Below are positions 1 through 64,000 of a DNA stretch of 64,000 bases, piece after piece (position 1 is the stretch's first letter; each line of letters opens with the position of its first letter). The translations under genes were made by a program, and so were the position numbers. Where the stretch lies: the NCBI RefSeq assembly GCF_002355595.1, contig NZ_AP017422.1, forward strand, positions 558,001 to 622,000, read 5' to 3'. Under the pieces are notes generated by a model. It was given only the letters and a program-made list of their open reading frames with translations. It did no database searches and was not told the origin of the DNA. The stretch comes from Filimonas lacunae. Lineage in GTDB: Bacteria > Bacteroidota > Bacteroidia > Chitinophagales > Chitinophagaceae.

Positions 1-1932
1 ATGCGCCATTTCCTCTGTAGCTTCAGGGCTTATGGTGTTAATGAATATCTGTGCAAAGTTTTTACGCGGTGTTTCCGGGGCATAGTTAGAATGGAAGCGG
101 GGTGAGCTGGTGCCAATAAAGCTGGCGGTGGTTACCACACGCTTATCGGTTTTAATAGCAGCTTCTACTTTTTTTACCGCCTGTTCTGTAGCAGCTATGT
201 CTGTACCGTTCTGCATCCATATTTCAATGTTAAACTGGTTTCGTTCAGCGGTAGGAAACAATTCCTGTTCGGTATTAGAGCCTGCTACCATAGCCAATAT
301 TACTGATGCAACACCAGCCAGCAGCGTGATTTTAGGCCAACGGAAACAAAACTCAACGGCTTTATTATAAGCATCCTGCAAATGATCCAGCATTTTTTTC
401 TTAGCCGGACGGTCGCTTATTTTATGTTTCAGTCCTTTTTTCAAAAACAGGAAACACAGGTAGGGGGTAAGTAGCAGGGCCACTAAAAAAGAGGCAAATA
501 ATGCTACGCCTACGGCAACAGGCAACGCCTGTATAAATTCTTTGGCTACCCCGTTCAGGCAAAAGGCCAGCGGTAAAAAGGCAAAGATGATGGCGGCAGT
601 AGCCGTAAACACGGGTACCATTAATTGGGTAGCACTTTGCCAGCCTGCTGTCCAGCGGGGTACTCCTTCATCCAGTTTTTCAATGTAGTTGTCTACTATT
701 ACAATAGCATCATCTACCACCATACCAAGTACAATAATCATGGCTGCCAGTGTTACCTGGTGTATTTCAATGCCAATCATATTCAGTACGCCAAAGGTAA
801 CGGCAACCGAAACCGGCGCTGCAATGGCCGAGATAGTGGCTATACGTAAAGGCAATAGCAGCATTACCACTATAATTACCGAAGCAATGGCAATGGCAAA
901 TTCCACCATAAAGTGGCTTACACGTTCTTTTACCACTTCGGGCTGATTTACAATAATGTTCACCTTTACATCGGGTGGCAGCGTACGTTTAACTTCTTCC
1001 AGCTTTTCATCCAGCTCTTTGCCCAGGCTTACAATGTTGTTGCCCGGCTGCATTTCCACGGTAAGCATCATTACATTATGATCGTCTACCTGTATAAAGC
1101 TGTTTAGCTCTTCGTAACGTCTTTCTATGCGGGATACATCTTTTAAACGAACTACTTTGCCATTGGGGTTACTATAGATGATCTGGTTACCGATCTCTGT
1201 TTCTGAATGCAGGCGGCTATTGGCAAAAATGGGAATGCTGCTGGCTGATAATGTGATGTCGCCGGTGCGATTAGTTACATTCTGTGCCTGTAACACATTG
1301 GCAATGGTAGAGAAGTCAAAGCCATACTGCCGCAGCTTTTCATCTTCTACAGTCACATACACCTGCTGGCGCTGTCCACCATAGCGTTTTATTTTAGAAA
1401 CGGCAGGAATGGTTTTGATGCCGTCTTCCAGCTTATCCAGGTATTTCTCAATTTCGGCATAGCTGCGTGATGGGGCCGATACAGTAATCATCTGCGCTAC
1501 CACATCGCCAAAGTCGCTGTTCACCATCGGTCCTTGTACACCGGAAGGTAACACGCCGCGCATGTTGGTATTAAGCCCGTGTTGTAGCGTGCTCCAGAAT
1601 TTTTTGGGGTCTTTTACATTTTCATTCAGCTCGGCGGTAATTACCGTTAAACCTTCTTTGGTTTCCGATTTGGTTTTGCCCTTGCGTATTTCTTCAAAGC
1701 TAAACAGGTATTGTTCTATTTTATTAGTTACCTGCTGTTCCATTTGCACTTCATCGGCGCCGGGATAGCTGGCTATTACCAGGCCCTGCCTTACGGTGAT
1801 ACGCGGGTCTTCACTCCGCGGCATGGTTAACAAGGCTATGATGCCTGTTATTACCAATATAAGCGTCATAACCAGGGTTATCTGCTTATACTTCATAGCG
1901 GCCTCTATAATATTGATTCTTCTTTTCTTCAT
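1..1932 (-). CDS. RND-family efflux transporter, inner-membrane pump subunit (C-terminus beyond window)
   Basis: Reading the minus strand from ATG at 1932 gives an open frame of 644 residues that runs off the window edge, so only about the first 60% of a typical RND pump of roughly 1,000 residues is visible. It starts MKKRRINIIEAAMKYKQITL, then a first membrane helix, the periplasmic stretch with PRSEDPRI and SYPGADEVQME, and a membrane block that contains VVDDAIVIVDN, the helix-4 aspartate pair of the RND proton relay. A second repeat begins near residue 540. The protein would use the proton gradient to drive drug or ion efflux with a periplasmic adaptor and an outer-membrane channel. The adaptor gene ends 25 bp upstream, so the two form an operon. 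The substrate cannot be read from the sequence; the HAE-type helix-4 motif favours hydrophobic compounds over heavy metals. Confidence 0.9.
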   Translation of the reverse strand, partial: MKKRRINIIEAAMKYKQITLVMTLILVITGIIALLTMPRSEDPRITVRQGLVIASYPGADEVQMEQQVTNKIEQYLFSFEEIRKGKTKSETKEGLTVITAELNENVKDPKKFWSTLQHGLNTNMRGVLPSGVQGPMVNSDFGDVVAQMITVSAPSRSYAEIEKYLDKLEDGIKTIPAVSKIKRYGGQRQQVYVTVEDEKLRQYGFDFSTIANVLQAQNVTNRTGDITLSASSIPIFANSRLHSETEIGNQIIYSNPNGKVVRLKDVSRIERRYEELNSFIQVDDHNVMMLTVEMQPGNNIVSLGKELDEKLEEVKRTLPPDVKVNIIVNQPEVVKERVSHFMVEFAIAIASVIIVVMLLLPLRIATISAIAAPVSVAVTFGVLNMIGIEIHQVTLAAMIIVLGMVVDDAIVIVDNYIEKLDEGVPRWTAGWQSATQLMVPVFTATAAIIFAFLPLAFCLNGVAKEFIQALPVAVGVALFASFLVALLLTPYLCFLFLKKGLKHKISDRPAKKKMLDHLQDAYNKAVEFCFRWPKITLLAGVASVILAMVAGSNTEQELFPTAERNQFNIEIWMQNGTDIAATEQAVKKVEAAIKTDKRVVTTASFIGTSSPRFHSNYAPETPRKNFAQIFINTISPEATEEMAH

Positions 1933-1957
1933 CTCGGTAATGTGAGCGTGATATAAA

Positions 1958-2986
1958 CTACAGGGTTATTGCCTGGCCGTCTTTTAATTTGTTTTGTCCT
2001 TCCGTTACTACTTTATCGCCTGGTTGCAGGCCGTTAGTAACAAGTACCTCATTGGCGGTTAAGCCACCGGTGGTTATTCTTTTGCGAATGGCCCTGTTGC
2101 TTTCGTTTACTACAAACACATAGGTGATGTCGTCAGCATCACGTATTACTGCTTCAGCCGGAACGGTAATAGCATTCACTTGCCTGCCGGTATGTATAGC
2201 AATGTCGCTGAGCATACCAGGCAACAGTTTGCCGGCATTATTGGCCAAACGGATTTTTACATTAAAGGTGCGGGTGGTAGCATCGGCCTGTGGGTTAATG
2301 ATGGTAACAGTGCCTTTGCAGGTATCGCCCGATACGGGTATGATTACCTGTGCGTTTTTGCCAATGTTCAGTTTAGCTATTTCGCTTTCGGTTACAGAGG
2401 CACGGGCATATACCACGTCTGTTTTTAATACGGTAAAAGCGGTAACAGCAGGGGCTACTATAGCGCCTTTTTCAATCGCTTTTGAAGAGATGATACCGGC
2501 AAAAGGGGCATACAGTTTGGTGTCGGCCAATCTTTTCGCAGCAGCGCTTTTGTTGGCTTCCGCTTGTGCCTGTGCCACTTTGGCGCCAATGAAATCACGC
2601 TCGGGTAAACTTCCTTTTGCATGCAGTTCATTGTACCTTTTAAAATTGTCCATAGCTTGTTCCAGGCTGGCTTCCGATACCTTTAAGGCATTCTCATATT
2701 CATTGGTTTCTATGGTGGCCAATAATTGCCCGGCATGTACATGCTCGCCTTCCTGCACCAGCACAGAAGTTACCCGGCCCGATATGGTAAAGCCCAGCGA
2801 AACGGTGTTGTCGGCTTCAATAGTGCCGCTATATAACAGGGTTTCCTGTTGGCCGGTGGTCTGTATTTGTTTAACAGCCACTTTAGCCCTGGTTTCAGCT
2901 TCCGGGGCTTTTTCGCTGTGTCCGCAGCTACTTAACAAAAGGGCATACAGTGCCGTACAGGGCATTAAACATTTTAATGCTGTCAT
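1958..2986 (-). CDS. RND efflux periplasmic adaptor (membrane fusion) lipoprotein
   Basis: A 342-residue HlyD/AcrA-type adaptor that would connect the RND pump encoded just downstream to an outer-membrane channel. The start is MTALKCLMPC, and the hydrophobic segment ends in LLSSC, giving a lipidated Cys at residue 21. A beta-barrel/lipoyl-like stretch follows (VSLGFTISGRVTSVLVQEGE), then a coiled-coil hairpin near residues 100-155 rich in Ala, Lys and Glu, a return lipoyl half (LYAPFAGIISSKAIEKGAIV), and a C-terminal barrel with GLQPGDKVVTEGQNKLKDGQ. The length and domain order are standard for the family. Neighbours: the RND gene starts 25 bp downstream; no TolC-like gene is visible in the window, though it could follow the pump beyond base 1. 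Confidence 0.93.
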   Translation of the reverse strand: MTALKCLMPCTALYALLLSSCGHSEKAPEAETRAKVAVKQIQTTGQQETLLYSGTIEADNTVSLGFTISGRVTSVLVQEGEHVHAGQLLATIETNEYENALKVSEASLEQAMDNFKRYNELHAKGSLPERDFIGAKVAQAQAEANKSAAAKRLADTKLYAPFAGIISSKAIEKGAIVAPAVTAFTVLKTDVVYARASVTESEIAKLNIGKNAQVIIPVSGDTCKGTVTIINPQADATTRTFNVKIRLANNAGKLLPGMLSDIAIHTGRQVNAITVPAEAVIRDADDITYVFVVNESNRAIRKRITTGGLTANEVLVTNGLQPGDKVVTEGQNKLKDGQAITL

Positions 2987-3035
2987 AAATAATACTTGCT
3001 TTTATATATTGTGTAAATGAATGCGCGGGTAAGTA

Positions 3036-3791
3036 CTAACCAGCTGCTACAGCGGCGGGATAATACTGAAACAACTGGTCAGTGTTATGCAGTTGATGAT
3101 GATATAGTTTAATGATATGTTCGCCTGTCATCAAGGGGGTAGTTAAATCAGGATAGGTTTGTTCTGAAAGCGGTTGCCCGGTTACAATGTTATGCAGGAA
3201 CAAATGATAATACCGGATATTATAATGTTTTACCTCTTCGGCCAGCATAACCGATAACTCCGTTTGATTTTCTGTAATCAGGCGGGTAAGCGAGGCGTAA
3301 GGCCGGGCACAAAGCACATCGGCATTGCAGATGTTGATATACATGCCTTTGTGCTGCTCTTTCATCAGCTTCAACGCTACCCGGTTAATAATAAAGTGTG
3401 CGGTAATATTCTCATCAATGGCTTTTTGCCATTCATCTATTTCAATATCCAGCAATGCACGGCCATGCCAGTTATTGTCAAAGGCGGATACCACCAGGTC
3501 TACATGGCCATATACCTGCTTAATGCATTCTTTAATGTCTTCTGCTTTCCGGTAATCCAGCGGATCGTGCAGCAGGGTAATCAGCTGGCCTGTTTGCACG
3601 CTGGAAAGGCTGCTGCGTAGTTGAATAATTTCCTCGGCAGTAGACAGCGGGGCTATTACAAAAGCATTGTGTAATAAAAAAGTTTTAACTATTCCGGCGC
3701 CTATGGGCGTGTTTCCGCCCGCAACTATAGTAACAGTTCCGCTCAGCTGCTTATTCATACGTGATACACTATCTGTTAAATGATAGTGCAA
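3036..3791 (-). CDS. SDR-like Rossmann-fold protein lacking the usual catalytic residues
   Basis: A 251-residue protein with the layout of a short-chain dehydrogenase/reductase. A nucleotide-binding turn of degenerate form (VAGGNTPIGAG, where TGxxxGIG is usual) comes near the N-terminus, then a VDLVVSAFDNN segment where the NNAG motif is expected. The active-site region reads NICNADVLCARPYASLTRL. The Tyr is present, but the Lys four residues later is Thr, and the Ser thirteen residues before is replaced. Classical oxidoreductase activity is therefore doubtful; it may bind a nucleotide or be a regulatory or structural relative of the NmrA/SDR type. An in-frame ATG at 3755 (MNKQLSGTV) is the better start, because the Rossmann strand begins directly after it. 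It lies 49 bp upstream of the adaptor gene on the same strand, so it may be cotranscribed with the efflux genes. Confidence 0.7.
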   Translation of the reverse strand: MHYHLTDSVSRMNKQLSGTVTIVAGGNTPIGAGIVKTFLLHNAFVIAPLSTAEEIIQLRSSLSSVQTGQLITLLHDPLDYRKAEDIKECIKQVYGHVDLVVSAFDNNWHGRALLDIEIDEWQKAIDENITAHFIINRVALKLMKEQHKGMYINICNADVLCARPYASLTRLITENQTELSVMLAEEVKHYNIRYYHLFLHNIVTGQPLSEQTYPDLTTPLMTGEHIIKLYHHQLHNTDQLFQYYPAAVAAG

Positions 3792-3877
3792 AGCTGCCGT
3801 TAATAAACAGCCGCCGCAATGTCTATATAGCTACGGAATATGTCTAAAAGTCCTTTTTCCTGGAATGGTAAGCCTGT

Positions 3878-4777
3878 TTAAGAAACCTTGCGGTATTCGG
3901 TAGGGGTAAGTCCGGTTTGGTTTTTAAAAAACTTGCTGAAGAAAAACTGGTCGCTGAAGTAAAGGCTTTCTGCTACCTGGGCAATAGAGTGTGAGGTACT
4001 GTGCAGTAATACCTTGGCTTCGGTAATCACCATTTCATCAATCATTTCACCGGCGGTTTTCCCGAGAATGTCCTTGATAGTTTGTGTCAGGTATTTGGGG
4101 GTAATAAACAGCAGGTCGGCATAAAACTGCAAACTGCGCTGCTCTTTAAAATGTTGCGTAAGCAGGTTTAAAAAAGAAGCACTAATCTCTTCTTTACGGG
4201 TAAGCTTTAGCGGTAGCTTCTGGTGTTGGTTCGTATGTATGGCTGCCAGCTCATACATTAAGGTACCAAAGCAGTGTATCAGCCTTTCTTCGCGAAAAGG
4301 GTAGTTGGCAGGTGTAATATTGCGCTCATATAAAAGCTGCATCAGCTGCGATATGGTATTGGCTTCTTCGGAAGTGAGAACAAGGTGCGGCGATTGTTTG
4401 CTGGAAATAAATGCCGAAGGGTCCAGCGAACTTTTGGCTATCCCTGTTTTTAGCATAAAGTCTATGCTAAAGCACATACAAGCCATTTTAGAGTCGTTGC
4501 AATGGCTAATAAACTGCCTGATGGTGTTGGGTGATATAAATAGGAATTCGTTTTTACGAATGGTGTATTCTACCAGGTTCATCTTCAGGGTCATTTCTCC
4601 GTCCAGCACCAGAAATAGCAAAGGGTCGGCCATGCGATGCGGATACAGGATCGGGATTTCCGGGATGAATTCAGGTGTTTTCTGTATATACACGTGAAGC
4701 CCGTCGGGCTGAGGGGCTTCACCTATTGTTTCAATTAACTCATTTACCGTATGCCGTAATACAGAGGTACTGCTCAT
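3878..4777 (-). CDS. AraC-family transcriptional regulator
   Basis: A 299-residue regulator. The N-terminal part (about 1-180) has the cupin-like sensor pattern of AraC proteins (IRKNEFLFISPNTIRQF). The C-terminal 100 residues hold the two helix-turn-helix units, with the second recognisable as SIAQVAESLYFSDQFFFSKF followed by the family signature GLTPTEYRK. It probably senses a small molecule and activates a nearby promoter. It sits between the SDR-like/efflux genes and cydB, all on the minus strand. The gap to the efflux-side gene is 86 bp and to cydB is 50 bp. Its target is not evident; the efflux operon immediately downstream is the simplest candidate. Confidence 0.9.
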   Translation of the reverse strand: MSSTSVLRHTVNELIETIGEAPQPDGLHVYIQKTPEFIPEIPILYPHRMADPLLFLVLDGEMTLKMNLVEYTIRKNEFLFISPNTIRQFISHCNDSKMACMCFSIDFMLKTGIAKSSLDPSAFISSKQSPHLVLTSEEANTISQLMQLLYERNITPANYPFREERLIHCFGTLMYELAAIHTNQHQKLPLKLTRKEEISASFLNLLTQHFKEQRSLQFYADLLFITPKYLTQTIKDILGKTAGEMIDEMVITEAKVLLHSTSHSIAQVAESLYFSDQFFFSKFFKNQTGLTPTEYRKVS

Positions 4778-4827
4778 GAAGGGGGATATTACAGCGTAAA
4801 ACTACAAACTTGTTTATAAACTCCGGT

Positions 4828-5853
4828 TTAATGATGATGATCGGTACCGGCAGCTGTTTTTTTCTGAAAACTGTATATCAGGTAAAATAACGCTGGCAAT
4901 ATAAATAGGCTACCCAGCAACAAGGCCATACCCAGGGCCTGCAGGGTTTTATCGTGCCCGTGATGTTCCATCAATGATAAATGGCCGCCACCTTTGAGTA
5001 TTACAATATTGGGAAAGTGTTTAAAGGTGGTGGTAATTAATATCATGGTTACCTGGAAGCCAGCCAGTATGCGCAAAACTTTGGTTTTGCCTTTTAGTAA
5101 CAGGTACCATAATAACACCAGCGACAGGCTGGCGGCTGTAATAGCGGCAATACCTACGGCGTTGCCAAAAATCCAGTCTACCAGTGGTATCCCTTCTTTC
5201 CAGGCGGCTGTAAACACCATGCCGCCAAAAATAACGGCCGCAATGTTGGCTATCCTTGCTTTGCTGATAAAGCGTTTTTTATCGGTATCGTTATTGGTTT
5301 CGCCTATCAGGTAAATAGCAGCAAGAAAGGCACAGATGGCCACGGTGAATAAACCAACGGCTACAGAGAAAAAGCTGAGCCAGCTGAATACATAGGCATC
5401 TAAAAAATTATTGGCATCCGGGTTAATAGTGCTGCTTACGGTGCTACCTGCTATAATGCCCAGGAACAGGGGAGTAATAAGGCTGCTCCAGGTAAAAATG
5501 CGGTTATATAACACCTGCATATCATCTACCACAGCGTCGTAGTGGCGGAAGGCAAAAGCAGTGCCGCGTGCTATAATGCCCAGCAGCATTACCGTTAACG
5601 GAATATGCAGGTACACGCTCATAGTGGAATAAATAACCGGGAACCCTACAAACAGTATTACAATAGCAATGATCAGCCACATATGGTTGGCTTCCCACAC
5701 CGGGCCAATGGCCTGGTACATGGTATCACGTGTTTTATCGCGGTTGCCTTTAGAGGTGAACAGTTCCAGAATACCTGCTCCAAAATCGGCGCCGCCTAAT
5801 AACAGGTATAGCCAGATAGATGCCCATAAAAAACAGATAATAACGTACAGCAT
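4828..5853 (-). CDS. cydB: Cytochrome bd ubiquinol oxidase subunit II
   Basis: A 341-residue, highly hydrophobic protein with about eight to nine membrane helices. It begins with the CydB hallmark GGADFGAGILELF and has the conserved GPVWEANHMWLI block. Subunit II pairs with CydA in the inner membrane to form the high-affinity quinol oxidase used at low oxygen. A His-rich tail (TDHHH) ends the protein. The gene starts 4 bp after the cydA stop codon, so the two are translationally close and certainly one operon. No CydX-like small ORF is visible in the 50 bp that follow before the AraC gene. Confidence 0.96.
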   Translation of the reverse strand: MLYVIICFLWASIWLYLLLGGADFGAGILELFTSKGNRDKTRDTMYQAIGPVWEANHMWLIIAIVILFVGFPVIYSTMSVYLHIPLTVMLLGIIARGTAFAFRHYDAVVDDMQVLYNRIFTWSSLITPLFLGIIAGSTVSSTINPDANNFLDAYVFSWLSFFSVAVGLFTVAICAFLAAIYLIGETNNDTDKKRFISKARIANIAAVIFGGMVFTAAWKEGIPLVDWIFGNAVGIAAITAASLSLVLLWYLLLKGKTKVLRILAGFQVTMILITTTFKHFPNIVILKGGGHLSLMEHHGHDKTLQALGMALLLGSLFILPALFYLIYSFQKKTAAGTDHHH

Positions 5854-5857
5854 AAGC

Positions 5858-7192
5858 TTAATGGGTGGTTAAGTGTGAAGCAGGAGTTATATCATACAGT
5901 TTGCCTACCATTTTAATCTGGCGGTACAGCATAAAGGTTACTATCACAGCCAGCGACATATACACAGCTGTAAACAGGTAAAACGAATAATTGATGCCGG
6001 GCATAGGGGTTACGGCATCTGCTGTGCGCATAATGCCATGTATAATCCAGGGCTGCCGGCCTACTTCGGTTACCGTCCAGCCAGCTTCCACTGCTATAAA
6101 ACCAAGCGGGGTGCATATCACAAAAAAACGCAACAGCCAGTTGCTTTCCAGCCATCGCTTTTTCCTCCATAAGCCTATCAGGTATAACACACCAGCCAGC
6201 ATCATAATCATGCCCATACCCACCATTACCTGGAACGCGTAGTGGGTAATAGCAACAGGTGGATGATCTTCTTTAGGGATACTGTCCAGGCCTTTTACTT
6301 CTGCATTAAAGTCTTCCGCAATCATAAAGCTTAACAGGCCGGGCAATTCCATTGCATATTTTACGGTTTGGGTGCTTTCGTCTGGTATACCGCCAATAAT
6401 CAACGGCACTTTTTTACCGGTGTGAAAATGGGCTTCCATGGCAGCCAGTTTAGCGGGTTGCCTTTTAGCTACATCTTTGGCAGAGATATCACCGCTTAAG
6501 GGTTGTAGTATGGCCGCAACAGCAGCAAAAATGGCGGCTATTCTAAATGCTTTGGTATGAAACTGCACATGGCTTTTACGCACAATCATAAGTGCATGCA
6601 CGCCTGCCACCGCAAAACCGGTAGCGGCAAATGCTGCCAGGCACATGTGCAATGCCTGCGAAAACCAGGCATCATTAAACATAGCTTTGATAGGATCGAT
6701 GTTTACATACTCGCCGTTGATATAATCAAAACCGGCAGGGCTGTTCATCCAGGCATTAGCTGCTACTACCAGTATGCCCGATACCAAACCACTCACCCCT
6801 ACAATAACACCCGTAAACCAGTGAAACCATTTATTAAAGCGGCCCCAGCCATACAGGAAAAAGCCCAGTGCAATAGCTTCTATAAAAAAGGCGGTGCCTT
6901 CCAGTGAAAATGGCATACCAAATATGGGCCCTGCATGTTTCATAAAGTTGGGCCATAACAAACCCAGTTCAAACGATAACACGGTGCCGGATACGGCACC
7001 GGTAGCAAAAAAGATAGCTACTCCTTTACTCCATGCTTTGGTAACATTCTTATATACATCGTTACCGGTTTTTAACCAGTAGTAGTGCGCCACTGCCATA
7101 AAAAAGGGCATCACCATTCCAATACACGAGAAAACAATGTGAAAGCCGAGGGACAGGGCCATTTGTGAGCGGGCTGCTAAAAAATCATTCAT
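5858..7192 (-). CDS. cydA: Cytochrome bd ubiquinol oxidase subunit I
   Basis: A 444-residue integral membrane protein carrying the haem-binding subunit of cytochrome bd oxidase. The N-terminal haem-ligand His is in GFHIVFSCIGM (residue 18). Further hallmarks are LEGTAFFIEAIALG and the quinol/haem region GWTVTEVGRQPW. At 444 residues it is shorter than the E. coli protein (about 520), consistent with the short Q-loop form. The minus-strand upstream region holds a weak promoter-like TAACTTCG about 30 bp before the start and, about 115-135 bp upstream, a perfect 9-bp inverted repeat. cydB follows after 4 bp. Confidence 0.97.
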   Translation of the reverse strand: MNDFLAARSQMALSLGFHIVFSCIGMVMPFFMAVAHYYWLKTGNDVYKNVTKAWSKGVAIFFATGAVSGTVLSFELGLLWPNFMKHAGPIFGMPFSLEGTAFFIEAIALGFFLYGWGRFNKWFHWFTGVIVGVSGLVSGILVVAANAWMNSPAGFDYINGEYVNIDPIKAMFNDAWFSQALHMCLAAFAATGFAVAGVHALMIVRKSHVQFHTKAFRIAAIFAAVAAILQPLSGDISAKDVAKRQPAKLAAMEAHFHTGKKVPLIIGGIPDESTQTVKYAMELPGLLSFMIAEDFNAEVKGLDSIPKEDHPPVAITHYAFQVMVGMGMIMMLAGVLYLIGLWRKKRWLESNWLLRFFVICTPLGFIAVEAGWTVTEVGRQPWIIHGIMRTADAVTPMPGINYSFYLFTAVYMSLAVIVTFMLYRQIKMVGKLYDITPASHLTTH

Positions 7193-7306
7193 GAAATGAT
7201 TGTTTTAATTCAGCGCGAAGTTACTAACGCACAATGGGAAAGCGTGCTATTTTTTACGGAATCTATGGTGTATATTAACCGTTTTTCCTCAACAGACAGT
7301 AATAGT

Positions 7307-7327
7307 AGTCCCTTATTGTAAGGGACT
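7307..7327. repeat. Perfect short inverted repeat upstream of cydA
   Basis: The arms AGTCCCTTA and TAAGGGACT are 9 bp, fully complementary and separated by three bases. The centre lies about 125 bp before the cydA start codon, in the 276-bp gap between cydA and the dienelactone-hydrolase-like gene. It could be an operator for an oxygen or stress regulator, or a short RNA hairpin. No T-tract follows on either strand, so it is not an intrinsic terminator. Confidence 0.5.
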
Positions 7328-7417
7328 GCAAAGCTTTATCCCATGCATGTTTTAGCTGCTATAATATGTAATGAAAGTTCTGAAAGTTTTAGCAGCTTTT
7401 AAGTAAGGGTATAAAAC

Positions 7418-7451
7418 ACAAAAGTCTCCTGCATAAACAGGAGACTTTTGT
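7418..7451 (-). terminator. Intrinsic terminator after the dienelactone-hydrolase-like gene
   Basis: A 14-bp perfect stem (ACAAAAGTCTCCTG with its complement) closes a six-base loop, 18 bp downstream of the minus-strand stop codon at 7469. The stem has its own T-rich arm end, so it could act in both directions, but only the minus-strand gene ends here. Confidence 0.75.
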
Positions 7452-7468
7452 AAAAATAGCAGTACTGC

Positions 7469-8308
7469 TTATTTAAAGATCTTGTCAAAGAACACTTTCA
7501 TGTCGTTGAAAGATGCAGAATCAGCTGCACCGTTATAACGGATAGGCATGTTAAATTTCTTGCCCTTTTCAGTAGCATTCGGGTTAGTGAATGCGTGGGT
7601 AGCATCAGGATACTCTTTAAAAGTGTAAGATGCGCCTACAGAATCCAGTTGCTTTTTAAAAGTAGCTACATCAGCAGCAGGTACAAAACTGTCGGCCATA
7701 CCATGGCAAACCAGGATATCGGCTTTGGTTTGTCCTTTTGCAGGTGTTACACCTGCCAGTCCACCATGAAAGCTTACTACGCCGTTAACCGGTAAGCCCA
7801 GTTTGGCGCTGTTTAATACGGCAGAACCGCCAAAGCAGTAGCCAATAGCCGCTACTTTGCTGGTGTCTACACCAGGATAGGTTTTAGCTTTAGCTAAAGC
7901 AGCCTGTAAGCGGCTGTACCATAATTGCGGGTTTTTGTAAAATGCACCGGCCAGTTCACCAGCCAAACCTGGGTTGTCGGCCACTTTACCATTGCCATAC
8001 ATGTCAATACCTACAGCAAAGTAACCCAGCGCAGCCAGTTGTTGCGCCCTGCCTTTTACGTAGCCATCCAAACCCCACCACTCCGGTACTATTAACACGA
8101 TTGGTTTTTTAACGGAGGTGTCAGAGCTGTAGGCTACTACGCTTTTCAACACCACACTGTCGGCCTGAATGTCAACAGTGTCTTCGGTAATAGTAAATGT
8201 TTTGGTGCTGTCTTTTTTACCTTCTGTAGTAGGGGCATTGTTGCCACAAGAAGCAAGGCTTGCTACCAGTGTGCATCCTGCTAAAAAATGTACAAATCTT
8301 TTTTGCAT
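7469..8308 (-). CDS. Dienelactone-hydrolase-family alpha/beta hydrolase, lipoprotein
   Basis: A 279-residue lipoprotein with lipobox LASC (Cys21), so anchored in the envelope and not cytoplasmic like most members. The dienelactone hydrolase triad is visible: nucleophile Cys158 in GYCFGG, Asp206 in HGMADSFVP and His238 in DATHAFTNP. An N-terminal IVLIVPEWWGLDGYVKGRA block supports the family. The Cys nucleophile distinguishes it from Ser esterases. The true substrate is unknown; envelope members of this family in Bacteroidota act on uncharacterised esters. The gene stands alone, with a strong terminator behind it and a divergent GH35 gene in front. Confidence 0.88.
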   Translation of the reverse strand: MQKRFVHFLAGCTLVASLASCGNNAPTTEGKKDSTKTFTITEDTVDIQADSVVLKSVVAYSSDTSVKKPIVLIVPEWWGLDGYVKGRAQQLAALGYFAVGIDMYGNGKVADNPGLAGELAGAFYKNPQLWYSRLQAALAKAKTYPGVDTSKVAAIGYCFGGSAVLNSAKLGLPVNGVVSFHGGLAGVTPAKGQTKADILVCHGMADSFVPAADVATFKKQLDSVGASYTFKEYPDATHAFTNPNATEKGKKFNMPIRYNGAADSASFNDMKVFFDKIFK

Positions 8309-8501
8309 GTGATAGTAGTTAATAAATAGATTGGAATATAGTGCGCAATTTACTCATTTTACCTATCCCCAAAGCATATTAAACCAGCTGTCCTTCAGCA
8401 GGTTGTAAAAAGATAATACGTGTGCAAATGTTAATGGTGAATATACAGGTAGTGTAAATGCCCGGGAAAAGATATCTTCGGCAACCATTTTTTACCCTAC
8501 T

Positions 8502-10856
8502 ATGAGCCATATAATTAAACGGATAAGCTTATGCTGGTTATTACTGGCTACTCTTACCACGCTTTTTGCGCAATCTGCAGCACCCGGCACTTTTGAAGCC
8601 GGTAAAAACAGTTTTATACTCAACGGAAAGCCTTTTGTGGTACGTGCGGCCGAATTGCATTATCCCCGCATCCCTAAAGCATACTGGGAGCATCGTATTC
8701 AGTTATGCAAAGCTATGGGCATGAATACTATTTGTATTTACCTGTTCTGGAACTATCACGAGCAACAGGAAGGCGTGTTTGATTTTGAAGGACAAAAGGA
8801 TGTGGCGGCGTTTGTAAAGCTGGTGCAGAAGAATGGTATGTATTGTATAGTACGGCCTGGCCCTTATGTGTGTGCGGAGTGGGATATGGGCGGTTTGCCC
8901 TGGTGGCTGCTGAAAAAGAAAGATTTGCAGGTGCGTTCTGTTAAAGACAGCCTGTTTATGCAAAAAGCCACCCGCTACCTGAAGCAGGCAGGCAAACAAC
9001 TGGCACCATTGCAAATACAAAACGGCGGCAACATTATTATGGTGCAGGTGGAGAATGAGTATGGCGTTTGGGGCAATGATGAAGTGTATATGAGTGCTAT
9101 ACGCGACCAGGTGCGTGCAGCGGGCTTTGATAAGGTGCAATTATTCCGTTGCGACTGGTCCAGCAATTTTCACCGTTATAAACTGGAGGGCGTAGCCAGC
9201 ACCTTAAACTTTGGCGCAGGTTCTAACATTGATAACCAGTTTAAAAAGTTTAAAGAGATGAACCCCGATGCGCCTTTAATGTGCAGTGAATACTGGACAG
9301 GCTGGTTTGATCAGTGGGGGCGTCCGCACGAAACCCGTGATATCAACTCATTCATTGGCAGCTTAAAGGATATGATGGATCGCAATATCTCCTTTAGTCT
9401 GTACATGGCTCATGGCGGTACTTCTTTTGGTCAGTGGGCTGGCGCTAATGCGCCGCCCTATGCGCCAACTGCCAGCTCTTACGATTACAATGCGCCTATT
9501 GATGAAGCGGGTAACACTACCGATAAGTTTTTTGCAGTGCGTAACCTGTTAAAGAACTATTTGCAGGAAGGCGAAGTGTTGGGAGATATTCCGGAGAATC
9601 CGGAAAAAACAATTGCTATACCTGCTATGCGGTTTACGCAAACAGCCGGCTTATTTGCCAACCTGCCTGTAGCGAATACCAGTGTGGATATTGCTTCTAT
9701 GGAGCAATTTAACCAGGGCTGGGGGCGTATACTTTATCGTACGCAATTACCTGCCGGCAATGCTGCCAGAAAATTGTATATCAGTGAGGTGCATGACTGG
9801 GCCACTGTTTTTGTAAACGGGAAAGCTGTGGGCAAGCTGGATCGTCGCCGCGGTGATAATAGTGTAAACCTGCCAGCTACTAATGCAGTGGCCAGGCTAG
9901 ATATATTAGTGGAGGCCACAGGTAGGGTAAACTATGGGCAGGCTATTATAGATAGAAAAGGAATTACGCAAAAAGTGGTGCTGGTGCAAAATGCGGATAG
10001 CACGGTATTACATAACTGGCAGGTATACAATTTCCCAGTAGACTATGCATTTCAACAGCAGGCAAAATATGCTAAAAGCCCGGCTAATGGCCCTGCCTGG
10101 TATAAAACTTCCTTTATACTGACTACTACCGGCAACACATTTTTAGATATGAGTCAGTGGGGGAAGGGAATGGTATGGGTAAATGGATATAATCTGGGTC
10201 GTTTTTGGAAAATTGGCCCGCAACAAACATTGTATTGCCCGGGTAGCTGGTTAAAAAAAGGAATTAACGAAATAATCGTGCTGGATGTTGATCGGCCGGC
10301 AGCTGGTGCAGTAGTGGCTGGTTTGGAAAAGCCGATACTCAATAAAACCAGTCAGGACGAATCGTTACTGCATCGCAAACCAGGCCAGATGTTACAGTTA
10401 CAAAATAATAAACCCGTGATAACTGGTAACTTCGCAGCAGGAAATGGATGGAAAACGGTAACATTTGATGCGGTGAAGCAGGGCAGGTATTTTTGCCTGG
10501 AAGCTATCAGCGCACAAAATGAAAACGATCCGGTTGCCTCTGTTGCCGAAATAGAATTGCTGGCAGAAGATGGAAGTGTACTGTCTACTTTGCCCTGGAA
10601 GGTGTTATATGCAGATAGTGAAGAAGTTACTGCTGCTAATAATGCTGCCGATAAGTTATACGATGCGCAGGAATCGCTTATTTGGCAAACACAAACAACC
10701 GGTAATAAACCGCGCCATCCCCACCAGGTGGTTATAGATCTGGGTTCTGTTGTTAAAGTAAAAGGCTTTCGTATTCTCCCGCGTTCGGATAAAAGCACAG
10801 CGGGCATCATAAAAGACTATAAATTTTACCTGGAAGAAAAACCGTTTGCGCTTTAG
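8502..10856 (+). CDS. GH35 beta-galactosidase with C-terminal discoidin-like domain
   Basis: A 784-residue secreted enzyme with an N-terminal signal peptide ending near FAQSAAPG. The GH35 catalytic barrel spans about residues 30-350. The acid/base Glu186 is in QVENEYG and the nucleophile Glu263 in CSEYWTGWFD. Two jelly-roll segments follow (MVWVNGYNLGRFWKIGPQQT is the typical GH35 beta-domain signature). The last 130 residues resemble a coagulation-factor 5/8-type (discoidin) carbohydrate-binding module ending VIDLGSVVKVKGFRILPRSD. It would release beta-linked terminal galactose from plant galactans or other glycans in the periplasm. A promoter-like TATCTTCG lies at 8473-8480, 21 bp before the ATG. 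It is monocistronic, separate from the pectin operons further right. Confidence 0.94.
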   Translation: MSHIIKRISLCWLLLATLTTLFAQSAAPGTFEAGKNSFILNGKPFVVRAAELHYPRIPKAYWEHRIQLCKAMGMNTICIYLFWNYHEQQEGVFDFEGQKDVAAFVKLVQKNGMYCIVRPGPYVCAEWDMGGLPWWLLKKKDLQVRSVKDSLFMQKATRYLKQAGKQLAPLQIQNGGNIIMVQVENEYGVWGNDEVYMSAIRDQVRAAGFDKVQLFRCDWSSNFHRYKLEGVASTLNFGAGSNIDNQFKKFKEMNPDAPLMCSEYWTGWFDQWGRPHETRDINSFIGSLKDMMDRNISFSLYMAHGGTSFGQWAGANAPPYAPTASSYDYNAPIDEAGNTTDKFFAVRNLLKNYLQEGEVLGDIPENPEKTIAIPAMRFTQTAGLFANLPVANTSVDIASMEQFNQGWGRILYRTQLPAGNAARKLYISEVHDWATVFVNGKAVGKLDRRRGDNSVNLPATNAVARLDILVEATGRVNYGQAIIDRKGITQKVVLVQNADSTVLHNWQVYNFPVDYAFQQQAKYAKSPANGPAWYKTSFILTTTGNTFLDMSQWGKGMVWVNGYNLGRFWKIGPQQTLYCPGSWLKKGINEIIVLDVDRPAAGAVVAGLEKPILNKTSQDESLLHRKPGQMLQLQNNKPVITGNFAAGNGWKTVTFDAVKQGRYFCLEAISAQNENDPVASVAEIELLAEDGSVLSTLPWKVLYADSEEVTAANNAADKLYDAQESLIWQTQTTGNKPRHPHQVVIDLGSVVKVKGFRILPRSDKSTAGIIKDYKFYLEEKPFAL

Positions 10857-10903
10857 CATGGTTTTTGTTTTAAGATGGTGACTTTTATTGATACTATTAT
10901 TTG

Positions 10904-10976
10904 TATTCTATTGTTTGCCTGCAATTGCTGTTTTAACAGTAACACTGTTTGCGATTGCAAGTATTTCAATAGAATA
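10904..10976. repeat. Long imperfect nested palindrome after the GH35 gene
   Basis: This lies in the 313-bp gene-free stretch 10857-11169, where I see no other gene. The outer arms TATTCTATTG and CAATAGAATA (10 bp, perfect) flank inner arms TGCAATTGC and GCGATTGCA, then AACAGT/ACTGTT at the centre. The whole 73 bp could fold into one long hairpin. There is a modest T-run (CTTTTGTTTT) directly after it on the plus strand, so it may terminate the GH35 transcript. It could also be a relic of a small palindromic mobile repeat. Confidence 0.55.
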
Positions 10977-11169
10977 CTTTTGTTTTAGGATAATTAGTTA
11001 AAATAAATATTAGTAAGTATATAGGTAAAGAAGAACTATCTGATGGTTTTGATAGAAGAACTGAATACTAAGGACATAGACATGATCATCCTACCCCTTG
11101 AATAGCAGAGAGTAATCAGCCCTGGACTTGTAAGAGAATCCAAATTCTATCATTACAACCAGCAATCTT

Positions 11170-12558
11170 ATGAAAAAAGCTACTTTCGGATTTTTAATGG
11201 TATTGGCTGCCATTATACTGCATTCCTGTAACAGCACAACACCCGCTTCTATTGCGGCGATGTCGCGTAAACCCGTAGAAGAATACAGCACTTTAACAGA
11301 CGATGAAATTATTGCTATCGTAAAGCAGGCATATACAACTATGTATCCGCTGGTTATGATGGAATTGAATAAACGGGTATGTACCAATGTAGCAACGCCT
11401 GACGATAATGGATATGCACCTGTTAACCAAATGGGGCATAGATGTGAATATCCTGATGCCAGTTCAGGCAAGGAGAATGCTGATTTGGATATGTTTTACT
11501 CTTCCGCCTTTTTAGATATTTCACATAGTCCTATGGTACTCACCGTGCCTGACGAAATGGGGCGTTACTATATGTTTACCATGGTAGATGCCTGGGGGCG
11601 TGTGTTTGCTACAGCCAGTCAGTCAGGTGCGGGGTCTTATGCCATCACTGCACCAGGCTGGCAGGGCGAGCTGCCCAAAGGTATAAAGCAGATTAAAGCG
11701 CCTTCTGATATGGTATGGATTGCAGGTCGTACACAGGTGAATGATGAAACAGATGGAGAGATTGTGAAGCTTTTAATGCGGCGCTATGCGTTGATTCCAT
11801 TATCAAAGTGGGGGCAACCTTACCAGGCGCCTGTGTGTGCTGTTGATAACGAAGTGAATATGCAGCCTGCTACTGTTCAGGCAGCTAATATGTCTGTAAT
11901 GTCGTTTCTCAATCTTGGCAACCGGTTAATGCAACGTTATGCCCATAGCGGCATTGATACCAATGTGCTGGCCCGTATGTCCATGGTAAACATTGGCGCC
12001 GGATTGCATTTTGATACTGCCGTATACAGTACAGCAGTAAATAAAGCATTGGTAAAGTTGCCGGAGATGATGAAGCAAGAGGTGCTGATAGCCTGCAGTA
12101 ACAGGCAACAACATCCGAATAAATGGGAGGACGGTGAGATATTGCCGGTGTGGGTGAACTGCCAGTGTGCCAATGTGCAGGGAGATGCTTTTGCGCTTAC
12201 TGTTAAAGAAGATGTAACCGGAAGCAGGCTGGATGGCAATAGTCGTTATCTGTTGCATTTTACGAGAAGCCAGGTGCCATTGGCTAAAGCCTTCTGGAGC
12301 CTTACTATGTATAAACCTGCTTCGCGCCTGGTTCAAAATGCTATTGGCCGGTATGCTATCGGCAACAGAGACCGGTTGCTGTATAACGCAGACGGATCGC
12401 TCGATATCTATATTCAAAAAGAACATCCGGGTAATAATAAAGCCAGCAACTGGTTACCTGCTCCCGCCGGTGCTTTTTCTTTAACCATGCGTATGTATGG
12501 AATTCAACAGGATAAAAAAGAGATAAGCCGTACTATCCCCCCACTTCAGAAAGTGTAA
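11170..12558 (+). CDS. DUF1254/DUF1214 domain lipoprotein
   Basis: A 462-residue protein with an N-terminal signal and a lipobox ILHSC (Cys20). The N-terminal half matches the DUF1254 pattern ([15 protein letters not shown], then [20 protein letters not shown] and [17 protein letters not shown]). The C-terminal part is of the DUF1214 type ([36 protein letters not shown]). The two domains usually occur together in secreted proteins whose biochemical role is not settled. No operon partner: dnaJ begins 103 bp downstream and is probably separate. Confidence 0.85.
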
Positions 12559-12661
12559 CCGCCTGTCATTATATACCAGTTTTTCTGCAATATTGGCAAG
12601 TATTTCTTCTATCATCGGCTGGATCACTTTTTGTAAATCAGATAGGAAGAAATACAAGCGT

Positions 12662-13573
12662 ATGGCAGACTTTATTGATTATTATAAAATTCTTGGGGTA
12701 GGAAAAAGTGCAACAGAGGATGAAATCAAAAAGGCCTACAGAAAACTGGCGCGCAAGTATCACCCCGATGTAAACCAGGGCAATGCAGAAGCCCAAAAGA
12801 AATTTCAGCAGATTAATGAGGCCAATGAGGTATTGAGCGATCCGGACAAACGTAAAAAATACGATCAGTACGGTGAGAACTGGAAACATGCCGATCAGTT
12901 TGAGCAGGCTCGTCAGCAAGGTGGCCATGGTGGTCAGGGCTTTGGCGGCGGACAAGGTGGCGGTTTTGGCGGATTTGAAGATTTTGGCGGCGGCGGTGGT
13001 TTTTCTGACTTTTTTGAAAACTTGTTTGGCCGTAGCAAAAGTAGTGGCCGTTCAGGTGGCAGCAGGTATAAAGGCGAAGATATAAACGCCAATTTGCAAC
13101 TCCATCTTACAGATGTATATACTACCCGCAAGCAGGTGATTACTGTAAACGGTAAAAGCATCCGTATTACTATTCCTGCAGGTGTGGAAAACGGGCAGAT
13201 CATTAAACTGAAAGGTCATGGCGAGCCGGGCACTAATGGGGCCAGTAATGGTGATTTATACATTACTTTCCAGATACTGAATAATACCAATTTTAACAGG
13301 GTAGGCAACGACTTACACACTACCATTGATTTACCATTATACACGGCTGTTTTAGGAGGAGAAGTGGTGTTAGATACACCAGGGGGCAAGGTGAAGCTGA
13401 AAGTGCAGCCCGAAACACAAAACGGTGCTAAAATTCGTTTAAAAGGGAAAGGTTTTCCGGTCTATAAACAGGAAGGTGTTTATGGCGACCTTTTTGTTAC
13501 GTATAATATTAAAATACCTACTGGCCTTACCGAGCAACAGAAAGCTTTGTTTCGCCAGCTGTCAGAATTATAA
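12662..13573 (+). CDS. DnaJ-type co-chaperone (CbpA-like, no zinc finger)
   Basis: A 303-residue Hsp40 co-chaperone. The J domain occupies residues 1-70 with the essential HPD at 34-36 (KYHPDVNQG). A glycine/phenylalanine-rich linker with repeated GGxGG runs from about 90 to 130. The C-terminal substrate-binding barrel follows ([20 protein letters not shown] and [20 protein letters not shown]). The cysteine-rich zinc domain of true DnaJ is absent, making this a CbpA-type protein. A longer frame opens upstream at 12593, but the J domain starts directly at the ATG at 12662, preceded by a purine-rich ribosome-binding stretch (AGGAAGAAA), so this start is preferred. The next gene begins 9 bp after the stop. 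Confidence 0.92.
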
Positions 13574-13582
13574 ACACAACGA

Positions 13583-14137
13583 ATGAAATACCTTTTTACC
13601 CTTTTCGCCTTTTCAGGCTTGTTAGTAACAGCCTGCAACACTGGCAATGAATCGCAAACAGATACGGAAGCCAGCAAAGACAGTGGTATAGTGGCCGGGG
13701 CTTCGCATGCAGTAGAGCATGTAGAAGTGCAGCCGCAGGAAAAGCCGGAAGCCGGACAGTATTGTTATATTGATAAGGTTTACACTGTGGGAGACAGCAG
13801 TTTTATTGATGCAGATTATATCCAGTTTTTAATGGGAGAAGAAGCGGTAGCAGCTGCCCGTAAAAAAGGCGATGCAGAGCCCATTGTAAAAAATGGGGAT
13901 ACTACCTGGGCGGTAATGGACGATTATTACATTGTAAATGATAATAAGCAGGTACGCAAATTAAAGCTGTCAAAAGATTTTAAGTATATATCGGTAAGTG
14001 CTTCTCCGCAGGAGGAGGTGAACCATAAAACACCGCTGGAACAGCTGAAGGAAAAGGCAAAGAAGGATTATGTGTTTATCCTGACATTCAATGCCGATAA
14101 TGAGGTTTCGGCTATAAAAAATCAGTTCCTGCCTTAA
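13583..14137 (+). CDS. Hypothetical lipoprotein downstream of dnaJ
   Basis: A 184-residue protein with an N-terminal signal and lipobox LVTAC (Cys18), followed by a low-complexity Asp/Glu/Ser-rich linker. The remaining sequence has no motif I recognise; it contains YCYIDKVYTVGDSSFIDADY and a long charged C-terminus. It begins 9 bp after the dnaJ-like gene and is likely cotranscribed with it. A strong bidirectional terminator follows. Confidence 0.75.
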   Translation: MKYLFTLFAFSGLLVTACNTGNESQTDTEASKDSGIVAGASHAVEHVEVQPQEKPEAGQYCYIDKVYTVGDSSFIDADYIQFLMGEEAVAAARKKGDAEPIVKNGDTTWAVMDDYYIVNDNKQVRKLKLSKDFKYISVSASPQEEVNHKTPLEQLKEKAKKDYVFILTFNADNEVSAIKNQFLP

Positions 14138-14150
14138 CAGGAAGTAAAGG

Positions 14151-14191
14151 CCATTTCCGGAAAAAAGGACATATCTCCTTTCCGGAAATGG
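14151..14191. terminator. Bidirectional terminator between convergent genes
   Basis: The arms CCATTTCCGGAAA and TTTCCGGAAATGG form a perfect 13-bp stem between the plus-strand lipoprotein gene (ends 14137) and the minus-strand cold-shock gene (ends 14213). The convergent arrangement fits shared termination. Inner GGA/TCC bases may extend the stem. Confidence 0.7.
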
Positions 14192-14212
14192 TAATATATA
14201 ATACTACAGTAG

Positions 14213-14668
14213 TTATACTGCTAATTTCACCTGGATGGCCTGTGGTCCTTTATGGCCCATAGTAGTTTCGAAGTTTACCTTACTTCCTTCCTGAATTCGG
14301 CCTACCACATCATTAATATGCACAAATATGCTTTCCTGGGTTTGTAAATCCCGGATAAAGCCATAGCCCTTGCCCATATTAAAGTGAGTTACTATTCCCG
14401 TTCTTATTACCGGCACATCGTCTGTTTCCTGCTGTCTGCTTACGCTGATCTGCACGTCTTCCAGACTTATTTCTTTTCTTTTGCTCGGATCGGGTGGCGT
14501 ATTAGTAATATTGCCGTTTTCGTCAATATAAGCCATCATGTCTTCCAGGCCTTTGCCTTTGGAAGAGTTAGCTTGTCTTTCTGCTTTTTTCTCCTGCTTT
14601 TCCTGTAGCTTCTGTTGTTTTTTCTTTTCTTTTTCTTTTTTGTTAAAGGATTCCTGCGATTTTCCCAT
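14213..14668 (-). CDS. Cold-shock domain protein with lysine-rich N-terminal extension
   Basis: A 151-residue protein. The C-terminal 65 residues are a cold-shock domain with both nucleic-acid motifs, GKGYGFI and SIFVHINDV. It should bind single-stranded RNA or DNA and act as an RNA chaperone. The N-terminal half is a Lys/Glu-rich segment (about residues 1-40, predicted helix) followed by an acidic linker, unlike the compact 67-70-residue CspA form. Such longer versions are common in Bacteroidota. The gene is monocistronic and converges on the lipoprotein gene. Confidence 0.9.
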   Translation of the reverse strand: MGKSQESFNKKEKEKKKQQKLQEKQEKKAERQANSSKGKGLEDMMAYIDENGNITNTPPDPSKRKEISLEDVQISVSRQQETDDVPVIRTGIVTHFNMGKGYGFIRDLQTQESIFVHINDVVGRIQEGSKVNFETTMGHKGPQAIQVKLAV

Positions 14669-14913
14669 ATTTCTGATTACAATTTGTGTGTTTATTATAA
14701 CAACCGAAAACGCAAATGTTGCAATTTGGGTTATTAAGTTTATGCAAAGTTGTTTGGGACCGGTTGTGTTATTGCACAGTACACTACATCATGCTACCAG
14801 GTAAACTGAAGTAAAAAGCAGAAGGATGAACAGATTAGCTAACAATCTCTATCAAAAATGCCTATTAACGCAAACGGAACCACTATAAAGGTAGTTCAAA
14901 TATCTTAAAAGTG

Positions 14914-15048
14914 CTATTTTTTGGCCACCCAATAGCCAATGGCCAGCCATATCAACCCTTTTACCAGGAAGAAAACGAAGCCCCAAAAGCCTAAACGTTT
15001 AAGCCAGGCCACCATGCGGCTTTTTTTAGAAGAAGTATTTTCGGTCAT
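14914..15048 (-). CDS. Small membrane protein, 44 residues
   Basis: Minus-strand ATG at 15048 to TAG at 14914 encodes MTENTSSKKSRMVAWLKRLG, then a hydrophobic helix (residues about 20-42) and a Lys-Lys end. A polar, basic N-terminus followed by one membrane span suggests a single-pass inner-membrane protein with its N-terminus in the cytoplasm. It resembles the short uncharacterised proteins kept in many Bacteroidota, but I cannot name it. The codon use and lack of a competing frame support it. Confidence 0.6.
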   Translation of the reverse strand: MTENTSSKKSRMVAWLKRLGFWGFVFFLVKGLIWLAIGYWVAKK

Positions 15049-15162
15049 CAGTGATTAAATTCAGTACCAAGATACAATTGTCATAGAAATGTCATGCGTG
15101 TAAGCGGGAAAACAATTTACCTTTTACGGAAAAATGAACTTCGGGGGCCGGGAACGTAGGCC

Positions 15163-15170
15163 TACCTTTG
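15163..15170 (+). promoter_or_regulatory. Bacteroidota-type -7 element (TACCTTTG)
   Basis: TACCTTTG matches the TAnnTTTG -7 consensus of Bacteroidota exactly. It ends 30 bp before the ATG at 15200 of the 2-hydroxyacid dehydrogenase gene, so transcription would start near 15177. This places an upstream in-frame ATG at 15134 outside the transcript and supports the start at 15200. No clear -33 TTTG was seen. Confidence 0.5.
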
Positions 15171-15199
15171 CGGTGAAAAACCAGTTAAAAAGCAGGAAA

Positions 15200-16180
15200 A
15201 TGAGGGTGTTTGTATCAAATATTATCCCTCAGCCGGGTATCCGGCTGTTGGAAGAAGCAGGTCTGGAAATAACAGAATGGACAGAAAAACGGAAACTGGC
15301 AGGGCAGGAGCTGATAGATATTTGCCAACAATACGATGCATTTTTATGTGTAAGCAATACCGTAGATGCTCCTTTTCTGGAAGCCTGTAAACACTTAAAA
15401 GTCATCGCCCTGCACTCCGTAGGTTATGATAATGTGGATGTAGCGGCAGCTACCCGGCTAAAAATACCCATTGGCAATACTCCTGATGTATTAAGCGAGT
15501 CTACCGCAGAAACCGCTTTTTTATTAATGATATCTTCTGCACGGAAGGCTTTTTACCTGCACAAAAAGATTTTGAATGGCCAGTGGGGCTTTACTGAACC
15601 CACTGCCGATCTGGGCATTTCGCTGCAAGGCAAAACGCTGGGTATTTACGGATTAGGAAAAATTGGCTATGAGCTGGCTAAGAAATGTGTGGCCGCTTAT
15701 GATATGAAGGTGATTTATCACAATCGCCACCGGAATGAAGAGGCCGAAAAAGCTTTTGGAGCAGTAAAAGTGTCTTTTGAAGAACTGTTGCAACAGAGCG
15801 ATGTGCTAAGCGTGCACACGGCGCTTACCAGTGAAACCAAAGGGAAATTTAATAAAGCGGCTTTTAACCTGATGAAACCTTCCGCCATTTTTATCAACAC
15901 GGCTCGTGGTGGTATTCATAACGAGGGCGATTTAATAGAAGCGTTACAAAACGAAACCATCTGGGGTGCAGGGCTGGATGTTACCAATCCCGAGCCTATG
16001 CACGCAGATAATCCTTTATTACAAATGCCGTCTGTAGCTGTGTTGCCACATATAGGCTCTGCTACAGTAGAAACCCGGAGTGCCATGGCTATCCTGGCGG
16101 CCCGGAATATTATTGCAGGGGTAAAAGGCGAACGTTTACCCAATATTGTGAACCCCGAAGTATATAACAGTTCCTTATAA
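15200..16180 (+). CDS. D-isomer-specific 2-hydroxyacid dehydrogenase (glyoxylate/hydroxypyruvate reductase type)
   Basis: A 326-residue cytoplasmic oxidoreductase. The cofactor loop is GLGKIG (151-156). The active site is complete: Arg236 in NTARGG, Glu265 in NPEPMHADNPLL and His284 in LPHIGSAT. After the second Rossmann strand the sequence is YHNRHR, without the acidic residue that selects NAD, so NADP(H) is likely, as in glyoxylate/hydroxypyruvate (GhrB-like) reductases. It would reduce glyoxylate, hydroxypyruvate or a 2-keto-gluconate. The MFS gene starts 15 bp downstream and is probably cotranscribed. Exact substrate not determinable. Confidence 0.9.
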   Translation: MRVFVSNIIPQPGIRLLEEAGLEITEWTEKRKLAGQELIDICQQYDAFLCVSNTVDAPFLEACKHLKVIALHSVGYDNVDVAAATRLKIPIGNTPDVLSESTAETAFLLMISSARKAFYLHKKILNGQWGFTEPTADLGISLQGKTLGIYGLGKIGYELAKKCVAAYDMKVIYHNRHRNEEAEKAFGAVKVSFEELLQQSDVLSVHTALTSETKGKFNKAAFNLMKPSAIFINTARGGIHNEGDLIEALQNETIWGAGLDVTNPEPMHADNPLLQMPSVAVLPHIGSATVETRSAMAILAARNIIAGVKGERLPNIVNPEVYNSSL

Positions 16181-16195
16181 ACACATACAGCAAGT

Positions 16196-17425
16196 ATGCA
16201 GCATACAAAAAGCAGGTATTTTTTCCTGATCCTGATATTAGGTTCCCTCACCGCATTGGCTCCTTTTTCTATCGACATGTATTTACCTGGTTTTGGTGCC
16301 ATAGCCAAAGATTTGAATACTAACGTAGAAGAGGTGGGCTTGTCTTTGTCCAGTTTTTTCATTGGTATATCGGCCGGTCAATTATTATATGGCCCCCTGC
16401 TGGATAAGTATGGCCGTAAAAAGCCCTTATACCTGGGGCTGCTGGTATATATTATAGCTACCATTGGCTGTGTATTGTCCACTTCTATTCAAAGTTTAAT
16501 CTGGTTACGGTTTATACAGGCCATTGGCAGTTGTGCGGCTACTGTAGCGGCTATGGCTATGGTGCGCGACCTGTTTCCGGTACAGGATAATGCCAAGGTG
16601 TTTGCATTATTAATGCTGGTAGTAGGGGCTTCGCCCATGATAGCGCCTACTGCGGGTGGATATATTACCAAGGCTTTTGGATGGCATTCCGTGTTTATTA
16701 TACTGGCTATTCTGGGGGCAGTAATACTGGTGGCTGTGTTGTTATCCTTGCCGGAAAGCTATCAGCCCGATCCTTCTTATTCTTTAAAACCGGGTCCCAT
16801 TGTAACTAATTTCCTGCAAGTGCTGAAAGAGCCTCAGTTTTATACCTATGCGGCCACCGGCGCCCTCGGTTTTTCGGGGTTGTTTGTATATGTGTCCGGC
16901 TCGCCCAAGGCATTTATGGATATTTACCAGCTGAGTGGGGAAGTATATGGGTGGATTTTTGCTTTCCTTTCCATTGGTTTTATTGGCTCCAGCCAGGTAA
17001 ATACATTGTTACTCAAGCGTTTTCGCAGCCAGCAAATTGTGCCGGTAGCACTGGTGTGCCAGTCGGCAGCCGGGGTGCTGTTAGTGACAACGGCCCTGGC
17101 AGGTGTATTAACCTTGCCTGTGCTGCTTATCCTTTTATTCCTGTTTTTGTGCTGTTTGGGCTTTGTAAATCCTAATACTGCCGCTTTAAGCCTGGCGCCT
17201 TTTGCTAAAAATGCGGGTAGTGCTTCGGCCTTAATGGGGGCAATACAAATGGGGCTGGGAGCGCTGGCTTCAGCAAGTTTAAGCCTGTTTACAGCCAAAA
17301 ATGTGTTGCCTATGGTGGCTTTGATGGCTTGTTCGGCAGTTTTAGCACTGGCAGTACTGTTGTTGGGGCGCAGGAAAATTAAAAATGAGGTAGCTGGCGT
17401 AGAAGGCGCTGTGGTATTGCATTAA
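16196..17425 (+). CDS. MFS transporter, Bcr/CflA drug-resistance family
   Basis: A 409-residue protein with about 12 hydrophobic helices. The first helix is followed by APFSIDMYLPGFGAIAKDL, and the 2-3 loop reads GPLLDKYGRKKPLYLG, both typical of the Bcr/CflA subfamily of proton-driven multidrug exporters. VRDLF after helix 4 and SPMIAPTAGGYI in helix 5 are also subfamily signatures. It lies 15 bp after the hydroxyacid dehydrogenase gene. The substrate is unknown. Confidence 0.9.
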   Translation: MQHTKSRYFFLILILGSLTALAPFSIDMYLPGFGAIAKDLNTNVEEVGLSLSSFFIGISAGQLLYGPLLDKYGRKKPLYLGLLVYIIATIGCVLSTSIQSLIWLRFIQAIGSCAATVAAMAMVRDLFPVQDNAKVFALLMLVVGASPMIAPTAGGYITKAFGWHSVFIILAILGAVILVAVLLSLPESYQPDPSYSLKPGPIVTNFLQVLKEPQFYTYAATGALGFSGLFVYVSGSPKAFMDIYQLSGEVYGWIFAFLSIGFIGSSQVNTLLLKRFRSQQIVPVALVCQSAAGVLLVTTALAGVLTLPVLLILLFLFLCCLGFVNPNTAALSLAPFAKNAGSASALMGAIQMGLGALASASLSLFTAKNVLPMVALMACSAVLALAVLLLGRRKIKNEVAGVEGAVVLH

Positions 17426-17505
17426 CAAATGAATAATTCTCTTTAACTTGCCGGCCTGACAGTATTTTAGCTGTTCAACCCAAACCAAATGCACTGTTTG
17501 TACTC

Positions 17506-17925
17506 ATGTCCGTTGAAATCAATGATATTACTATAGAACAACTGGTAGCTGCTTACGAAGCAACGGAGGAATCTATTGTGGAAGACGCAGATGAGGACCC
17601 GTCGGTAATGCTGGATATCCAGGATCACCTGGAAAACCTGATTTTGCTTACTGCCCAGTTGATGGAAGGCTGGGAGCCTTTTTTCGAAGAACTGGACGAA
17701 CATGAAACTGCCCGCTATTTTATTAAATTATCTCCTGCACTAAAAGCTTCACAGCAGGTAATGTTGCTGATTAAGAAATACGGATTAAACCGTGGTGACA
17801 TCAAAACCTTTTATCGTCGTTTAAAACCGGAAGTGAAAGAATTTTCATCCGCAATGAAAAAACTGTTGAACACGACTATTAACCCGGATGACATTGATGA
17901 AGAAGAGGATGAAGATGATTATTAG
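17506..17925 (+). CDS. Acidic hypothetical protein, 139 residues
   Basis: A cytoplasmic-looking protein without signal peptide or membrane helix. It is strongly acidic at both ends (N-terminal EDADEDPSVM and C-terminal DDIDEEEDEDD) with a helical centre. No family is recognised. It starts 80 bp after the MFS gene, ahead of the 320-bp regulatory region of the first SusC gene. Confidence 0.65.
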   Translation: MSVEINDITIEQLVAAYEATEESIVEDADEDPSVMLDIQDHLENLILLTAQLMEGWEPFFEELDEHETARYFIKLSPALKASQQVMLLIKKYGLNRGDIKTFYRRLKPEVKEFSSAMKKLLNTTINPDDIDEEEDEDDY

Positions 17926-17966
17926 TAGCCAACTGTTTTTTTAGTGCTCTTAAAGAGCTATCTCAG

Positions 17967-17984
17967 ACGGTAACGATTGCGTAA
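17967..17984 (+). promoter_or_regulatory. Putative LacI-family operator, distal copy
   Basis: ACGGTAACGATTGCGTAA, identical over 18 bp to a second copy 144 bp further on. On the opposite strand its core reads GCAATCGTTACCG, which differs by one base from the element upstream of the lacI-family gene (48133-48145). It lies in the gene-free stretch 17926-18245, about 260 bp before the SusC start. Central-CG, semi-palindromic form fits LacI-family operators. Confidence 0.55.
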
Positions 17985-18025
17985 GTTTTGTTTCAATAAT
18001 GGAATATATTAGTTTAATTAGCTAA

Positions 18026-18063
18026 GTGAAATGCGTTGCTCCCCTGGGAGGAAAGTGTTTCAC
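18026..18063 (+). repeat. Nested inverted repeat between the two operator-like sites
   Basis: Outer arms GTGAAA/TTTCAC enclose inner arms CTCCC/GGGAG around a two-base centre. The structure lies between the identical 18-bp repeats upstream of the first SusC gene. It may be an RNA hairpin in a leader or a protein-binding site; no T-tract follows, so it is not a clear terminator. Confidence 0.35.
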
Positions 18064-18110
18064 AGGGACTTCAATCCTTTATCTATGAGGTTGCCGGAGA
18101 AAACTAACAA

Positions 18111-18128
18111 ACGGTAACGATTGCGTAA
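18111..18128 (+). promoter_or_regulatory. Putative LacI-family operator, proximal copy
   Basis: The second identical copy of ACGGTAACGATTGCGTAA, 117 bp before the SusC start codon. Two copies of the same site in one upstream region suggest cooperative binding or looping by the LacI-family protein encoded at 46968-48002. Confidence 0.58.
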
Positions 18129-18245
18129 AAAAACTAACGATATGTTAATAAAATCGCTAATTATGCTATAAGGTTGCCGCTAATTTCTTGCCATAGAAAA
18201 AGCTGCTTGTTAAACCGAAACTACAAATCATAAATCGCTTGTTGT

Positions 18246-21200
18246 ATGAAAAAAACGACCTTGCTTGTATCGTTTATTCTATCAGTGTGCGCGTTATTTG
18301 CACAAACGCGTTCGTTACAGGGAAAAGTTACTGACGAAAAAGGCGCTCCCCTTGGAGGAGTAAGTGTAATGCTGAAAGGCGCAAAAGTGGGTACACAAAC
18401 CAATGATGCTGGTACTTTCACATTAAATACTACTGCCGCAGGTACTGTGGAACTGGTATTTAGCTATACCGGTTACAAGAGTATTACCGTGTCAACCGAT
18501 GGCAAAGATGTGTCGGTAAGGCTGGATAAGGATGCCAATGATCTGAACGACATTGTTGTGGTGGGATACCAAACCGTAAGGCGGAAAGATCTTACTGGCT
18601 CTGTATCTTCTGTAGGTGCCAAACAATTAAAGGATGTGCCTATGAACTCAGCGGCACAGGCACTGGCTGGCCGTTTGGCTGGTGTGCAAATTACCGGAAC
18701 AGAAGGGTCTCCTGATGCTGCTGTAACCATTCGTGTAAGGGGCGGCGGTTCTATTACACAAGACAACTCCCCGTTATACATCATTGATGGTATACAGGTA
18801 GAAAATGGTTTAAACGCCATTTCTCCACAGGATATTGAAACCATTGATGTATTGAAAGACGCGTCTACTACGGCCATTTATGGTGCCCGTGGTGCGAATG
18901 GCGTGGTGATCATCACTACCAAAAGCGGTAAAAACAGCAATGGTAAATCGGTGCTGAGCTATAATGGCTTTGTAGGTATCAACAAACTGGCCCGTAAACT
19001 GAAGGTGATGAACCCATATGAGTTTGTTACTTTCCAATATGAGCGCAGCAGGGGTAATGCTACAGACAGTACCAACTTTGCCAACAACTATGGTACTACC
19101 TGGGATACATTAAGTAATTACAAAAATGCGCAGGCAGTAGACTGGCAGGATCAAATGTTTGGCCGGTCAGCCTTTAACCAAACCCATAACATCAGCTTAA
19201 GTGGCATGGGTGGAGGAAATGTATATAACCTCAGCCTTACTTCCAACACAGAAGATGCTATCATGAGTGGTTCCCGTTTCGATCGTAAGCTGGCCAGCTT
19301 TAAGTTTGAGCATACTTATAGTCCTGCTGTTAAAATTGGGTTTAATACCCGTTACAACAATACGATAGTGTATGGAGCTGGTACTTCCAGTGTAGGCTCT
19401 GCATCAACCAACAACCTGCGTCAGGCCATTCGTTACAGGCCATTGTTGGTGCCAGGACAAAACATTACAGATTTTGACAGGTCATATCTGGATGAAACCA
19501 ATGGTAGCAGTCTGGCATTGATCAATCCTATTTTGCTGAACGATCAAAGCTACCGGAAAAGCAATACTTCTATCATTAACCTCAGTGGTTATGTAACCAT
19601 TACGTTTACTCCCTTCCTCAGCTTTAAGTCTACTTTAGGGGTAGATGTAAACACACAGCGTAAAGATTCTTTTGATGATAGCCTTACCAATAACTCCCGT
19701 TTGAACGGAAGTAGTTTGCCTATGGCTGCTATTGCCACCAGTAAAACGGTAACATTGAATAACTCCAACGTGTTTACTTTTAGTAACGCTAAAATGAAGG
19801 GAGCTTTTCATAAACACAATGAAATAAGCTGGTTGCTGGGGCAGGAGATTTATCAAACCAGAATTACTGGTCAGAACACGCTGGCAAAATTGTTTCAAAA
19901 TGGAATCTCTTCTACCAAGGCTTTGGGTAATATGAACCTGGGTACTTTTTATACGGATGCCACTAACTATCCTGCTTCTTATCAAACAGATTACCACTCT
20001 GCTTCTTTCTTTACCAGTGTAAACTACAGCTTTGACAAGAAATACCTACTCACTGCCACTGTACGTGCAGATGGTTCTACTAAGTTTGGAGAAGAACTTT
20101 CTAAAAAATGGGGCTATTTCCCTTCTGCATCCGTTGCATGGCGTCCGCTAAATGAAAAATTCCTGGAAGGGTTAGGCAAAACATTTACAGATCTTAAACT
20201 ACGTGTAAGCTACGGTCAGTCAGGAAATAACCGTATTGCCGACAATCTGTTTAGAACATTGTACGCTTCTTCTACACAGTATTACCTGGCGGGTCAGCAA
20301 ATAGCGTCTTATGCCAGTTCTACTTTAGCGAATCCTGATTTGAAATGGGAACGTACTATTTCACGCAATTTAGGTATTGATGCCACAGTATTAAAAGGAA
20401 GGTTGCAATTTTCAATAGATGCATATATTAACACAACTAAAGACCTGCTGGTAAACGTGCCCATTCCACCAACCTCGGGATATCCTTACCAGGTACAGAA
20501 TGTAGGTTCTACACAAAACAAGGGTTTGGAATTACAGGTAAATGCAACGCCATTAAAAACCAAAGATTTTTCCTGGACGGCTAATTTCAATATATCCGCT
20601 AATAAAAACGTGGTAAAAAGCCTGGGTGGCCGCCAGAACTACTACCTGAAAAACTCAGGTTGGGCCTTATCAAGCAGTCCAAGCGATTATATTGTCAGGG
20701 TAGGAGATGCAGTGGGCTCTATCTGGGGTTTACAAACTGATGGATTTTATCAGATCAGCGATTTCGATTACAACTCTGGTACAGGTGCTTATACTTTAAA
20801 GTCCGGCGTACCTGATAATACAACGCTTACGGCTATTGCACCCAAGCCTGGTGTGTTAAAGTTTAAGGATCTCAGCGGACCTAATGGTAAGCCTGATGGA
20901 ATAGTGAATGACTATGACAGAACGGTGATAGGTGTGGCACAGCCTAAGTTTTTAGGAGGTTTAAACCAACAGTTCAGTTATAAAAACTTTGATCTGAGTG
21001 TATTTGTGAACTACCAGTTTGGTAATGATGTATACAACGCCAACAAGCTGGAATTTACATCGGCCTATACTGGCGATGCCAATATGCTGGCCGTTATGAA
21101 TAACCGCTGGCGTAACGTGGATGCCACTGGCAAAACCATTACCGATCCGGCAGGTTTGGCTGAGTTAAATAAGAATGCTACCATATGGTCGCCAAGTACT

Positions 21201-21488
21201 GCTTCCAACTCTTTTACGGTACATTCCTGGGCTATAGAAAATGGTTCATTTGTTCGTATCAGCAACATTACTGTGGGGTACACTTTTGCCGATGCTTTGC
21301 TGAAGAAAATAAAAGTGTCTAAAGCCCGCGTATATGCTACGGTGAACAATGTGGCACTGATAACAGGTTATTCAGGTTACGATCCGGAAGTAAGTGTAAG
21401 ACGTGGTAACCCCGAAACGCCGGGGGTTGACTACTCTGCTTACCCCAGAAGCCGTTCCTATATTGTTGGTATTAATCTTTCCCTGTAA
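18246..21488 (+). CDS. SusC-like TonB-dependent outer-membrane transporter (first pair)
   Basis: A 1,080-residue receptor. The signal peptide ends near ALFAQ; next is a carboxypeptidase-regulatory-like domain (LQGKVTDEKGAPLGGVSVML, residues about 24-100), then the SusC plug with YIIDGIQVENGLNAISPQDI and DASTTAIYGARGANGVVIIT, and a C-terminal 22-strand beta-barrel ending in the family form IVGINLSL. It would import oligosaccharides bound by the SusD partner, energised by TonB. The downstream susD-like gene starts 17 bp after it and a pectin esterase follows, so the cargo is probably a pectin fragment. Two operator-like repeats upstream suggest LacI-type control. Confidence 0.95.
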   Translation: MKKTTLLVSFILSVCALFAQTRSLQGKVTDEKGAPLGGVSVMLKGAKVGTQTNDAGTFTLNTTAAGTVELVFSYTGYKSITVSTDGKDVSVRLDKDANDLNDIVVVGYQTVRRKDLTGSVSSVGAKQLKDVPMNSAAQALAGRLAGVQITGTEGSPDAAVTIRVRGGGSITQDNSPLYIIDGIQVENGLNAISPQDIETIDVLKDASTTAIYGARGANGVVIITTKSGKNSNGKSVLSYNGFVGINKLARKLKVMNPYEFVTFQYERSRGNATDSTNFANNYGTTWDTLSNYKNAQAVDWQDQMFGRSAFNQTHNISLSGMGGGNVYNLSLTSNTEDAIMSGSRFDRKLASFKFEHTYSPAVKIGFNTRYNNTIVYGAGTSSVGSASTNNLRQAIRYRPLLVPGQNITDFDRSYLDETNGSSLALINPILLNDQSYRKSNTSIINLSGYVTITFTPFLSFKSTLGVDVNTQRKDSFDDSLTNNSRLNGSSLPMAAIATSKTVTLNNSNVFTFSNAKMKGAFHKHNEISWLLGQEIYQTRITGQNTLAKLFQNGISSTKALGNMNLGTFYTDATNYPASYQTDYHSASFFTSVNYSFDKKYLLTATVRADGSTKFGEELSKKWGYFPSASVAWRPLNEKFLEGLGKTFTDLKLRVSYGQSGNNRIADNLFRTLYASSTQYYLAGQQIASYASSTLANPDLKWERTISRNLGIDATVLKGRLQFSIDAYINTTKDLLVNVPIPPTSGYPYQVQNVGSTQNKGLELQVNATPLKTKDFSWTANFNISANKNVVKSLGGRQNYYLKNSGWALSSSPSDYIVRVGDAVGSIWGLQTDGFYQISDFDYNSGTGAYTLKSGVPDNTTLTAIAPKPGVLKFKDLSGPNGKPDGIVNDYDRTVIGVAQPKFLGGLNQQFSYKNFDLSVFVNYQFGNDVYNANKLEFTSAYTGDANMLAVMNNRWRNVDATGKTITDPAGLAELNKNATIWSPSTASNSFTVHSWAIENGSFVRISNITVGYTFADALLKKIKVSKARVYATVNNVALITGYSGYDPEVSVRRGNPETPGVDYSAYPRSRSYIVGINLSL

Positions 21489-21505
21489 CAGCAAAAGCTT
21501 GCAAA

Positions 21506-23302
21506 ATGAAATTATCTATTATACATAAGAACATCGTTAAGCCGATATGCATGCTGGTGCTGCTCACCAGTGTGTTTTCCTGTAAAAAATATTTAACCAA
21601 CGACCCGGTATCTTCGTTTGCACCGGAATATGTTTTCAGTGATGTTGTGAATGCGCAGAAAGCTGTGTTGGGGGCCTACGCGTGCCTGGCGGGCGATCAG
21701 GGATATGGCATTCGTATCAGTATGTATTACTCATACGATGATGACCTGATGATGGGTCAGGGCTCTACTCCCTATCCGGATAATGAAAGAAGGGATATTG
21801 CCCACTATAATGTAACCGCCAGTAATACACAGCTGGCAGCCCCTTTCTTACAATTGTATGCAGGAGTAGAACGTGCCAACCTCTGTATCTATTATATTCC
21901 CAAAATGGCGCTGTACTCCAGCGGTTCTGAGCAACAGAAAAAAGACCTGAAAAGGCTGCATGGCGAGGCGTTGACATTGCGTGCACAGTTTTACCTGGAA
22001 TTGTTGCGCAACTGGGGCGACTTGCCGGCTCAGTATGAGCCTGCTTTCCAGGTAGCCGATTTGTACCAGCCTAAAACAGATCGTGATTCTATCTATAATC
22101 ATTTACTGGACGATTTGGCATTGGCTGAAACATTGGTGCCATGGCGTACAGAAGTATCCAAAGACGAAAGAATTACCCAAGGTGCAGTACGTGGCTTGCG
22201 TGCCCGTATTGCCTTGTTCAGAGGAGGATATTCTTTAAGAAGAGCCAGCAGTTCTTATGGACAAACAATGGCACGTCCTGCTGACTATAAAACCTATTAC
22301 CAGATAGCGAAGGATGAATGTGCTGCTATCATGCAACGGGAAGATCAGCATAAGCTGAATAGTAGTTTCAGATCGGTATTTAAAGATGCTATATGTGCAA
22401 AGGCCATAGAACCAAACGGAGAAGTGCTGTTTGAAGTGTCTATGGATGGGGGCACCAGTGCGCTGGGCGATAGTAAACTGGGTTACTACAACGGTCCAAG
22501 AACCAATAGTAAAGGCAATGCTGCTCTTACCGTACTGCCTAGTTACTTCTATATGTACGACTCTACTGATACCCGCAGGGATGTAATGATTGCCCCTTAC
22601 GATTTAAGTGCTACCCTTACTTATACGGGCCGGGCGGGACAGTCGTTAGTGGATGGTAAGTTCAGAAGAGACTGGATATTAAGTGGTACAGACCTGGTGA
22701 ATTCAGCTGCGCAGTATTTTGGCGTAAACTGGCCTATCCTGCGTTATTCAGATGTGTTGCTGATGTATGCTGAGGCAGATAATGAATTGGGTGGTGCGCC
22801 AAGTGCTACGGCTATTGCGGCTTTGGAAAAAGTGAGAACCCGTGCTTATGGAGGCAATGCCAGCCTGATAGGCACTACCCCCACCGATTACACTGGCTTT
22901 TTTAATGCTATAGTAAAAGAAAGAGCTTTGGAATTAGGCGGCGAAGGCATACGCAAATACGATCTGATACGCTGGAACCTGCTTTCTACCAGGCTGGCTG
23001 CTGTAAAAACGCAATTAACAGCTATGGCTGGCAGAGCAGCTCCATGGAATAACTATCCGGCTAAAATGTATTATAAAACTGCGTCTACTTCTTTATTATG
23101 GGCAGGTTCTTTTTATGATGCAGGAAGTTCTACTACACCTAGCGGTTACACGTCTGTAAACTGGTTAAGCCCCAGCATCACTACTACTATTTCTACTTAC
23201 TACGCTATAGCTTTTCAAAACAATCACAGCGAACTGTTGCCTATTCCGCAAACAGTGCTGGATTCATATAGTGGTATTTTGAAGCAAGACTACGGCTATT
23301 AA
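21506..23302 (+). CDS. SusD/RagB-family surface glycan-binding lipoprotein (first pair)
   Basis: A 598-residue lipoprotein with lipobox VFSC (Cys26 region) after MKLSIIHKNIVKPICMLVLL. The N-terminal part carries helical TPR-like repeats, with LHGEALTLRAQFYLELLRNWGDLP as the SusD signature, shown here in two halves: LHGEALTLRAQFY and LLRNWGDLP. The C-terminal part has RYSDVLLMYAEADNELGG and ERALELGGEGIRKYDLIRWN, both standard. It caps the SusC partner and binds the oligosaccharide at the cell surface. A hairpin follows the gene, before the esterase gene. Confidence 0.95.
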   Translation: MKLSIIHKNIVKPICMLVLLTSVFSCKKYLTNDPVSSFAPEYVFSDVVNAQKAVLGAYACLAGDQGYGIRISMYYSYDDDLMMGQGSTPYPDNERRDIAHYNVTASNTQLAAPFLQLYAGVERANLCIYYIPKMALYSSGSEQQKKDLKRLHGEALTLRAQFYLELLRNWGDLPAQYEPAFQVADLYQPKTDRDSIYNHLLDDLALAETLVPWRTEVSKDERITQGAVRGLRARIALFRGGYSLRRASSSYGQTMARPADYKTYYQIAKDECAAIMQREDQHKLNSSFRSVFKDAICAKAIEPNGEVLFEVSMDGGTSALGDSKLGYYNGPRTNSKGNAALTVLPSYFYMYDSTDTRRDVMIAPYDLSATLTYTGRAGQSLVDGKFRRDWILSGTDLVNSAAQYFGVNWPILRYSDVLLMYAEADNELGGAPSATAIAALEKVRTRAYGGNASLIGTTPTDYTGFFNAIVKERALELGGEGIRKYDLIRWNLLSTRLAAVKTQLTAMAGRAAPWNNYPAKMYYKTASTSLLWAGSFYDAGSSTTPSGYTSVNWLSPSITTTISTYYAIAFQNNHSELLPIPQTVLDSYSGILKQDYGY

Positions 23303-23354
23303 AAGGCTTGATTCGCAATTTAACAGCATGTATAGTTAATAAATAACAACTTTA

Positions 23355-23387
23355 CCATCGCCGGACATTCACTTGCTCCGGCGATGG
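23355..23387 (+). terminator. Hairpin between susD and the CE12-CE8 esterase gene
   Basis: A perfect 11-bp stem (CCATCGCCGGA and complement) with an 11-base loop, 53 bp after the susD stop. Only a weak T-rich run (TGTTTATAA) follows, so it could be a partial terminator or an RNA-processing/stability element that lowers expression of the downstream esterase. Confidence 0.55.
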
Positions 23388-23423
23388 TGTTTATAACCAT
23401 ACGATACAATAAAGAACAAGTTT

Positions 23424-25067
23424 ATGTTGATGAAGCAAAGAAACTGGATAGGCGCTCTATGTATAGCGCTTTTGGCTTTTGCGGCACCGGAGCGCAAAAA
23501 GATAACCATATGGATGGCCGGCGATTCCACTATGGCCAACAAATCGCCCAAGACTTATCCCGAAACAGGATGGGGGATGGCATTGGGGCAGTTTTTTGAT
23601 GAGGACGTTATTATAGCCAATCGTGCGCAAAATGGCCGCAGTACTTTATCCTTCATCAACGAAAAACGCTGGCAGGCCATTATTGACAGTGCTACAGAAG
23701 GGGATTATGTGTTTATTGAATTTGGTCATAACGATGAAAAGGTAAATAAACCCGGGGTTGGGGTTTACCCGGCAGCTTATGGCGCCAACCTGGTAAAATT
23801 TGTGCTGGAGGTAAGGGCTAAAAAAGCCATCCCTGTATTGTTAACGCCCATCATGCGCCGCAACTTTAAAAACGGCGTGTTGGAAGATACGCACGGAGAA
23901 TATCCGCCCGTGGTACGACGCGTGGCTGACAGCCTGAAAGTGCCTTTAATTGACATGCACCTGAAAAGTGAAGCACTGCTGAATGGCATGGGCGATGAAC
24001 CTTCTAAAAAATTATTCAACTACGTTGATTCAGGTCATGTAAACTATCCTAAAGGAAATAAAGACAATACGCATTTTAGCCCCGCTGGCGCAACTGCCAT
24101 GGCCGAACTGGCCGTGCAGGGGATTAAGGAGTTAAAGCTCGAAAGCCTGGTAAAGCACCTGAAGAAAAAGCAATACGATTTTGTAGTGGCTAAAGATGGC
24201 AGCGGGCAATTTACTACGGTGCAGGAAGCTATTAACGCTATCCCCGACATGCGTAAAAGTGAAACCGTTATTTACATTAAAAATGGGGTGTATAAAGAGA
24301 AACTGGTACTGCCGGAATCTAAAAACATGGTCACTTTTATTGGGGAGAATGTTGATAGTACTATTATCACTTACGACGATTTTGCCGGTAAAAAGAATAT
24401 ACTGGGTGAAGCCATGGGCACTTCTGGATCTTCCGGCTTCTTTATCTATGGTAAAGATTTTTCTGCCAGCAATATCACCTTTCAAAACTCTGCCGGTCCT
24501 GTAGGGCAGGCGGTAGCGGTGTTTGTGGGGAGCGACCGGGTAAAGTTTACTAATTGCCGTTTTTTAGGTTTCCAGGATACATTGTACACCTACGGGGTAG
24601 AAAGTCGCCAGTATTACCGCAGCTGCTATATAGAGGGGACGGTTGATTTTATTTTTGGCGCTTCCACAGCCGTGTTTGATAGCTGCACCATTTTTTGCAA
24701 AAAAGCAGGGTATGTAACAGCTGCTTCTACGCCTGAAAATAAAAAATATGGCTACGTTTTTCGCTATTGCACTATTAAAGGCGATGCGCCTGCCGGTTCC
24801 TATTTCCTGGGTCGTCCCTGGCGGCCTTATGCCAAAACCGTATATATTTCCTGTAACTTAGGTAACCAGGTAAAGGCGGAAGGCTGGGACAACTGGGGCA
24901 AAAAAGACAACGAAAAAACAACGTATTATGCCGAGTATAAAAGCACAGGAGCAGGAGCTAATAACGGTGCCAGAGTGCCGTGGAGCCACCAGCTTACTGC
25001 TTCCGAAGCAGGCTTATACACTTTAGAGCAGATATTGGGCGATTGGAAGCCAGAAAATGCCAATTAA
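23424..25067 (+). CDS. Fused CE12 rhamnogalacturonan acetylesterase and CE8 pectin methylesterase
   Basis: A 547-residue secreted two-domain esterase with a signal peptide (residues 1 to about 21). The first half is an SGNH hydrolase of the CE12 type: nucleophile Ser35 in GDST, NGRS near 70, GHND at 101-104, and the Asp214/His217 pair in DNTHFSPAG. The second half (from about 250) is a CE8 pectinesterase right-handed beta-helix: Gln362 in GPVGQAVAV, Gln384/Asp385 in FQDTLY, Asp408 in GTVDFIFG, and Arg464/Trp466 in LGRPWRPY. Both active sites look intact, so the enzyme should remove acetyl groups and methyl esters from pectin before depolymerisation. It follows the first SusCD pair after 121 bp. 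The gene ends 121 bp before the fucP-like gene. Confidence 0.93.
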   Translation: MLMKQRNWIGALCIALLAFAAPERKKITIWMAGDSTMANKSPKTYPETGWGMALGQFFDEDVIIANRAQNGRSTLSFINEKRWQAIIDSATEGDYVFIEFGHNDEKVNKPGVGVYPAAYGANLVKFVLEVRAKKAIPVLLTPIMRRNFKNGVLEDTHGEYPPVVRRVADSLKVPLIDMHLKSEALLNGMGDEPSKKLFNYVDSGHVNYPKGNKDNTHFSPAGATAMAELAVQGIKELKLESLVKHLKKKQYDFVVAKDGSGQFTTVQEAINAIPDMRKSETVIYIKNGVYKEKLVLPESKNMVTFIGENVDSTIITYDDFAGKKNILGEAMGTSGSSGFFIYGKDFSASNITFQNSAGPVGQAVAVFVGSDRVKFTNCRFLGFQDTLYTYGVESRQYYRSCYIEGTVDFIFGASTAVFDSCTIFCKKAGYVTAASTPENKKYGYVFRYCTIKGDAPAGSYFLGRPWRPYAKTVYISCNLGNQVKAEGWDNWGKKDNEKTTYYAEYKSTGAGANNGARVPWSHQLTASEAGLYTLEQILGDWKPENAN

Positions 25068-25188
25068 GCTTAATGACAGGTTAATTAGCGGGTATAGGCC
25101 CACCCCGTTTCGCTGTTAATTTGTGGCCATATCATTGTCAGCGATCATATTTACAACAGAAGTAATCAGGATTTTATAACATTGCTAT

Positions 25189-26460
25189 ATGAATACTACA
25201 AAAAAGAACCCCTATCTATTGCCATTCATACTGATTACGTCCCTTTTCTTTTTATGGGGCATCGCGCACAAGTTTAATCCCATACTGGTGCCGCATTTAA
25301 GAAAGGCATGTGAGTTAACTAATTTTCAGTCAGCATTCATAGATTCTGCTTTCTTTCTGGCCTACTTTCTTATGGCCATACCTGCTTCCCTTATCATGGG
25401 TCGTATTGGGTATAAAGGAGGTATTTTAATAGGTTTATTATTATTTGCAACAGGCGCGTTTTTATTCTATCCTGCGGCCAATGTGCGCAGCTTTGAATTC
25501 TTTTTGCTGGCACAGTTTGTTATTGCCTGTGGGTTAACCTTTTTAGAAACAGCAGCCAACCCTTATGTAAATGAACTGGGCGATCCGGCAACTGCTACAC
25601 AGCGCTTAAACTTTGCACAGTCGTTCAACGGCCTGGCGCAAACCATAGCGCCTAAATTGGGGGGATTATTCATTTTAACAGGAGTGCATTTAACCGCTAC
25701 AGATAAAGCCCACATGACACCGGAACAGTGGGATGCTTACCTTAACAAAGAAGCTTCTACCGTTCAAATTCCTTACCTCATTATCGGTGGCGTAGTATTG
25801 CTGGTAGCGTTGTTATTATCGATGATAAAACTGCCTGAAATTAACGAAGCGGCGGATGCCGATTTAGAAGTGAAGGGCTCTATTTTCAAAGAAAAGAACC
25901 TGATGTTTAGCGTGCTGGCCCAGTTTTGTTACGTAGGAGCAGAAGTAGGTATTGCCAGCTTTTTTATCAAGTATGCCGAAGAAACCAATGGCATTGGTGA
26001 AAAAGATGCTGCTAACCTGTTATCAATAGCGCTGATAGGTTTTGTGGGTGGTAGATTCATTGGTACTTTCTTAATGAAATATATTAAACCGCATTTGTTA
26101 CTGGCAGTCTATGGTGTTGCCAATATTGTGTTGCTGATAGTAGCATTTACGGTAGGTGGTAAACCGGGTTTATACGCCCTGATGGCTACCCAGTTTTTCA
26201 TGAGCATTATGTTCCCCACCATTTTCTCTTTGGGTATTCGCGGGTTGGGCACTAAGCGCAAAAGGGGGGCATCATTCATTATCATGGCTATTGTAGGTGG
26301 TGCGGTAGTGCCTACTATTATGGCTAAGGTGGCTGATGTAAAAAGCTTCCAGTTATGTTACAGTGTACCTATCGTTTGCTTTGTGGTGATATTGTTTTTT
26401 GCAATAAGCCAGTTTAAAATAAAAGCAGTAGACGAAGGTGAAGTGCAAGTGGCACATTAG
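25189..26460 (+). CDS. fucP: FucP-family sugar/H+ symporter (L-fucose permease type)
   Basis: A 423-residue MFS protein with 12 predicted helices. Family signatures include FFLWGIAHKFNPILVPHL in helix 1 and LETAANPYVNELG in helix 4, both typical of FucP. GLGTKRKRGASFI follows helix 10. It would import a monosaccharide across the inner membrane with protons. The genes after it encode L-fucose oxidation, so L-fucose is the favoured substrate, although members of the family also carry other sugars. It heads a tight seven-gene operon (25189-31221). No operator-like element was found in the 121 bp upstream. Confidence 0.9.
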   Translation: MNTTKKNPYLLPFILITSLFFLWGIAHKFNPILVPHLRKACELTNFQSAFIDSAFFLAYFLMAIPASLIMGRIGYKGGILIGLLLFATGAFLFYPAANVRSFEFFLLAQFVIACGLTFLETAANPYVNELGDPATATQRLNFAQSFNGLAQTIAPKLGGLFILTGVHLTATDKAHMTPEQWDAYLNKEASTVQIPYLIIGGVVLLVALLLSMIKLPEINEAADADLEVKGSIFKEKNLMFSVLAQFCYVGAEVGIASFFIKYAEETNGIGEKDAANLLSIALIGFVGGRFIGTFLMKYIKPHLLLAVYGVANIVLLIVAFTVGGKPGLYALMATQFFMSIMFPTIFSLGIRGLGTKRKRGASFIIMAIVGGAVVPTIMAKVADVKSFQLCYSVPIVCFVVILFFAISQFKIKAVDEGEVQVAH

Positions 26461-26488
26461 GTGTTGCGGGTAGTATAAAACCTACGGT

Positions 26489-26842
26489 ATGAATAATAAA
26501 CGATGTTTTGCCCTGGACCTGGTAGATGATGTAAAGGCAATAGCGGAATACGAAGCCTATCATCAGCAGGTGTGGCCCGAAATACTGCAAAGTATTACGC
26601 AGGCAGGAATTACGGATATGGAAATTTACCGTGCAGGCAACCGGTTATTTATGATCATGACGGTAAGTGAAACGTTTGATGCCATAGAAAAAGCAGCGGC
26701 CGATGCAGCCAATGCTAAGGTGCAGGAGTGGGAAACCTTAATGGGCAAATATCAGCAGGCTATACCCGCTGCACTGCCCGGCGAAAAATGGACCCGGATG
26801 AACCGGATATTTTCACTGGCATCTCAATGGAAACAGAAGTAG
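26489..26842 (+). CDS. Sugar mutarotase, L-rhamnose/L-fucose mutarotase family
   Basis: A 117-residue protein of the RhaM/DUF718 family, recognised by YEAYHQQVWPEI (the His is the family catalytic residue), the DMEIYRAGNRLFMIM strand pair and the Trp-rich C-terminal region. It interconverts the alpha and beta anomers of a 6-deoxyhexose, feeding the dehydrogenase. In oxidative L-fucose pathways, the mutarotase is of this family and not of the FucU type, which agrees with its neighbours. It lies 28 bp after the permease and 17 bp before the SDR. Confidence 0.85.
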   Translation: MNNKRCFALDLVDDVKAIAEYEAYHQQVWPEILQSITQAGITDMEIYRAGNRLFMIMTVSETFDAIEKAAADAANAKVQEWETLMGKYQQAIPAALPGEKWTRMNRIFSLASQWKQK

Positions 26843-26859
26843 TATAAAATACATGATAT

Positions 26860-27636
26860 ATGGCAGGCAGTATTTTTAGTTTGCAAAGCAAAACGGCGGT
26901 AGTTACAGGTGGTGGAAGCGGCATAGGCAAAGCAGTGGCTTTGTTATTTGCCCGTCAGGGTGCACACGTACACGTGCTGGACTTGAACGAAGAAAACGCT
27001 AACACCGTAGTACACGAAATACAACAGGCGGGTGGCCAGGCCACAGCGCATGTGGTAAACGTTGCCAGGCAGAAAGAAGTGGTAGCAGTATTTGAAAAAA
27101 TAGCTACTCCCAACATCCTGGTAAACAGTGCGGGTGTATCGCATATAGGCAAGCTGGAAAATACGCCTGAAGAAGATTTTGACCGTATATACGAAGTGAA
27201 CGTAAAAGGCACGTATAATTGTTTATACGCGGCTGTACCGTTAATGAAAAAAGCAGGTGGCGGCGCTATTTTAAATATGGCTTCTATTGCAGCTGTAGTA
27301 GGTATACCAGACAGGTTTGCTTATTCTATGAGCAAAGGCGCGGTATATGCTATGACGCTTTCACTGGCTAAAGATTATGTAAAAGAAGGTATCCGTTGCA
27401 ATTCTATTTCTCCTGCCCGGGTGCATACACCATTTGTGGATGGGTTCCTGGCTAAAAACTATCCTGGTAAAGAGCAGGAGATGTTTGAAAAGCTGTCGCA
27501 AACACAACCGATAGGCCGTATGGCAAAGCCCGAAGAAATTGCCGGACTGATACTATACCTGTGTTCAGATGAAGCTTCCTTTATAACAGGTTGCGATTAT
27601 CCTATTGACGGCGGATTTATTAAACTCAACAATTAA
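26860..27636 (+). CDS. SDR dehydrogenase, probably 2-keto-3-deoxy-L-fuconate 4-dehydrogenase
   Basis: A 258-residue classical SDR. Cofactor turn TGGGSGIG (residues 16-23), an acidic Asp41 after the second strand (VLDLNEEN) that selects NAD, NSAG near 89, and the complete triad Ser142, Tyr155 and Lys159 (AYSMSKG). SPARVHTPFVDGFLAKNYPG and QPIGRMAKPEEIAG match the subfamily that oxidises 2-keto-3-deoxy-L-fuconate to the 2,4-diketo acid. The next gene, the FAH hydrolase, would take its product. Assignment rests on family resemblance and context. Confidence 0.82.
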   Translation: MAGSIFSLQSKTAVVTGGGSGIGKAVALLFARQGAHVHVLDLNEENANTVVHEIQQAGGQATAHVVNVARQKEVVAVFEKIATPNILVNSAGVSHIGKLENTPEEDFDRIYEVNVKGTYNCLYAAVPLMKKAGGGAILNMASIAAVVGIPDRFAYSMSKGAVYAMTLSLAKDYVKEGIRCNSISPARVHTPFVDGFLAKNYPGKEQEMFEKLSQTQPIGRMAKPEEIAGLILYLCSDEASFITGCDYPIDGGFIKLNN

Positions 27637-27657
27637 GCGGCGATAAAATAATATACC

Positions 27658-28512
27658 ATGAAACTGATCAGATTTGGCGAACTGAATAAGGAAAAAGCAG
27701 GCGTGTTAATAGACGGTAAAGCCTATGATGTATCGGCTATAGGAGAAGATTATAACGAACAGTTTTTTGAAACCGGTGGTGTAAGCCGCTTACAGGCTTT
27801 TGTAGAAAGCAATAAAGGCAACCTGCCTGCAATAGCAGAAGGTACGCGTTTAGGCAGTCCTATTGCCCGTCCTTCCAAGCTGGTATGTATTGGTTTAAAC
27901 TATGCGAACCATGCTAAGGAAACAGGCGCCGCTTTACCGCCTGAGCCGGTAGTGTTTATGAAGTCTACCACCGCACTGTGCGGACCTTTTGATAATATTA
28001 TGATACCCCGCAATTCTGTAAAAACAGATTGGGAGGTAGAACTGGCAGTAGTAATAGGCAAGAAGGCTTCTTATGTAGAAGAAGCAGAAGCGTTGGATTA
28101 TGTGGCTGGTTATGCTTTACACAACGATGTAAGCGAGCGCGAGTTTCAGTTAGAGCGTAATGGCACCTGGGATAAAGGGAAAGGTTGCGACACCTTTGCG
28201 CCTATAGGTCCCTGGCTGGTAACCAAAGATGAAGTGGCGGATGTAGATAACCTGCGTTTATGGTTAACGGTAAACGATAAAAAGATGCAGGATGGCAACA
28301 CGTCCGATTTCATCTTTAAAATACCTTTCCTGGTTTCTTATGTAAGCCAGTTTATGACATTGCTGCCAGGTGATGTTATTTCAACCGGTACTCCGGCAGG
28401 TGTTGGCCTGGGTATGAACCCACAGGTGTACCTGAAAGCAGGTGATGTGGTAACGCTGGGTATTGATGGATTAGGCGAAGCTACACAACATGTAATAGCC
28501 TGGAAAAAATAG
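27658..28512 (+). CDS. FAH-family hydrolase, probable 2,4-diketo-3-deoxy-L-fuconate hydrolase
   Basis: A 284-residue fumarylacetoacetase-fold protein. The C-terminal catalytic domain (from about 72) has IGLNYANHAKETG, metal ligands Glu126 and Glu128 in DWEVELAVVIG and Asp157 in HNDVSEREFQ, and GDVISTGTPAGVGLG. In the oxidative L-fucose route this enzyme cleaves the diketo acid to pyruvate and L-lactate. It sits 21 bp after the predicted producer of its substrate and 3 bp before the lactonase, within the operon. A close alternative label in databases is ureidoglycolate lyase, but no purine genes are near. Confidence 0.85.
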   Translation: MKLIRFGELNKEKAGVLIDGKAYDVSAIGEDYNEQFFETGGVSRLQAFVESNKGNLPAIAEGTRLGSPIARPSKLVCIGLNYANHAKETGAALPPEPVVFMKSTTALCGPFDNIMIPRNSVKTDWEVELAVVIGKKASYVEEAEALDYVAGYALHNDVSEREFQLERNGTWDKGKGCDTFAPIGPWLVTKDEVADVDNLRLWLTVNDKKMQDGNTSDFIFKIPFLVSYVSQFMTLLPGDVISTGTPAGVGLGMNPQVYLKAGDVVTLGIDGLGEATQHVIAWKK

Positions 28513-28515
28513 TAT

Positions 28516-29367
28516 ATGTCAGTAGCTACACCTATACCGCGAATTGATGCCCACCAGCATTTCTGGCAGTTTGATCCTGTGCGCGACAGCTGGATAACCG
28601 ATGATATGTCGGTGATTCAGCGCGACTTTTTTGCAGAACATCTGGCCCCTGTGCTGGAAGCCAACGGGTTTGATGGCAGTGTGCTGGTACAGGCCGATCA
28701 GTCTGAAGCACAGAATCATTTTATGTTGCAACAGGCCAACGGCCATCCTTTTATTAAAGGCATTGTGGGGTGGGTGGATTTGCAGGCTGCTGCTATTGCA
28801 GACAGGCTGGCTTACTTTAGCCATTACCCGCTGATAAAGGGTTTCAGACATGTGCTGCAGGGCGAAACTGACAGGCAACTGATGTTAAAGCCGGCTTTTA
28901 TGCATGGCATCAGTCAATTGCAACAGTATGGCTTTACATACGATGTTCTGATTTTTCCCGATCAGCTGCCTTATATACCGGAGCTGGCTAAGGCATTTCC
29001 TCAGCAGAAATTAGTGATAGATCATATAGCAAAACCTTACATTAAAAAGGGCGACATTGCGCAGTGGAAGAAAGATATGAAGCTGCTGGCGCAATGTCCC
29101 AATGTATGGTGCAAAGTATCCGGTATGGTAACAGAAGCCGATTGGGCTAATTGGAAAGAAGAAGACTTCCGCCCTTACCTGGATGTAGTTACCGAAGCCT
29201 TTGGCATGGAAAGGCTCATGTACGGATCGGACTGGCCCGTTTGCCAGGTAGCTGGTTCGTACGAAAAAATGTTGTCGATTGTACAGCATTACTATGCTTC
29301 TTTTTCACAACAGGAGCAGGCGTTATTTTTTGGGTTAAACGCCACCCGTTTTTATCAACTTGCTTAA
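28516..29367 (+). CDS. Amidohydrolase-superfamily lactonase (L-fuconolactonase type)
   Basis: A 283-residue metal-dependent hydrolase of the COG3618 group. Metal-binding HxH is seen at residues 13 and 15 (IDAHQHFW). Other family blocks are IKGFRHVLQGE, LVIDHIAKP and YGSDWPVC, the last carrying the catalytic Asp. It opens L-fuconolactone (or a related sugar lactone) to the free acid after the dehydrogenase step. The start at 28516 follows the FAH stop by 3 bp. Confidence 0.87.
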   Translation: MSVATPIPRIDAHQHFWQFDPVRDSWITDDMSVIQRDFFAEHLAPVLEANGFDGSVLVQADQSEAQNHFMLQQANGHPFIKGIVGWVDLQAAAIADRLAYFSHYPLIKGFRHVLQGETDRQLMLKPAFMHGISQLQQYGFTYDVLIFPDQLPYIPELAKAFPQQKLVIDHIAKPYIKKGDIAQWKKDMKLLAQCPNVWCKVSGMVTEADWANWKEEDFRPYLDVVTEAFGMERLMYGSDWPVCQVAGSYEKMLSIVQHYYASFSQQEQALFFGLNATRFYQLA

Positions 29368-29378
29368 ACGAACGCGCC

Positions 29379-30167
29379 ATGGATTTGCAGTTAACAAACA
29401 AAGTAATTATAGTAAGCGGTGGAGCTAAAGGCATTGGGGAAGGCATTGTAAAAGTGCTGGCCGCCGAAGGTGCTATACCGGTAATTGTGGGTAGAAACGA
29501 AAGTGATAATAAGGTGGTGCAGCAGGCGGTAGAAGCTGCGGGCGGCAAAGCCTTTCAGGTAGCTGCTGAGCTGAGCAACCCCGCTGAATGCGAAAAAGTG
29601 ATAGAAGCGGTAAAAGCAGCATTTGGCCGCATTGATGGGCTGGTGAACAATGCCGGTGTAAACGATGGGGTAGGGTTGGAGCATGGTAACTACGAACGTT
29701 TTATGGCCAGCCTGCACAAGAATGTAGTACACTACTATTTACTGGCGCATTTTGCTTTACCTGAACTGAAAAAATCGAAAGGTGCTATTGTAAATATTAC
29801 TTCCAAAACAGCCGAAACAGGCCAGGGCAATACTTCGGCTTATGCAGCAGCCAATGGCGGTCGTAATGCTTTAACGCGCGAATGGGCAGTAGAGCTGTTG
29901 AAATATGGTATTCGTGTAAACGCGGTAGTAGTAGCAGAATGCTGGACACCTGCCTATGCTACCTGGATTAAAACACTGGATAATCCCGAAGAAAAATTAC
30001 ACGAGATCAATAGCAAAATTCCTTTGGAAAACCGCATGACCACAGCAGAAGAGCTGGCCAATACCACGGCCTTTTTGTTGTCGCCACGGTCAAGCCACAC
30101 CACCGGCCAGTTAATTCATGTAGATGGTGGTTATGTGCATTTAGACAGGGCACTGGCTAATGCATAA
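29379..30167 (+). CDS. SDR dehydrogenase, L-fucose dehydrogenase type, with Asn in place of catalytic Lys
   Basis: A 262-residue SDR. The whole pattern (NNAGVNDGVGLE, SKTAETGQGNTS, LTREWAVEL and the end GGYVHLDRAL) matches the L-fucose dehydrogenases of oxidative pathways in Burkholderia-like bacteria. It has cofactor turn GGAKGIGEG, Ser142 and Tyr155, but the residue four after the Tyr is Asn159 (codon AAT at 29853-29855) instead of Lys. The Lys normally lowers the Tyr pKa, so catalysis may use another residue. The ATG at 29379 is preferred; a longer frame from 29151 would overlap the lactonase gene. It lies 11 bp after the lactonase gene. It would oxidise L-fucose to the lactone. Confidence 0.83.
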   Translation: MDLQLTNKVIIVSGGAKGIGEGIVKVLAAEGAIPVIVGRNESDNKVVQQAVEAAGGKAFQVAAELSNPAECEKVIEAVKAAFGRIDGLVNNAGVNDGVGLEHGNYERFMASLHKNVVHYYLLAHFALPELKKSKGAIVNITSKTAETGQGNTSAYAAANGGRNALTREWAVELLKYGIRVNAVVVAECWTPAYATWIKTLDNPEEKLHEINSKIPLENRMTTAEELANTTAFLLSPRSSHTTGQLIHVDGGYVHLDRALANA

Positions 30168-30207
30168 TAAAAATAATTCTCTATTACTTACTCTATAGCT
30201 TGTTACA

Positions 30208-31221
30208 ATGAAAGCGCTTGTTTGTACTACCCCGGGTAGTTTTGAATATAAGGAAATGGATATGCCTGTGCCGGAACCCGGCCATGTATTGCTGCGTATC
30301 AAACGTGTAGGTATTTGTGGTACCGATTTGCATGCGTTTGAAGGTACACAGCCTTATTTTGAATACCCGCGTATATTGGGGCACGAGCTGGCAGCAGATA
30401 TTGCTGATGTCAATGGTGCTGCCGGTTTGGTAGCAGGCGATAAGGTTACCTTAATCCCTTACTTTAACTGCGGTCATTGCATTGCCTGCCGCAGAGGCAA
30501 GCCCAACTGCTGCACCAGTATAAAGGTATGCGGTGTGCATGTAGATGGGGGCATGCGTGAATACCTGAATGTGCCGGCAGCTTCTTTAATACAGGGTGGT
30601 GGTTTGTCGTACGATGAACTGGCACTGGTAGAACCTTTAGCGATAGGCGCACATGGTGTAAGAAGGGCAGGGGTTGAACCTGGTGAATTTGTGCTGGTAA
30701 TAGGTGCAGGTCCAATAGGGCTGGGTATTGCAGAGTTTGCACGTATAGCCGGGGCTCATGTAATAGTAATGGATATTAACGAACAACGTTTACAGTTTTG
30801 TAAAGACAAGCTGGGTATACAACACGTGGTGCAGGCCAATGCACCGGATGTTACTGCACAGTTACAACAAATAACACATGGCGATATGCCTACCGTGGTA
30901 ATAGATGCCACTGGTAGCTTAAAGGCCATCAACAATGCTTTTCAATATATGGCACACGGTGCCAGGTATGTGCTGGTAGGTTTGCAAAAAGGGGAGATCA
31001 GTTTTAGCCATCCTGAATTTCACAAACGCGAAGCCACTTTAATGAGCAGCCGCAATGCCACCCGTGCCGATTTTAACCACGTGATTACCAGTATGAAAAA
31101 TGGCCTGGTAAATCCTGCAACCTATATTACTCATAGAGTTACGTTTTCACAAACCGCTTCTGAATTTAAAAACTGGATGAATCCCGCCAACGGGGTTATC
31201 AAAGCTATGGTGGAATTTTAA
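30208..31221 (+). CDS. Zinc-dependent medium-chain alcohol dehydrogenase
   Basis: A 337-residue MDR-family enzyme. Catalytic zinc ligands are Cys37 (GICGTDLH) and His59/Glu60 (LGHELA); the structural-zinc cysteines are at 88, 91, 94 and about 101-102 (NCGHCIACRRGKPNCC). The Rossmann turn GAGPIGLG follows near 168. It belongs to the threonine/sorbitol-dehydrogenase-like group that oxidises secondary alcohols of sugars or sugar acids. It is the last gene of the operon, 40 bp after the L-fucose dehydrogenase-like gene. Its specific step is unclear: it may duplicate the 4-dehydrogenase step, oxidise the first sugar, or process L-lactaldehyde or L-galactonate-like side products. Confidence 0.85.
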   Translation: MKALVCTTPGSFEYKEMDMPVPEPGHVLLRIKRVGICGTDLHAFEGTQPYFEYPRILGHELAADIADVNGAAGLVAGDKVTLIPYFNCGHCIACRRGKPNCCTSIKVCGVHVDGGMREYLNVPAASLIQGGGLSYDELALVEPLAIGAHGVRRAGVEPGEFVLVIGAGPIGLGIAEFARIAGAHVIVMDINEQRLQFCKDKLGIQHVVQANAPDVTAQLQQITHGDMPTVVIDATGSLKAINNAFQYMAHGARYVLVGLQKGEISFSHPEFHKREATLMSSRNATRADFNHVITSMKNGLVNPATYITHRVTFSQTASEFKNWMNPANGVIKAMVEF

Positions 31222-31639
31222 ACATTTCCTCCATAAAAGCAGGATACAGCAGGACAGTTGATGGGTTAATCTAGCTATCTTTACCGCGTCAAGGAAATGT
31301 TAAAAGAATTGACGAGGATGTAACCGATTGCTGATTTTCCGACAAGACGATTTTTATTAACTGCTTTTTCAACTGTTTTAGCTGTATGAAACCGAAGCCA
31401 TTCTATCCCGTAAAGCCACCTGGTATTATTGCATCGCGTAAGCGAACTCATTTATCTTTTCTATTTACACATTGCGGTATGTATTGTTAATGCTGTAAAC
31501 CGGTAACTGCTGGTTTATACATTGCTATACCCATAGGTGAATAGAATTGTTGTGCGAAGTGCAGAGGGTATGCTCATACCGTCCTGGTAATGTATTGTAA
31601 ACACTCATCAAAATAACCCAACCTCACACTGTTTGTATT
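31222..31639 (+). promoter_or_regulatory. Gene-free regulatory region before the fasciclin-SusCD array
   Basis: A 418-bp stretch without a credible gene. It holds a promoter-like TATCTTTA (31276-31283), one base off the TAnnTTTG consensus, with a TTG at 31258-31260. An operator-like GTAACCGATTGC follows at 31320-31331. The rest is AT-rich with no clear hairpin. If transcription starts near 31290, the leader would be about 350 bases, long enough for post-transcriptional control. Confidence 0.4.
31320..31331 (+). promoter_or_regulatory. Variant LacI-type operator-like site
   Basis: GTAACCGATTGC, a 12-bp semi-palindrome with central CG. On the other strand it reads GCAATCGGTTAC, resembling the 13-bp element upstream of the first SusC and of lacI but with one extra central base. 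Its position about 35 bp downstream of a promoter-like TATCTTTA would suit repression. Confidence 0.4.
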
Positions 31640-33859
31640 ATGAACAGATTCCTTAAACGCTTGCTATTTCTGTCTGCATTGCTGTGCCTGATGGTGAACT
31701 GTCGAAAAAAGACATGGGACGATTTTTACGAACGTCCCGACTCACTGGAATCCCCTATTTACCAGGTGTTGCAGTCAAAAGGTAATTTTAATCATATGCT
31801 TTCCTGCATTGATAAAGCAGGATATAAAAGCACATTAAGTTCGGCGGGGTACTGGACTTTGTTTGCGCCAACAGATGAAGCCTTCCAAACTTATTTTACC
31901 ACCAGTGGCATTTCCGGTGTGGATAAAATGGATTCTGCAACAGCACGCCAGATAGTGCGTTACTGTTTGATATACAATTCTTTTAATCAAAGTAACCTGG
32001 ATGATTACCAGGCGCCTACCGGCTGGCAGGCAGATATTGCTTTTCGTCGCAGAACGGCTTACTACGATTTGTTTGATACCGTAAATGTAGCTGGCAACAG
32101 AATGGTAACTATTGCTGCCAATAGAAATGGTTATTATCTGTCATCAGATAATAACAATAAGTATATCACTTATTTCACTACTCCTTATTTCACTTATGCT
32201 GGTTTAACAGCGAAAGACTATAATTATTTCTATCCCAATACCACCTTTACAGGCCTGAATGTAATGGACGCCACTATTACGGGGGCAGATATTGCCGCAG
32301 AAAATGGAACTATACATATAGTGGATAAGGTGCTGATTACACAGCCGAGTATTGATAAATACCTGGCTGCCAAAACAGAGTACAGTGTATTCAGAAACCT
32401 GATGGAACGTTTCCTGGTAAACTATACGGTGAATGCCGATGCTACCGACAGGTATAATGTATTGTATGGCAGTGCTGATAAAGTATATGCAAAGTTGTTT
32501 AGTGGCAGTCTCGCCTTTTCGCCCAACAACGAAAACTATCTGAAACAACAGGATAATGATGGCCAGGCCAACTGCTGGACGCTTTTTGCGCCTAAGAATG
32601 AACCGCTGGTTGATTATTTAAAAAGCGTGATACTGGAACATTACAATAATGATACAGCCAACCTGCGTTTGTTGCCTACACAAATCATCACCGATTTTGT
32701 AAACGCGCATATGTTTCAAACACCGGTATGGCCTACTAAGTTTTCCGGAGCATCCAGCTTCCTGAACGAAGATGCCCGCTTTGATGCTTCTGCTGATATT
32801 ATTGACAAGAAAATTTTAAGTAACGGATTTTTTTACGGAACCAGCAAGGTGCAAAACTCCGATCTTTTTTCAACGGTGTATGCACGTCCTTACCTCGATC
32901 CTAAATATACTTTAATGACGAGGTTGCTGAACGAAGAGCTGAAATCACTAATCACGAATAGAAACATGCGTTACACCGTGTTTATGATGAGCGACAAGGT
33001 ATTGAACGAGCTGGGTTTTGACTATAGCACACAAACCAGCAGCTGGGTATGTAATAACCTGGCATCACTGGGTTATTCCGATCCTAAAGGTGCTTTACTG
33101 CGCATACTCAACATGAGCATAGTGCCTAAAGCAAGAGAAGAATTAACAAGTGTTGCCGGCAGCGGTATAGCAGAAGGATATGGCGGGGAAATGATACGCT
33201 ATAACAACGGGCAGGTATTTGCCGCAGGTAACATTGATAGCAGCCGCTTTGTGAATGTGGTAGGCTCTAAAGTAATGACCAATGGTACTGTGTTTTATAC
33301 CGATGGCCTGCTTTATTTCAGTACCAAACCTGTAGGCAAGCGGATAGCGGACCTGGCAACGGATGCGAGTTCACCTTATTATAATTTTTATCAGTATTTA
33401 CAAAACTCTACACTGTTTACACCTGCCACCTATGCTATCAGTGGTGTTGCGTTAGGCTTTATAGGTAGCTTTTTAATTCCTGACAACGCGGCTATTGTGG
33501 CAGCGGTGAATGCTGGCTTACTTCCCGGAACAGGAACAGCGCCTAACAAAGTGCCCAATTTTGCGCCAACAGATGCTACTGAAAAAGACATGGTTGCCAA
33601 GTTTATACAGTATCACATTATTAAGAAAGCGGTAATAGCGAACGGTACCAATAATGCAGAAACAGGCGAATCGTTATACAGATCATTACTTACAGATAAG
33701 GTTGGTTATGTTTCTATACAGGATCCGGGAGGAGATGCCAACCTGTATTTCAAGGATGATAATGGCCGCAGTGCCGCTATTAACCCAGCTTACAGCTATA
33801 TCCTGGCCGACAGGATGGTGATCCATTCCTTATCAAACTATCTACAATATTCTAATTGA
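31640..33859 (+). CDS. Large fasciclin (FAS1) domain lipoprotein
   Basis: A 739-residue surface or periplasmic lipoprotein (signal peptide then Cys21 in LMVNC). It holds about four FAS1 repeats. The H1-type motif is visible as YWTLFAPTDEAF (71-82), CWTLFAPKNEPL (312-323) and the degenerate YTVFMMSDKVL (about 445-455). H2-like segments are NGTIHIVDKVL (222-232), NGFFYGTSKVQ and NGTVFYTDGLLYF, with a last one ending MVIHSLSNYL. FAS1 domains mediate adhesion or carbohydrate binding in other proteins, but no function is established for these SusCD-linked versions. The gene starts the array and ends 12 bp before the second SusC gene. By position it may be a surface glycan-binding partner comparable to SusE/SusF. 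Confidence 0.85.
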   Translation: MNRFLKRLLFLSALLCLMVNCRKKTWDDFYERPDSLESPIYQVLQSKGNFNHMLSCIDKAGYKSTLSSAGYWTLFAPTDEAFQTYFTTSGISGVDKMDSATARQIVRYCLIYNSFNQSNLDDYQAPTGWQADIAFRRRTAYYDLFDTVNVAGNRMVTIAANRNGYYLSSDNNNKYITYFTTPYFTYAGLTAKDYNYFYPNTTFTGLNVMDATITGADIAAENGTIHIVDKVLITQPSIDKYLAAKTEYSVFRNLMERFLVNYTVNADATDRYNVLYGSADKVYAKLFSGSLAFSPNNENYLKQQDNDGQANCWTLFAPKNEPLVDYLKSVILEHYNNDTANLRLLPTQIITDFVNAHMFQTPVWPTKFSGASSFLNEDARFDASADIIDKKILSNGFFYGTSKVQNSDLFSTVYARPYLDPKYTLMTRLLNEELKSLITNRNMRYTVFMMSDKVLNELGFDYSTQTSSWVCNNLASLGYSDPKGALLRILNMSIVPKAREELTSVAGSGIAEGYGGEMIRYNNGQVFAAGNIDSSRFVNVVGSKVMTNGTVFYTDGLLYFSTKPVGKRIADLATDASSPYYNFYQYLQNSTLFTPATYAISGVALGFIGSFLIPDNAAIVAAVNAGLLPGTGTAPNKVPNFAPTDATEKDMVAKFIQYHIIKKAVIANGTNNAETGESLYRSLLTDKVGYVSIQDPGGDANLYFKDDNGRSAAINPAYSYILADRMVIHSLSNYLQYSN

Positions 33860-33871
33860 TAATACAGGTAA

Positions 33872-36800
33872 ATGATATATATGTTGAAAAGAATTGTTCC
33901 TGTTATCTATACACTGCTGCTACTGTGCTGCTTTATGCCTGTGCAACGGATATATGCGCAGAATGCGGCCGAGCCCATAACCCTGGTACGTGGAAAGGTA
34001 ATTAATGCAAAAGATAAAACGCCTATTGATGGCGCACTGGTGGCCGAAATTGATAAAGACGACCGGATTATTAAAGGCGTAACTACCGATTTGGAAGGTA
34101 ACTATGCTTTAAAAGTATCTAACCCTAAAAACAGGATCTCGGTAGCATTCATTGGCTACAAATCGGAGGTTTCGTCAATAGGCGGTAAGGCGGTACACAA
34201 CTTCCAGTTAACGCATTCCGGTAAAGACATGGATGAGGTAATTGTGGTAGCGGATAAAAAGAATAACAATGGTATGATGTCGATATCCGACAAATACCGT
34301 ACTACAGCTGCGGCATCTATCAGCGCCAAAGAAATGGAAGAGATGCAGGCCAGCTCTATTGATCAGGCTTTGCAGGGAAGGTTACCAGGTGTGGACATTA
34401 CAGCAGCTTCCGGTGACCCTGGTGCGGCTATGTCTATTAAAATACGTGGTACGGCTTCTATTAACTCTAACGATAACCCGTTGATTGTAGTAGATGGTAT
34501 GCCTTACGAAACATCAGTGCCTTCTGACTTTAACTTTGGTACGGCTGATGAACAAGGCTACGCGTCGTTACTGAATATTGCACCTTCGGATATTAAAGAT
34601 ATTACCGTGCTGAAAGATGCGGCCGCTACTGCGGTATGGGGTTCGCAGGCAGCCAGCGGGGTGTTAATCATCAATACCAAGCGTGGTGCAATGGGCAGTC
34701 CTTCTCTTACTTATACCATGAAGGCGTCCCTCACTTTTGCGCCAAAGGCTATTCCCATGTTAAATGGCGATCAGTATTCTACCCTGATGCCCGAAATGGT
34801 GATGAACCGTAACGGATCACCGTTGAACACGCAAACACAAAAAGAATTTTCTTACGATCCTACCGATCCTTACTGGTATTATAATTACAGCAATAACACG
34901 AACTGGGTAGAAGCTATTACCCGCATGGGCTATGTACAGGATCATAACCTGTCTATGTCAGGTGGTGGACAAAAAGCAAAGTATTATGCTTCGGTAGGTT
35001 ACTATGATTATAAAGGTATTACCATTGGAACGGGCTTAACCCGGATGAATGCGCGTATTAACCTCGATTATAACGTATCTGACCGCATCCGCTTCCGTTC
35101 CGATTTATCTTATACCCATAGCAATACGGCACGTAACTATGTAAATAACACAGATGGCTCTGATGGTATCCGTAACATCGCTTACCTGAAAATGCCCAAC
35201 ATGTCTATTTACGAGTATGATAAATACGGCAACCTTACGCCTAACTATTTATCGCCTGTAGCTAATACGCAAGGCTATTATCCAGGCACCTACAACCCGT
35301 TGGCGATGGCAGAAACGGCTATTAACAAAATTATAGGTGAACGTATAGTGCCCCACTTTAATCTGCAATACGACATCAAGCCTAAAAGGCTGATGCTGGT
35401 GTCAGATGTGCAGTTTGATATTAATAATACCAAAAACAATACGTTTTTACCACAGGAAGCAACCGGACGCCCTTGGATAGAAACTACGGTAAACCGCGCA
35501 TACGATGGGGATGGCGATGCATTTAGCGTGCAAACCAAAACCTCGTTAAGCTATACACCGGAGCTTTCAGAAGATCATTCCGCCTCGTTCTTTACTTCTT
35601 TAATGACGAGTGATTATAAATATGTATCGCACCAGTCGCAAACAGCCAATATCGCTTCTTCTGTAACGCAGGATCCTTCTGTGCCGGGCCGTACTTCCGG
35701 AACAGGTCTGGCTATTGGCTCCAGCCAAACACAAACACGTACAGTAGGCTTGTTGTTTAGCGGTCAGTACGATTATAAAAAGCGTTATATCATCAATGGT
35801 AGTATCAGGGGCGATGGTAACTCCCGTTTTGGTCCTAACCACCGCTACGGTTTGTTCCCGGCAGTGTCTACCCGTTGGAGGGCAGCTGACGAACCGTTTC
35901 TGGCAAAAGCACATGCTAAATGGATGGATGACTTTAGTGTGCGTGCAAGCTACGGCCATAGCGGACGGGCGCCTAAATATGATTATACTTTTTACAATAC
36001 CTATAGCTCTTATAACTTTACCTACCTGGGGCAATCGGCTGTGTTCCCTTCTGCCATGCGCCTGAACGATCTGCGTTGGGAAGTGAATAAAGGCTTGAAC
36101 CTTGGCTTTAACCTGTCGATGTTTCAGCGCAGAATAATGGTTGATCTGGATTTTTACCGCAACCGTATTTCTGACATGTTCTACAGCGATTTACAAATAC
36201 CTACTTATTCCGGGTTTAATACCGTGGATATGAACGTAGGTACGATGGATAACCAGGGATGGGAGTTAGGTTTAACGGCAACAGTGATCAGGAAAAAGGA
36301 TATTACCCTGGACCTGAATTTCAACATATCCCACAACGATAACGTCATCCGCGAAATTTCAGAATTCTACCCTAAAGAAAGCGGTAGTGTTACTGCCAAC
36401 GGTTCTTATAAATCGATATTACAGGTAGGTAACCCGTTTGGTTCTTTCTATGGTTATCGCTACAAAGGTGTGTATAAAGACAAAGCTTCTACCATTGCAA
36501 GAGACAAAGGTGGAAAGCCGATTGTGGGTCCTAATGGCCAAACGGTATACATGCGCTTTAACTATCCTTCAACGGATTATGTGTTCCAGCCGGGCGATGC
36601 TATGTATGAAGATGTTAACCACGATGGTACTATTAACTATATGGATGTGGTGTATCTGGGTAATGGTAACCCTAAGTTCAGTGGCGGTTTTGGTGCAACG
36701 CTTACATTAAAGCGCAACCTCAAAATAACGGCCTTCTTTAACTACCGTATGGGTGCTGACGTAATTAACAGCACTAAAATGACCACCACCAACATGTATG

Positions 36801-37171
36801 GCTACAGCAACCAAAGTACTGCTACCTTAAGAAGGTGGAGGAAAGAAGGGGATGTTACCGATATGCCACGTGCTTTATACGCTTCCGGCTACAACTGGCT
36901 GGGTAGCGACCGGTATGTGGAAGATGCGTCTTTTGTGCGTTTACGCACAGTAACTGCCAGGTATACACTGCCACAGGATATAGTAAGTAAGCTGCATCTG
37001 AAAGCGTTAAGCGCTTACATCACGGCAGAAAACCTGCTCACTTTCACCAGATACACAGGGCAAGATCCTGAGGTAACGCTGAAAGGCAGTGATCCTTTCC
37101 GTGTGGCTACCGATTACAGTATGACGCCGCCACCCATGATTTTTACATTTGGTTTAACCACTACATTCTAA
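33872..37171 (+). CDS. SusC-like TonB-dependent transporter (second pair)
   Basis: A 1,099-residue receptor. The signal peptide ends near RIYAQ, followed by a carboxypeptidase-regulatory-like domain (LVRGKVINAKDKTPIDGALV), the plug (LIVVDGMPYETSVPSDF; DAAATAVWGSQAASGVLIIN) and the barrel, ending FTFGLTTTF. The cargo is unknown, but the array lies inside the pectin region. An alternative ATG nine bases later (33881) would also keep the signal peptide. Its stop codon directly abuts the start codon of the susD-like gene. Confidence 0.94.
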   Translation: MIYMLKRIVPVIYTLLLLCCFMPVQRIYAQNAAEPITLVRGKVINAKDKTPIDGALVAEIDKDDRIIKGVTTDLEGNYALKVSNPKNRISVAFIGYKSEVSSIGGKAVHNFQLTHSGKDMDEVIVVADKKNNNGMMSISDKYRTTAAASISAKEMEEMQASSIDQALQGRLPGVDITAASGDPGAAMSIKIRGTASINSNDNPLIVVDGMPYETSVPSDFNFGTADEQGYASLLNIAPSDIKDITVLKDAAATAVWGSQAASGVLIINTKRGAMGSPSLTYTMKASLTFAPKAIPMLNGDQYSTLMPEMVMNRNGSPLNTQTQKEFSYDPTDPYWYYNYSNNTNWVEAITRMGYVQDHNLSMSGGGQKAKYYASVGYYDYKGITIGTGLTRMNARINLDYNVSDRIRFRSDLSYTHSNTARNYVNNTDGSDGIRNIAYLKMPNMSIYEYDKYGNLTPNYLSPVANTQGYYPGTYNPLAMAETAINKIIGERIVPHFNLQYDIKPKRLMLVSDVQFDINNTKNNTFLPQEATGRPWIETTVNRAYDGDGDAFSVQTKTSLSYTPELSEDHSASFFTSLMTSDYKYVSHQSQTANIASSVTQDPSVPGRTSGTGLAIGSSQTQTRTVGLLFSGQYDYKKRYIINGSIRGDGNSRFGPNHRYGLFPAVSTRWRAADEPFLAKAHAKWMDDFSVRASYGHSGRAPKYDYTFYNTYSSYNFTYLGQSAVFPSAMRLNDLRWEVNKGLNLGFNLSMFQRRIMVDLDFYRNRISDMFYSDLQIPTYSGFNTVDMNVGTMDNQGWELGLTATVIRKKDITLDLNFNISHNDNVIREISEFYPKESGSVTANGSYKSILQVGNPFGSFYGYRYKGVYKDKASTIARDKGGKPIVGPNGQTVYMRFNYPSTDYVFQPGDAMYEDVNHDGTINYMDVVYLGNGNPKFSGGFGATLTLKRNLKITAFFNYRMGADVINSTKMTTTNMYGYSNQSTATLRRWRKEGDVTDMPRALYASGYNWLGSDRYVEDASFVRLRTVTARYTLPQDIVSKLHLKALSAYITAENLLTFTRYTGQDPEVTLKGSDPFRVATDYSMTPPPMIFTFGLTTTF

Positions 37172-38674
37172 ATGGTAAATAAGAAGGAAATGAATTTGAA
37201 ATATATATATAGAAGTTTACTGGTGCTGTTGTTTACTGCTGCTTTGGGTGGCTGTAACAAATGGCTGGAGTTAAAGCCGGTAGATGGTATTGTGGGAGAG
37301 AACTACTGGAAAACAAAAGAGCAGTTATCGGCAGCCGTAACAGGTATTTATGCCTCTATGATAGGCTTACCCGATGGAGTTTCTGATAAATTACTGTCAG
37401 AGTATCTTTTTATGTGGGGTGAGTTAAGGGCCGATATGGTTATTCCCACAGGTACTGCCAGTAACGACGATAACGACATTTATAATGTAAACCTGCTGCC
37501 TACCAGCACCACGGTAAAATGGGCCAGCGTATACCGCACTATTAACTATTGCAATACGGTAATAGAGCTGGGGCCTGGTGTGCTGGAGCAAGATCCTACG
37601 CTTACCCAGGATCAGCTGAATGCGAACCTTTCAGAAGCCTATGCCATCAGAGCGCTGATGTATTTTTACCTGGCGCGCAGCTTTGGCGATGTGCCTTTGC
37701 AGCTGAAAGCGGTTACCAGCGATGATAATGTGGAGCAACTGGCCAAAAGCAAACAATCTGAGATACTGGACCAGGTAGTAGCCGATCTTACCAAAGCCGA
37801 ACCTATGGCAGTAACTACTTATGGCACTAAAGCGTATGATAAAGGCCGTGTTACTAAGTACACGATCAATGCCATACAGGCCGATGTGTATTTGTGGATG
37901 GAGAAATACACCGAATCGGTAACTGCCTGTGATAAGATCATTAATGCAGGACAGTTTGGTTTATTGTCATCAGGAAGCATGTATTACCTGTTTGCAGGCG
38001 GAGGTAATTCCAATGAAGCCATTTTTGAGTTTCAATATGATGCGCAGGCTCAAAACCCTTTCTATAATCTCTTTAGCAATACTACCCGCCGCTACCAGGT
38101 AGCCCCACGGGTAATAGATGAAATATACACCGTAGATTATGTAAATGAAGATAGTGTAGACGTAAGGGGGTACTATGCGGTACAATCCAATAACAACGGC
38201 ATCAGAAAATATGCGTGGGACGCTACTTCTGCTGCCTCGTTCAACCACTGGATTATCTATCGCTATGCCGATGTGCTGCTGATGAAAGCAGAAGCATTAA
38301 ACCAGCTGGATAAAGGACAGGATGCACTGGATATTGTATATCAGATTAGAAGACGCGCGCATGCACTGGAGCAAACAGATCTAAGCCCGGCTCCGGATGA
38401 TAAGGATGGCGTGGCTGATTTTATACTGGAAGAGCGTGCCCGGGAGTTTTCATTTGAAGGAAAACGGTGGTATGATTTACTGCGCAATGCTAAAAGAGAT
38501 AATTACAGGCGTTTGCAGGCGGTGCTGTTAACCATGGTGATTAATACGGTATCTCCCGACAGGCAGCAGTCGGCCATCAATAAGTATAAAGACTTTAACA
38601 GCCATTATTTCCCGATATATTACTACGAGCTGCAAACCGATAAAAAACTTGTACAAAACCCATTCTATCAATAA
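37172..38674 (+). CDS. SusD/RagB-family lipoprotein (second pair)
   Basis: A 500-residue lipoprotein with lipobox LGGC followed by NKWLELKPVDG, a classical SusD start. The signature LSEAYAIRALMYFYLARSFG (20 residues) and the C-terminal RYADVLLMKAEALNQLDKG and EERAREFSFEGKRWYDLLRN are all present. It is the surface partner of the preceding SusC. The first ATG directly follows the SusC stop; an in-frame ATG at 37190 (MNLKYIYRSL) gives a better-shaped signal peptide, but the AAGGAA just before it is very close. Either start gives the same mature lipoprotein. Confidence 0.94.
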   Translation: MVNKKEMNLKYIYRSLLVLLFTAALGGCNKWLELKPVDGIVGENYWKTKEQLSAAVTGIYASMIGLPDGVSDKLLSEYLFMWGELRADMVIPTGTASNDDNDIYNVNLLPTSTTVKWASVYRTINYCNTVIELGPGVLEQDPTLTQDQLNANLSEAYAIRALMYFYLARSFGDVPLQLKAVTSDDNVEQLAKSKQSEILDQVVADLTKAEPMAVTTYGTKAYDKGRVTKYTINAIQADVYLWMEKYTESVTACDKIINAGQFGLLSSGSMYYLFAGGGNSNEAIFEFQYDAQAQNPFYNLFSNTTRRYQVAPRVIDEIYTVDYVNEDSVDVRGYYAVQSNNNGIRKYAWDATSAASFNHWIIYRYADVLLMKAEALNQLDKGQDALDIVYQIRRRAHALEQTDLSPAPDDKDGVADFILEERAREFSFEGKRWYDLLRNAKRDNYRRLQAVLLTMVINTVSPDRQQSAINKYKDFNSHYFPIYYYELQTDKKLVQNPFYQ

Positions 38675-38689
38675 CACTAAAACTTGCGT

Positions 38690-40387
38690 ATGAAAGCGAT
38701 TGCCAATATCATTAAAGTAGCCTTACTGCTGGTAGCAGTAATCGGCTGGTTTTCCTGCAAGAAGATTAATATAGTAACCACCACTACAGAAGATGTAAAC
38801 CTGGTGGGATATATGGAAAGATATCCGGACACTTATTCCAACTTTTTGAAAGTATTGGATAAGGCCCAAACCACTTCTTACTTAAATGCTTATGGTGCCT
38901 ATACCTTATTTGCACCTAACAACGCTGCAGTAGATGCCTATATGAAAACACTGGGCAAAACCTCTGCAAGTGATTTAACAGAAGAAGAAGCAAAGAAGCT
39001 GGTGAAATACCACCTGCTGGAAGATACCATTCCTTCTACATCGTTCACCGATGGTAAACTGCCGGTACCTACTATGTATGGCGAATACCTGGTAATGGGT
39101 GTGGTAAATACTGATGGTGTTTCTAAGTATGTAGTAAACCGTACTTCGGTGGTGCTTACGCCAGATACCCGCGTGGCGAATGGTATATTGCACACTGTTG
39201 ATCATATGCTGGTACCCAGCACTAAATCGCTGGCACAACTGCTGGAAGAAAACAGCGATTACAGCATATTTACACAAGCCCTGAAAGCTACCGGTTACTA
39301 CGATACTTTAAGCTCGTTGAAGTATATCAATGATACCACACCGCGCTGGCTTTCGGTAATGGCGCAGAAGAATGCTGTTTTTCAGGCTGCTGGTATCAGC
39401 AGTTTTGATGCCTTGAAAGCAAAGTACTCCAACACGGGCAATCCATTGCTGGCTTCCGATAGCCTGCATTTGTATATGGCTTATCACATTCTGGATGGTT
39501 TAAAATATGTAGCCGACCTGGTTTCTTCTCCCTCTCACAATACGCTGGCTCCACAGGAGGTATTGCTTATTACCCTGAGAGGCGATACTGTTCGTATTAA
39601 CGAAGAAACCATGGCTGGCGTTTTTGAAAAAGGAATTGATGTAAACCGTACCACCAGTGATGTGTCGGCCACCAATGGTGTGTTGAACGATCTGGCAGGT
39701 AATATTTATATTAAAGTGCGCTATCCCACACCGGTTTATTGGGATCTGGCAGATCAGCCAGAGATCAGGAAATTAACTTCTGTATTCCGTAAAACAGGTG
39801 CCAGTCAGGATTTTAACGTGGGTGATCTGGCAGATGTAACCTGGGATGAAGCCACTATCAAATACGTATGTTCTGCCTCTGATGGCAAAAACTGTTACTA
39901 TTATAACGACCTGTTCAGTATTCCATCTTTAAGAACCAGCTCAGCAAGTAAAACCATTAACTGGATACAATTTAAATCGCCTATCATTATTAAGGGCAAG
40001 TATAAAGTCTGGATTTGCTGGAGAAGTGGTGGTGGTACCGCCACAAAGCCAGGCGGGGGCTACCTTACCCAAACTTATATCGATGGTGTGCTGATGCCAC
40101 GACTGGTAACCTTTGGCGATTACCGTTATGGTCAGAATCTTACAGATGATGAAATTCATGCGCAAGGCTGGAAACGTTATTCTGCTACCGCTGCTTTCAA
40201 TAACAACGTTATGTGTAGCAAGCTGATTGGTACTATTGACATTACCAACACAGGAAGGCATATAGTAAAATTTGTGCCAACAGGTGATGCGGCCGGTGCG
40301 GTTACTATTGACATGATCCATTTTATACCAGAGAATATGAACCAATACTCGCCCACTTTTGCGATAGATGGCACAATGGTATACTAA
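38690..40387 (+). CDS. Fasciclin-domain lipoprotein with C-terminal beta-sandwich
   Basis: A 565-residue lipoprotein (lipobox GWFSC). It has two FAS1 domains. The first carries AYTLFAPNNAAVDAYM and VANGILHTVDHML, and the second a divergent H1 and NGVLNDLAGNIYI. A C-terminal segment of about 200 residues is rich in beta-strand patterns (KYKVWICWRSGGG, TNTGRHIVKFVPTGDAAG) and ends near DMIHFIPENM, a layout seen in galactose-binding-like carbohydrate-binding modules. The ATG at 38690 is used; a TTG two codons earlier is a less likely start. It follows SusD by 15 bp, in the position of SusE/SusF in starch loci. Confidence 0.82.
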   Translation: MKAIANIIKVALLLVAVIGWFSCKKINIVTTTTEDVNLVGYMERYPDTYSNFLKVLDKAQTTSYLNAYGAYTLFAPNNAAVDAYMKTLGKTSASDLTEEEAKKLVKYHLLEDTIPSTSFTDGKLPVPTMYGEYLVMGVVNTDGVSKYVVNRTSVVLTPDTRVANGILHTVDHMLVPSTKSLAQLLEENSDYSIFTQALKATGYYDTLSSLKYINDTTPRWLSVMAQKNAVFQAAGISSFDALKAKYSNTGNPLLASDSLHLYMAYHILDGLKYVADLVSSPSHNTLAPQEVLLITLRGDTVRINEETMAGVFEKGIDVNRTTSDVSATNGVLNDLAGNIYIKVRYPTPVYWDLADQPEIRKLTSVFRKTGASQDFNVGDLADVTWDEATIKYVCSASDGKNCYYYNDLFSIPSLRTSSASKTINWIQFKSPIIIKGKYKVWICWRSGGGTATKPGGGYLTQTYIDGVLMPRLVTFGDYRYGQNLTDDEIHAQGWKRYSATAAFNNNVMCSKLIGTIDITNTGRHIVKFVPTGDAAGAVTIDMIHFIPENMNQYSPTFAIDGTMVY

Positions 40388-40413
40388 TTCAAATGATGAT
40401 ATAACAGAATAAA

Positions 40414-41856
40414 ATGTTGAGGAACATAAAAATAAGTTTTGCTGCCGTATTGCTGCTGGCTATGGGATGTACGCGTAAATGGGAAGACCATGATGCCAAG
40501 GCAGTATATGTAGATAATAACCTTTTTCAGCAGGTAACGGCCAATGCAGAACTAAGTACGTTTGCGGGCTATTTAAAGCAAACAGGATATGCCGATACCC
40601 TAAGCCTTTCTAAAAACTTTACCGTATGGGCACCTACCAATAATGCTTTAAAAAACCTGGATACAGCCATTGTAAACAATGCTGCCAATTTAAAGCAGTT
40701 TGTAGCGCACCATATAGCTACGCAAAGCTGGTTTATTGCCAGCGTGCGCGATAGCGCTAAGCGTGTTGCGTTGCTGGATGGTAAATATGCCTGGTTTAGC
40801 CCGGATGCGTTTGAGAATGCTACAATAACCCTGTTCGACAGGGTAGCAGCTAACGGAGTGTTGCATGCTATTACAGCCAGTGCAGCGCCTGTAGGCAACT
40901 GCTGGAATTACATTGACTCGTTAAGCAGGCAAGGTAACATAATGGCCGCCTATCTGTTTACCAAAACCTTTAAAGTACGTGATTTAACCAACGCAGTGCA
41001 GGTGGGGGTAAATCCGGAAACAGGCGAAGCCATTTATAAAGAAGGTACTGATTCGGTTATCCTTAACCGTTTTACCAATAGCGTATATGACGTAAATAAA
41101 GAAGAGAAAGAATATACGGTGTTTGTGCTGGCTAACACACCCTTTGGCACAGAAACCGACCGGCTTGCGCCTTTTAACACAGCTACTACAGCCGACAGTA
41201 CAAAAGATTTGTCGCAGTGGTGCGTGGTAAAAGACCTGGCGGTAGAAGGTGCTTATGCACCAGATCAACTGCCGGATAGTATCACTGCGAAAACAGGGGT
41301 ACGTGTGGCGGTGAACAAATCGGCCATAGTAGCTACCTATCATACGAGCAATGGATATGTATATGTAATGAACGAAATGGCGGTAAGCCTTACCAGCAAA
41401 ATTCCTGAACAGATTATACAGGGCGAATCTTACCTGGGTGTTGGTGGTGGTGCGGCCAGTATGTTTATCCGTCAGCAATACGACTCGCTGAATGGCGGCA
41501 AGTTTACCGACCTGTTTGCTTATAAACCCAATGTTAACAAGTTTAACGTTATTTACCGGGCGCCTGAAATTTATACCACTACGTATAAAGTATACTGGCG
41601 TGCAGTAAACAGCACCACCTTGCTGGCCAACCCTTATAACCAGAAGCTGGCTATGGACTCCGCCAACTCTGCCACGTTTGCTTACACCGCTATTACACCT
41701 AATAATTATAACGAGGTGTACCTGGGCGAATATAAGCGAACACAGTATAGAAACGGTATGGTGTATATGTTTCTGGTAAGTGCTGATGTAACTATTACTT
41801 CTACCACGTTAAATGCCTTGTTGCTGGATTATATAAGGCTGGTACCTGTTCGATAG
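40414..41856 (+). CDS. Fasciclin-domain lipoprotein, shorter form
   Basis: A 480-residue lipoprotein (lipobox AMGC, Cys19). FAS1 features are NFTVWAPTNNALKNLD and ANGVLHAITASAAP in the first domain, with a second, diverged domain (EYTVFVLANTPF and NGYVYVMNEMAV). The C-terminal 140 residues again look like a beta-sandwich and end LLLDYIRLVPVR, matching the D-x-I-x-x-[IV]-P end of the previous protein. This suggests that both carry a related C-terminal binding module. It is 26 bp after the previous gene and 32 bp before the third SusC. Confidence 0.82.
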   Translation: MLRNIKISFAAVLLLAMGCTRKWEDHDAKAVYVDNNLFQQVTANAELSTFAGYLKQTGYADTLSLSKNFTVWAPTNNALKNLDTAIVNNAANLKQFVAHHIATQSWFIASVRDSAKRVALLDGKYAWFSPDAFENATITLFDRVAANGVLHAITASAAPVGNCWNYIDSLSRQGNIMAAYLFTKTFKVRDLTNAVQVGVNPETGEAIYKEGTDSVILNRFTNSVYDVNKEEKEYTVFVLANTPFGTETDRLAPFNTATTADSTKDLSQWCVVKDLAVEGAYAPDQLPDSITAKTGVRVAVNKSAIVATYHTSNGYVYVMNEMAVSLTSKIPEQIIQGESYLGVGGGAASMFIRQQYDSLNGGKFTDLFAYKPNVNKFNVIYRAPEIYTTTYKVYWRAVNSTTLLANPYNQKLAMDSANSATFAYTAITPNNYNEVYLGEYKRTQYRNGMVYMFLVSADVTITSTTLNALLLDYIRLVPVR

Positions 41857-41888
41857 GAAATTATTAAAGTATTGTATTAATTATAAAC

Positions 41889-44800
41889 ATGCAGTTACAT
41901 AAACATATAGTAAAACGTATATTCCTCTTCCTCGCTATAGCTGGATGTTGCATGCAAAAAGGAGCGGCACAGCAGCCAACAGTAAAGGTGGTAAAAGACA
42001 GTGTGGTGGTAAGCCGTGCATCAGGCACCGTGTCCGATGCAGCTACCGGTAAGCCACTGGCGGGTGTGAATATATCTGTACCAGGCTTTTCAGCCGCTAT
42101 TACCGACGAAAAAGGAAAGTTCAGTATTAAAATTCCTGCTAAAGATGTTACCCTGTTTATCAGCAGCGATGGCTTTCAAAAAAGGCAGGTGCCTTTAAGG
42201 GGCGATTCGGTGGTAAATGTGCGCATCTACGATGAATCGTTCGATTCTTATTATGCTACTTCTGCATTACCTGCCGGTAGCCGTTCCCGTAACGAAGTGT
42301 CTGCACCTGCGGCTTACGTAAGTCCCGGTGGAGCCTGGGCACGTAATCAGGAAACGCCTGATAACCTGCTGCAGGGTATTGCCAGCGGTTTAAGAACTGT
42401 GCGCAAATCCGGCACACCCGGCATGGGGGCTTCTATGTTCCTGCGTGGCATTTCCTCCCTGTATACTACCAATATGCCTTTGATAGTGGTGGATGGAATT
42501 ATTTTTGAAACCAGGGATTTTGGAGGTTCATTGATTTCAGGCTACGAGCACAACGCATTGCAATGGCTGGATGTGCAGGATATTGATGATATCTCTATTA
42601 TTAAAGATGGCACTTCTACCTATGGTACCAAGGGCGCCAATGGTGTTATTTATATTACTACTTCAAGGGCTACCGAAAAAGCAACACGTATTGATGTAGG
42701 TTTATATACCGGCGTAAACTTTGCGCCTAAGAACTTACCGGTAATGAATGCGCAGCAGTACAGGCCTTACCTGGCAGATGTGCTGCAATCGCAGGGACTG
42801 AGCCAGCAGGAAATTGCCAGCCAGCCTTACATGACAGATGATGTGAACAGCACGCAATATGCCCGTTACCATTATAATACCGATTGGCAAAAACAGGTAT
42901 TCGATAACAGTGCATCCAATAACGCGTTTTTGAAAATCAGTGGTGGTGATAACATTGCTTCTTATGGCCTGTCAATGAACTATGCCCGTAACGAAGGTGT
43001 GATTAAAGAAACGGATTTCTCCCGTTTGGGCACCCGTTTCAATGCCGATTTAAATTTAACCAAACGTCTTACTGCCAATAGTAACCTGTCTTTTACCTAT
43101 ACGCAACAAAAGCTGCGTCATACAGGAATCTCTCCTAAACTCAATCCTATATTCAATGCCCTGGTAAAATCGCCCTTTATGGCGGTAAACGACATCAGCG
43201 ATAAAGGTGCTGTATCGCCCAACCTGGCCGATGTAGATACTTTAGGATATGGTAACCCGGCAAGCCTGGTGCAAAAGATCATTGCCAAAAACAGTAGCTA
43301 CCGTTTTGTGGGATCGTTACAGTTCAATTACCTGGTAAACAACCGCTTTACCATCAGCACCCGTTTTGGTGTTACCAATGATAAAATAAGGGAAAATACA
43401 TTTGTACCCAGCAAAGGCATTGTACATGATACTTTGCAATCGGCTATTGCTTACAACCGCTCAGGTAGTAATGTAAAACGCCTGCTGGCTGTATTTAGCG
43501 ATACCTGGGTGCAGTATAAAGAAACTTTCAAAAGAAAGCATGTGATAAGTGCGCAGGCAGGTGTTCGTTATCAGCAACAGTCTTTTGAACAGGACTATGC
43601 GCTGGGTTATAACTCTGCCACCGATGAGCTGATTAACATTGGTTATGGTGCAGCTGCCTTACGGGAAGTAGGGGGCGATAAAGCCAGGAACAGGTGGCTG
43701 AATACGTATATCAATGGCGATTACGCTTATGATAACCGCTTTTTTGTAACAGCAGGCCTTACCGCAGATGGATCGTCCCGTTTTGGACATGATATTCCCG
43801 GTGCATTTACTTTCAATGGCAACAACTATGCGGTGTTACCGTATGTGGCCGCGGCCTGGCAAATTTCGTCAGAGCAGTTTATGCGCTCACTGCCTATTGT
43901 TAGCCTGTTAAAAGTACGTGCGGCTTATAGCCTGTCAGGTAATGACGATATAGGCGATTACACTGCCCGTCAGTATTATGTATCACAAAACCTGTATGGT
44001 ATGCAGGGGCTGGTAAGAGGTAATGTTGCTAACCCGCATTTACAATGGGAAAGCCATAAAAAATTAAACCTGGGTGTGGATGTAGGTGTGTGGGACGATC
44101 GCATTCGTGTGAGTGCAGATGTATTCCATAACACAACGCGCAATATGCTGGTGATAGAAGATGCCAATGTAGCTGTTGGGGTAGATAAGCTGTACAGCAA
44201 CAGTGGCAGCTTGCAAAACAATGGTGTGGAGTTAAACATAGATACACGTATCATTAACCAGCGCGATTTAAAGTGGGATCTGGGCGTGGGCATTGCTGCT
44301 TATCGCAACAAGATCACCAGCCTGCCTAAATCACGTATCATCACTTCTTTTGCCGGTGGCGAAATTATCACTGCGCCAGGCCAGGCAGCTAACCTGTTCT
44401 ATGGTTATAAAACCAGAGGTGTATATGTTACCCAGGCGGCGGCAGTGGCAGAAGGGTATACTACCAACCGTCCGGATGGCTCACAGGGCTCTTTTGGCGG
44501 CGGCGATATGATGTTCACCGATGTAAATGGAGATAAAGCTATTGATGAGAAGGATAAGCAGGTAATTGGTAATCCTAACCCTGACTACACCGGCAATATC
44601 AATACGGTACTTACCTGGAAACGCTTTTCACTGAATGCCCTGTTTACTTTCAGCAAAGGCAATGACGTATATAACTATACACGTGCCAAACTGGAATCCG
44701 GTGCCGATTACAGCAACCAGTTAGTAAGCATGTTGAACAGGTGGAAAACAGAAGGCCAGTTAACCAACATGCCTAAAGCCACTTACGGCGATCCTTTAGG

Positions 44801-45068
44801 CAACAGCCGTTTCTCTGACCGTTGGATAGAAGATGGTTCTTATTTCCGTTTAAGAACGATATCTCTAAGCTATAACCTGAAGTTGAAGCCCGGATTTTTA
44901 AGATATGTGACCGTATATGCAGCAGCCAACAATTTATTAACTATTACCAAATACCTGGGTTACGATCCTGAATTCAGCGTTACTAATTCACCGCTGGGAC
45001 AGGGTGTTGACATGGGATTGCAGCCGCAATTCAAATCAGCACAGGCAGGTGTAAAAATTGGTTTATAA
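41889..45068 (+). CDS. SusC-like TonB-dependent transporter (third pair)
   Basis: A 1,059-residue receptor. The signal region ends near KGAAQ, then a carboxypeptidase-regulatory-like domain (ASGTVSDAATGKPLAGVNIS). The plug has MPLIVVDGIIFETRDFGG and DGTSTYGTKGANGVIYITTS, the barrel follows, and the C-terminus is SAQAGVKIGL. The linker between the regulatory domain and plug (SALPAGSRSRNEVSAPAAYV) is longer and less regular than in the other two SusC proteins. It is paired with the next gene after 19 bp. Confidence 0.93.
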   Translation: MQLHKHIVKRIFLFLAIAGCCMQKGAAQQPTVKVVKDSVVVSRASGTVSDAATGKPLAGVNISVPGFSAAITDEKGKFSIKIPAKDVTLFISSDGFQKRQVPLRGDSVVNVRIYDESFDSYYATSALPAGSRSRNEVSAPAAYVSPGGAWARNQETPDNLLQGIASGLRTVRKSGTPGMGASMFLRGISSLYTTNMPLIVVDGIIFETRDFGGSLISGYEHNALQWLDVQDIDDISIIKDGTSTYGTKGANGVIYITTSRATEKATRIDVGLYTGVNFAPKNLPVMNAQQYRPYLADVLQSQGLSQQEIASQPYMTDDVNSTQYARYHYNTDWQKQVFDNSASNNAFLKISGGDNIASYGLSMNYARNEGVIKETDFSRLGTRFNADLNLTKRLTANSNLSFTYTQQKLRHTGISPKLNPIFNALVKSPFMAVNDISDKGAVSPNLADVDTLGYGNPASLVQKIIAKNSSYRFVGSLQFNYLVNNRFTISTRFGVTNDKIRENTFVPSKGIVHDTLQSAIAYNRSGSNVKRLLAVFSDTWVQYKETFKRKHVISAQAGVRYQQQSFEQDYALGYNSATDELINIGYGAAALREVGGDKARNRWLNTYINGDYAYDNRFFVTAGLTADGSSRFGHDIPGAFTFNGNNYAVLPYVAAAWQISSEQFMRSLPIVSLLKVRAAYSLSGNDDIGDYTARQYYVSQNLYGMQGLVRGNVANPHLQWESHKKLNLGVDVGVWDDRIRVSADVFHNTTRNMLVIEDANVAVGVDKLYSNSGSLQNNGVELNIDTRIINQRDLKWDLGVGIAAYRNKITSLPKSRIITSFAGGEIITAPGQAANLFYGYKTRGVYVTQAAAVAEGYTTNRPDGSQGSFGGGDMMFTDVNGDKAIDEKDKQVIGNPNPDYTGNINTVLTWKRFSLNALFTFSKGNDVYNYTRAKLESGADYSNQLVSMLNRWKTEGQLTNMPKATYGDPLGNSRFSDRWIEDGSYFRLRTISLSYNLKLKPGFLRYVTVYAAANNLLTITKYLGYDPEFSVTNSPLGQGVDMGLQPQFKSAQAGVKIGL

Positions 45069-45087
45069 ACAGGATGCGCTTTAATAT

Positions 45088-46872
45088 ATGAATATGAACA
45101 AACTAACGATAGATAGAATAAAGATATTAATGCTGCTGCCCGTGGTAGCCTTGCTGGCAGCTTCCTGTAAAAAAATGTTTGATGTAAAGCCGGAACAGGT
45201 GGTAGATCAAACCCAGATGTACAGGAACGTGAACGATGCCGATGCGGCTATATTGGGATTGTATGGTAAACTGATGAACCTGGCTAAACAGCATGTGGTG
45301 TTAAACGAACTGCGTGCCGATTTAATGGATGTTACTGATAACGCCAATGACGCGCTAAAGCAGGTAACCCTTAACAACGTAGCGTCAAATAACACCTATG
45401 CCGATCCGCGTGCTTACTACCAGGTGATACTGAACTGTAATGATGTGATCAAGAATTTTCAGATCATGGTAGCGAATAAAAAGTTTACCCGCGATGAATT
45501 CAACCAACGCTATGGCGATGTGGTAGCATTGCGTTCGTGGGTATACCTGCAGGCAGGTATACAATATGGTACCGTTCCTTATGTAACCAGTGCTTTGGAA
45601 ACCATTGATGACGTAAAAGATGAAAGTAAGTTTCCACGCCTGAGCCTGGATAAGCTTATTGATACGCTTATTAAAGTAACGGACTCTATTCCTTATAAAG
45701 ATGTGTATGTAACTGGTTCGAGCCTGGTAACTACCATTGATGGCTATAACACAGGTAAATTCTTTATTAATAAAAAATGCCTGTTGGGCGATTTATACCT
45801 GTGGCGTTCTGCTTTTACCAAGTCTGATATAGATGCAAGACTGGCTGCGGGTTATTACAAGCAGGTAATGGAAACCGGTGGTAACGGCGATTATGATACC
45901 TATCGCATCAAATGGTCGGAAGTAACCACCAATAATGATATTGCGGTAGGTTACTGGAACGATGGTCGTGTAAACCAGTATAGCGAGAATATGCTGGTGG
46001 ATGATAACGACTATGGCTGGAGATCTATTTTTGCCAGGGGACAGGATGCATTGTATAACACGGAATGGATTTGGATGTTGTATTTCAATGCCAGCTTTAG
46101 CCCTGAAAATCCTTTTATCGATCTGTTCTCCAACCGTGGTGGCAGCTACCTGGTAAAGCCTTCACAGGCTGCCATAGATGGCTGGGATGCACAGGTGCAA
46201 TCAGATAATAACTTTCCTTACGATGCCCGTAAAAGGCTAACGTATAAAACCCTGGATGGCCAGCCTGTAATTATGAAGTACCTGTATAATTATGTGGATG
46301 AAACCACCTACCTGCCTACTTCTTTACTCAACAAACCCGGCAAATGGTTTTTGTATCGTGCTGCCCAACTGCATTTGCATTATGCAGAAGCTGCTAACAG
46401 GGATGGCCGGCATAAAATTGCTTATGCGCTGGTGAATAACGGGCTTTCTTACAATTTTGACAACAGCCCTGGTGCAGGCACCAAGCGCGATGTTACCAAC
46501 ACGCAACAAACCTTCGATCCGGAAACTGCTTACCAGTTCGATGCCCGTTATGGCGATAACCCTACCTTCCGCGCACCCTGGCACAGAAACGTAGGAATCA
46601 GGGGCCGGGCGCATTTAAAAGCGTTGCCGGTGAATGGTGCTGATAGCACTACGCTTATTGAAAATATGATTGTAGACGAATCTGGCCTGGAGCTGGCATA
46701 TGAAGGCAGCCGTTGGGCCGATCTGTTGCGCATAGCTATACGTAGAAACGAGCCTGCTTTTGTGGCAGATAAAGTATATAATAAACTGGTGAAGGATGGT
46801 AATGGCAGTGCTGCTGCTACCCGTGCGCGTTTATTAGCCAAAGATTGGTTTTTGCCTTTCAAATGGGAATAA
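45088..46872 (+). CDS. SusD/RagB-family lipoprotein (third pair)
   Basis: A 594-residue lipoprotein (lipobox LAASC, then KKMFDVKPEQVV). SusD motifs include RYGDVVALRSWVYLQAGIQY and YRAAQLHLHYAEAANRDGRH, and the C-terminal ESGLELAYEGSRWADLLRIA. It is the last gene of the fasciclin-SusCD array; a terminator follows before the convergent lacI-family gene. Confidence 0.93.
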   Translation: MNMNKLTIDRIKILMLLPVVALLAASCKKMFDVKPEQVVDQTQMYRNVNDADAAILGLYGKLMNLAKQHVVLNELRADLMDVTDNANDALKQVTLNNVASNNTYADPRAYYQVILNCNDVIKNFQIMVANKKFTRDEFNQRYGDVVALRSWVYLQAGIQYGTVPYVTSALETIDDVKDESKFPRLSLDKLIDTLIKVTDSIPYKDVYVTGSSLVTTIDGYNTGKFFINKKCLLGDLYLWRSAFTKSDIDARLAAGYYKQVMETGGNGDYDTYRIKWSEVTTNNDIAVGYWNDGRVNQYSENMLVDDNDYGWRSIFARGQDALYNTEWIWMLYFNASFSPENPFIDLFSNRGGSYLVKPSQAAIDGWDAQVQSDNNFPYDARKRLTYKTLDGQPVIMKYLYNYVDETTYLPTSLLNKPGKWFLYRAAQLHLHYAEAANRDGRHKIAYALVNNGLSYNFDNSPGAGTKRDVTNTQQTFDPETAYQFDARYGDNPTFRAPWHRNVGIRGRAHLKALPVNGADSTTLIENMIVDESGLELAYEGSRWADLLRIAIRRNEPAFVADKVYNKLVKDGNGSAAATRARLLAKDWFLPFKWE

Positions 46873-46942
46873 AAATGGCGGTTTAAACCTGCCACAATGA
46901 TATTAATCTAAGTTTTTTTGTTTGTATGTTATATTAGGTAAG

Positions 46943-46978
46943 AAAACCCTGCTTGTTTAAGTGGGGTTTATTTTTTTC
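46943..46978 (+). terminator. Intrinsic terminator of the fasciclin-SusCD array
   Basis: The stem AAACCC/GGGTTT with inner CTT/AAG pairs is followed by ATTTTTTTC on the plus strand. It lies 70 bp after the last SusD stop. The T-tract overlaps the last codons of the convergent lacI-family gene. Confidence 0.7.
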
Positions 46979-48002
46979 TTATAGAAGATTCGCGAATGAA
47001 TAATTCGGCAGGCAATACGGTATGCTCAAAGTCTTTTACCGGACGCTTCGCTTCTATTAACTGCAATAACATTTCAGTAGCCTGGCGGCCAATTTCAAAG
47101 GCCGGTTGCTTTACAATAGTTAAAGGTGGACTTAACAGTTCGGTGAGGTCTGAATTGCTAAAGCCTACCAGGGCAATATCATCTGGTACGGTAATGCCAT
47201 TTTTGTGCAGGTAGCGCAAACAGTTGGTGGTGAGTTTATCGGCGCTGGCAACTATGGCATCGGGTTTTTGCGGCTGGGCAAATAAATCGTCCAGCGCAGT
47301 TTGCACCTCCTGCTCCAGCATACCACCGTGGGTGCAATGTTTTACCAGGCGCTCGTCGTAGGCAATGCCCTTGTCGGCCAGTGCGCTTCTGTAGCCGCTT
47401 AAACGTTCCTGGGTAATGGTCATATAATCAGCCGCAGCCAGGTTGGCAATACGGCGGTAACCGTTTTCAATCAGGTGCGTGGTAGCTGCATAAGCGCCCG
47501 ACGCATTGTTGGTTGTTACTTTATGGGTGGCTATTTCGTGTACAATACGATCAAAAAATACAATCGGCAAGCCCTGGGCGTGCAGTTTTTTCAGGTGGTC
47601 GAAGTTTTGGGTTTCGGCCGAAACGGAAATCAGCAACCCGTCAATAGAGCGGGAAGCCATGTGGCTTACATCCAGCACCTCCCGTTCAAACGATTCGTGG
47701 CTTTGGGAGATGGTAACATTATAGCCCTGGTCGTAGGCAATGGATTCTATACCATTTATAATCTGCGAGAAAAAGCTGTTGGCAATTTCGCACACAATTA
47801 CGCCAATACTCCGGCTCCTCTTTTCCTTCAGGCTAAGAGCGATGGGGTTGGGTCTGTAGTTGATACTGGTGGCATACTCTTTTACCAGCTTTTTAGTGTC
47901 CTCACTAATCTCATAACTGTCACGTAATGCCCTTGACACGGTAGAAGTTGATAAACCCAGCGCTTTGGCAATATCCTTAATGGTAACCGCTTCAAATTTC
48001 AT
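46968..48002 (-). CDS. LacI-family transcriptional regulator of pectin/uronate use
   Basis: A 344-residue repressor. The N-terminal helix-turn-helix reads TIKDIAKALGLSTSTVSRAL (residues about 6-25), and the sugar-binding core follows with RSIGVIVCEIANSFFSQIIN and the C-terminal VGFSNSDLTELLSPPLTIV. An in-frame ATG at 48251 would add 83 residues of unlike, basic sequence in front of the DNA-binding helix and cover the operator-like site, so ATG 48002 is preferred. It is divergent from the GH28-uronate operon. The GCAAACGTTACCG site at 48133-48145 suggests self-control, and similar sites occur upstream of the first SusC. The ligand may be 2-keto-3-deoxygluconate or a galacturonate derivative (inference). 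Confidence 0.92.
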   Translation of the reverse strand: MKFEAVTIKDIAKALGLSTSTVSRALRDSYEISEDTKKLVKEYATSINYRPNPIALSLKEKRSRSIGVIVCEIANSFFSQIINGIESIAYDQGYNVTISQSHESFEREVLDVSHMASRSIDGLLISVSAETQNFDHLKKLHAQGLPIVFFDRIVHEIATHKVTTNNASGAYAATTHLIENGYRRIANLAAADYMTITQERLSGYRSALADKGIAYDERLVKHCTHGGMLEQEVQTALDDLFAQPQKPDAIVASADKLTTNCLRYLHKNGITVPDDIALVGFSNSDLTELLSPPLTIVKQPAFEIGRQATEMLLQLIEAKRPVKDFEHTVLPAELFIRESSIRKK

Positions 48003-48132
48003 ATCGAACAAACAGGTATAAAGAAGTTTAGTCAGGTCCTGAACACGGCTTAAAGATAAGGGAATTGGATGACTAGTTGTATTTGGTTGATTTTCAATGA
48101 ATAATATATCAAACCCCTTTCGGGATCGATTG

Positions 48133-48145
48133 CGGTAACGTTTGC
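48133..48145 (-). promoter_or_regulatory. Putative LacI-family operator in the lacI/GH28 divergent region
   Basis: On the minus strand GCAAACGTTACCG, differing by one base from the core of the repeated site at 17967 and 18111. It is 131 bp before the regulator's start and 221 bp before the GH28 start, within the 363-bp divergent intergenic region 48003-48365. It could control both directions. Confidence 0.58.
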
Positions 48146-48314
48146 ACAAATAAATTGATTTATAACTGGATATGTTCAGGAATATATGCCTACACTTGCC
48201 CTTTCTAAAGCGCTTGTCATGGAATATCTGAATGGTGCGGTGATGGGACAAACATTAAATACGTGTTCAAGGTTTACTGGTTTTAGAATAAAGTGGTTGT
48301 TATTGGAAAGCATG

Positions 48315-48345
48315 GCTACACGGGTTCGTCCTGTGTAGCTTTTTG
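48315..48345 (+). terminator. Terminator-like hairpin just before the GH28 gene (possible attenuator)
   Basis: The stem GCTACACGGG pairs with CCTGTGTAGC (one G-T pair) around a five-base loop and is followed by TTTTTG. It ends about 20 bp before the GH28 ATG. No plus-strand gene precedes it for more than 1.4 kb, so a transcript ending here would be only a leader. That suggests a leader attenuator for the uronate operon. Confidence 0.55.
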
Positions 48346-48365
48346 TTTATGTAAAAACGATTGTA

Positions 48366-50009
48366 ATGAATTTAAAAGGTTATTGCGTAGTCACATTGTT
48401 AGCAGGCGTGTTGTGTAATACAACTATGCAGGCTCAGCCCTTACCTAAAGTAAAGCAGGTATCATTCAGAAAAGACACATTTAACATTACGCGTTACGGC
48501 GCCAAACCCGATGGCGTTACTTTAAACACCCAGGCCATTAACGGCGCTATTGATGCGTGCAGTAAAAAAGGCGGTGGGGTAGTAGTGGTGCCCGGTGGCT
48601 TTTGGTTAACGGGGCCTATTGTACTTAAAAACAACGTAAACCTGCACCTGCAGGCCAATGCGCTGGTACAGTTTACCAAAGATTTTTCGCAATATCCTTT
48701 AGTAAAAGGCAATTGGGAAGGACTGGATCAAATGCGTAACCAATCGCCTTTAAGCGCTGATAACCAGCAGAACATTGCCATTACCGGTGCTGGTATCATT
48801 GATGGCGGTGGCGATGCCTGGCGCCAGGTGAAAAAAGACAAGTTAACCGACACACAGTGGAAAAAACTGGTGGCCTCTGGTGGCGTTGTAAGCGAAGACA
48901 ATAGAATATGGTATCCTTCAGAACAGAACCAGAAGGCTTCTAAAATGAAGAACCCCGGTGAAATCACTGCCGATAAAACGCCGGAATTTTACCAAAGCAT
49001 TAAAGACTTTTTACGTCCCAACCTGTTGGTGTTCACCAATTGTAAAACCATATTACTGGAAGGTGTAACCTTTCAAAATTCACCGGCCTGGAATCTGCAC
49101 CCCTTAATGTGCCAGGATTTAACATTACGTAATGTGTATGTTAAAAACCCGTGGTATGCACAAAACGGGGATGGTATTGACCTGGAATCGTGCAAAAATG
49201 TGTTAATAGAAGGCAGCACCTTTGATGTGGGCGACGATGGCATTTGTATTAAATCGGGCCGTGACGAAGCAGGCCGTAAACGCGGTATGCCCACCGAGAA
49301 TGTAATTGTACGCAATTGTGCTGTGTATCATGCACACGGTGGCTTTGTAATAGGTAGCGAAATGAGCGGCGGAGCCCGTAACATATATGTATCTGATTGT
49401 TCTTTCATCGGCACTGATATTGGCCTGCGTTTTAAAACTACCCGTGGCCGTGGTGGTGTGGTAGAGAACATTTATTGCAGCAACATTGTGATGAAAGATA
49501 TTCCTGGTGAAGCCATCCTGTTTGATATGTACTATGCAGCACAGGACCCCGTGCCTTTGGCAGGTGAAAAACGCGATGCACCTAAAGTACAATTATTACC
49601 CGTTACAGAAGCTACGCCCGTGTTCCGCGGCTTTTACATAAAAGATGTGGTATGCGATGGCGCTTCCAAGGCCATTTTTATAAGGGGGTTGCCGGAAATG
49701 AATATTAGCGATATTTACCTGTCGAATTTAGTGTTGAAAGCAGAGAAAGGTATTGATATTCAGGAAGCAAAGAACATTAACATGAAAGGCGTGCAGTTGA
49801 TAGCCGACAAAACCACCCCGTTAATCAGCATTAATAATGGCAACAAAATTAACCTTGCCAATATTACCTATAACAAGGCCGATGTGCTGGTAAATGTAAG
49901 TGGGGCTAACGCCGGTGGCATTACCATTACAGGTACCGACACCAATAAAGCTGCTAAAAAGCTGGAATTGGGAGAAGGTGTGGCAGCGAACGTAATTAAT
50001 ATTCAATAA
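48366..50009 (+). CDS. GH28 polygalacturonase
   Basis: A 547-residue secreted right-handed beta-helix enzyme (signal peptide ending near TMQAQ). The GH28 active-site motifs are in order: Asn267-Gly-Asp269 in QNGDGID, Asp290-Asp291 in GDDGICIKSG, His324 in AHGGFVIGSEMSG and Arg355/Lys357 in LRFKT. HGG replaces the GHG found in fungal endo-enzymes, as often seen in bacterial exo-acting members. It would release galacturonate or digalacturonate from pectin backbones in the periplasm. It is the first gene of an 11-gene operon (48366-63189). Confidence 0.94.
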   Translation: MNLKGYCVVTLLAGVLCNTTMQAQPLPKVKQVSFRKDTFNITRYGAKPDGVTLNTQAINGAIDACSKKGGGVVVVPGGFWLTGPIVLKNNVNLHLQANALVQFTKDFSQYPLVKGNWEGLDQMRNQSPLSADNQQNIAITGAGIIDGGGDAWRQVKKDKLTDTQWKKLVASGGVVSEDNRIWYPSEQNQKASKMKNPGEITADKTPEFYQSIKDFLRPNLLVFTNCKTILLEGVTFQNSPAWNLHPLMCQDLTLRNVYVKNPWYAQNGDGIDLESCKNVLIEGSTFDVGDDGICIKSGRDEAGRKRGMPTENVIVRNCAVYHAHGGFVIGSEMSGGARNIYVSDCSFIGTDIGLRFKTTRGRGGVVENIYCSNIVMKDIPGEAILFDMYYAAQDPVPLAGEKRDAPKVQLLPVTEATPVFRGFYIKDVVCDGASKAIFIRGLPEMNISDIYLSNLVLKAEKGIDIQEAKNINMKGVQLIADKTTPLISINNGNKINLANITYNKADVLVNVSGANAGGITITGTDTNKAAKKLELGEGVAANVINIQ

Positions 50010-50093
50010 CAGGTTAAATAAGGTTACCGGATGGATAAACGGGGGGAGTGCGATTTGTGAAAGAAGGTGGACATTTGGAAATTGAAACGTATT

Positions 50094-52016
50094 ATGAAAA
50101 AGAACTTCGTTAAGATTGCTTTTGCCATTGCAGCATTACCACTTACGGGAGTAAGTGCCCAATCGCTTTCAGAAAAGCTGGCTGCTACTGTAATGAGTAC
50201 CTGGAAGGACTCTATGGGTACTACACCTGGAAAACAAGTAAAATGGTCGTATGACCAGGGGGTTATACTGGAAGGTATCGATGCCATCTGGGAACGTACT
50301 GCCGACAAGAAATACTTCGATTACATTAAAAGAAGTATGGACCATTACATTGATGCCGATGGCAACATCAACACCTACAAGCAGGAAGATTACAACATTG
50401 ATAATGTAAAGAATGGCCGCTCGCTGTTAACCCTGTACAAGGTAACCGGCAAGCAAAACTACCTGAAAGCCGCTACCACTTTATGGCAACAGCTGCAAAG
50501 CCAGCCGCGCACCAAGGAAGGTGGCTTCTGGCACAAGAAGATCTATCCTAACCAGATGTGGCTGGATGGTTTGTACATGGGTGAGCCTTTTTACACGGAG
50601 TACGCCGCTTTAATCAACGACGAAAAAGCATTTGACGATATCGCCAACCAGTTTATCTGGATGGAAAACCACGCCCGTGATGCCAAAACAGGGTTACTGT
50701 ATCATGGCTGGGACGAATCTAAACAAGAGCAATGGGCTAACAAAACCACCGGTCTTTCTCCCAACTTCTGGGGCAGGGCTATGGGCTGGTATGCGATGGC
50801 CTTGGTAGATGTGCTGGATTATTTTCCGGTGAACCATCCTAAGCGTGCCGCATTGTTAGCCATCCTGGGCCGTACCGCCGCTGCTATACAAAAGCACCAG
50901 GAAGCTTCTTCCGGTTTATGGTACCAGGTGCTGGATAAGCCACAGGGCAAAGGCAACTACCACGAGTCATCTGCCGCCTGTATGTTTGTATATGCTATTG
51001 CCAAAGGCGTGCGTAAAGAATACTTACCTGCCAGCTTCTTCAAAGTAGCACAGCAAGGTTATGCAGGTATTAAAAAAGAATTTATAGAGCCTAACGATAG
51101 TGGCTGGGTAAACCTGAAAAGCACGGTAGCCGTAGCTGGTTTAGGTGGCAAACCTTACCGCGATGGCAGCTATGAATATTACTTAAAAGAAAAAGTAATT
51201 ACCAACGATGCTAAAGGCATGGGTGCGTTTTTACTGGCCAGCAGCGAAATGGAAATAGCGGCTATGCCTAAACCCGGCAAAGGCAAAACCGTAACACTGG
51301 ATTCTTACTTCAACAACGAATTTTATAAAGAGCCGGCTACCGGTCAGATGGCTTCTTTTCACTACAAATGGGAAGAGCGTGATAACAACGGTTTCTGGTT
51401 TTTCAGGGAAGCGTTTAACTATGCAGGTGCTAAAACCAACACCCTGTACGAAGCGCCTACTGCCGCCAATTTAAAGAAAAGCGATGTATACATTATAGTG
51501 GATGCCGACACCGAAAAAGAAACGGCGAAGCCTAATTATATGGATGAAACATCGGTGAAAAATATTGCAGAGTGGGTAAAAGCAGGTGGTGTGTTAGTAT
51601 TGCTGGCAAACGATGCAGGCAATGCGGAGCTGAAAAAATTCACTACCCTGTCTGATGTATTTGGTATTCACTTCAATGAAGACAGCCGTAATAAAGTTAC
51701 CGGCCAGCAGTTTGAAATGGGGGCATTAACTATCCCCGCAGGCAACCCGGTTTTCGCTACTACACGCAAAGTGTATATCAAAGAAATTTCTACATTACAG
51801 TTAAGCGGTAGTGCCAAAGCCAATTTAACGGATGGTAAAAACGTATTGATTGCTACGGCTAAATATGGCAAGGGTACTGTGTTTGCAGTAGGCGATCCAT
51901 GGTTTTATAACGAATATACAGATGGCAGAAAACTGCCGGCAGAATATCAGAACTACCAGGCTGCCAAAGACCTGGTAAAATGGGCATTAACACAAACAAA
52001 GAACAAAAACAATTAG
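50094..52016 (+). CDS. GH105 unsaturated rhamnogalacturonyl/glucuronyl hydrolase with C-terminal extension
   Basis: A 640-residue secreted enzyme (signal peptide ending near VSAQ). Residues about 24-395 form the (alpha/alpha)6 GH105 domain. Catalytic Asp158 is in PNQMWLDGLYMG, and the supporting His204 is in LLYHGWDES. It hydrates and cleaves delta-4,5-unsaturated uronic acid from oligosaccharides made by pectin or rhamnogalacturonan lyases, giving 5-keto-4-deoxyuronate for kduI. A further 235 residues follow, with EWVKAGGVLVLLANDAGN and YGKGTVFAVGDPWFYNEY. That part resembles a DUF4350/glutamine-amidotransferase-like fold of unknown role. The ATG at 50094 is used; a GTG further upstream would extend the signal peptide. 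Confidence 0.92.
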   Translation: MKKNFVKIAFAIAALPLTGVSAQSLSEKLAATVMSTWKDSMGTTPGKQVKWSYDQGVILEGIDAIWERTADKKYFDYIKRSMDHYIDADGNINTYKQEDYNIDNVKNGRSLLTLYKVTGKQNYLKAATTLWQQLQSQPRTKEGGFWHKKIYPNQMWLDGLYMGEPFYTEYAALINDEKAFDDIANQFIWMENHARDAKTGLLYHGWDESKQEQWANKTTGLSPNFWGRAMGWYAMALVDVLDYFPVNHPKRAALLAILGRTAAAIQKHQEASSGLWYQVLDKPQGKGNYHESSAACMFVYAIAKGVRKEYLPASFFKVAQQGYAGIKKEFIEPNDSGWVNLKSTVAVAGLGGKPYRDGSYEYYLKEKVITNDAKGMGAFLLASSEMEIAAMPKPGKGKTVTLDSYFNNEFYKEPATGQMASFHYKWEERDNNGFWFFREAFNYAGAKTNTLYEAPTAANLKKSDVYIIVDADTEKETAKPNYMDETSVKNIAEWVKAGGVLVLLANDAGNAELKKFTTLSDVFGIHFNEDSRNKVTGQQFEMGALTIPAGNPVFATTRKVYIKEISTLQLSGSAKANLTDGKNVLIATAKYGKGTVFAVGDPWFYNEYTDGRKLPAEYQNYQAAKDLVKWALTQTKNKNN

Positions 52017-52039
52017 TCAACTTCATAAGCAATTTTTAT

Positions 52040-53557
52040 ATGATTTTATCAAAAGCCACTCTTCCGGCAATTAAGGCACAGCCTGGCGTATCTATGCCGC
52101 CTGCAAACGTATTTGCTTTACCAGAAAAAGTATTACAGTTTGGAACGGGAGTGTTACTGCGTGGTTTGCCTGATTATTTTATTGATAAAGCCAACAGGCA
52201 GGGCGTGTTTAATGGTAGGGTGGTGATTGTGAAATCAACCAGCCAGGGTGGCGATTCGGCTGCGTTTACCCAACAGGATAATTTATATACCCATCACATC
52301 AAAGGCATTGTAAACGGTCAGCTGGTAGAAGAAACCGTTATCAACAGCTCCGTTAGCCGTGTGTTATCTGCGCAGGATCAGTGGCAGGAAGTTCTGGCGC
52401 TGGCTGGAAGCCCTGCACTGGAAGTGGTGATATCCAACACTACCGAAGTGGGTATTACCCTGGTAAAAGAAAGCGTTACAGAAGGTGTTCCTGCTTCTTT
52501 CCCTGGTAAACTGCTGGCGGTATTATACAAGCGTTATAAAGAAGGCGGAAAGGGCCTGGTAATTATACCTACGGAATTAATCAGCGATAACGGTACCAAA
52601 CTGCGCGGTATTATAGAAGAGCTGGCAGGCTTTAACCAGCTGGAGCCTTCTTTCCTGCAGTGGTTAAGCACAGAAAACGAATTCTGTAATTCACTGGTAG
52701 ACCGTATTGTACCGGGTAAACTGCCTGCGGCAGACCAGGCGGCAGCAGAAGCGGCACTTGGCTTTAAAGACGACCTGGGTATTATGTCAGAGTGTTACAG
52801 CCTGTGGGCTATTGAAGCCAAAACTGCACGCAGCAAAGCAGCATTAAGCTTTAGCACTGTTGACGAAGGTGTAGTAATTGCAGATGATATCCTGGCGTTT
52901 AAAGAACTGAAACTACGTTGTTTAAACGGCACACACACCTTTAGCTGCGGCTTAGCCGTGCTGGCAGGTTTTGTAACTGTAAAAGCAGCCATGCAGGATA
53001 GCGCATTTGAAAAATATGTAAGCACACTGATGCAGGAAGAAATTGCCGGTGCTATTACCAGCAAAGTAATTACCCCGGAAGCAGCTGCTAAGTTTGCCAG
53101 CCAGGTAATTGACCGTTTCAAAAACCCGCATATCGAGCATCTGTGGTTGAGCATTACCATGCAGTACACCTCTAAAATGGCTATGCGTAATGTGCCTATC
53201 ATCAACTGGTACTACGAGAAAAAACAAAGCGTACCTGCACACATGGCCCTGGGTATGGCAGCCTACCTGCTGTTTATGCGCAGCCAGAAAAATGCGGAAG
53301 GCAAGTTTGAAGGCACTGCCAACGGTAAAACATACATTATTAATGATGATAAAGCAGGCATCCTGTACGAAAAATGGCAGCAGTTCAGCGGCCTGTCGCT
53401 GGTACAGCAGGTGTTAAGCGATACCGCTTTATGGGGTAGCGATTTAAGTGCACTCAACGGCTTTGCCGACGCAGTGGCACACTACCTGGATGTGTTAAGC
53501 ACACAACCCGTAAGCAGTATTGTGGCTGATTTGGATACTAAGAAAGTGATAGGATAG
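52040..53557 (+). CDS. uxaB: Tagaturonate reductase (mannitol-dehydrogenase family)
   Basis: A 505-residue NAD-dependent reductase of the long-chain mannitol dehydrogenase family: VLQFGTGVLLRGLPDYFIDK at the N-terminal Rossmann turn, VVIPTELISDNG-like signature seen as LVIIPTELISDNGTKL, and CLNGTHTFSCGLAVLAGF in the catalytic domain. It reduces D-tagaturonate to D-altronate between UxaC and UxaA. The ATG at 52040 is preferred over one at 51980 that overlaps the GH105 gene. The gene follows GH105 by 23 bp. Confidence 0.93.
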   Translation: MILSKATLPAIKAQPGVSMPPANVFALPEKVLQFGTGVLLRGLPDYFIDKANRQGVFNGRVVIVKSTSQGGDSAAFTQQDNLYTHHIKGIVNGQLVEETVINSSVSRVLSAQDQWQEVLALAGSPALEVVISNTTEVGITLVKESVTEGVPASFPGKLLAVLYKRYKEGGKGLVIIPTELISDNGTKLRGIIEELAGFNQLEPSFLQWLSTENEFCNSLVDRIVPGKLPAADQAAAEAALGFKDDLGIMSECYSLWAIEAKTARSKAALSFSTVDEGVVIADDILAFKELKLRCLNGTHTFSCGLAVLAGFVTVKAAMQDSAFEKYVSTLMQEEIAGAITSKVITPEAAAKFASQVIDRFKNPHIEHLWLSITMQYTSKMAMRNVPIINWYYEKKQSVPAHMALGMAAYLLFMRSQKNAEGKFEGTANGKTYIINDDKAGILYEKWQQFSGLSLVQQVLSDTALWGSDLSALNGFADAVAHYLDVLSTQPVSSIVADLDTKKVIG

Positions 53558-53582
53558 ATATAACCTTTAATATAAACCCCAG

Positions 53583-55229
53583 ATGAAAAAGATAGTTTTA
53601 AAAGTGAATCCAGCCGACAATGTGATAGTGGCGCTGACTGATTTACACAAAGGACAGCAGGTAGAGCTGGACGGAGAAAAATATATTCTTGCCGATGACG
53701 TGCATGCTAAACATAAATTTTTTACTACCGATTTACAAACCGGTGATGAAATTATCATGTACGGTGTGCTGGTAGGAAAGGCGCAGCATTTTATTGAGAA
53801 GGGCAGGTTAATGACCACCGACAACGTAAAACACGCTTCTGATCCTTTCACCTACAAGCCTTTCCATTACACATGGACTGCACCTAACGTTGATAAATTC
53901 AAAGGCAGAACCTTTAACGGTTACCACCGTGAAGATGGCCGCGTAGGTACTGCCAACTACTGGCTGTTTATCCCTACTGTGTTTTGCGAAAACAGAAACC
54001 TGGATGTAATTAAAGAAGCCTTACATAACGAATTAGGCTATGCTGTTACCCAGAAGTACAAAAGCTACGCACACGAACTGGTGGAAGCTTACAAAAAAGG
54101 AGAAGATATTCATAACCTGAACTTAGCCCCGCAAACTTCAGAAGAAGCACGCAAAAAGCGTGTGTTTGAAAACGTGGATGGTATTAAGTTCCTGAACCAC
54201 CAGGGTGGTTGTGGTGGCATTCGTCAGGATGCGGCAGTGTTAAGCAAGTTGCTGGCTGCTTATGCCGATCATCCAAACGTAGCAGGTGTAACCGTATTAA
54301 GCCTGGGCTGTCAGAACCTGCAGGTACAGGATTTTAAAAACGACCTGCAACAGCGCAATCCTAACTTCAACAAGCCTTTATACATTTTCGAGCAACAGCA
54401 ATCGCAAAGTGAAGAGCAATTGGTTGCTGATGCTATACGCAAAACATTTGAAGGCCTTATAGAAATAAACAAGTTCACCCGCAAACCTGCTACGCTGGAC
54501 AAATTAACCTTAGGGGTGAAATGTGGCGGTAGTGATGGTTTCAGCGGTATCTCAGCCAACCCGGCTGTAGGCTACACCTCCGACTTACTGGTGGCTTTAG
54601 GCGGTAAAGTATTACTGGCTGAGTTTCCGGAGCTATGCGGTGCAGAACAACAACTGATTGACCGTACCAGGAATGAAGATGCGGCCAAGAAGTTTATTCA
54701 CCTGATGACAGCCTATAACGATGCGGCACATAAAGTAGGCTCCGGCTTTCACATGAACCCATCTCCCGGTAACATCAAAGACGGTTTAATTACCGATGCT
54801 ATCAAAAGCACAGGTGCAGCACGTAAAGGCGGTACCTCTGTGGTAGAAGATGTACTGGATTATACCGAGCCTGCGGTTAAGCCCGGTTTAAACCTGGTAT
54901 GTACGCCTGGTAACGACGTAGAAGCCACCACGGGTAAAGCAGCTTCAGGCGCTACCTTAATCCTGTTTACTACAGGCCTGGGCACACCTACCGGTAACCC
55001 CGTTTGTCCTACTATTAAAGTATCTACCAACACAGCCCTGTTAAAAAGAATGGGTGATGTAATTGATATCAACACCGGTCCCGTTATCGATGGTGAGAAA
55101 ACCATTGAAGAAATGGGTGAGGATATCCTGGAATATTGTATCAAAGCAGCCAGCGGTGAGATAATACCTAAAGCGGTGTTGTTAAACCAGGATGATTTTA
55201 TTCCATGGAAAAGAGGGGTATCGCTATAA
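53583..55229 (+). CDS. uxaA: Altronate dehydratase
   Basis: A 548-residue UxaA-family dehydratase. An N-terminal SAF-like domain (residues 1 to about 95) is followed by the catalytic part with GYHREDGRVGTANYWLFIPT, NHQGGCGGIRQDA and VKCGGSDGFSGISANPA, where conserved cysteines and histidines are expected to bind iron. It converts D-altronate to 2-keto-3-deoxygluconate. It is 25 bp after uxaB and 44 bp before uxaC. A role in fuconate dehydration has been considered because that step is missing in the fucose operon, but the flanking uxaB/uxaC argue for altronate. Confidence 0.93.
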   Translation: MKKIVLKVNPADNVIVALTDLHKGQQVELDGEKYILADDVHAKHKFFTTDLQTGDEIIMYGVLVGKAQHFIEKGRLMTTDNVKHASDPFTYKPFHYTWTAPNVDKFKGRTFNGYHREDGRVGTANYWLFIPTVFCENRNLDVIKEALHNELGYAVTQKYKSYAHELVEAYKKGEDIHNLNLAPQTSEEARKKRVFENVDGIKFLNHQGGCGGIRQDAAVLSKLLAAYADHPNVAGVTVLSLGCQNLQVQDFKNDLQQRNPNFNKPLYIFEQQQSQSEEQLVADAIRKTFEGLIEINKFTRKPATLDKLTLGVKCGGSDGFSGISANPAVGYTSDLLVALGGKVLLAEFPELCGAEQQLIDRTRNEDAAKKFIHLMTAYNDAAHKVGSGFHMNPSPGNIKDGLITDAIKSTGAARKGGTSVVEDVLDYTEPAVKPGLNLVCTPGNDVEATTGKAASGATLILFTTGLGTPTGNPVCPTIKVSTNTALLKRMGDVIDINTGPVIDGEKTIEEMGEDILEYCIKAASGEIIPKAVLLNQDDFIPWKRGVSL

Positions 55230-55273
55230 TCCTTTGTTGAAACTGTAATGTTGACTTTTGAATACGTATAATC

Positions 55274-56725
55274 ATGAAGAAGTTTTTAGATGAAAACTTT
55301 CTGCTGGAAAATAAAACCGCAGAAAAGCTGTATCACGACTTTGCTAAACATATGCCTATTATAGATTATCACTGCCATTTGCCGCAAACGCAAATAGCAA
55401 CTGATCATCAGTTCCAGAACCTGACCCAGGTGTGGTTGTATGGCGATCACTATAAATGGCGCGCTATGCGTACCAATGGAGTAGACGAAAGCTATTGCAC
55501 TGGTAACAAGCCTGATTATGAAAAATTTGAACAATGGGCTAAAACAGTGCCTTATACTTTACGTAACCCCCTGTACCACTGGACACACCTGGAGTTACAG
55601 CGTTACTTTGGTGTAAACGAGCTGTTAAGCGCCGATACTGCCAAAAGCATTTACGAAACCTGTAGCGAGCAACTGCGCACACCAGACTTCACCGTTCGTA
55701 ACCTGCTGCGCAAGATGAACGTGGCAATGGTTTGTACTACCGATGATCCGGCTGATGATTTAAAAGATCACCAGTTTTTAGCAAAAGACAGCTTTGAAAC
55801 ACCTGTATTACCAGCCTTCCGTCCGGATGCTGCAATGAACGTAGATAATACAGAGAATTTCATTAAGTATGTAGGTCGTATTGAGAAAGCCGCTAACGTA
55901 AGCGTTACCGATTTCAAAAGCTACCTGGATGCGTTAAAAAGCCGTCACGACTACTTTGCTGCCAATGGTTGCGGCGTAAGTGACCACGGTTTGGAAGAGA
56001 TCTATGCTGAAGACTATACCGAAGCTGGTGTAGCAGAGATATTCAAAAAAGTAATGGCAGGCGGTCAACTGACACTGGAAGAACGCAGACAGTTTAAATC
56101 GGCCATGCTGGTATACTTTGCTGAGTGGGATTGGGAAAGAGGCTGGGTACAGCAATATCACCTGGGTGCATTGCGTAACAACAACCTGCGCAGAATGCGT
56201 GAGTTAGGACCAGATACCGGCTGGGATTCTATTGGCGATTTCCAACAGGGCCGCGCACTGGCAAAGTTCCTGGGCAAACTGGATGATGGCAACAAACTGG
56301 CTAAAACCATTATATACAACCTGAACCCTGCCGATAACGAACTGATGGCTACCATGATTGGTAACTTCAACGACGGCTCTATTGCCGGCAAAGTGCAGTT
56401 TGGCAGTGGCTGGTGGTTTTTGGATCAGAAAGATGGTATGACCCGCCAGATGAACGCTTTATCTAACATGGGCTTAATAAGCAGATTTATCGGTATGCTT
56501 ACCGATTCTCGCAGCTTCCTGTCGTTCCCACGCCACGAATATTTCCGCAGGTTATTATGTAACCTGTTTGGTAAAGAAGTGGAAAATGGTGAATTGCCAA
56601 ACGATGTTGCATGGATTGGCCAGGTGGTACAAGACATCTGCTATAACAATGCAAAGCAATACTTTAACTGGCAGTATTTAAGAACGCCGGAAACAAGTGC
56701 TGCTAACGCGCAATTGATTAAATAA
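55274..56725 (+). CDS. uxaC: Glucuronate/galacturonate isomerase
   Basis: A 483-residue amidohydrolase-fold isomerase; the family is about 470 long. The N-terminal metal site is in PIIDYHCHLPQ, then CTTDDPADDL and the C-terminal LTDSRSFLSFPRHEYFRRLL, all strong UxaC signatures. It converts D-galacturonate to D-tagaturonate (and glucuronate to fructuronate), the entry step for free uronate imported by the permease at the operon's end. Confidence 0.95.
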   Translation: MKKFLDENFLLENKTAEKLYHDFAKHMPIIDYHCHLPQTQIATDHQFQNLTQVWLYGDHYKWRAMRTNGVDESYCTGNKPDYEKFEQWAKTVPYTLRNPLYHWTHLELQRYFGVNELLSADTAKSIYETCSEQLRTPDFTVRNLLRKMNVAMVCTTDDPADDLKDHQFLAKDSFETPVLPAFRPDAAMNVDNTENFIKYVGRIEKAANVSVTDFKSYLDALKSRHDYFAANGCGVSDHGLEEIYAEDYTEAGVAEIFKKVMAGGQLTLEERRQFKSAMLVYFAEWDWERGWVQQYHLGALRNNNLRRMRELGPDTGWDSIGDFQQGRALAKFLGKLDDGNKLAKTIIYNLNPADNELMATMIGNFNDGSIAGKVQFGSGWWFLDQKDGMTRQMNALSNMGLISRFIGMLTDSRSFLSFPRHEYFRRLLCNLFGKEVENGELPNDVAWIGQVVQDICYNNAKQYFNWQYLRTPETSAANAQLIK

Positions 56726-56738
56726 CCCTTTATACAAG

Positions 56739-58379
56739 ATGGTAGAAACTAAATTGACTTTTGAGGAGCTGCTACACAGCAAATTTGTGGCAGCAGACGC
56801 CATTCCGGAGGGCTTTGCTTTGCCTGGTGAAATAAACCAGCGTGAATACCTCTGCAATGGTGAAATGAAACAGTGGAATGGTACCGTTCACCCGGTATAT
56901 TCTCCTGTGTGTGTGCAAACACCTAACGGCCTGGAGCGTAAGCTCATTGGCTCGTACCCCATTTGTACCGAAGCAGAAGCAGCAGAAGCATTAGACGCAG
57001 CTGTAAAAGCTTACGATAACGGACGCGGCGAATGGCCTACTATGAGCGTAGCTCAACGCATTGACTGTGTAAAGAAGTTTACGCAGAAAATGAAAGAGAA
57101 GAAAGACATAGTGGTAAAGCTGATTATGTGGGAAATTGGTAAATCATATGCCGATTCTGTAAAGGAATTTGACAGAACTGTAGAATATATTGATGCTACC
57201 ATTAAAGCGTTAAAAGGCATTGACCGTAAGTCTTCTACTTTTGAAGATGAGCAGGGCATTGTGGCGCAGGTGCGCCGTTCGCCTTTAGGCGTGGTATTGT
57301 GTATGGGGCCGTTTAACTACCCGTTAAACGAAACCTTTACCACCTTAATACCGGCTATTATCATGGGCAACACCCTGTTGTTCAAACCTCCGAAGCATGG
57401 TACCTTATTGCACTATCCTTTACTGGAAGCTTTCCGCGATTCTTTCCCTAAAGGTGTGGTAAATACCATTTACGGACGTGGTAACAGTATTGTTCCCGGT
57501 TTAATGCAATCCGGTAAAATTGACGTGCTTACCTTAATTGGTAGCAGCCGTGTGGCCAATGAGCTGAAAAAACTGCACCCGAAAGTAAACCGCCTGCGCG
57601 CGATACTGGGGCTGGATGCTAAAAACGCAGCTATCATTACCGCTAAAGCCGATTTAAAGCAAGCCGTTTCTGAAACCGTACTGGGTGCGCTTTCTTTCAA
57701 CGGTCAGCGTTGCACTGCACTGAAAATCATTTTCGTACACCGTTCTATCGCCCATGCGTTCTCTAAAGCGTTAAGCGAAGAGGTGAACAAATTGAAAGTA
57801 GGTATGCCATGGGAGCCAGGTGTGGCGTTAACGCCATTACCAGAGCCGGGCAAGCCTGCTTATCTGAAAGATATCATTGACGATGCAGTATCGTTCGGAG
57901 CTAAAATCATGAATGAAAATGGTGGTGCTACGGTAGAATCTCTGGTATATCCGGCGGTATTATTCCCCGTGAACGATCAGATGAAAGTATACCGCGAAGA
58001 GCAGTTTGGACCAGTGATTCCAGTGGTGCCTTACGACGATCTGGAAACGCCGATTCAATACCTGATCGACTCTACGCATGGCCAGCAGGTGAGTATTTTC
58101 AGTTATGATAAAAATGAAGTAGCTTCCCTCATCGATCCATTGATGAACCAGGTAAGCCGTGTGAATATCAACTGTCAGTGCCAGCGTGGTCCGGACGTAT
58201 TTCCATTCACCGGTAGAAAAGATAGCGCGGAAGGCACTTTGTCTGTAGAAGACGCTTTACGTTCTTTCTCCATCCGTTCACTGGTGGCTACCAAGCTGAC
58301 AGATGCCAATACACAGTTATTTAACGACATCATCAGCGAAAACATCTGTAATTCTTTAAGCAGGAACTACATATTTTAA
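56739..58379 (+). CDS. Aldehyde dehydrogenase, GapN-like (non-phosphorylating glyceraldehyde-3-phosphate dehydrogenase type)
   Basis: A 546-residue ALDH-superfamily protein. The nucleophile Cys325 is in FNGQRCTALK, and the oxyanion Asn193 in GPFNYP. The general-base motif, normally ELGGKN, reads GLDAKN (291-296) with Gly where Glu is expected and Asp two residues on. This pattern belongs to a GapN-like subgroup. In the operon it would oxidise glyceraldehyde 3-phosphate from KdgA to 3-phosphoglycerate with NADP, giving reducing power, or oxidise a sugar-acid semialdehyde. The role is inferred from family and context. It lies 13 bp after uxaC; a hairpin follows. Confidence 0.85.
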   Translation: MVETKLTFEELLHSKFVAADAIPEGFALPGEINQREYLCNGEMKQWNGTVHPVYSPVCVQTPNGLERKLIGSYPICTEAEAAEALDAAVKAYDNGRGEWPTMSVAQRIDCVKKFTQKMKEKKDIVVKLIMWEIGKSYADSVKEFDRTVEYIDATIKALKGIDRKSSTFEDEQGIVAQVRRSPLGVVLCMGPFNYPLNETFTTLIPAIIMGNTLLFKPPKHGTLLHYPLLEAFRDSFPKGVVNTIYGRGNSIVPGLMQSGKIDVLTLIGSSRVANELKKLHPKVNRLRAILGLDAKNAAIITAKADLKQAVSETVLGALSFNGQRCTALKIIFVHRSIAHAFSKALSEEVNKLKVGMPWEPGVALTPLPEPGKPAYLKDIIDDAVSFGAKIMNENGGATVESLVYPAVLFPVNDQMKVYREEQFGPVIPVVPYDDLETPIQYLIDSTHGQQVSIFSYDKNEVASLIDPLMNQVSRVNINCQCQRGPDVFPFTGRKDSAEGTLSVEDALRSFSIRSLVATKLTDANTQLFNDIISENICNSLSRNYIF

Positions 58380-58387
58380 GATAAACA

Positions 58388-58419
58388 AAGCAAGGCCGGT
58401 GGCAACATTGGCCTTGCTT
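58388..58419 (+). terminator. Hairpin between the aldehyde dehydrogenase gene and kduD
   Basis: A perfect 10-bp stem (AAGCAAGGCC with complement) encloses a 12-base loop, followed by CTAATAAAG and the kduD start 14 bp later. There is no long T-tract, so it is more likely a partial terminator or a stability element dividing the operon into two parts. Confidence 0.5.
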
Positions 58420-58432
58420 CTAATAAAGCAGA

Positions 58433-59200
58433 ATGAGCAAAGCACTATTCGATCTTACAGGAAAAACAGCATTGGTTACCGGTGGTAACAAAGGAATTGG
58501 TAAAGGAATGGCAGTAGGGCTGGCGGAAGCCGGTGCAGATATTCTCGTGGTTTCAGGATCGGTAGCCTTACAAGGCAGCGATATTGAAAAGGAAGTAACT
58601 GCCCTGGGACGCAAGTTCAAGGCTTATCAGGCTAACCTGGGCGACCGGGAAAAGCTGTATGAGTTTATTACAAAACTGCTGGCTGAAAACCCGAACATCG
58701 ATATCCTGGTAAACAACGCAGGCACTATTATGCGTAAGCCTGCAGCTGAACACCCTGATGAGTATTGGGATAGTGTGCTGTCTTTAAACCTGGATGCGCC
58801 GTTTGTGCTGGCCAGGGAAATTGGTAAACACATGTTACAGCGCGGCAGCGGTAAAATTATCTTTACCTGCTCGTTGTTAAGCTTCCAGGGCGGTATTAAC
58901 GTACCTGGTTATGCAGCCAGCAAAGGCGCATTAAGCAGCCTGGTGAAAGCACTGGCCAACGAGTGGGCTGGCAAAGGCATTAATGTAAATGGTATTGCAC
59001 CAGGTTACATTGCCACTGATAACACGGAAGCGCTGCGTAACGATCCGACCCGTAGCAAGTCAATCCTCGACAGAATTCCAGCGGGCCGTTGGGGCGAGCC
59101 GGAAGATTTTAAAGGTCCTGCCGTATTCCTGGCATCCGATGCCGGAAGTTACGTACAGGGAACTATCCTTACGGTAGATGGTGGATGGATGGGCAGATAG
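58433..59200 (+). CDS. kduD: 2-dehydro-3-deoxy-D-gluconate 5-dehydrogenase
   Basis: A 255-residue SDR with cofactor turn TGGNKGIGKG (residues 16-25) and triad Ser147, Tyr160 and Lys164 (GYAASKGA). KduD-specific features are PAAEHPDEYWDSVLSLNLDA and NGIAPGYIATDNTEALRND. It interconverts 2,5-diketo-3-deoxygluconate and 2-keto-3-deoxygluconate, working with KduI on products of pectin lysis. Followed by kduI after 65 bp. Confidence 0.94.
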   Translation: MSKALFDLTGKTALVTGGNKGIGKGMAVGLAEAGADILVVSGSVALQGSDIEKEVTALGRKFKAYQANLGDREKLYEFITKLLAENPNIDILVNNAGTIMRKPAAEHPDEYWDSVLSLNLDAPFVLAREIGKHMLQRGSGKIIFTCSLLSFQGGINVPGYAASKGALSSLVKALANEWAGKGINVNGIAPGYIATDNTEALRNDPTRSKSILDRIPAGRWGEPEDFKGPAVFLASDAGSYVQGTILTVDGGWMGR

Positions 59201-59265
59201 AGTAGGATAGTGAATACGAAAATTGTAAATAGTTTTAGGCCCTTACAGGCCGATTAAAATATAGA

Positions 59266-60099
59266 ATGATGGAAGTTAGATTTCAGCAAAGTCCAAAGGA
59301 AACCAGCCAGATGAATACGCAGGAACTGCGTAGCAATTTTTTGATCGAGAACTTAATGCAGGATGACAAGCTGAACCTGGTATACTCGCACTACGATCGC
59401 GTGATTGTGGGCGGTGCCAAACCAGTGAACCAGGTGTTGAAACTGGAAGCGCATTCCGAATTAAGGGCTGATTATTTCCTGGAAAGAAGAGAACTGGGTA
59501 TCATCAACGTTGCCGGCGCCGGAAAAGTAGTGGCCGATGGCGTTACTTATGAGTTAAATAAACTGGAATGCCTGTACTTAGGCAAAGGGGTAAAAGAAGT
59601 TTCTTTTGCCAGCGTAAACGCAAACGATGCCGCTATTTTTTACCTGTTGTCTGCTCCCGCACACGCTACTTATCCTACCGTTAAGTATAGCAAAGACCAG
59701 GCGTCTGGTGGCGATATGGGTAGCCAGGCTACCGCCAATAAAAGAACTATTTACCGTTACATACATGCCGATGGCATTCAAAGCTGTCAGCTGGTAATGG
59801 GCTTAACCATACTGGAAGAAGGTAGTGTTTGGAATACCATGCCATCACACACCCATACCCGCCGTATGGAAGCTTATTACTACTTTGATGTAAAAGCCGA
59901 TCAGCGCGTGTTCCATTTCATGGGCGAGCCCACTGAAACACGTCACCTGCTGGTGGCCAACAACGAAGCTATTATTTCTCCGCCATGGAGCATACACTCT
60001 GGTTGCGGTACTGCCAGCTACGGCTTTATATGGGGCATGGCCGGTGAAAACTATACTTACAGCGATATGGACCCTGCTCCGTTAGCTGATATGCGCTAA
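59266..60099 (+). CDS. kduI: 5-keto-4-deoxyuronate isomerase
   Basis: A 277-residue cupin-fold isomerase, the standard KduI length. Signatures include YFLERRELGIINVAGAGKV and the metal-binding PSHTHTRRMEAYYYFD, with further WSIHSGCGTASYGFIWGMAG at the C-terminus. It converts 5-keto-4-deoxyuronate, made by GH105 from unsaturated uronates, to 2,5-diketo-3-deoxygluconate for KduD. Confidence 0.96.
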   Translation: MMEVRFQQSPKETSQMNTQELRSNFLIENLMQDDKLNLVYSHYDRVIVGGAKPVNQVLKLEAHSELRADYFLERRELGIINVAGAGKVVADGVTYELNKLECLYLGKGVKEVSFASVNANDAAIFYLLSAPAHATYPTVKYSKDQASGGDMGSQATANKRTIYRYIHADGIQSCQLVMGLTILEEGSVWNTMPSHTHTRRMEAYYYFDVKADQRVFHFMGEPTETRHLLVANNEAIISPPWSIHSGCGTASYGFIWGMAGENYTYSDMDPAPLADMR

Positions 60100-60125
60100 G
60101 CCCTTTAACCCCCAGATTGATAAAC

Positions 60126-61154
60126 ATGAAGAAAGTATTTTGTTTTGGCGAGTTGTTGTTACGTATGTCGCCCGTATTAGGTCAGCAGTGGTTAAAAACC
60201 AATGTGCTGCCTGTATTTGTGGGTGGCGCTGAGTTAAACGTAGCGCAGGCTTTAGCCGGCTGGCAGGTGCCGGTACAGTATTGTACCGCTTTGCCACAGA
60301 ATTATTTATCGCAGGAAATATGCGATTTAATCAGCGAGAAGCATGTGGACATGAGCCGCGTACACTTTTCCGGTGAACGCATTGGCACTTACTACCTGCC
60401 ACAGGGAGCTGATTTAAAGAACGCTGGTGTTATCTACGACCGCGCCTATTCTTCTTTCGCTTCTTTAAAACCCGGTATGATTAACTGGGACGAAACCCTG
60501 AAAGATGCCAACTGGTTTCATTTCAGCGCTATTAGTCCTGCTTTGAATACAGATGCAGTTGCCGTATTGGAAGAAGCACTACAGGCTGCTACCCGCTTAG
60601 GTTTAACTATTTCTGTTGACTTGAACTACCGCGCCAAATTATGGCAGTACGGTAAAAAGCCGGTAGAAGTAATGCCTGCGCTGGCTAAATACTGCCATGT
60701 AATTATGGGCAACATCTGGGCTGCCGCTAATTTACTAGGCATGCCTTTGAACGAAACCCTGGTGGCGGCTGATAACAGTACCGAGTACCTACAGCACGCT
60801 GTAGAAACCTCTAATGCGATTATGCAGCATTTTCCTACCTGTCATACAGTAGCTAACACCTTCCGTTTTGATAAAGAAGGCGGTGGCATTTTATACTATG
60901 CGGCCCTGCAAACAGGTGGCCGGCAATATGTATCGCCCACCTTTACTATTGATAAAATAGTAGATAAAGTAGGTAGCGGCGATTGTTTTATGGGTGGTCT
61001 TATTTACAGCATGTACAATAGCCACCAGCCCCAGGATATTATTAATTATGCAGCAGCAGCAGCCTTTGGTAAGTTGCAGGAAGTAGGCGATGCTACACGG
61101 CAGGATGTTGCGGCTGTTCAATCTACTATTCAACGTTATGAGCAAAAAAGATAG
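60126..61154 (+). CDS. kdgK: 2-keto-3-deoxygluconate kinase (PfkB/ribokinase family)
   Basis: A 342-residue sugar kinase. The N-terminal FVGGAELNVAQALAG is the ribokinase signature, and VGSGDCFMGG near the C-terminus contains the catalytic base Asp286 (GSGD in place of the usual GAGD). It phosphorylates 2-keto-3-deoxygluconate to the 6-phosphate. The ATG at 60126 is used; an upstream TTG would add three residues. The last 17 bases overlap the kdgA gene, so the two are translationally coupled. Confidence 0.92.
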   Translation: MKKVFCFGELLLRMSPVLGQQWLKTNVLPVFVGGAELNVAQALAGWQVPVQYCTALPQNYLSQEICDLISEKHVDMSRVHFSGERIGTYYLPQGADLKNAGVIYDRAYSSFASLKPGMINWDETLKDANWFHFSAISPALNTDAVAVLEEALQAATRLGLTISVDLNYRAKLWQYGKKPVEVMPALAKYCHVIMGNIWAAANLLGMPLNETLVAADNSTEYLQHAVETSNAIMQHFPTCHTVANTFRFDKEGGGILYYAALQTGGRQYVSPTFTIDKIVDKVGSGDCFMGGLIYSMYNSHQPQDIINYAAAAAFGKLQEVGDATRQDVAAVQSTIQRYEQKR

Positions 61155-61797
61155 TTCGTTACAGGCCGTATTGCAACAACGCATACTGCCTTTGTATTTT
61201 GAAGCCGACACTACTGTGTCACTGGAAGTATTGAAAGCCTTATATGCAGCCGGTATTCGCGCGGTAGAATATACCAACCGTGGCGCTGCAGCACTGGATA
61301 ACTTTAAAGCCATGAAGCAGCTGCGTGATGCAGAACTGCCTGGCCTGGAAATAGGAATTGGTACTATTAAAAATGCAGCCGATGCACGTGCTTTTGTGGC
61401 AGCCGGTGTAGACTTTTTAATCAGCCCCGGTTATGTGCCTGAGGTACTGGAAGTAGCCAACGAATTTGGTTTACTGTATGTGCCGGGTTGTATGACGCCT
61501 ACCGAAATTATCACAGCAGAAAATGCGGGTATCCGTTTTGTAAAACTGTTCCCGGGCAACGTACTGGGTCCTGGTTTTGTAGAAGCCATCCGCACCCTGT
61601 TCCCGGCTATGTACTTTATGCCAACAGGCGGTGTAGAGCTGGACGAAGCTAATTTACGTAGCTGGTTTACCGCAGGTGTAAACGCAGTAGGTTTAGGTAG
61701 CAAGCTGATTAATAAGAAAGTATTGGCACAGGCCGATTATGCAGCAGCTATTACAGCAGCCACTGCTACAACCCTGCATACTTTAAAATCCATTTAA
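61138..61797 (+). CDS. kdgA: KDPG/KHG aldolase
   Basis: A 219-residue class I aldolase. The Schiff-base Lys136 is in RFVKLFPGN, and Glu44 in VEYTNRG. It splits 2-keto-3-deoxy-6-phosphogluconate into pyruvate and glyceraldehyde 3-phosphate, the final step for all uronates taken up here. A longer frame from 61090 exists, but the ATG at 61138 fits the family length and overlaps the kdgK stop in the usual coupled manner. The family is also called Eda. Confidence 0.93.
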   Translation: MSKKDSSLQAVLQQRILPLYFEADTTVSLEVLKALYAAGIRAVEYTNRGAAALDNFKAMKQLRDAELPGLEIGIGTIKNAADARAFVAAGVDFLISPGYVPEVLEVANEFGLLYVPGCMTPTEIITAENAGIRFVKLFPGNVLGPGFVEAIRTLFPAMYFMPTGGVELDEANLRSWFTAGVNAVGLGSKLINKKVLAQADYAAAITAATATTLHTLKSI

Positions 61798-61821
61798 CGA
61801 AAAACCGCTAAAACGATTCGC

Positions 61822-63189
61822 ATGTCTTCAACCAAAATCGGCAAATACAGGTGGACGATCTGTACACTGTTGTTTGCCGCCACTACCGTTAACTATTTAG
61901 ACAGGCAGGTACTAAGCTTATTGCAGCCACACCTGGAGGAAATATACCACTGGACAAACAGCGACTATGCCGATATTACTGCTGCTTTCCAGCTTTTCTA
62001 TGCCATTGCCATGTTATTTGCAGGCAGGGTAATTGATAAAGTAGGAACTAAATGGGGATATGGCCTTGCTATTACCATATGGTCGATTGGCGCTTTAGTG
62101 CACGCATTTTCTTTCCCGATAGGATCAGGTATTGCCAATATACTTCAATTATTAGGTATTACTGTCTGGAGTGCCTCTGTATTAGGCTTTATGTTTTCCC
62201 GTATGGTGCTGGCCCTGGGCGAAGCTGGTAACTTTCCGGCAGCTATTAAAGCTACAGCCGAATACTTCCCGCAAAAAGAGCGTTCCCTGGCTACAGGTAT
62301 ATTTAACTCCGGGGCTAATATCGGCGCTATCATTGCGCCTATTTCCATTCCTGCTATTCAGGCAGCATGGGGATGGGAAGCGGCTTTTGTGATAGTAGGT
62401 TTGTTTGGATTTTTATGGTTGGGCTTCTGGCTGTTTTTCTATGAAAAACCAGAGAAGCAAAAAAGACTGTCGCCGGAAGAACTGGCTTATATTAATAGCG
62501 ATGAAGCGGTACATGTTGCCCCTTCTGAAGATGTGGCCGTTCAACAAAAGATATCATGGACAAAACTGTTAGGTTATAATCAAACCTGGGCTTTTGTAGT
62601 AGGTAAGTTTTTAACAGATGGTGTATGGTGGTTTTTCCTGTTCTGGTTACCTGCCTACCTAAAAGCAGCCTATGGTCTTACCGGACAGGCCATTTCTATG
62701 CCGCTGGCTATCTTATACAGCCTTTCTATGATTGGCAGTATCAGTGGCGGATGGTTCCCCGTTTATTTCATCAACAAAGGATTAAGCCCATTTGCAGGCC
62801 GCAGACGCGCTATGCTGGTAATAGCCCTGGTGCCATTGCTGGTGTTATTGGCGCAGCCTTTAGGCTATATCAGCTTCTGGGTTCCTGTATTGTTAATAGG
62901 TATTGGAACCGCTGCCCACCAGGCATGGAGTGCTAACATCTTCACTACCGTATCAGACATGTTCCCTAAAAAAGCCGTAGGCTCTATTGTGGGTATTGGT
63001 GGTATGGCCGGTGGTTTAGGTGGTGTGCTGATTTCTAAAGTAGGTGGAGCACTGTTTGATCATTACAAAAAAGTAGGACACATTGAAACAGGATATACTA
63101 TCATGTTTGCATTTTGTGCCATTGCTTATTTACTGGCATGGGTGATTATGAAGGCTTTAGTGCCTGCACACAAACCAGTAGAATTATAA
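61822..63189 (+). CDS. exuT: Hexuronate MFS transporter (ExuT-like)
   Basis: A 455-residue MFS protein of the anion:cation symporter type with 12 helices. LDRQVLSLLQPHLEEIYHWT follows helix 1, GEAGNFPAAIKATAEYFPQKE after helix 4 is the ExuT/ACS signature, and GIFNSGANIGAIIAPI lies in helix 5. It would import galacturonate or glucuronate across the inner membrane. It closes the operon, 24 bp after kdgA, with a terminator beyond it. Confidence 0.92.
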   Translation: MSSTKIGKYRWTICTLLFAATTVNYLDRQVLSLLQPHLEEIYHWTNSDYADITAAFQLFYAIAMLFAGRVIDKVGTKWGYGLAITIWSIGALVHAFSFPIGSGIANILQLLGITVWSASVLGFMFSRMVLALGEAGNFPAAIKATAEYFPQKERSLATGIFNSGANIGAIIAPISIPAIQAAWGWEAAFVIVGLFGFLWLGFWLFFYEKPEKQKRLSPEELAYINSDEAVHVAPSEDVAVQQKISWTKLLGYNQTWAFVVGKFLTDGVWWFFLFWLPAYLKAAYGLTGQAISMPLAILYSLSMIGSISGGWFPVYFINKGLSPFAGRRRAMLVIALVPLLVLLAQPLGYISFWVPVLLIGIGTAAHQAWSANIFTTVSDMFPKKAVGSIVGIGGMAGGLGGVLISKVGGALFDHYKKVGHIETGYTIMFAFCAIAYLLAWVIMKALVPAHKPVEL

Positions 63190-63215
63190 TCAGGGTTTAT
63201 TAGCTGAATGATACA

Positions 63216-63253
63216 AGAAAGCCGCTTCTGTTAAAGGATGCGGCTTTTCTTTT
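63216..63253 (+). terminator. Intrinsic terminator of the uronate operon
   Basis: The stem AAAGCCGC/GCGGCTTT has a 14-base loop and is followed by TCTTTTTG, 29 bp after the transporter stop. Standard Rho-independent form. Confidence 0.8.
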
Positions 63254-63385
63254 TGCGGTAATTCTGCCTGTTTATCGCAATATTTCACCATTTGGTACAC
63301 ACATACCCTGGCTGCGTAGCAGCATTTTGTATTTAACGATGGCTGGCATTTGCTTTGAAATATGTACAGTATAAAAGCAAACAAT

Positions 63386-63829
63386 ATGAAAAAGGTAATC
63401 GTTCTCTCAGCAGTAGTCATCAGCAGCCTGGTATTTAGCCATTCAGCTAACGCTCAGGTTCGATTCAATGTAAGCATAAATGTAGGTGCTCAGCCTACCT
63501 GGGTAAATAACAGTAACACGCGTGATGCGGATTATTACTATATACCTGATGCCGATTGCTACTATTCCGTTAACGAAAAAATGTATGTATACCGCGATGG
63601 GGCTAACTGGAGAAAAGCGCCTCAGTTACCTGGTCGTTTCAAAAACTTTGACTTCCGTAATAAAAGAGTAATTGGTATTAAAGGACAGGAGGCACCGTAT
63701 ATGCACCATGCTGAAAACAGGAATGCTTATAATAATGCCAATGAAAAGTTTAACCATCAACAACCTGACCGTCAGCCACAACGTGGTAATGACAACAAGG
63801 GAAACAATGGTTTTGGAAGACGTTCATAA
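63386..63829 (+). CDS. Small secreted hypothetical protein
   Basis: A 147-residue protein with a clear signal peptide (MKKVIVLSAVVISSLVFSHS, cleaved near ANAQ). The mature part has DYYYIPDADCYYSVNEKMYV and YRDGANWRKAPQLPGRF, a Tyr-rich pattern found in short Bacteroidota envelope proteins, and a C-terminal tail rich in Asn, Gln, His and Gly. No named family is recognised. It has its own terminator and is separate from the uronate operon. The ATG at 63386 is preferred; an upstream ATG at 63362 would add eight residues before the signal. Confidence 0.75.
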   Translation: MKKVIVLSAVVISSLVFSHSANAQVRFNVSINVGAQPTWVNNSNTRDADYYYIPDADCYYSVNEKMYVYRDGANWRKAPQLPGRFKNFDFRNKRVIGIKGQEAPYMHHAENRNAYNNANEKFNHQQPDRQPQRGNDNKGNNGFGRRS

Positions 63830-63857
63830 GCGTAGTAGAGATAGCGTTTTAACGTGT

Positions 63858-63889
63858 AAAGCGGCCTGCCTGTTGGCGGGTCGTTTTTG
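63858..63889 (+). terminator. Intrinsic terminator after the small secreted protein
   Basis: AAAGCGGCCTGCC pairs with GGCGGGTCGTTTT (ten Watson-Crick and three G-T pairs) around a four-base loop, followed by further T. It is 28 bp downstream of the stop codon. Confidence 0.72.
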
Positions 63890-63949
63890 TTGAATCAGGA
63901 GGGCAAAGTAAATAACAGGCTGGAGCCTGAGTTTGTAGCGTAACACCCT

Positions 63950-64000
63950 TTAAAACCTTACAATCACGCGCCCTTTCTTCTTCTTATTCCCAATCCATTT
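63950..64000 (-). CDS. C-terminus of an unidentified minus-strand gene
   Basis: The last 51 bases read on the minus strand as KWIGNKKKKGRVIVRF followed by TAA at 63950. The Lys-rich end with alternating hydrophobic residues and a terminal Phe resembles the last strand of an outer-membrane protein, but sixteen residues are too few to assign a family. Confidence 0.3.
   Translation of the reverse strand, partial: KWIGNKKKKGRVIVRF

Follow-up and report, generated by a model that had tools for sequence, protein, structure and literature searches.

Sus-like PULs encode SusC and SusD together with SusE/SusF or other surface glycan-binding proteins; SusD proteins are surface lipoproteins, and RG-I loci are present in Bacteroides. 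The FAS1 domain, for its part, is usually interpreted as adhesive. A pectin-like PUL was presented for Gramella echinicola and Flavobacterium johnsoniae, with no FAS gene given in its legend; in the same section of that paper, FAS1 is named only in the legend of Fig. 6, for a PUL of the cellulase/hemicellulase type (PMC4891872).

The locus that we analyzed lies at 31640-46872 of a window of 64,000 nucleotides from Filimonas lacunae. It shares with Sus-like PULs the SusC/SusD pairs, the adjoining lipoproteins and the degradative genes in the flanks, but its extra lipoproteins are FAS1 proteins, and it joins two unlike SusCD pairs with three FAS genes in a set of seven. Pectin-degrading genes and uronate catabolism are common to pectin or rhamnogalacturonan PULs and to the loci of this module, of which the literature that we searched contained no description.

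The array and its flanks in the window

All seven genes are on the plus strand, in the order FAS1, SusC, SusD, FAS1, FAS1, SusC, SusD, and the order, coordinates and spacing of 0 to 32 bp given in the earlier note proved correct. The lipoprotein FASA (31640-33859, 739 aa; Pfam Fasciclin, E 2e-22) is followed by the TonB-dependent transporter SusC1 (33872-37171, 1099 aa; TIGR04056, 726.6 bits), the lipoprotein SusD1 (37172-38674, 500 aa; SusD_RagB, E 2e-33), the lipoproteins FASB (38690-40387, 565 aa; Fasciclin, E 1e-24) and FASC (40414-41856, 480 aa; Fasciclin, E 7e-16), a second TonB-dependent transporter, SusC2 (41889-45068, 1059 aa; TIGR04056, 623.1 bits), and the lipoprotein SusD2 (45088-46872, 594 aa; SusD_RagB, E 6e-9). 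The successive gaps are 12, 0, 15, 26, 32 and 19 bp when FASB is counted from the ATG at 38690, a likelier start than the listed TTG at 38684. The Pfam cut-offs were exceeded for Fasciclin (PF02469) in all three FAS proteins and for SusD_RagB in both SusDs, as was the NCBIfam cut-off for TIGR04056 (SusC/RagA) in both SusCs; each pair therefore has the composition of a SusC/SusD uptake system, a TIGR04056 SusC followed by a SusD_RagB protein. SusC1 and SusC2 are only 26% identical and belong to distant lineages, a distance that would fit two substrates or sizes equally well as one complex ligand, the latter being the earlier note's suggestion of a pectin fragment beyond the reach of one SusD.

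Because Pfam and NCBIfam scans gave no enzyme family in the seven proteins, the statement that no glycosidase lies inside the array stands; the broader description of the locus as free of enzymes applies to the array and fails for its flanks, where a GH28 gene follows and a pectinesterase + GDSL esterase gene precedes. The terminator proposed for the end of the array corresponds to a hairpin with a T-run at 46944-46969 on the plus strand, a pattern match only, and such sites are equally frequent in shuffled sequence (16 found in the region against a mean of 15.8).

To the left, where genes were scanned from 23424 rightward, the pectinesterase + GDSL esterase gene (23424-25067, plus strand) ends 6.6 kb before the array, and a further SusC/SusD pair at 18246-23302 was recognized by script. 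Between this esterase gene and the array, at 25189-31221 on the plus strand, lie genes for a FucP-type permease, an SDR, an FAA hydrolase, a fuconolactonase-like protein (below cut-off) and a Zn-dehydrogenase. These are genes of deoxy-hexose catabolism of the L-fucose/L-rhamnose type, and they resemble L-fucose genes more than L-rhamnose genes. The frame at 29151 looks SDR-like by eye. To the right, a LacI-family regulator is encoded on the minus strand (46968-48251); its LacI domain begins at residue 90, and its true start is therefore probably further in. There follow on the plus strand the GH28 gene (48366-50009), which starts 1.5 kb after the array, a GH88/GH105 family gene (50067-52016) and, at 51980-56725, genes for a mannitol-dehydrogenase-family protein, which we infer to be tagaturonate reductase, a galactarate/altronate dehydratase and UxaC. 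The window thus has the PUL arrangement of SusCD adjoining carbohydrate-active enzymes, with no PL11, GH106 or RhaI in its flanks as read.

Recurrence of the seven-gene module

The seven-gene module recurs in many environmental Bacteroidota. Four diverged copies are present in the host genome, the other three being 36-61% identical, gene by gene, to that in the window; in one, FASB has shifted to the front and all seven genes are retained. We examined 80 loci, the best 80 of 151 relatives found through SusC1, which amount to 79 distinct loci since L050 and L051 are identical in sequence. FASA was immediately upstream of SusC1 in all 78 loci with a gene at that position, and downstream we found SusD1 (76/77), FASB (75/75), FASC (71/71), SusC2 (71/71) and SusD2 (70/70); the sole mismatch in order is a SusC1 split into two frames. 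FAS1 genes were accordingly constant partners of both SusCD pairs in the relatives examined, contrary to the possibility that they are absent from equivalent loci, and any FAS-less SusC1 loci could sit among the 71 SusC1 relatives left out.

Other searches gave a similar picture. Full-length FASA, FASB, FASC and SusD2 were found in the identical 6 of 247 Bacteroidota genomes, each in 4, 1, 1, 1, 1 and 1 copies. The FASB search in this draw, which is separate from the set of SusC1 relatives, bypasses SusC1, and all five genomes other than the host's with a full-length match carry the module. FASB was present in 34 of 195 genomes of the host's family, the Chitinophagaceae. Across 62 modules, the seven proteins diverge in parallel, with correlations of 0.82-0.95 between their distances. 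With four copies in one genome, kept order and this co-occurrence, the array exceeds chance. There is also a distant six-gene variant of the module.

Domains and predicted lipidation of the FAS1 proteins

FASA is a tandem of four domains that are FAS1 or FAS1-like, with four alignments to the FAS1 profile and a weak third repeat. For FASB, an AlphaFold model built from 60 sequences (pLDDT 89.8, pTM 0.79) predicts two FAS1 domains and a C-terminal beta-sandwich that, by its fold in Foldseek, is predicted to be like CBM6/CBM35 modules; it matched 7ehg, which is MiXBM and presumably a binding module judging by its name, and the CBM35 structure 2w1w at E 8e-6 to 1.5e-4, alongside other beta-sandwich proteins such as delta-endotoxins. 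An initial four-sequence model was of low quality (pLDDT 52.1) and was set aside in favor of the 60-sequence model; its matches had also included 2w47, the structure of a CBM35 with unsaturated galacturonic acid. Pfam CBM families gave no match in any of 60 FASB or 60 FASC proteins. A weak DUF5108 match over the C-terminus is seen in most FASB relatives, 50 of the 60 aligned, with E values up to 0.1. In four members that were scanned individually it stays below cut-off and falls within residues 383-538, and the window's own FASB shows no match. FASC has a single clear FAS1 domain, a middle part that is poorly resolved, and a C-terminal domain whose resemblance to that of FASB (P 0.005) was too weak for us to retain them as relatives. 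A search of a viral structure library returned giant-virus FAS1 proteins and mixed weak matches and was uninformative.

A lipid-type Cys was found by a script rule in 70/70 FASA, 64/70 FASB and 68/70 FASC proteins, and by a stricter pattern in 68/70, 56/70 and 60/70. As lipoproteins encoded beside SusCD, the FAS proteins agree with that part of the definition of surface glycan-binding proteins. No relation to SusE/SusF was detected in the three, as Pfam at E 0.001 gave Fasciclin alone and NCBIfam gave nothing; membership in those families set aside, they may work like SusE/SusF.

Pectin genes beside the module and the proposed role of the FAS1 proteins

Of 52 modules, 39 have pectin or rhamnogalacturonan genes in their flanks, against 1 of 40 SusD loci taken as controls (Fisher p 1e-13, to be read as a guide only because the flank profiles derive from the module flanks themselves and relatedness makes the loci non-independent). 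These counts require 400 bits of the RhaD-type profile, a threshold set because its scores were often weak: with this profile counted loosely among the pectin signs, the totals were 43/52 against 3/40, but 12 of its 18 matches near modules, and the two near controls, reached no more than 55-198 bits. PL11 (6/52), GH106 (11/52) and RhaI (7/52) each occur near modules and in none of the 40 controls, and a PL11-cluster gene is the first gene behind SusD2 in L127, L128 and L130; GH31 was without clear enrichment (9/52 modules, 2/40 controls, p 0.07). The 52 modules are the four of the host genome and 48 relatives whose downstream side was fetched, with L051 alone taken from the identical pair; the mean flank length, with the module itself excluded, is 17.4 kb, and some upstream stretches are short. 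The controls were hand-picked from the best-scoring listed SusD matches of 12 genomes, 11 of which are represented, in a way that favored long contigs and excluded one SusD match within a module flank; their stretches, which include the SusCD pair, measure 20 kb except for two of 14 and 19.9 kb. With the window's own flanks, these counts make the pectin association proposed in the earlier note a strong linkage.

A recurrent fixed set with frequent pectin-gene neighbors has the look of an uptake machine, one that includes a sugar-catching part so far overlooked. From gene content, order, co-occurrence, co-evolution, the predicted fold of FASB and flank enrichment, we consider it probable that the seven genes form one functional unit, the machinery by which a pectin locus captures and imports its substrate at the outer membrane, with the FAS1 lipoproteins as surface glycan-binding proteins; rhamnogalacturonan-I-type material is the most likely substrate, although the fucose-like character of the window's deoxy-hexose genes counts against it. 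FASA, a four-repeat rod, FASB, with two FAS1 domains bearing a CBM-like head, and FASC would replace SusE/SusF-type proteins, keep polymeric substrate or large oligosaccharides on the cell surface and hand pieces to both SusCD pairs, which probably take different fragments. Enzymes encoded in the flanks would cleave the chain both extracellularly and in the periplasm, and degradation would be completed by the rhamnose/fucose and uronate pathways. The idea that the FAS1 proteins are binding partners of the two transporters, raised in the earlier note, is thus supported in part, by the constant association, the pectin link and the CBM-like fold of FASB. More tentatively, and with considerable doubt, the FAS1 lipoproteins might serve as scaffolds, holding two different SusCD transporters together in a fixed surface complex; such a two-channel utilisome would catch and import, side by side, fragments from the backbone and the side chains of a single rhamnogalacturonan molecule, and would explain the cohesion of the set. 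The module gives a class of Bacteroidota FAS1 lipoproteins a constant genomic home and a testable role, offers a sequence marker for pectin/rhamnogalacturonan uptake, and is well suited to the question of why two dissimilar SusCD transporters stay together.

The FAS1 lipoproteins could instead be adhesins that attach the cell to other cells or to plant cell walls, co-transcribed with the transporters and with no part in uptake. The best structural matches of FASB in Foldseek are indeed adhesion-type proteins (TGFBIp, periostin and fasciclin I), which share FAS1 folds in tandem, and one report takes the high transcription of a FAS1 gene in a Bacteroidota symbiont to signal adhesion (PMC10199937). 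The FAS proteins differ from those matches as bacterial lipoproteins, with FASB joined to a CBM-like domain. We regard adhesion as unlikely, because a pure adhesin would have no need to retain a seven-gene set, and because in the 247 genomes none of the three FAS types was found apart from the other two and SusD2. Moreover, among 15 other, hand-picked Bacteroidota FAS1 loci (L099-L113), L099 is a module variant and L109 has SusCD five genes away, but the rest have no SusCD in the stretch fetched. It is less probable still, to the point of being remote, that the lipoproteins face the periplasm and act there on imported oligosaccharides or as partners of the transporter barrels. A lipid-type Cys says nothing about the side, and acidic residues shortly after it are frequent in FASA (65/70) and FASC (55/68), though not in FASB (25/64); the two SusDs, known to be at the surface, score low too (17/67 and 31/70), so that this rule is no argument for the periplasm, and a CBM-like domain suits polymer capture.

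The rival closest to our preferred reading of a pectin-uptake unit is that the module serves as a general chassis for uptake whose ligand is set by each copy, pectin being one use and its link inflated by shared ancestry, which we hold to be quite possible, if the less probable of the two. The pectin link spans several host families, through genes as different as PL11, PL22, GH28, GH105, GH106 and RhaI, which speaks against this, but 13 of the 52 modules have no counted pectin gene in the flanks read. Among them are three of the host genome's four, which have a beta-helix protein, GH43 with an arabinofuranosidase, and GH95 instead. BNR-repeat proteins lie behind the distant six-gene variant, and the substrate may vary elsewhere as well, since Flavobacterium modules adjoin xylose genes and two Leeuwenhoekiella modules lie near a sulfatase.

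The seven-gene module and its relatives

Examination of the window revealed seven open frames at 31640-46872, on a single strand and with spacings of 0-32 bp, whose families (Pfam, NCBIfam) agree with the order FASA-SusC1-SusD1-FASB-FASC-SusC2-SusD2, that is, three FAS1 (fasciclin) lipoproteins and two SusCD transporter pairs, with no enzyme gene inside the block. The earlier note had described this array, and with frames and families confirmed its observation is right, even understated.

We scanned genome contigs with SusC1, took the best 80 of 151 relatives as loci, and recognised the neighbouring genes with profiles built from the window paralogues. FASA was the adjacent upstream gene in 78 of the 80 loci (the remaining two end there), and SusD1 was the adjacent downstream gene in 76 (three end there); the one mismatch is L069, in which SusC1 is broken into two frames. 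After SusD1 came FASB (75/75), FASC (71/71), SusC2 (71/71) and SusD2 (70/70), the other loci running off the available sequence, and median intergenic gaps were 9-39 bp. The titles of these best 80 loci include Chitinophagaceae, Pedobacter and other Sphingobacteriaceae, Flavobacterium and other Flavobacteriaceae, Fibrella/Fibrivirga, Pontibacter and one Prolixibacteraceae bin. Filimonas zeae (L014) is the closest named relative among them by SusC1, at 76% in the best segment.

Several loci deserve individual mention. One contig of [Flexibacter] sp. ATCC 35208 carries the module twice, in opposite orientations, within the identical 23 kb stretches L050 and L051, which are either a recent duplication or an assembly artefact. 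L075 holds two modules near each other, head-to-tail, and the FASB genes of L169 and L162 lie 29 kb apart on a single Pararcticibacter contig. The module at L015 is in a bin titled Williamsia sp., an actinobacterial name; this bin is probably mislabelled or contaminated.

The host genome (7.8 Mb, one contig) yielded 29 places in a Fasciclin search, which manual reading resolved into 18 open frames, 12 of them within four complete seven-gene sets: the window, L002, L005, and L008 together with L007. Gene by gene, the three other sets are 36-61% identical to that of the window; in L005 FASB stands first instead of fourth, with the same gene content. The second copy begins 53 kb past the first, and F. 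zeae similarly has two copies 41 kb apart. The same genome also contains a second type of FAS1 cluster (L010:6017-19046, at about 2.50 Mb of G000:C1), comprising a TonB-dependent receptor, a DUF4397 protein and another that resembles it weakly, three FAS1 proteins and an OMP_b-brl_4 barrel. We found no SusD in this cluster, which is a FAS1-receptor locus of a different kind.

Distribution and inheritance

For a view of the phylum that did not go through SusC1, FASB served as the query against a draw of 247 genomes. Matches at E 1e-15 fell in 47 genomes, and full-length FASB (at least 695 bits) occurred at nine places in six genomes, including F. lacunae; the next best match scored 119 bits. 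The five other genomes hold the whole module (L094-L098), the FASA of L094 being cut by the end of the stretch. FASC (1e-25), FASA (1e-25) and SusD2 (1e-60) were found in the same six of the 247 genomes, in the same copy numbers, and in no others. The co-occurrence of FAS1 genes with SusCD pairs, which the earlier note had proposed to check, is seen in the relatives examined. Within the host's family, FASB is present in 34 of 195 genomes and 25 of 101 genera.

We also found two divergent seven-gene sets with low scores (L164 and L165) and a six-gene variant lacking FASC (L099:3817-16349; FAS-SusC-SusD-FAS-SusC-SusD), with two BNR-repeat proteins behind it. Another 14 weak-match loci that we picked (L100-L113) contained no module-like set.

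Because pairwise protein distances among the seven proteins of 62 complete modules correlate at 0.82-0.95, and 1-11 of the 32-40 well-supported splits per gene tree conflict with those of another gene, the block has been passed on mostly whole, with some exchange or noise. Conflicts are highest for FASB and SusD2.

The FAS1 proteins and their putative role

The predicted model of FASB (60 sequences; pLDDT 89.8, pTM 0.79) matched the tandem FAS1 structures of TGFBIp (E 1e-17) and fasciclin I (E 3e-16) in Foldseek. Weaker matches were to the binding modules 7ehg 'MiXBM' (TM 0.65-0.71 by target length) and CBM35 2w1w (E 1.4e-4), and the same list held GH115 and other beta-sandwich proteins, including delta-endotoxins. 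Because Foldseek gave no ranges, we used secondary structure and Pfam to place the predicted FAS1 part at the N terminus and the predicted beta-sandwich in the C-terminal 200 residues. Pfam DUF5108 matched 50 of 60 FASB members at E up to 0.1, that of the window not among them, and in four members scanned singly it fell below the cut-off, within residues 383-538; no CBM family was among the Pfam matches of the 60. FASA gave four alignments to the FAS1 profile, the third repeat being weak. FASC has one clear FAS1 domain and a C-terminus that aligned with that of FASB at a P of only 0.005 and had no CBM match in Pfam. A lipid-type cysteine was present in 70/70 FASA, 64/70 FASB and 68/70 FASC proteins by our script rule, and in 68/70, 56/70 and 60/70 by a stricter pattern. 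On the analogy of SusD and the other lipoproteins of PULs, the FAS proteins may be surface-exposed.

The module is a Sus-like uptake unit, in which FAS1 proteins, in a putative role, replace glycan-binding proteins. It differs from other such units in having FAS1 proteins where glycan-binding proteins stand, and two transporters in one lasting set. The earlier proposal that the FAS1 lipoproteins are partners of the two transporters holds in outline, with binding and transport as putative roles. In the full text of open PMC papers, our searches brought up no account of FAS1 genes belonging to SusCD modules. For Gramella portivictoriae and relatives, a figure legend lists FAS1 among the genes of a cellulase/hemicellulase-type PUL (PMC4891872), a symbiont FAS1 gene is interpreted as adhesion in another paper (PMC10199937), and a FAS1 review includes a bacterial section (PMC6032426).

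Genes flanking the modules

In the window, the upstream flank encodes a pectinesterase+GDSL protein, a FucP-type permease and a deoxy-hexose pathway, and the downstream flank GH28, GH88/105, galactarate/altronate dehydratase, UxaC and a KduI-family protein. We clustered the flanking genes of relatives and named representatives by Pfam and NCBIfam; the families include GH88/105, GH28, GDSL esterase, GH106, rhamnose isomerase, RhaD and RhaT, as well as PL22, PL11, GH31, GH2, GH43, GH115 and others.

To measure enrichment, we compared 52 modules (48 from relatives, 4 from F. lacunae; flanks up to 8 kb upstream and 10 kb downstream) with 40 control SusD loci drawn from 11 of the same genomes. GH105 was found at 20/52 modules versus 1/40 controls, GH2 at 12 versus 2, and GH31 at 9 versus 2. 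No control had GH28 (16 modules), GDSL (12), GH106 (11), RhaI (7), or RhaT, PL11, PL22 or GH115 (6 each). At least one of GH105, GH28, GDSL, GH106, RhaI, RhaT, PL22, PL11 or strict RhaD (RhaD-type profile, at least 400 bits) accompanied 39/52 modules versus 1/40 controls. The 13 modules without any counted gene are L022, L043, L058, L065-L067, L069, L082, L083, L090 and three F. lacunae copies, whose flanks instead hold a beta-helix protein, GH43 with an arabinofuranosidase, and GH95.

In the second F. lacunae copy, the beta-helix protein (L003:2846-4093) overlaps the end of SusD2; Pfam assigns it Beta_helix only, and by eye it resembles a PL1 lyase. Proteins of the same cluster follow SusD2 at L116, L123, L155-L157 and L163. 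Right behind SusD2 in another locus (L125:1277-2671) is a 464 aa protein, related to proteins of six other flank loci and weakly similar, below the profile's cut-off, to oligogalacturonate lyase PL22.
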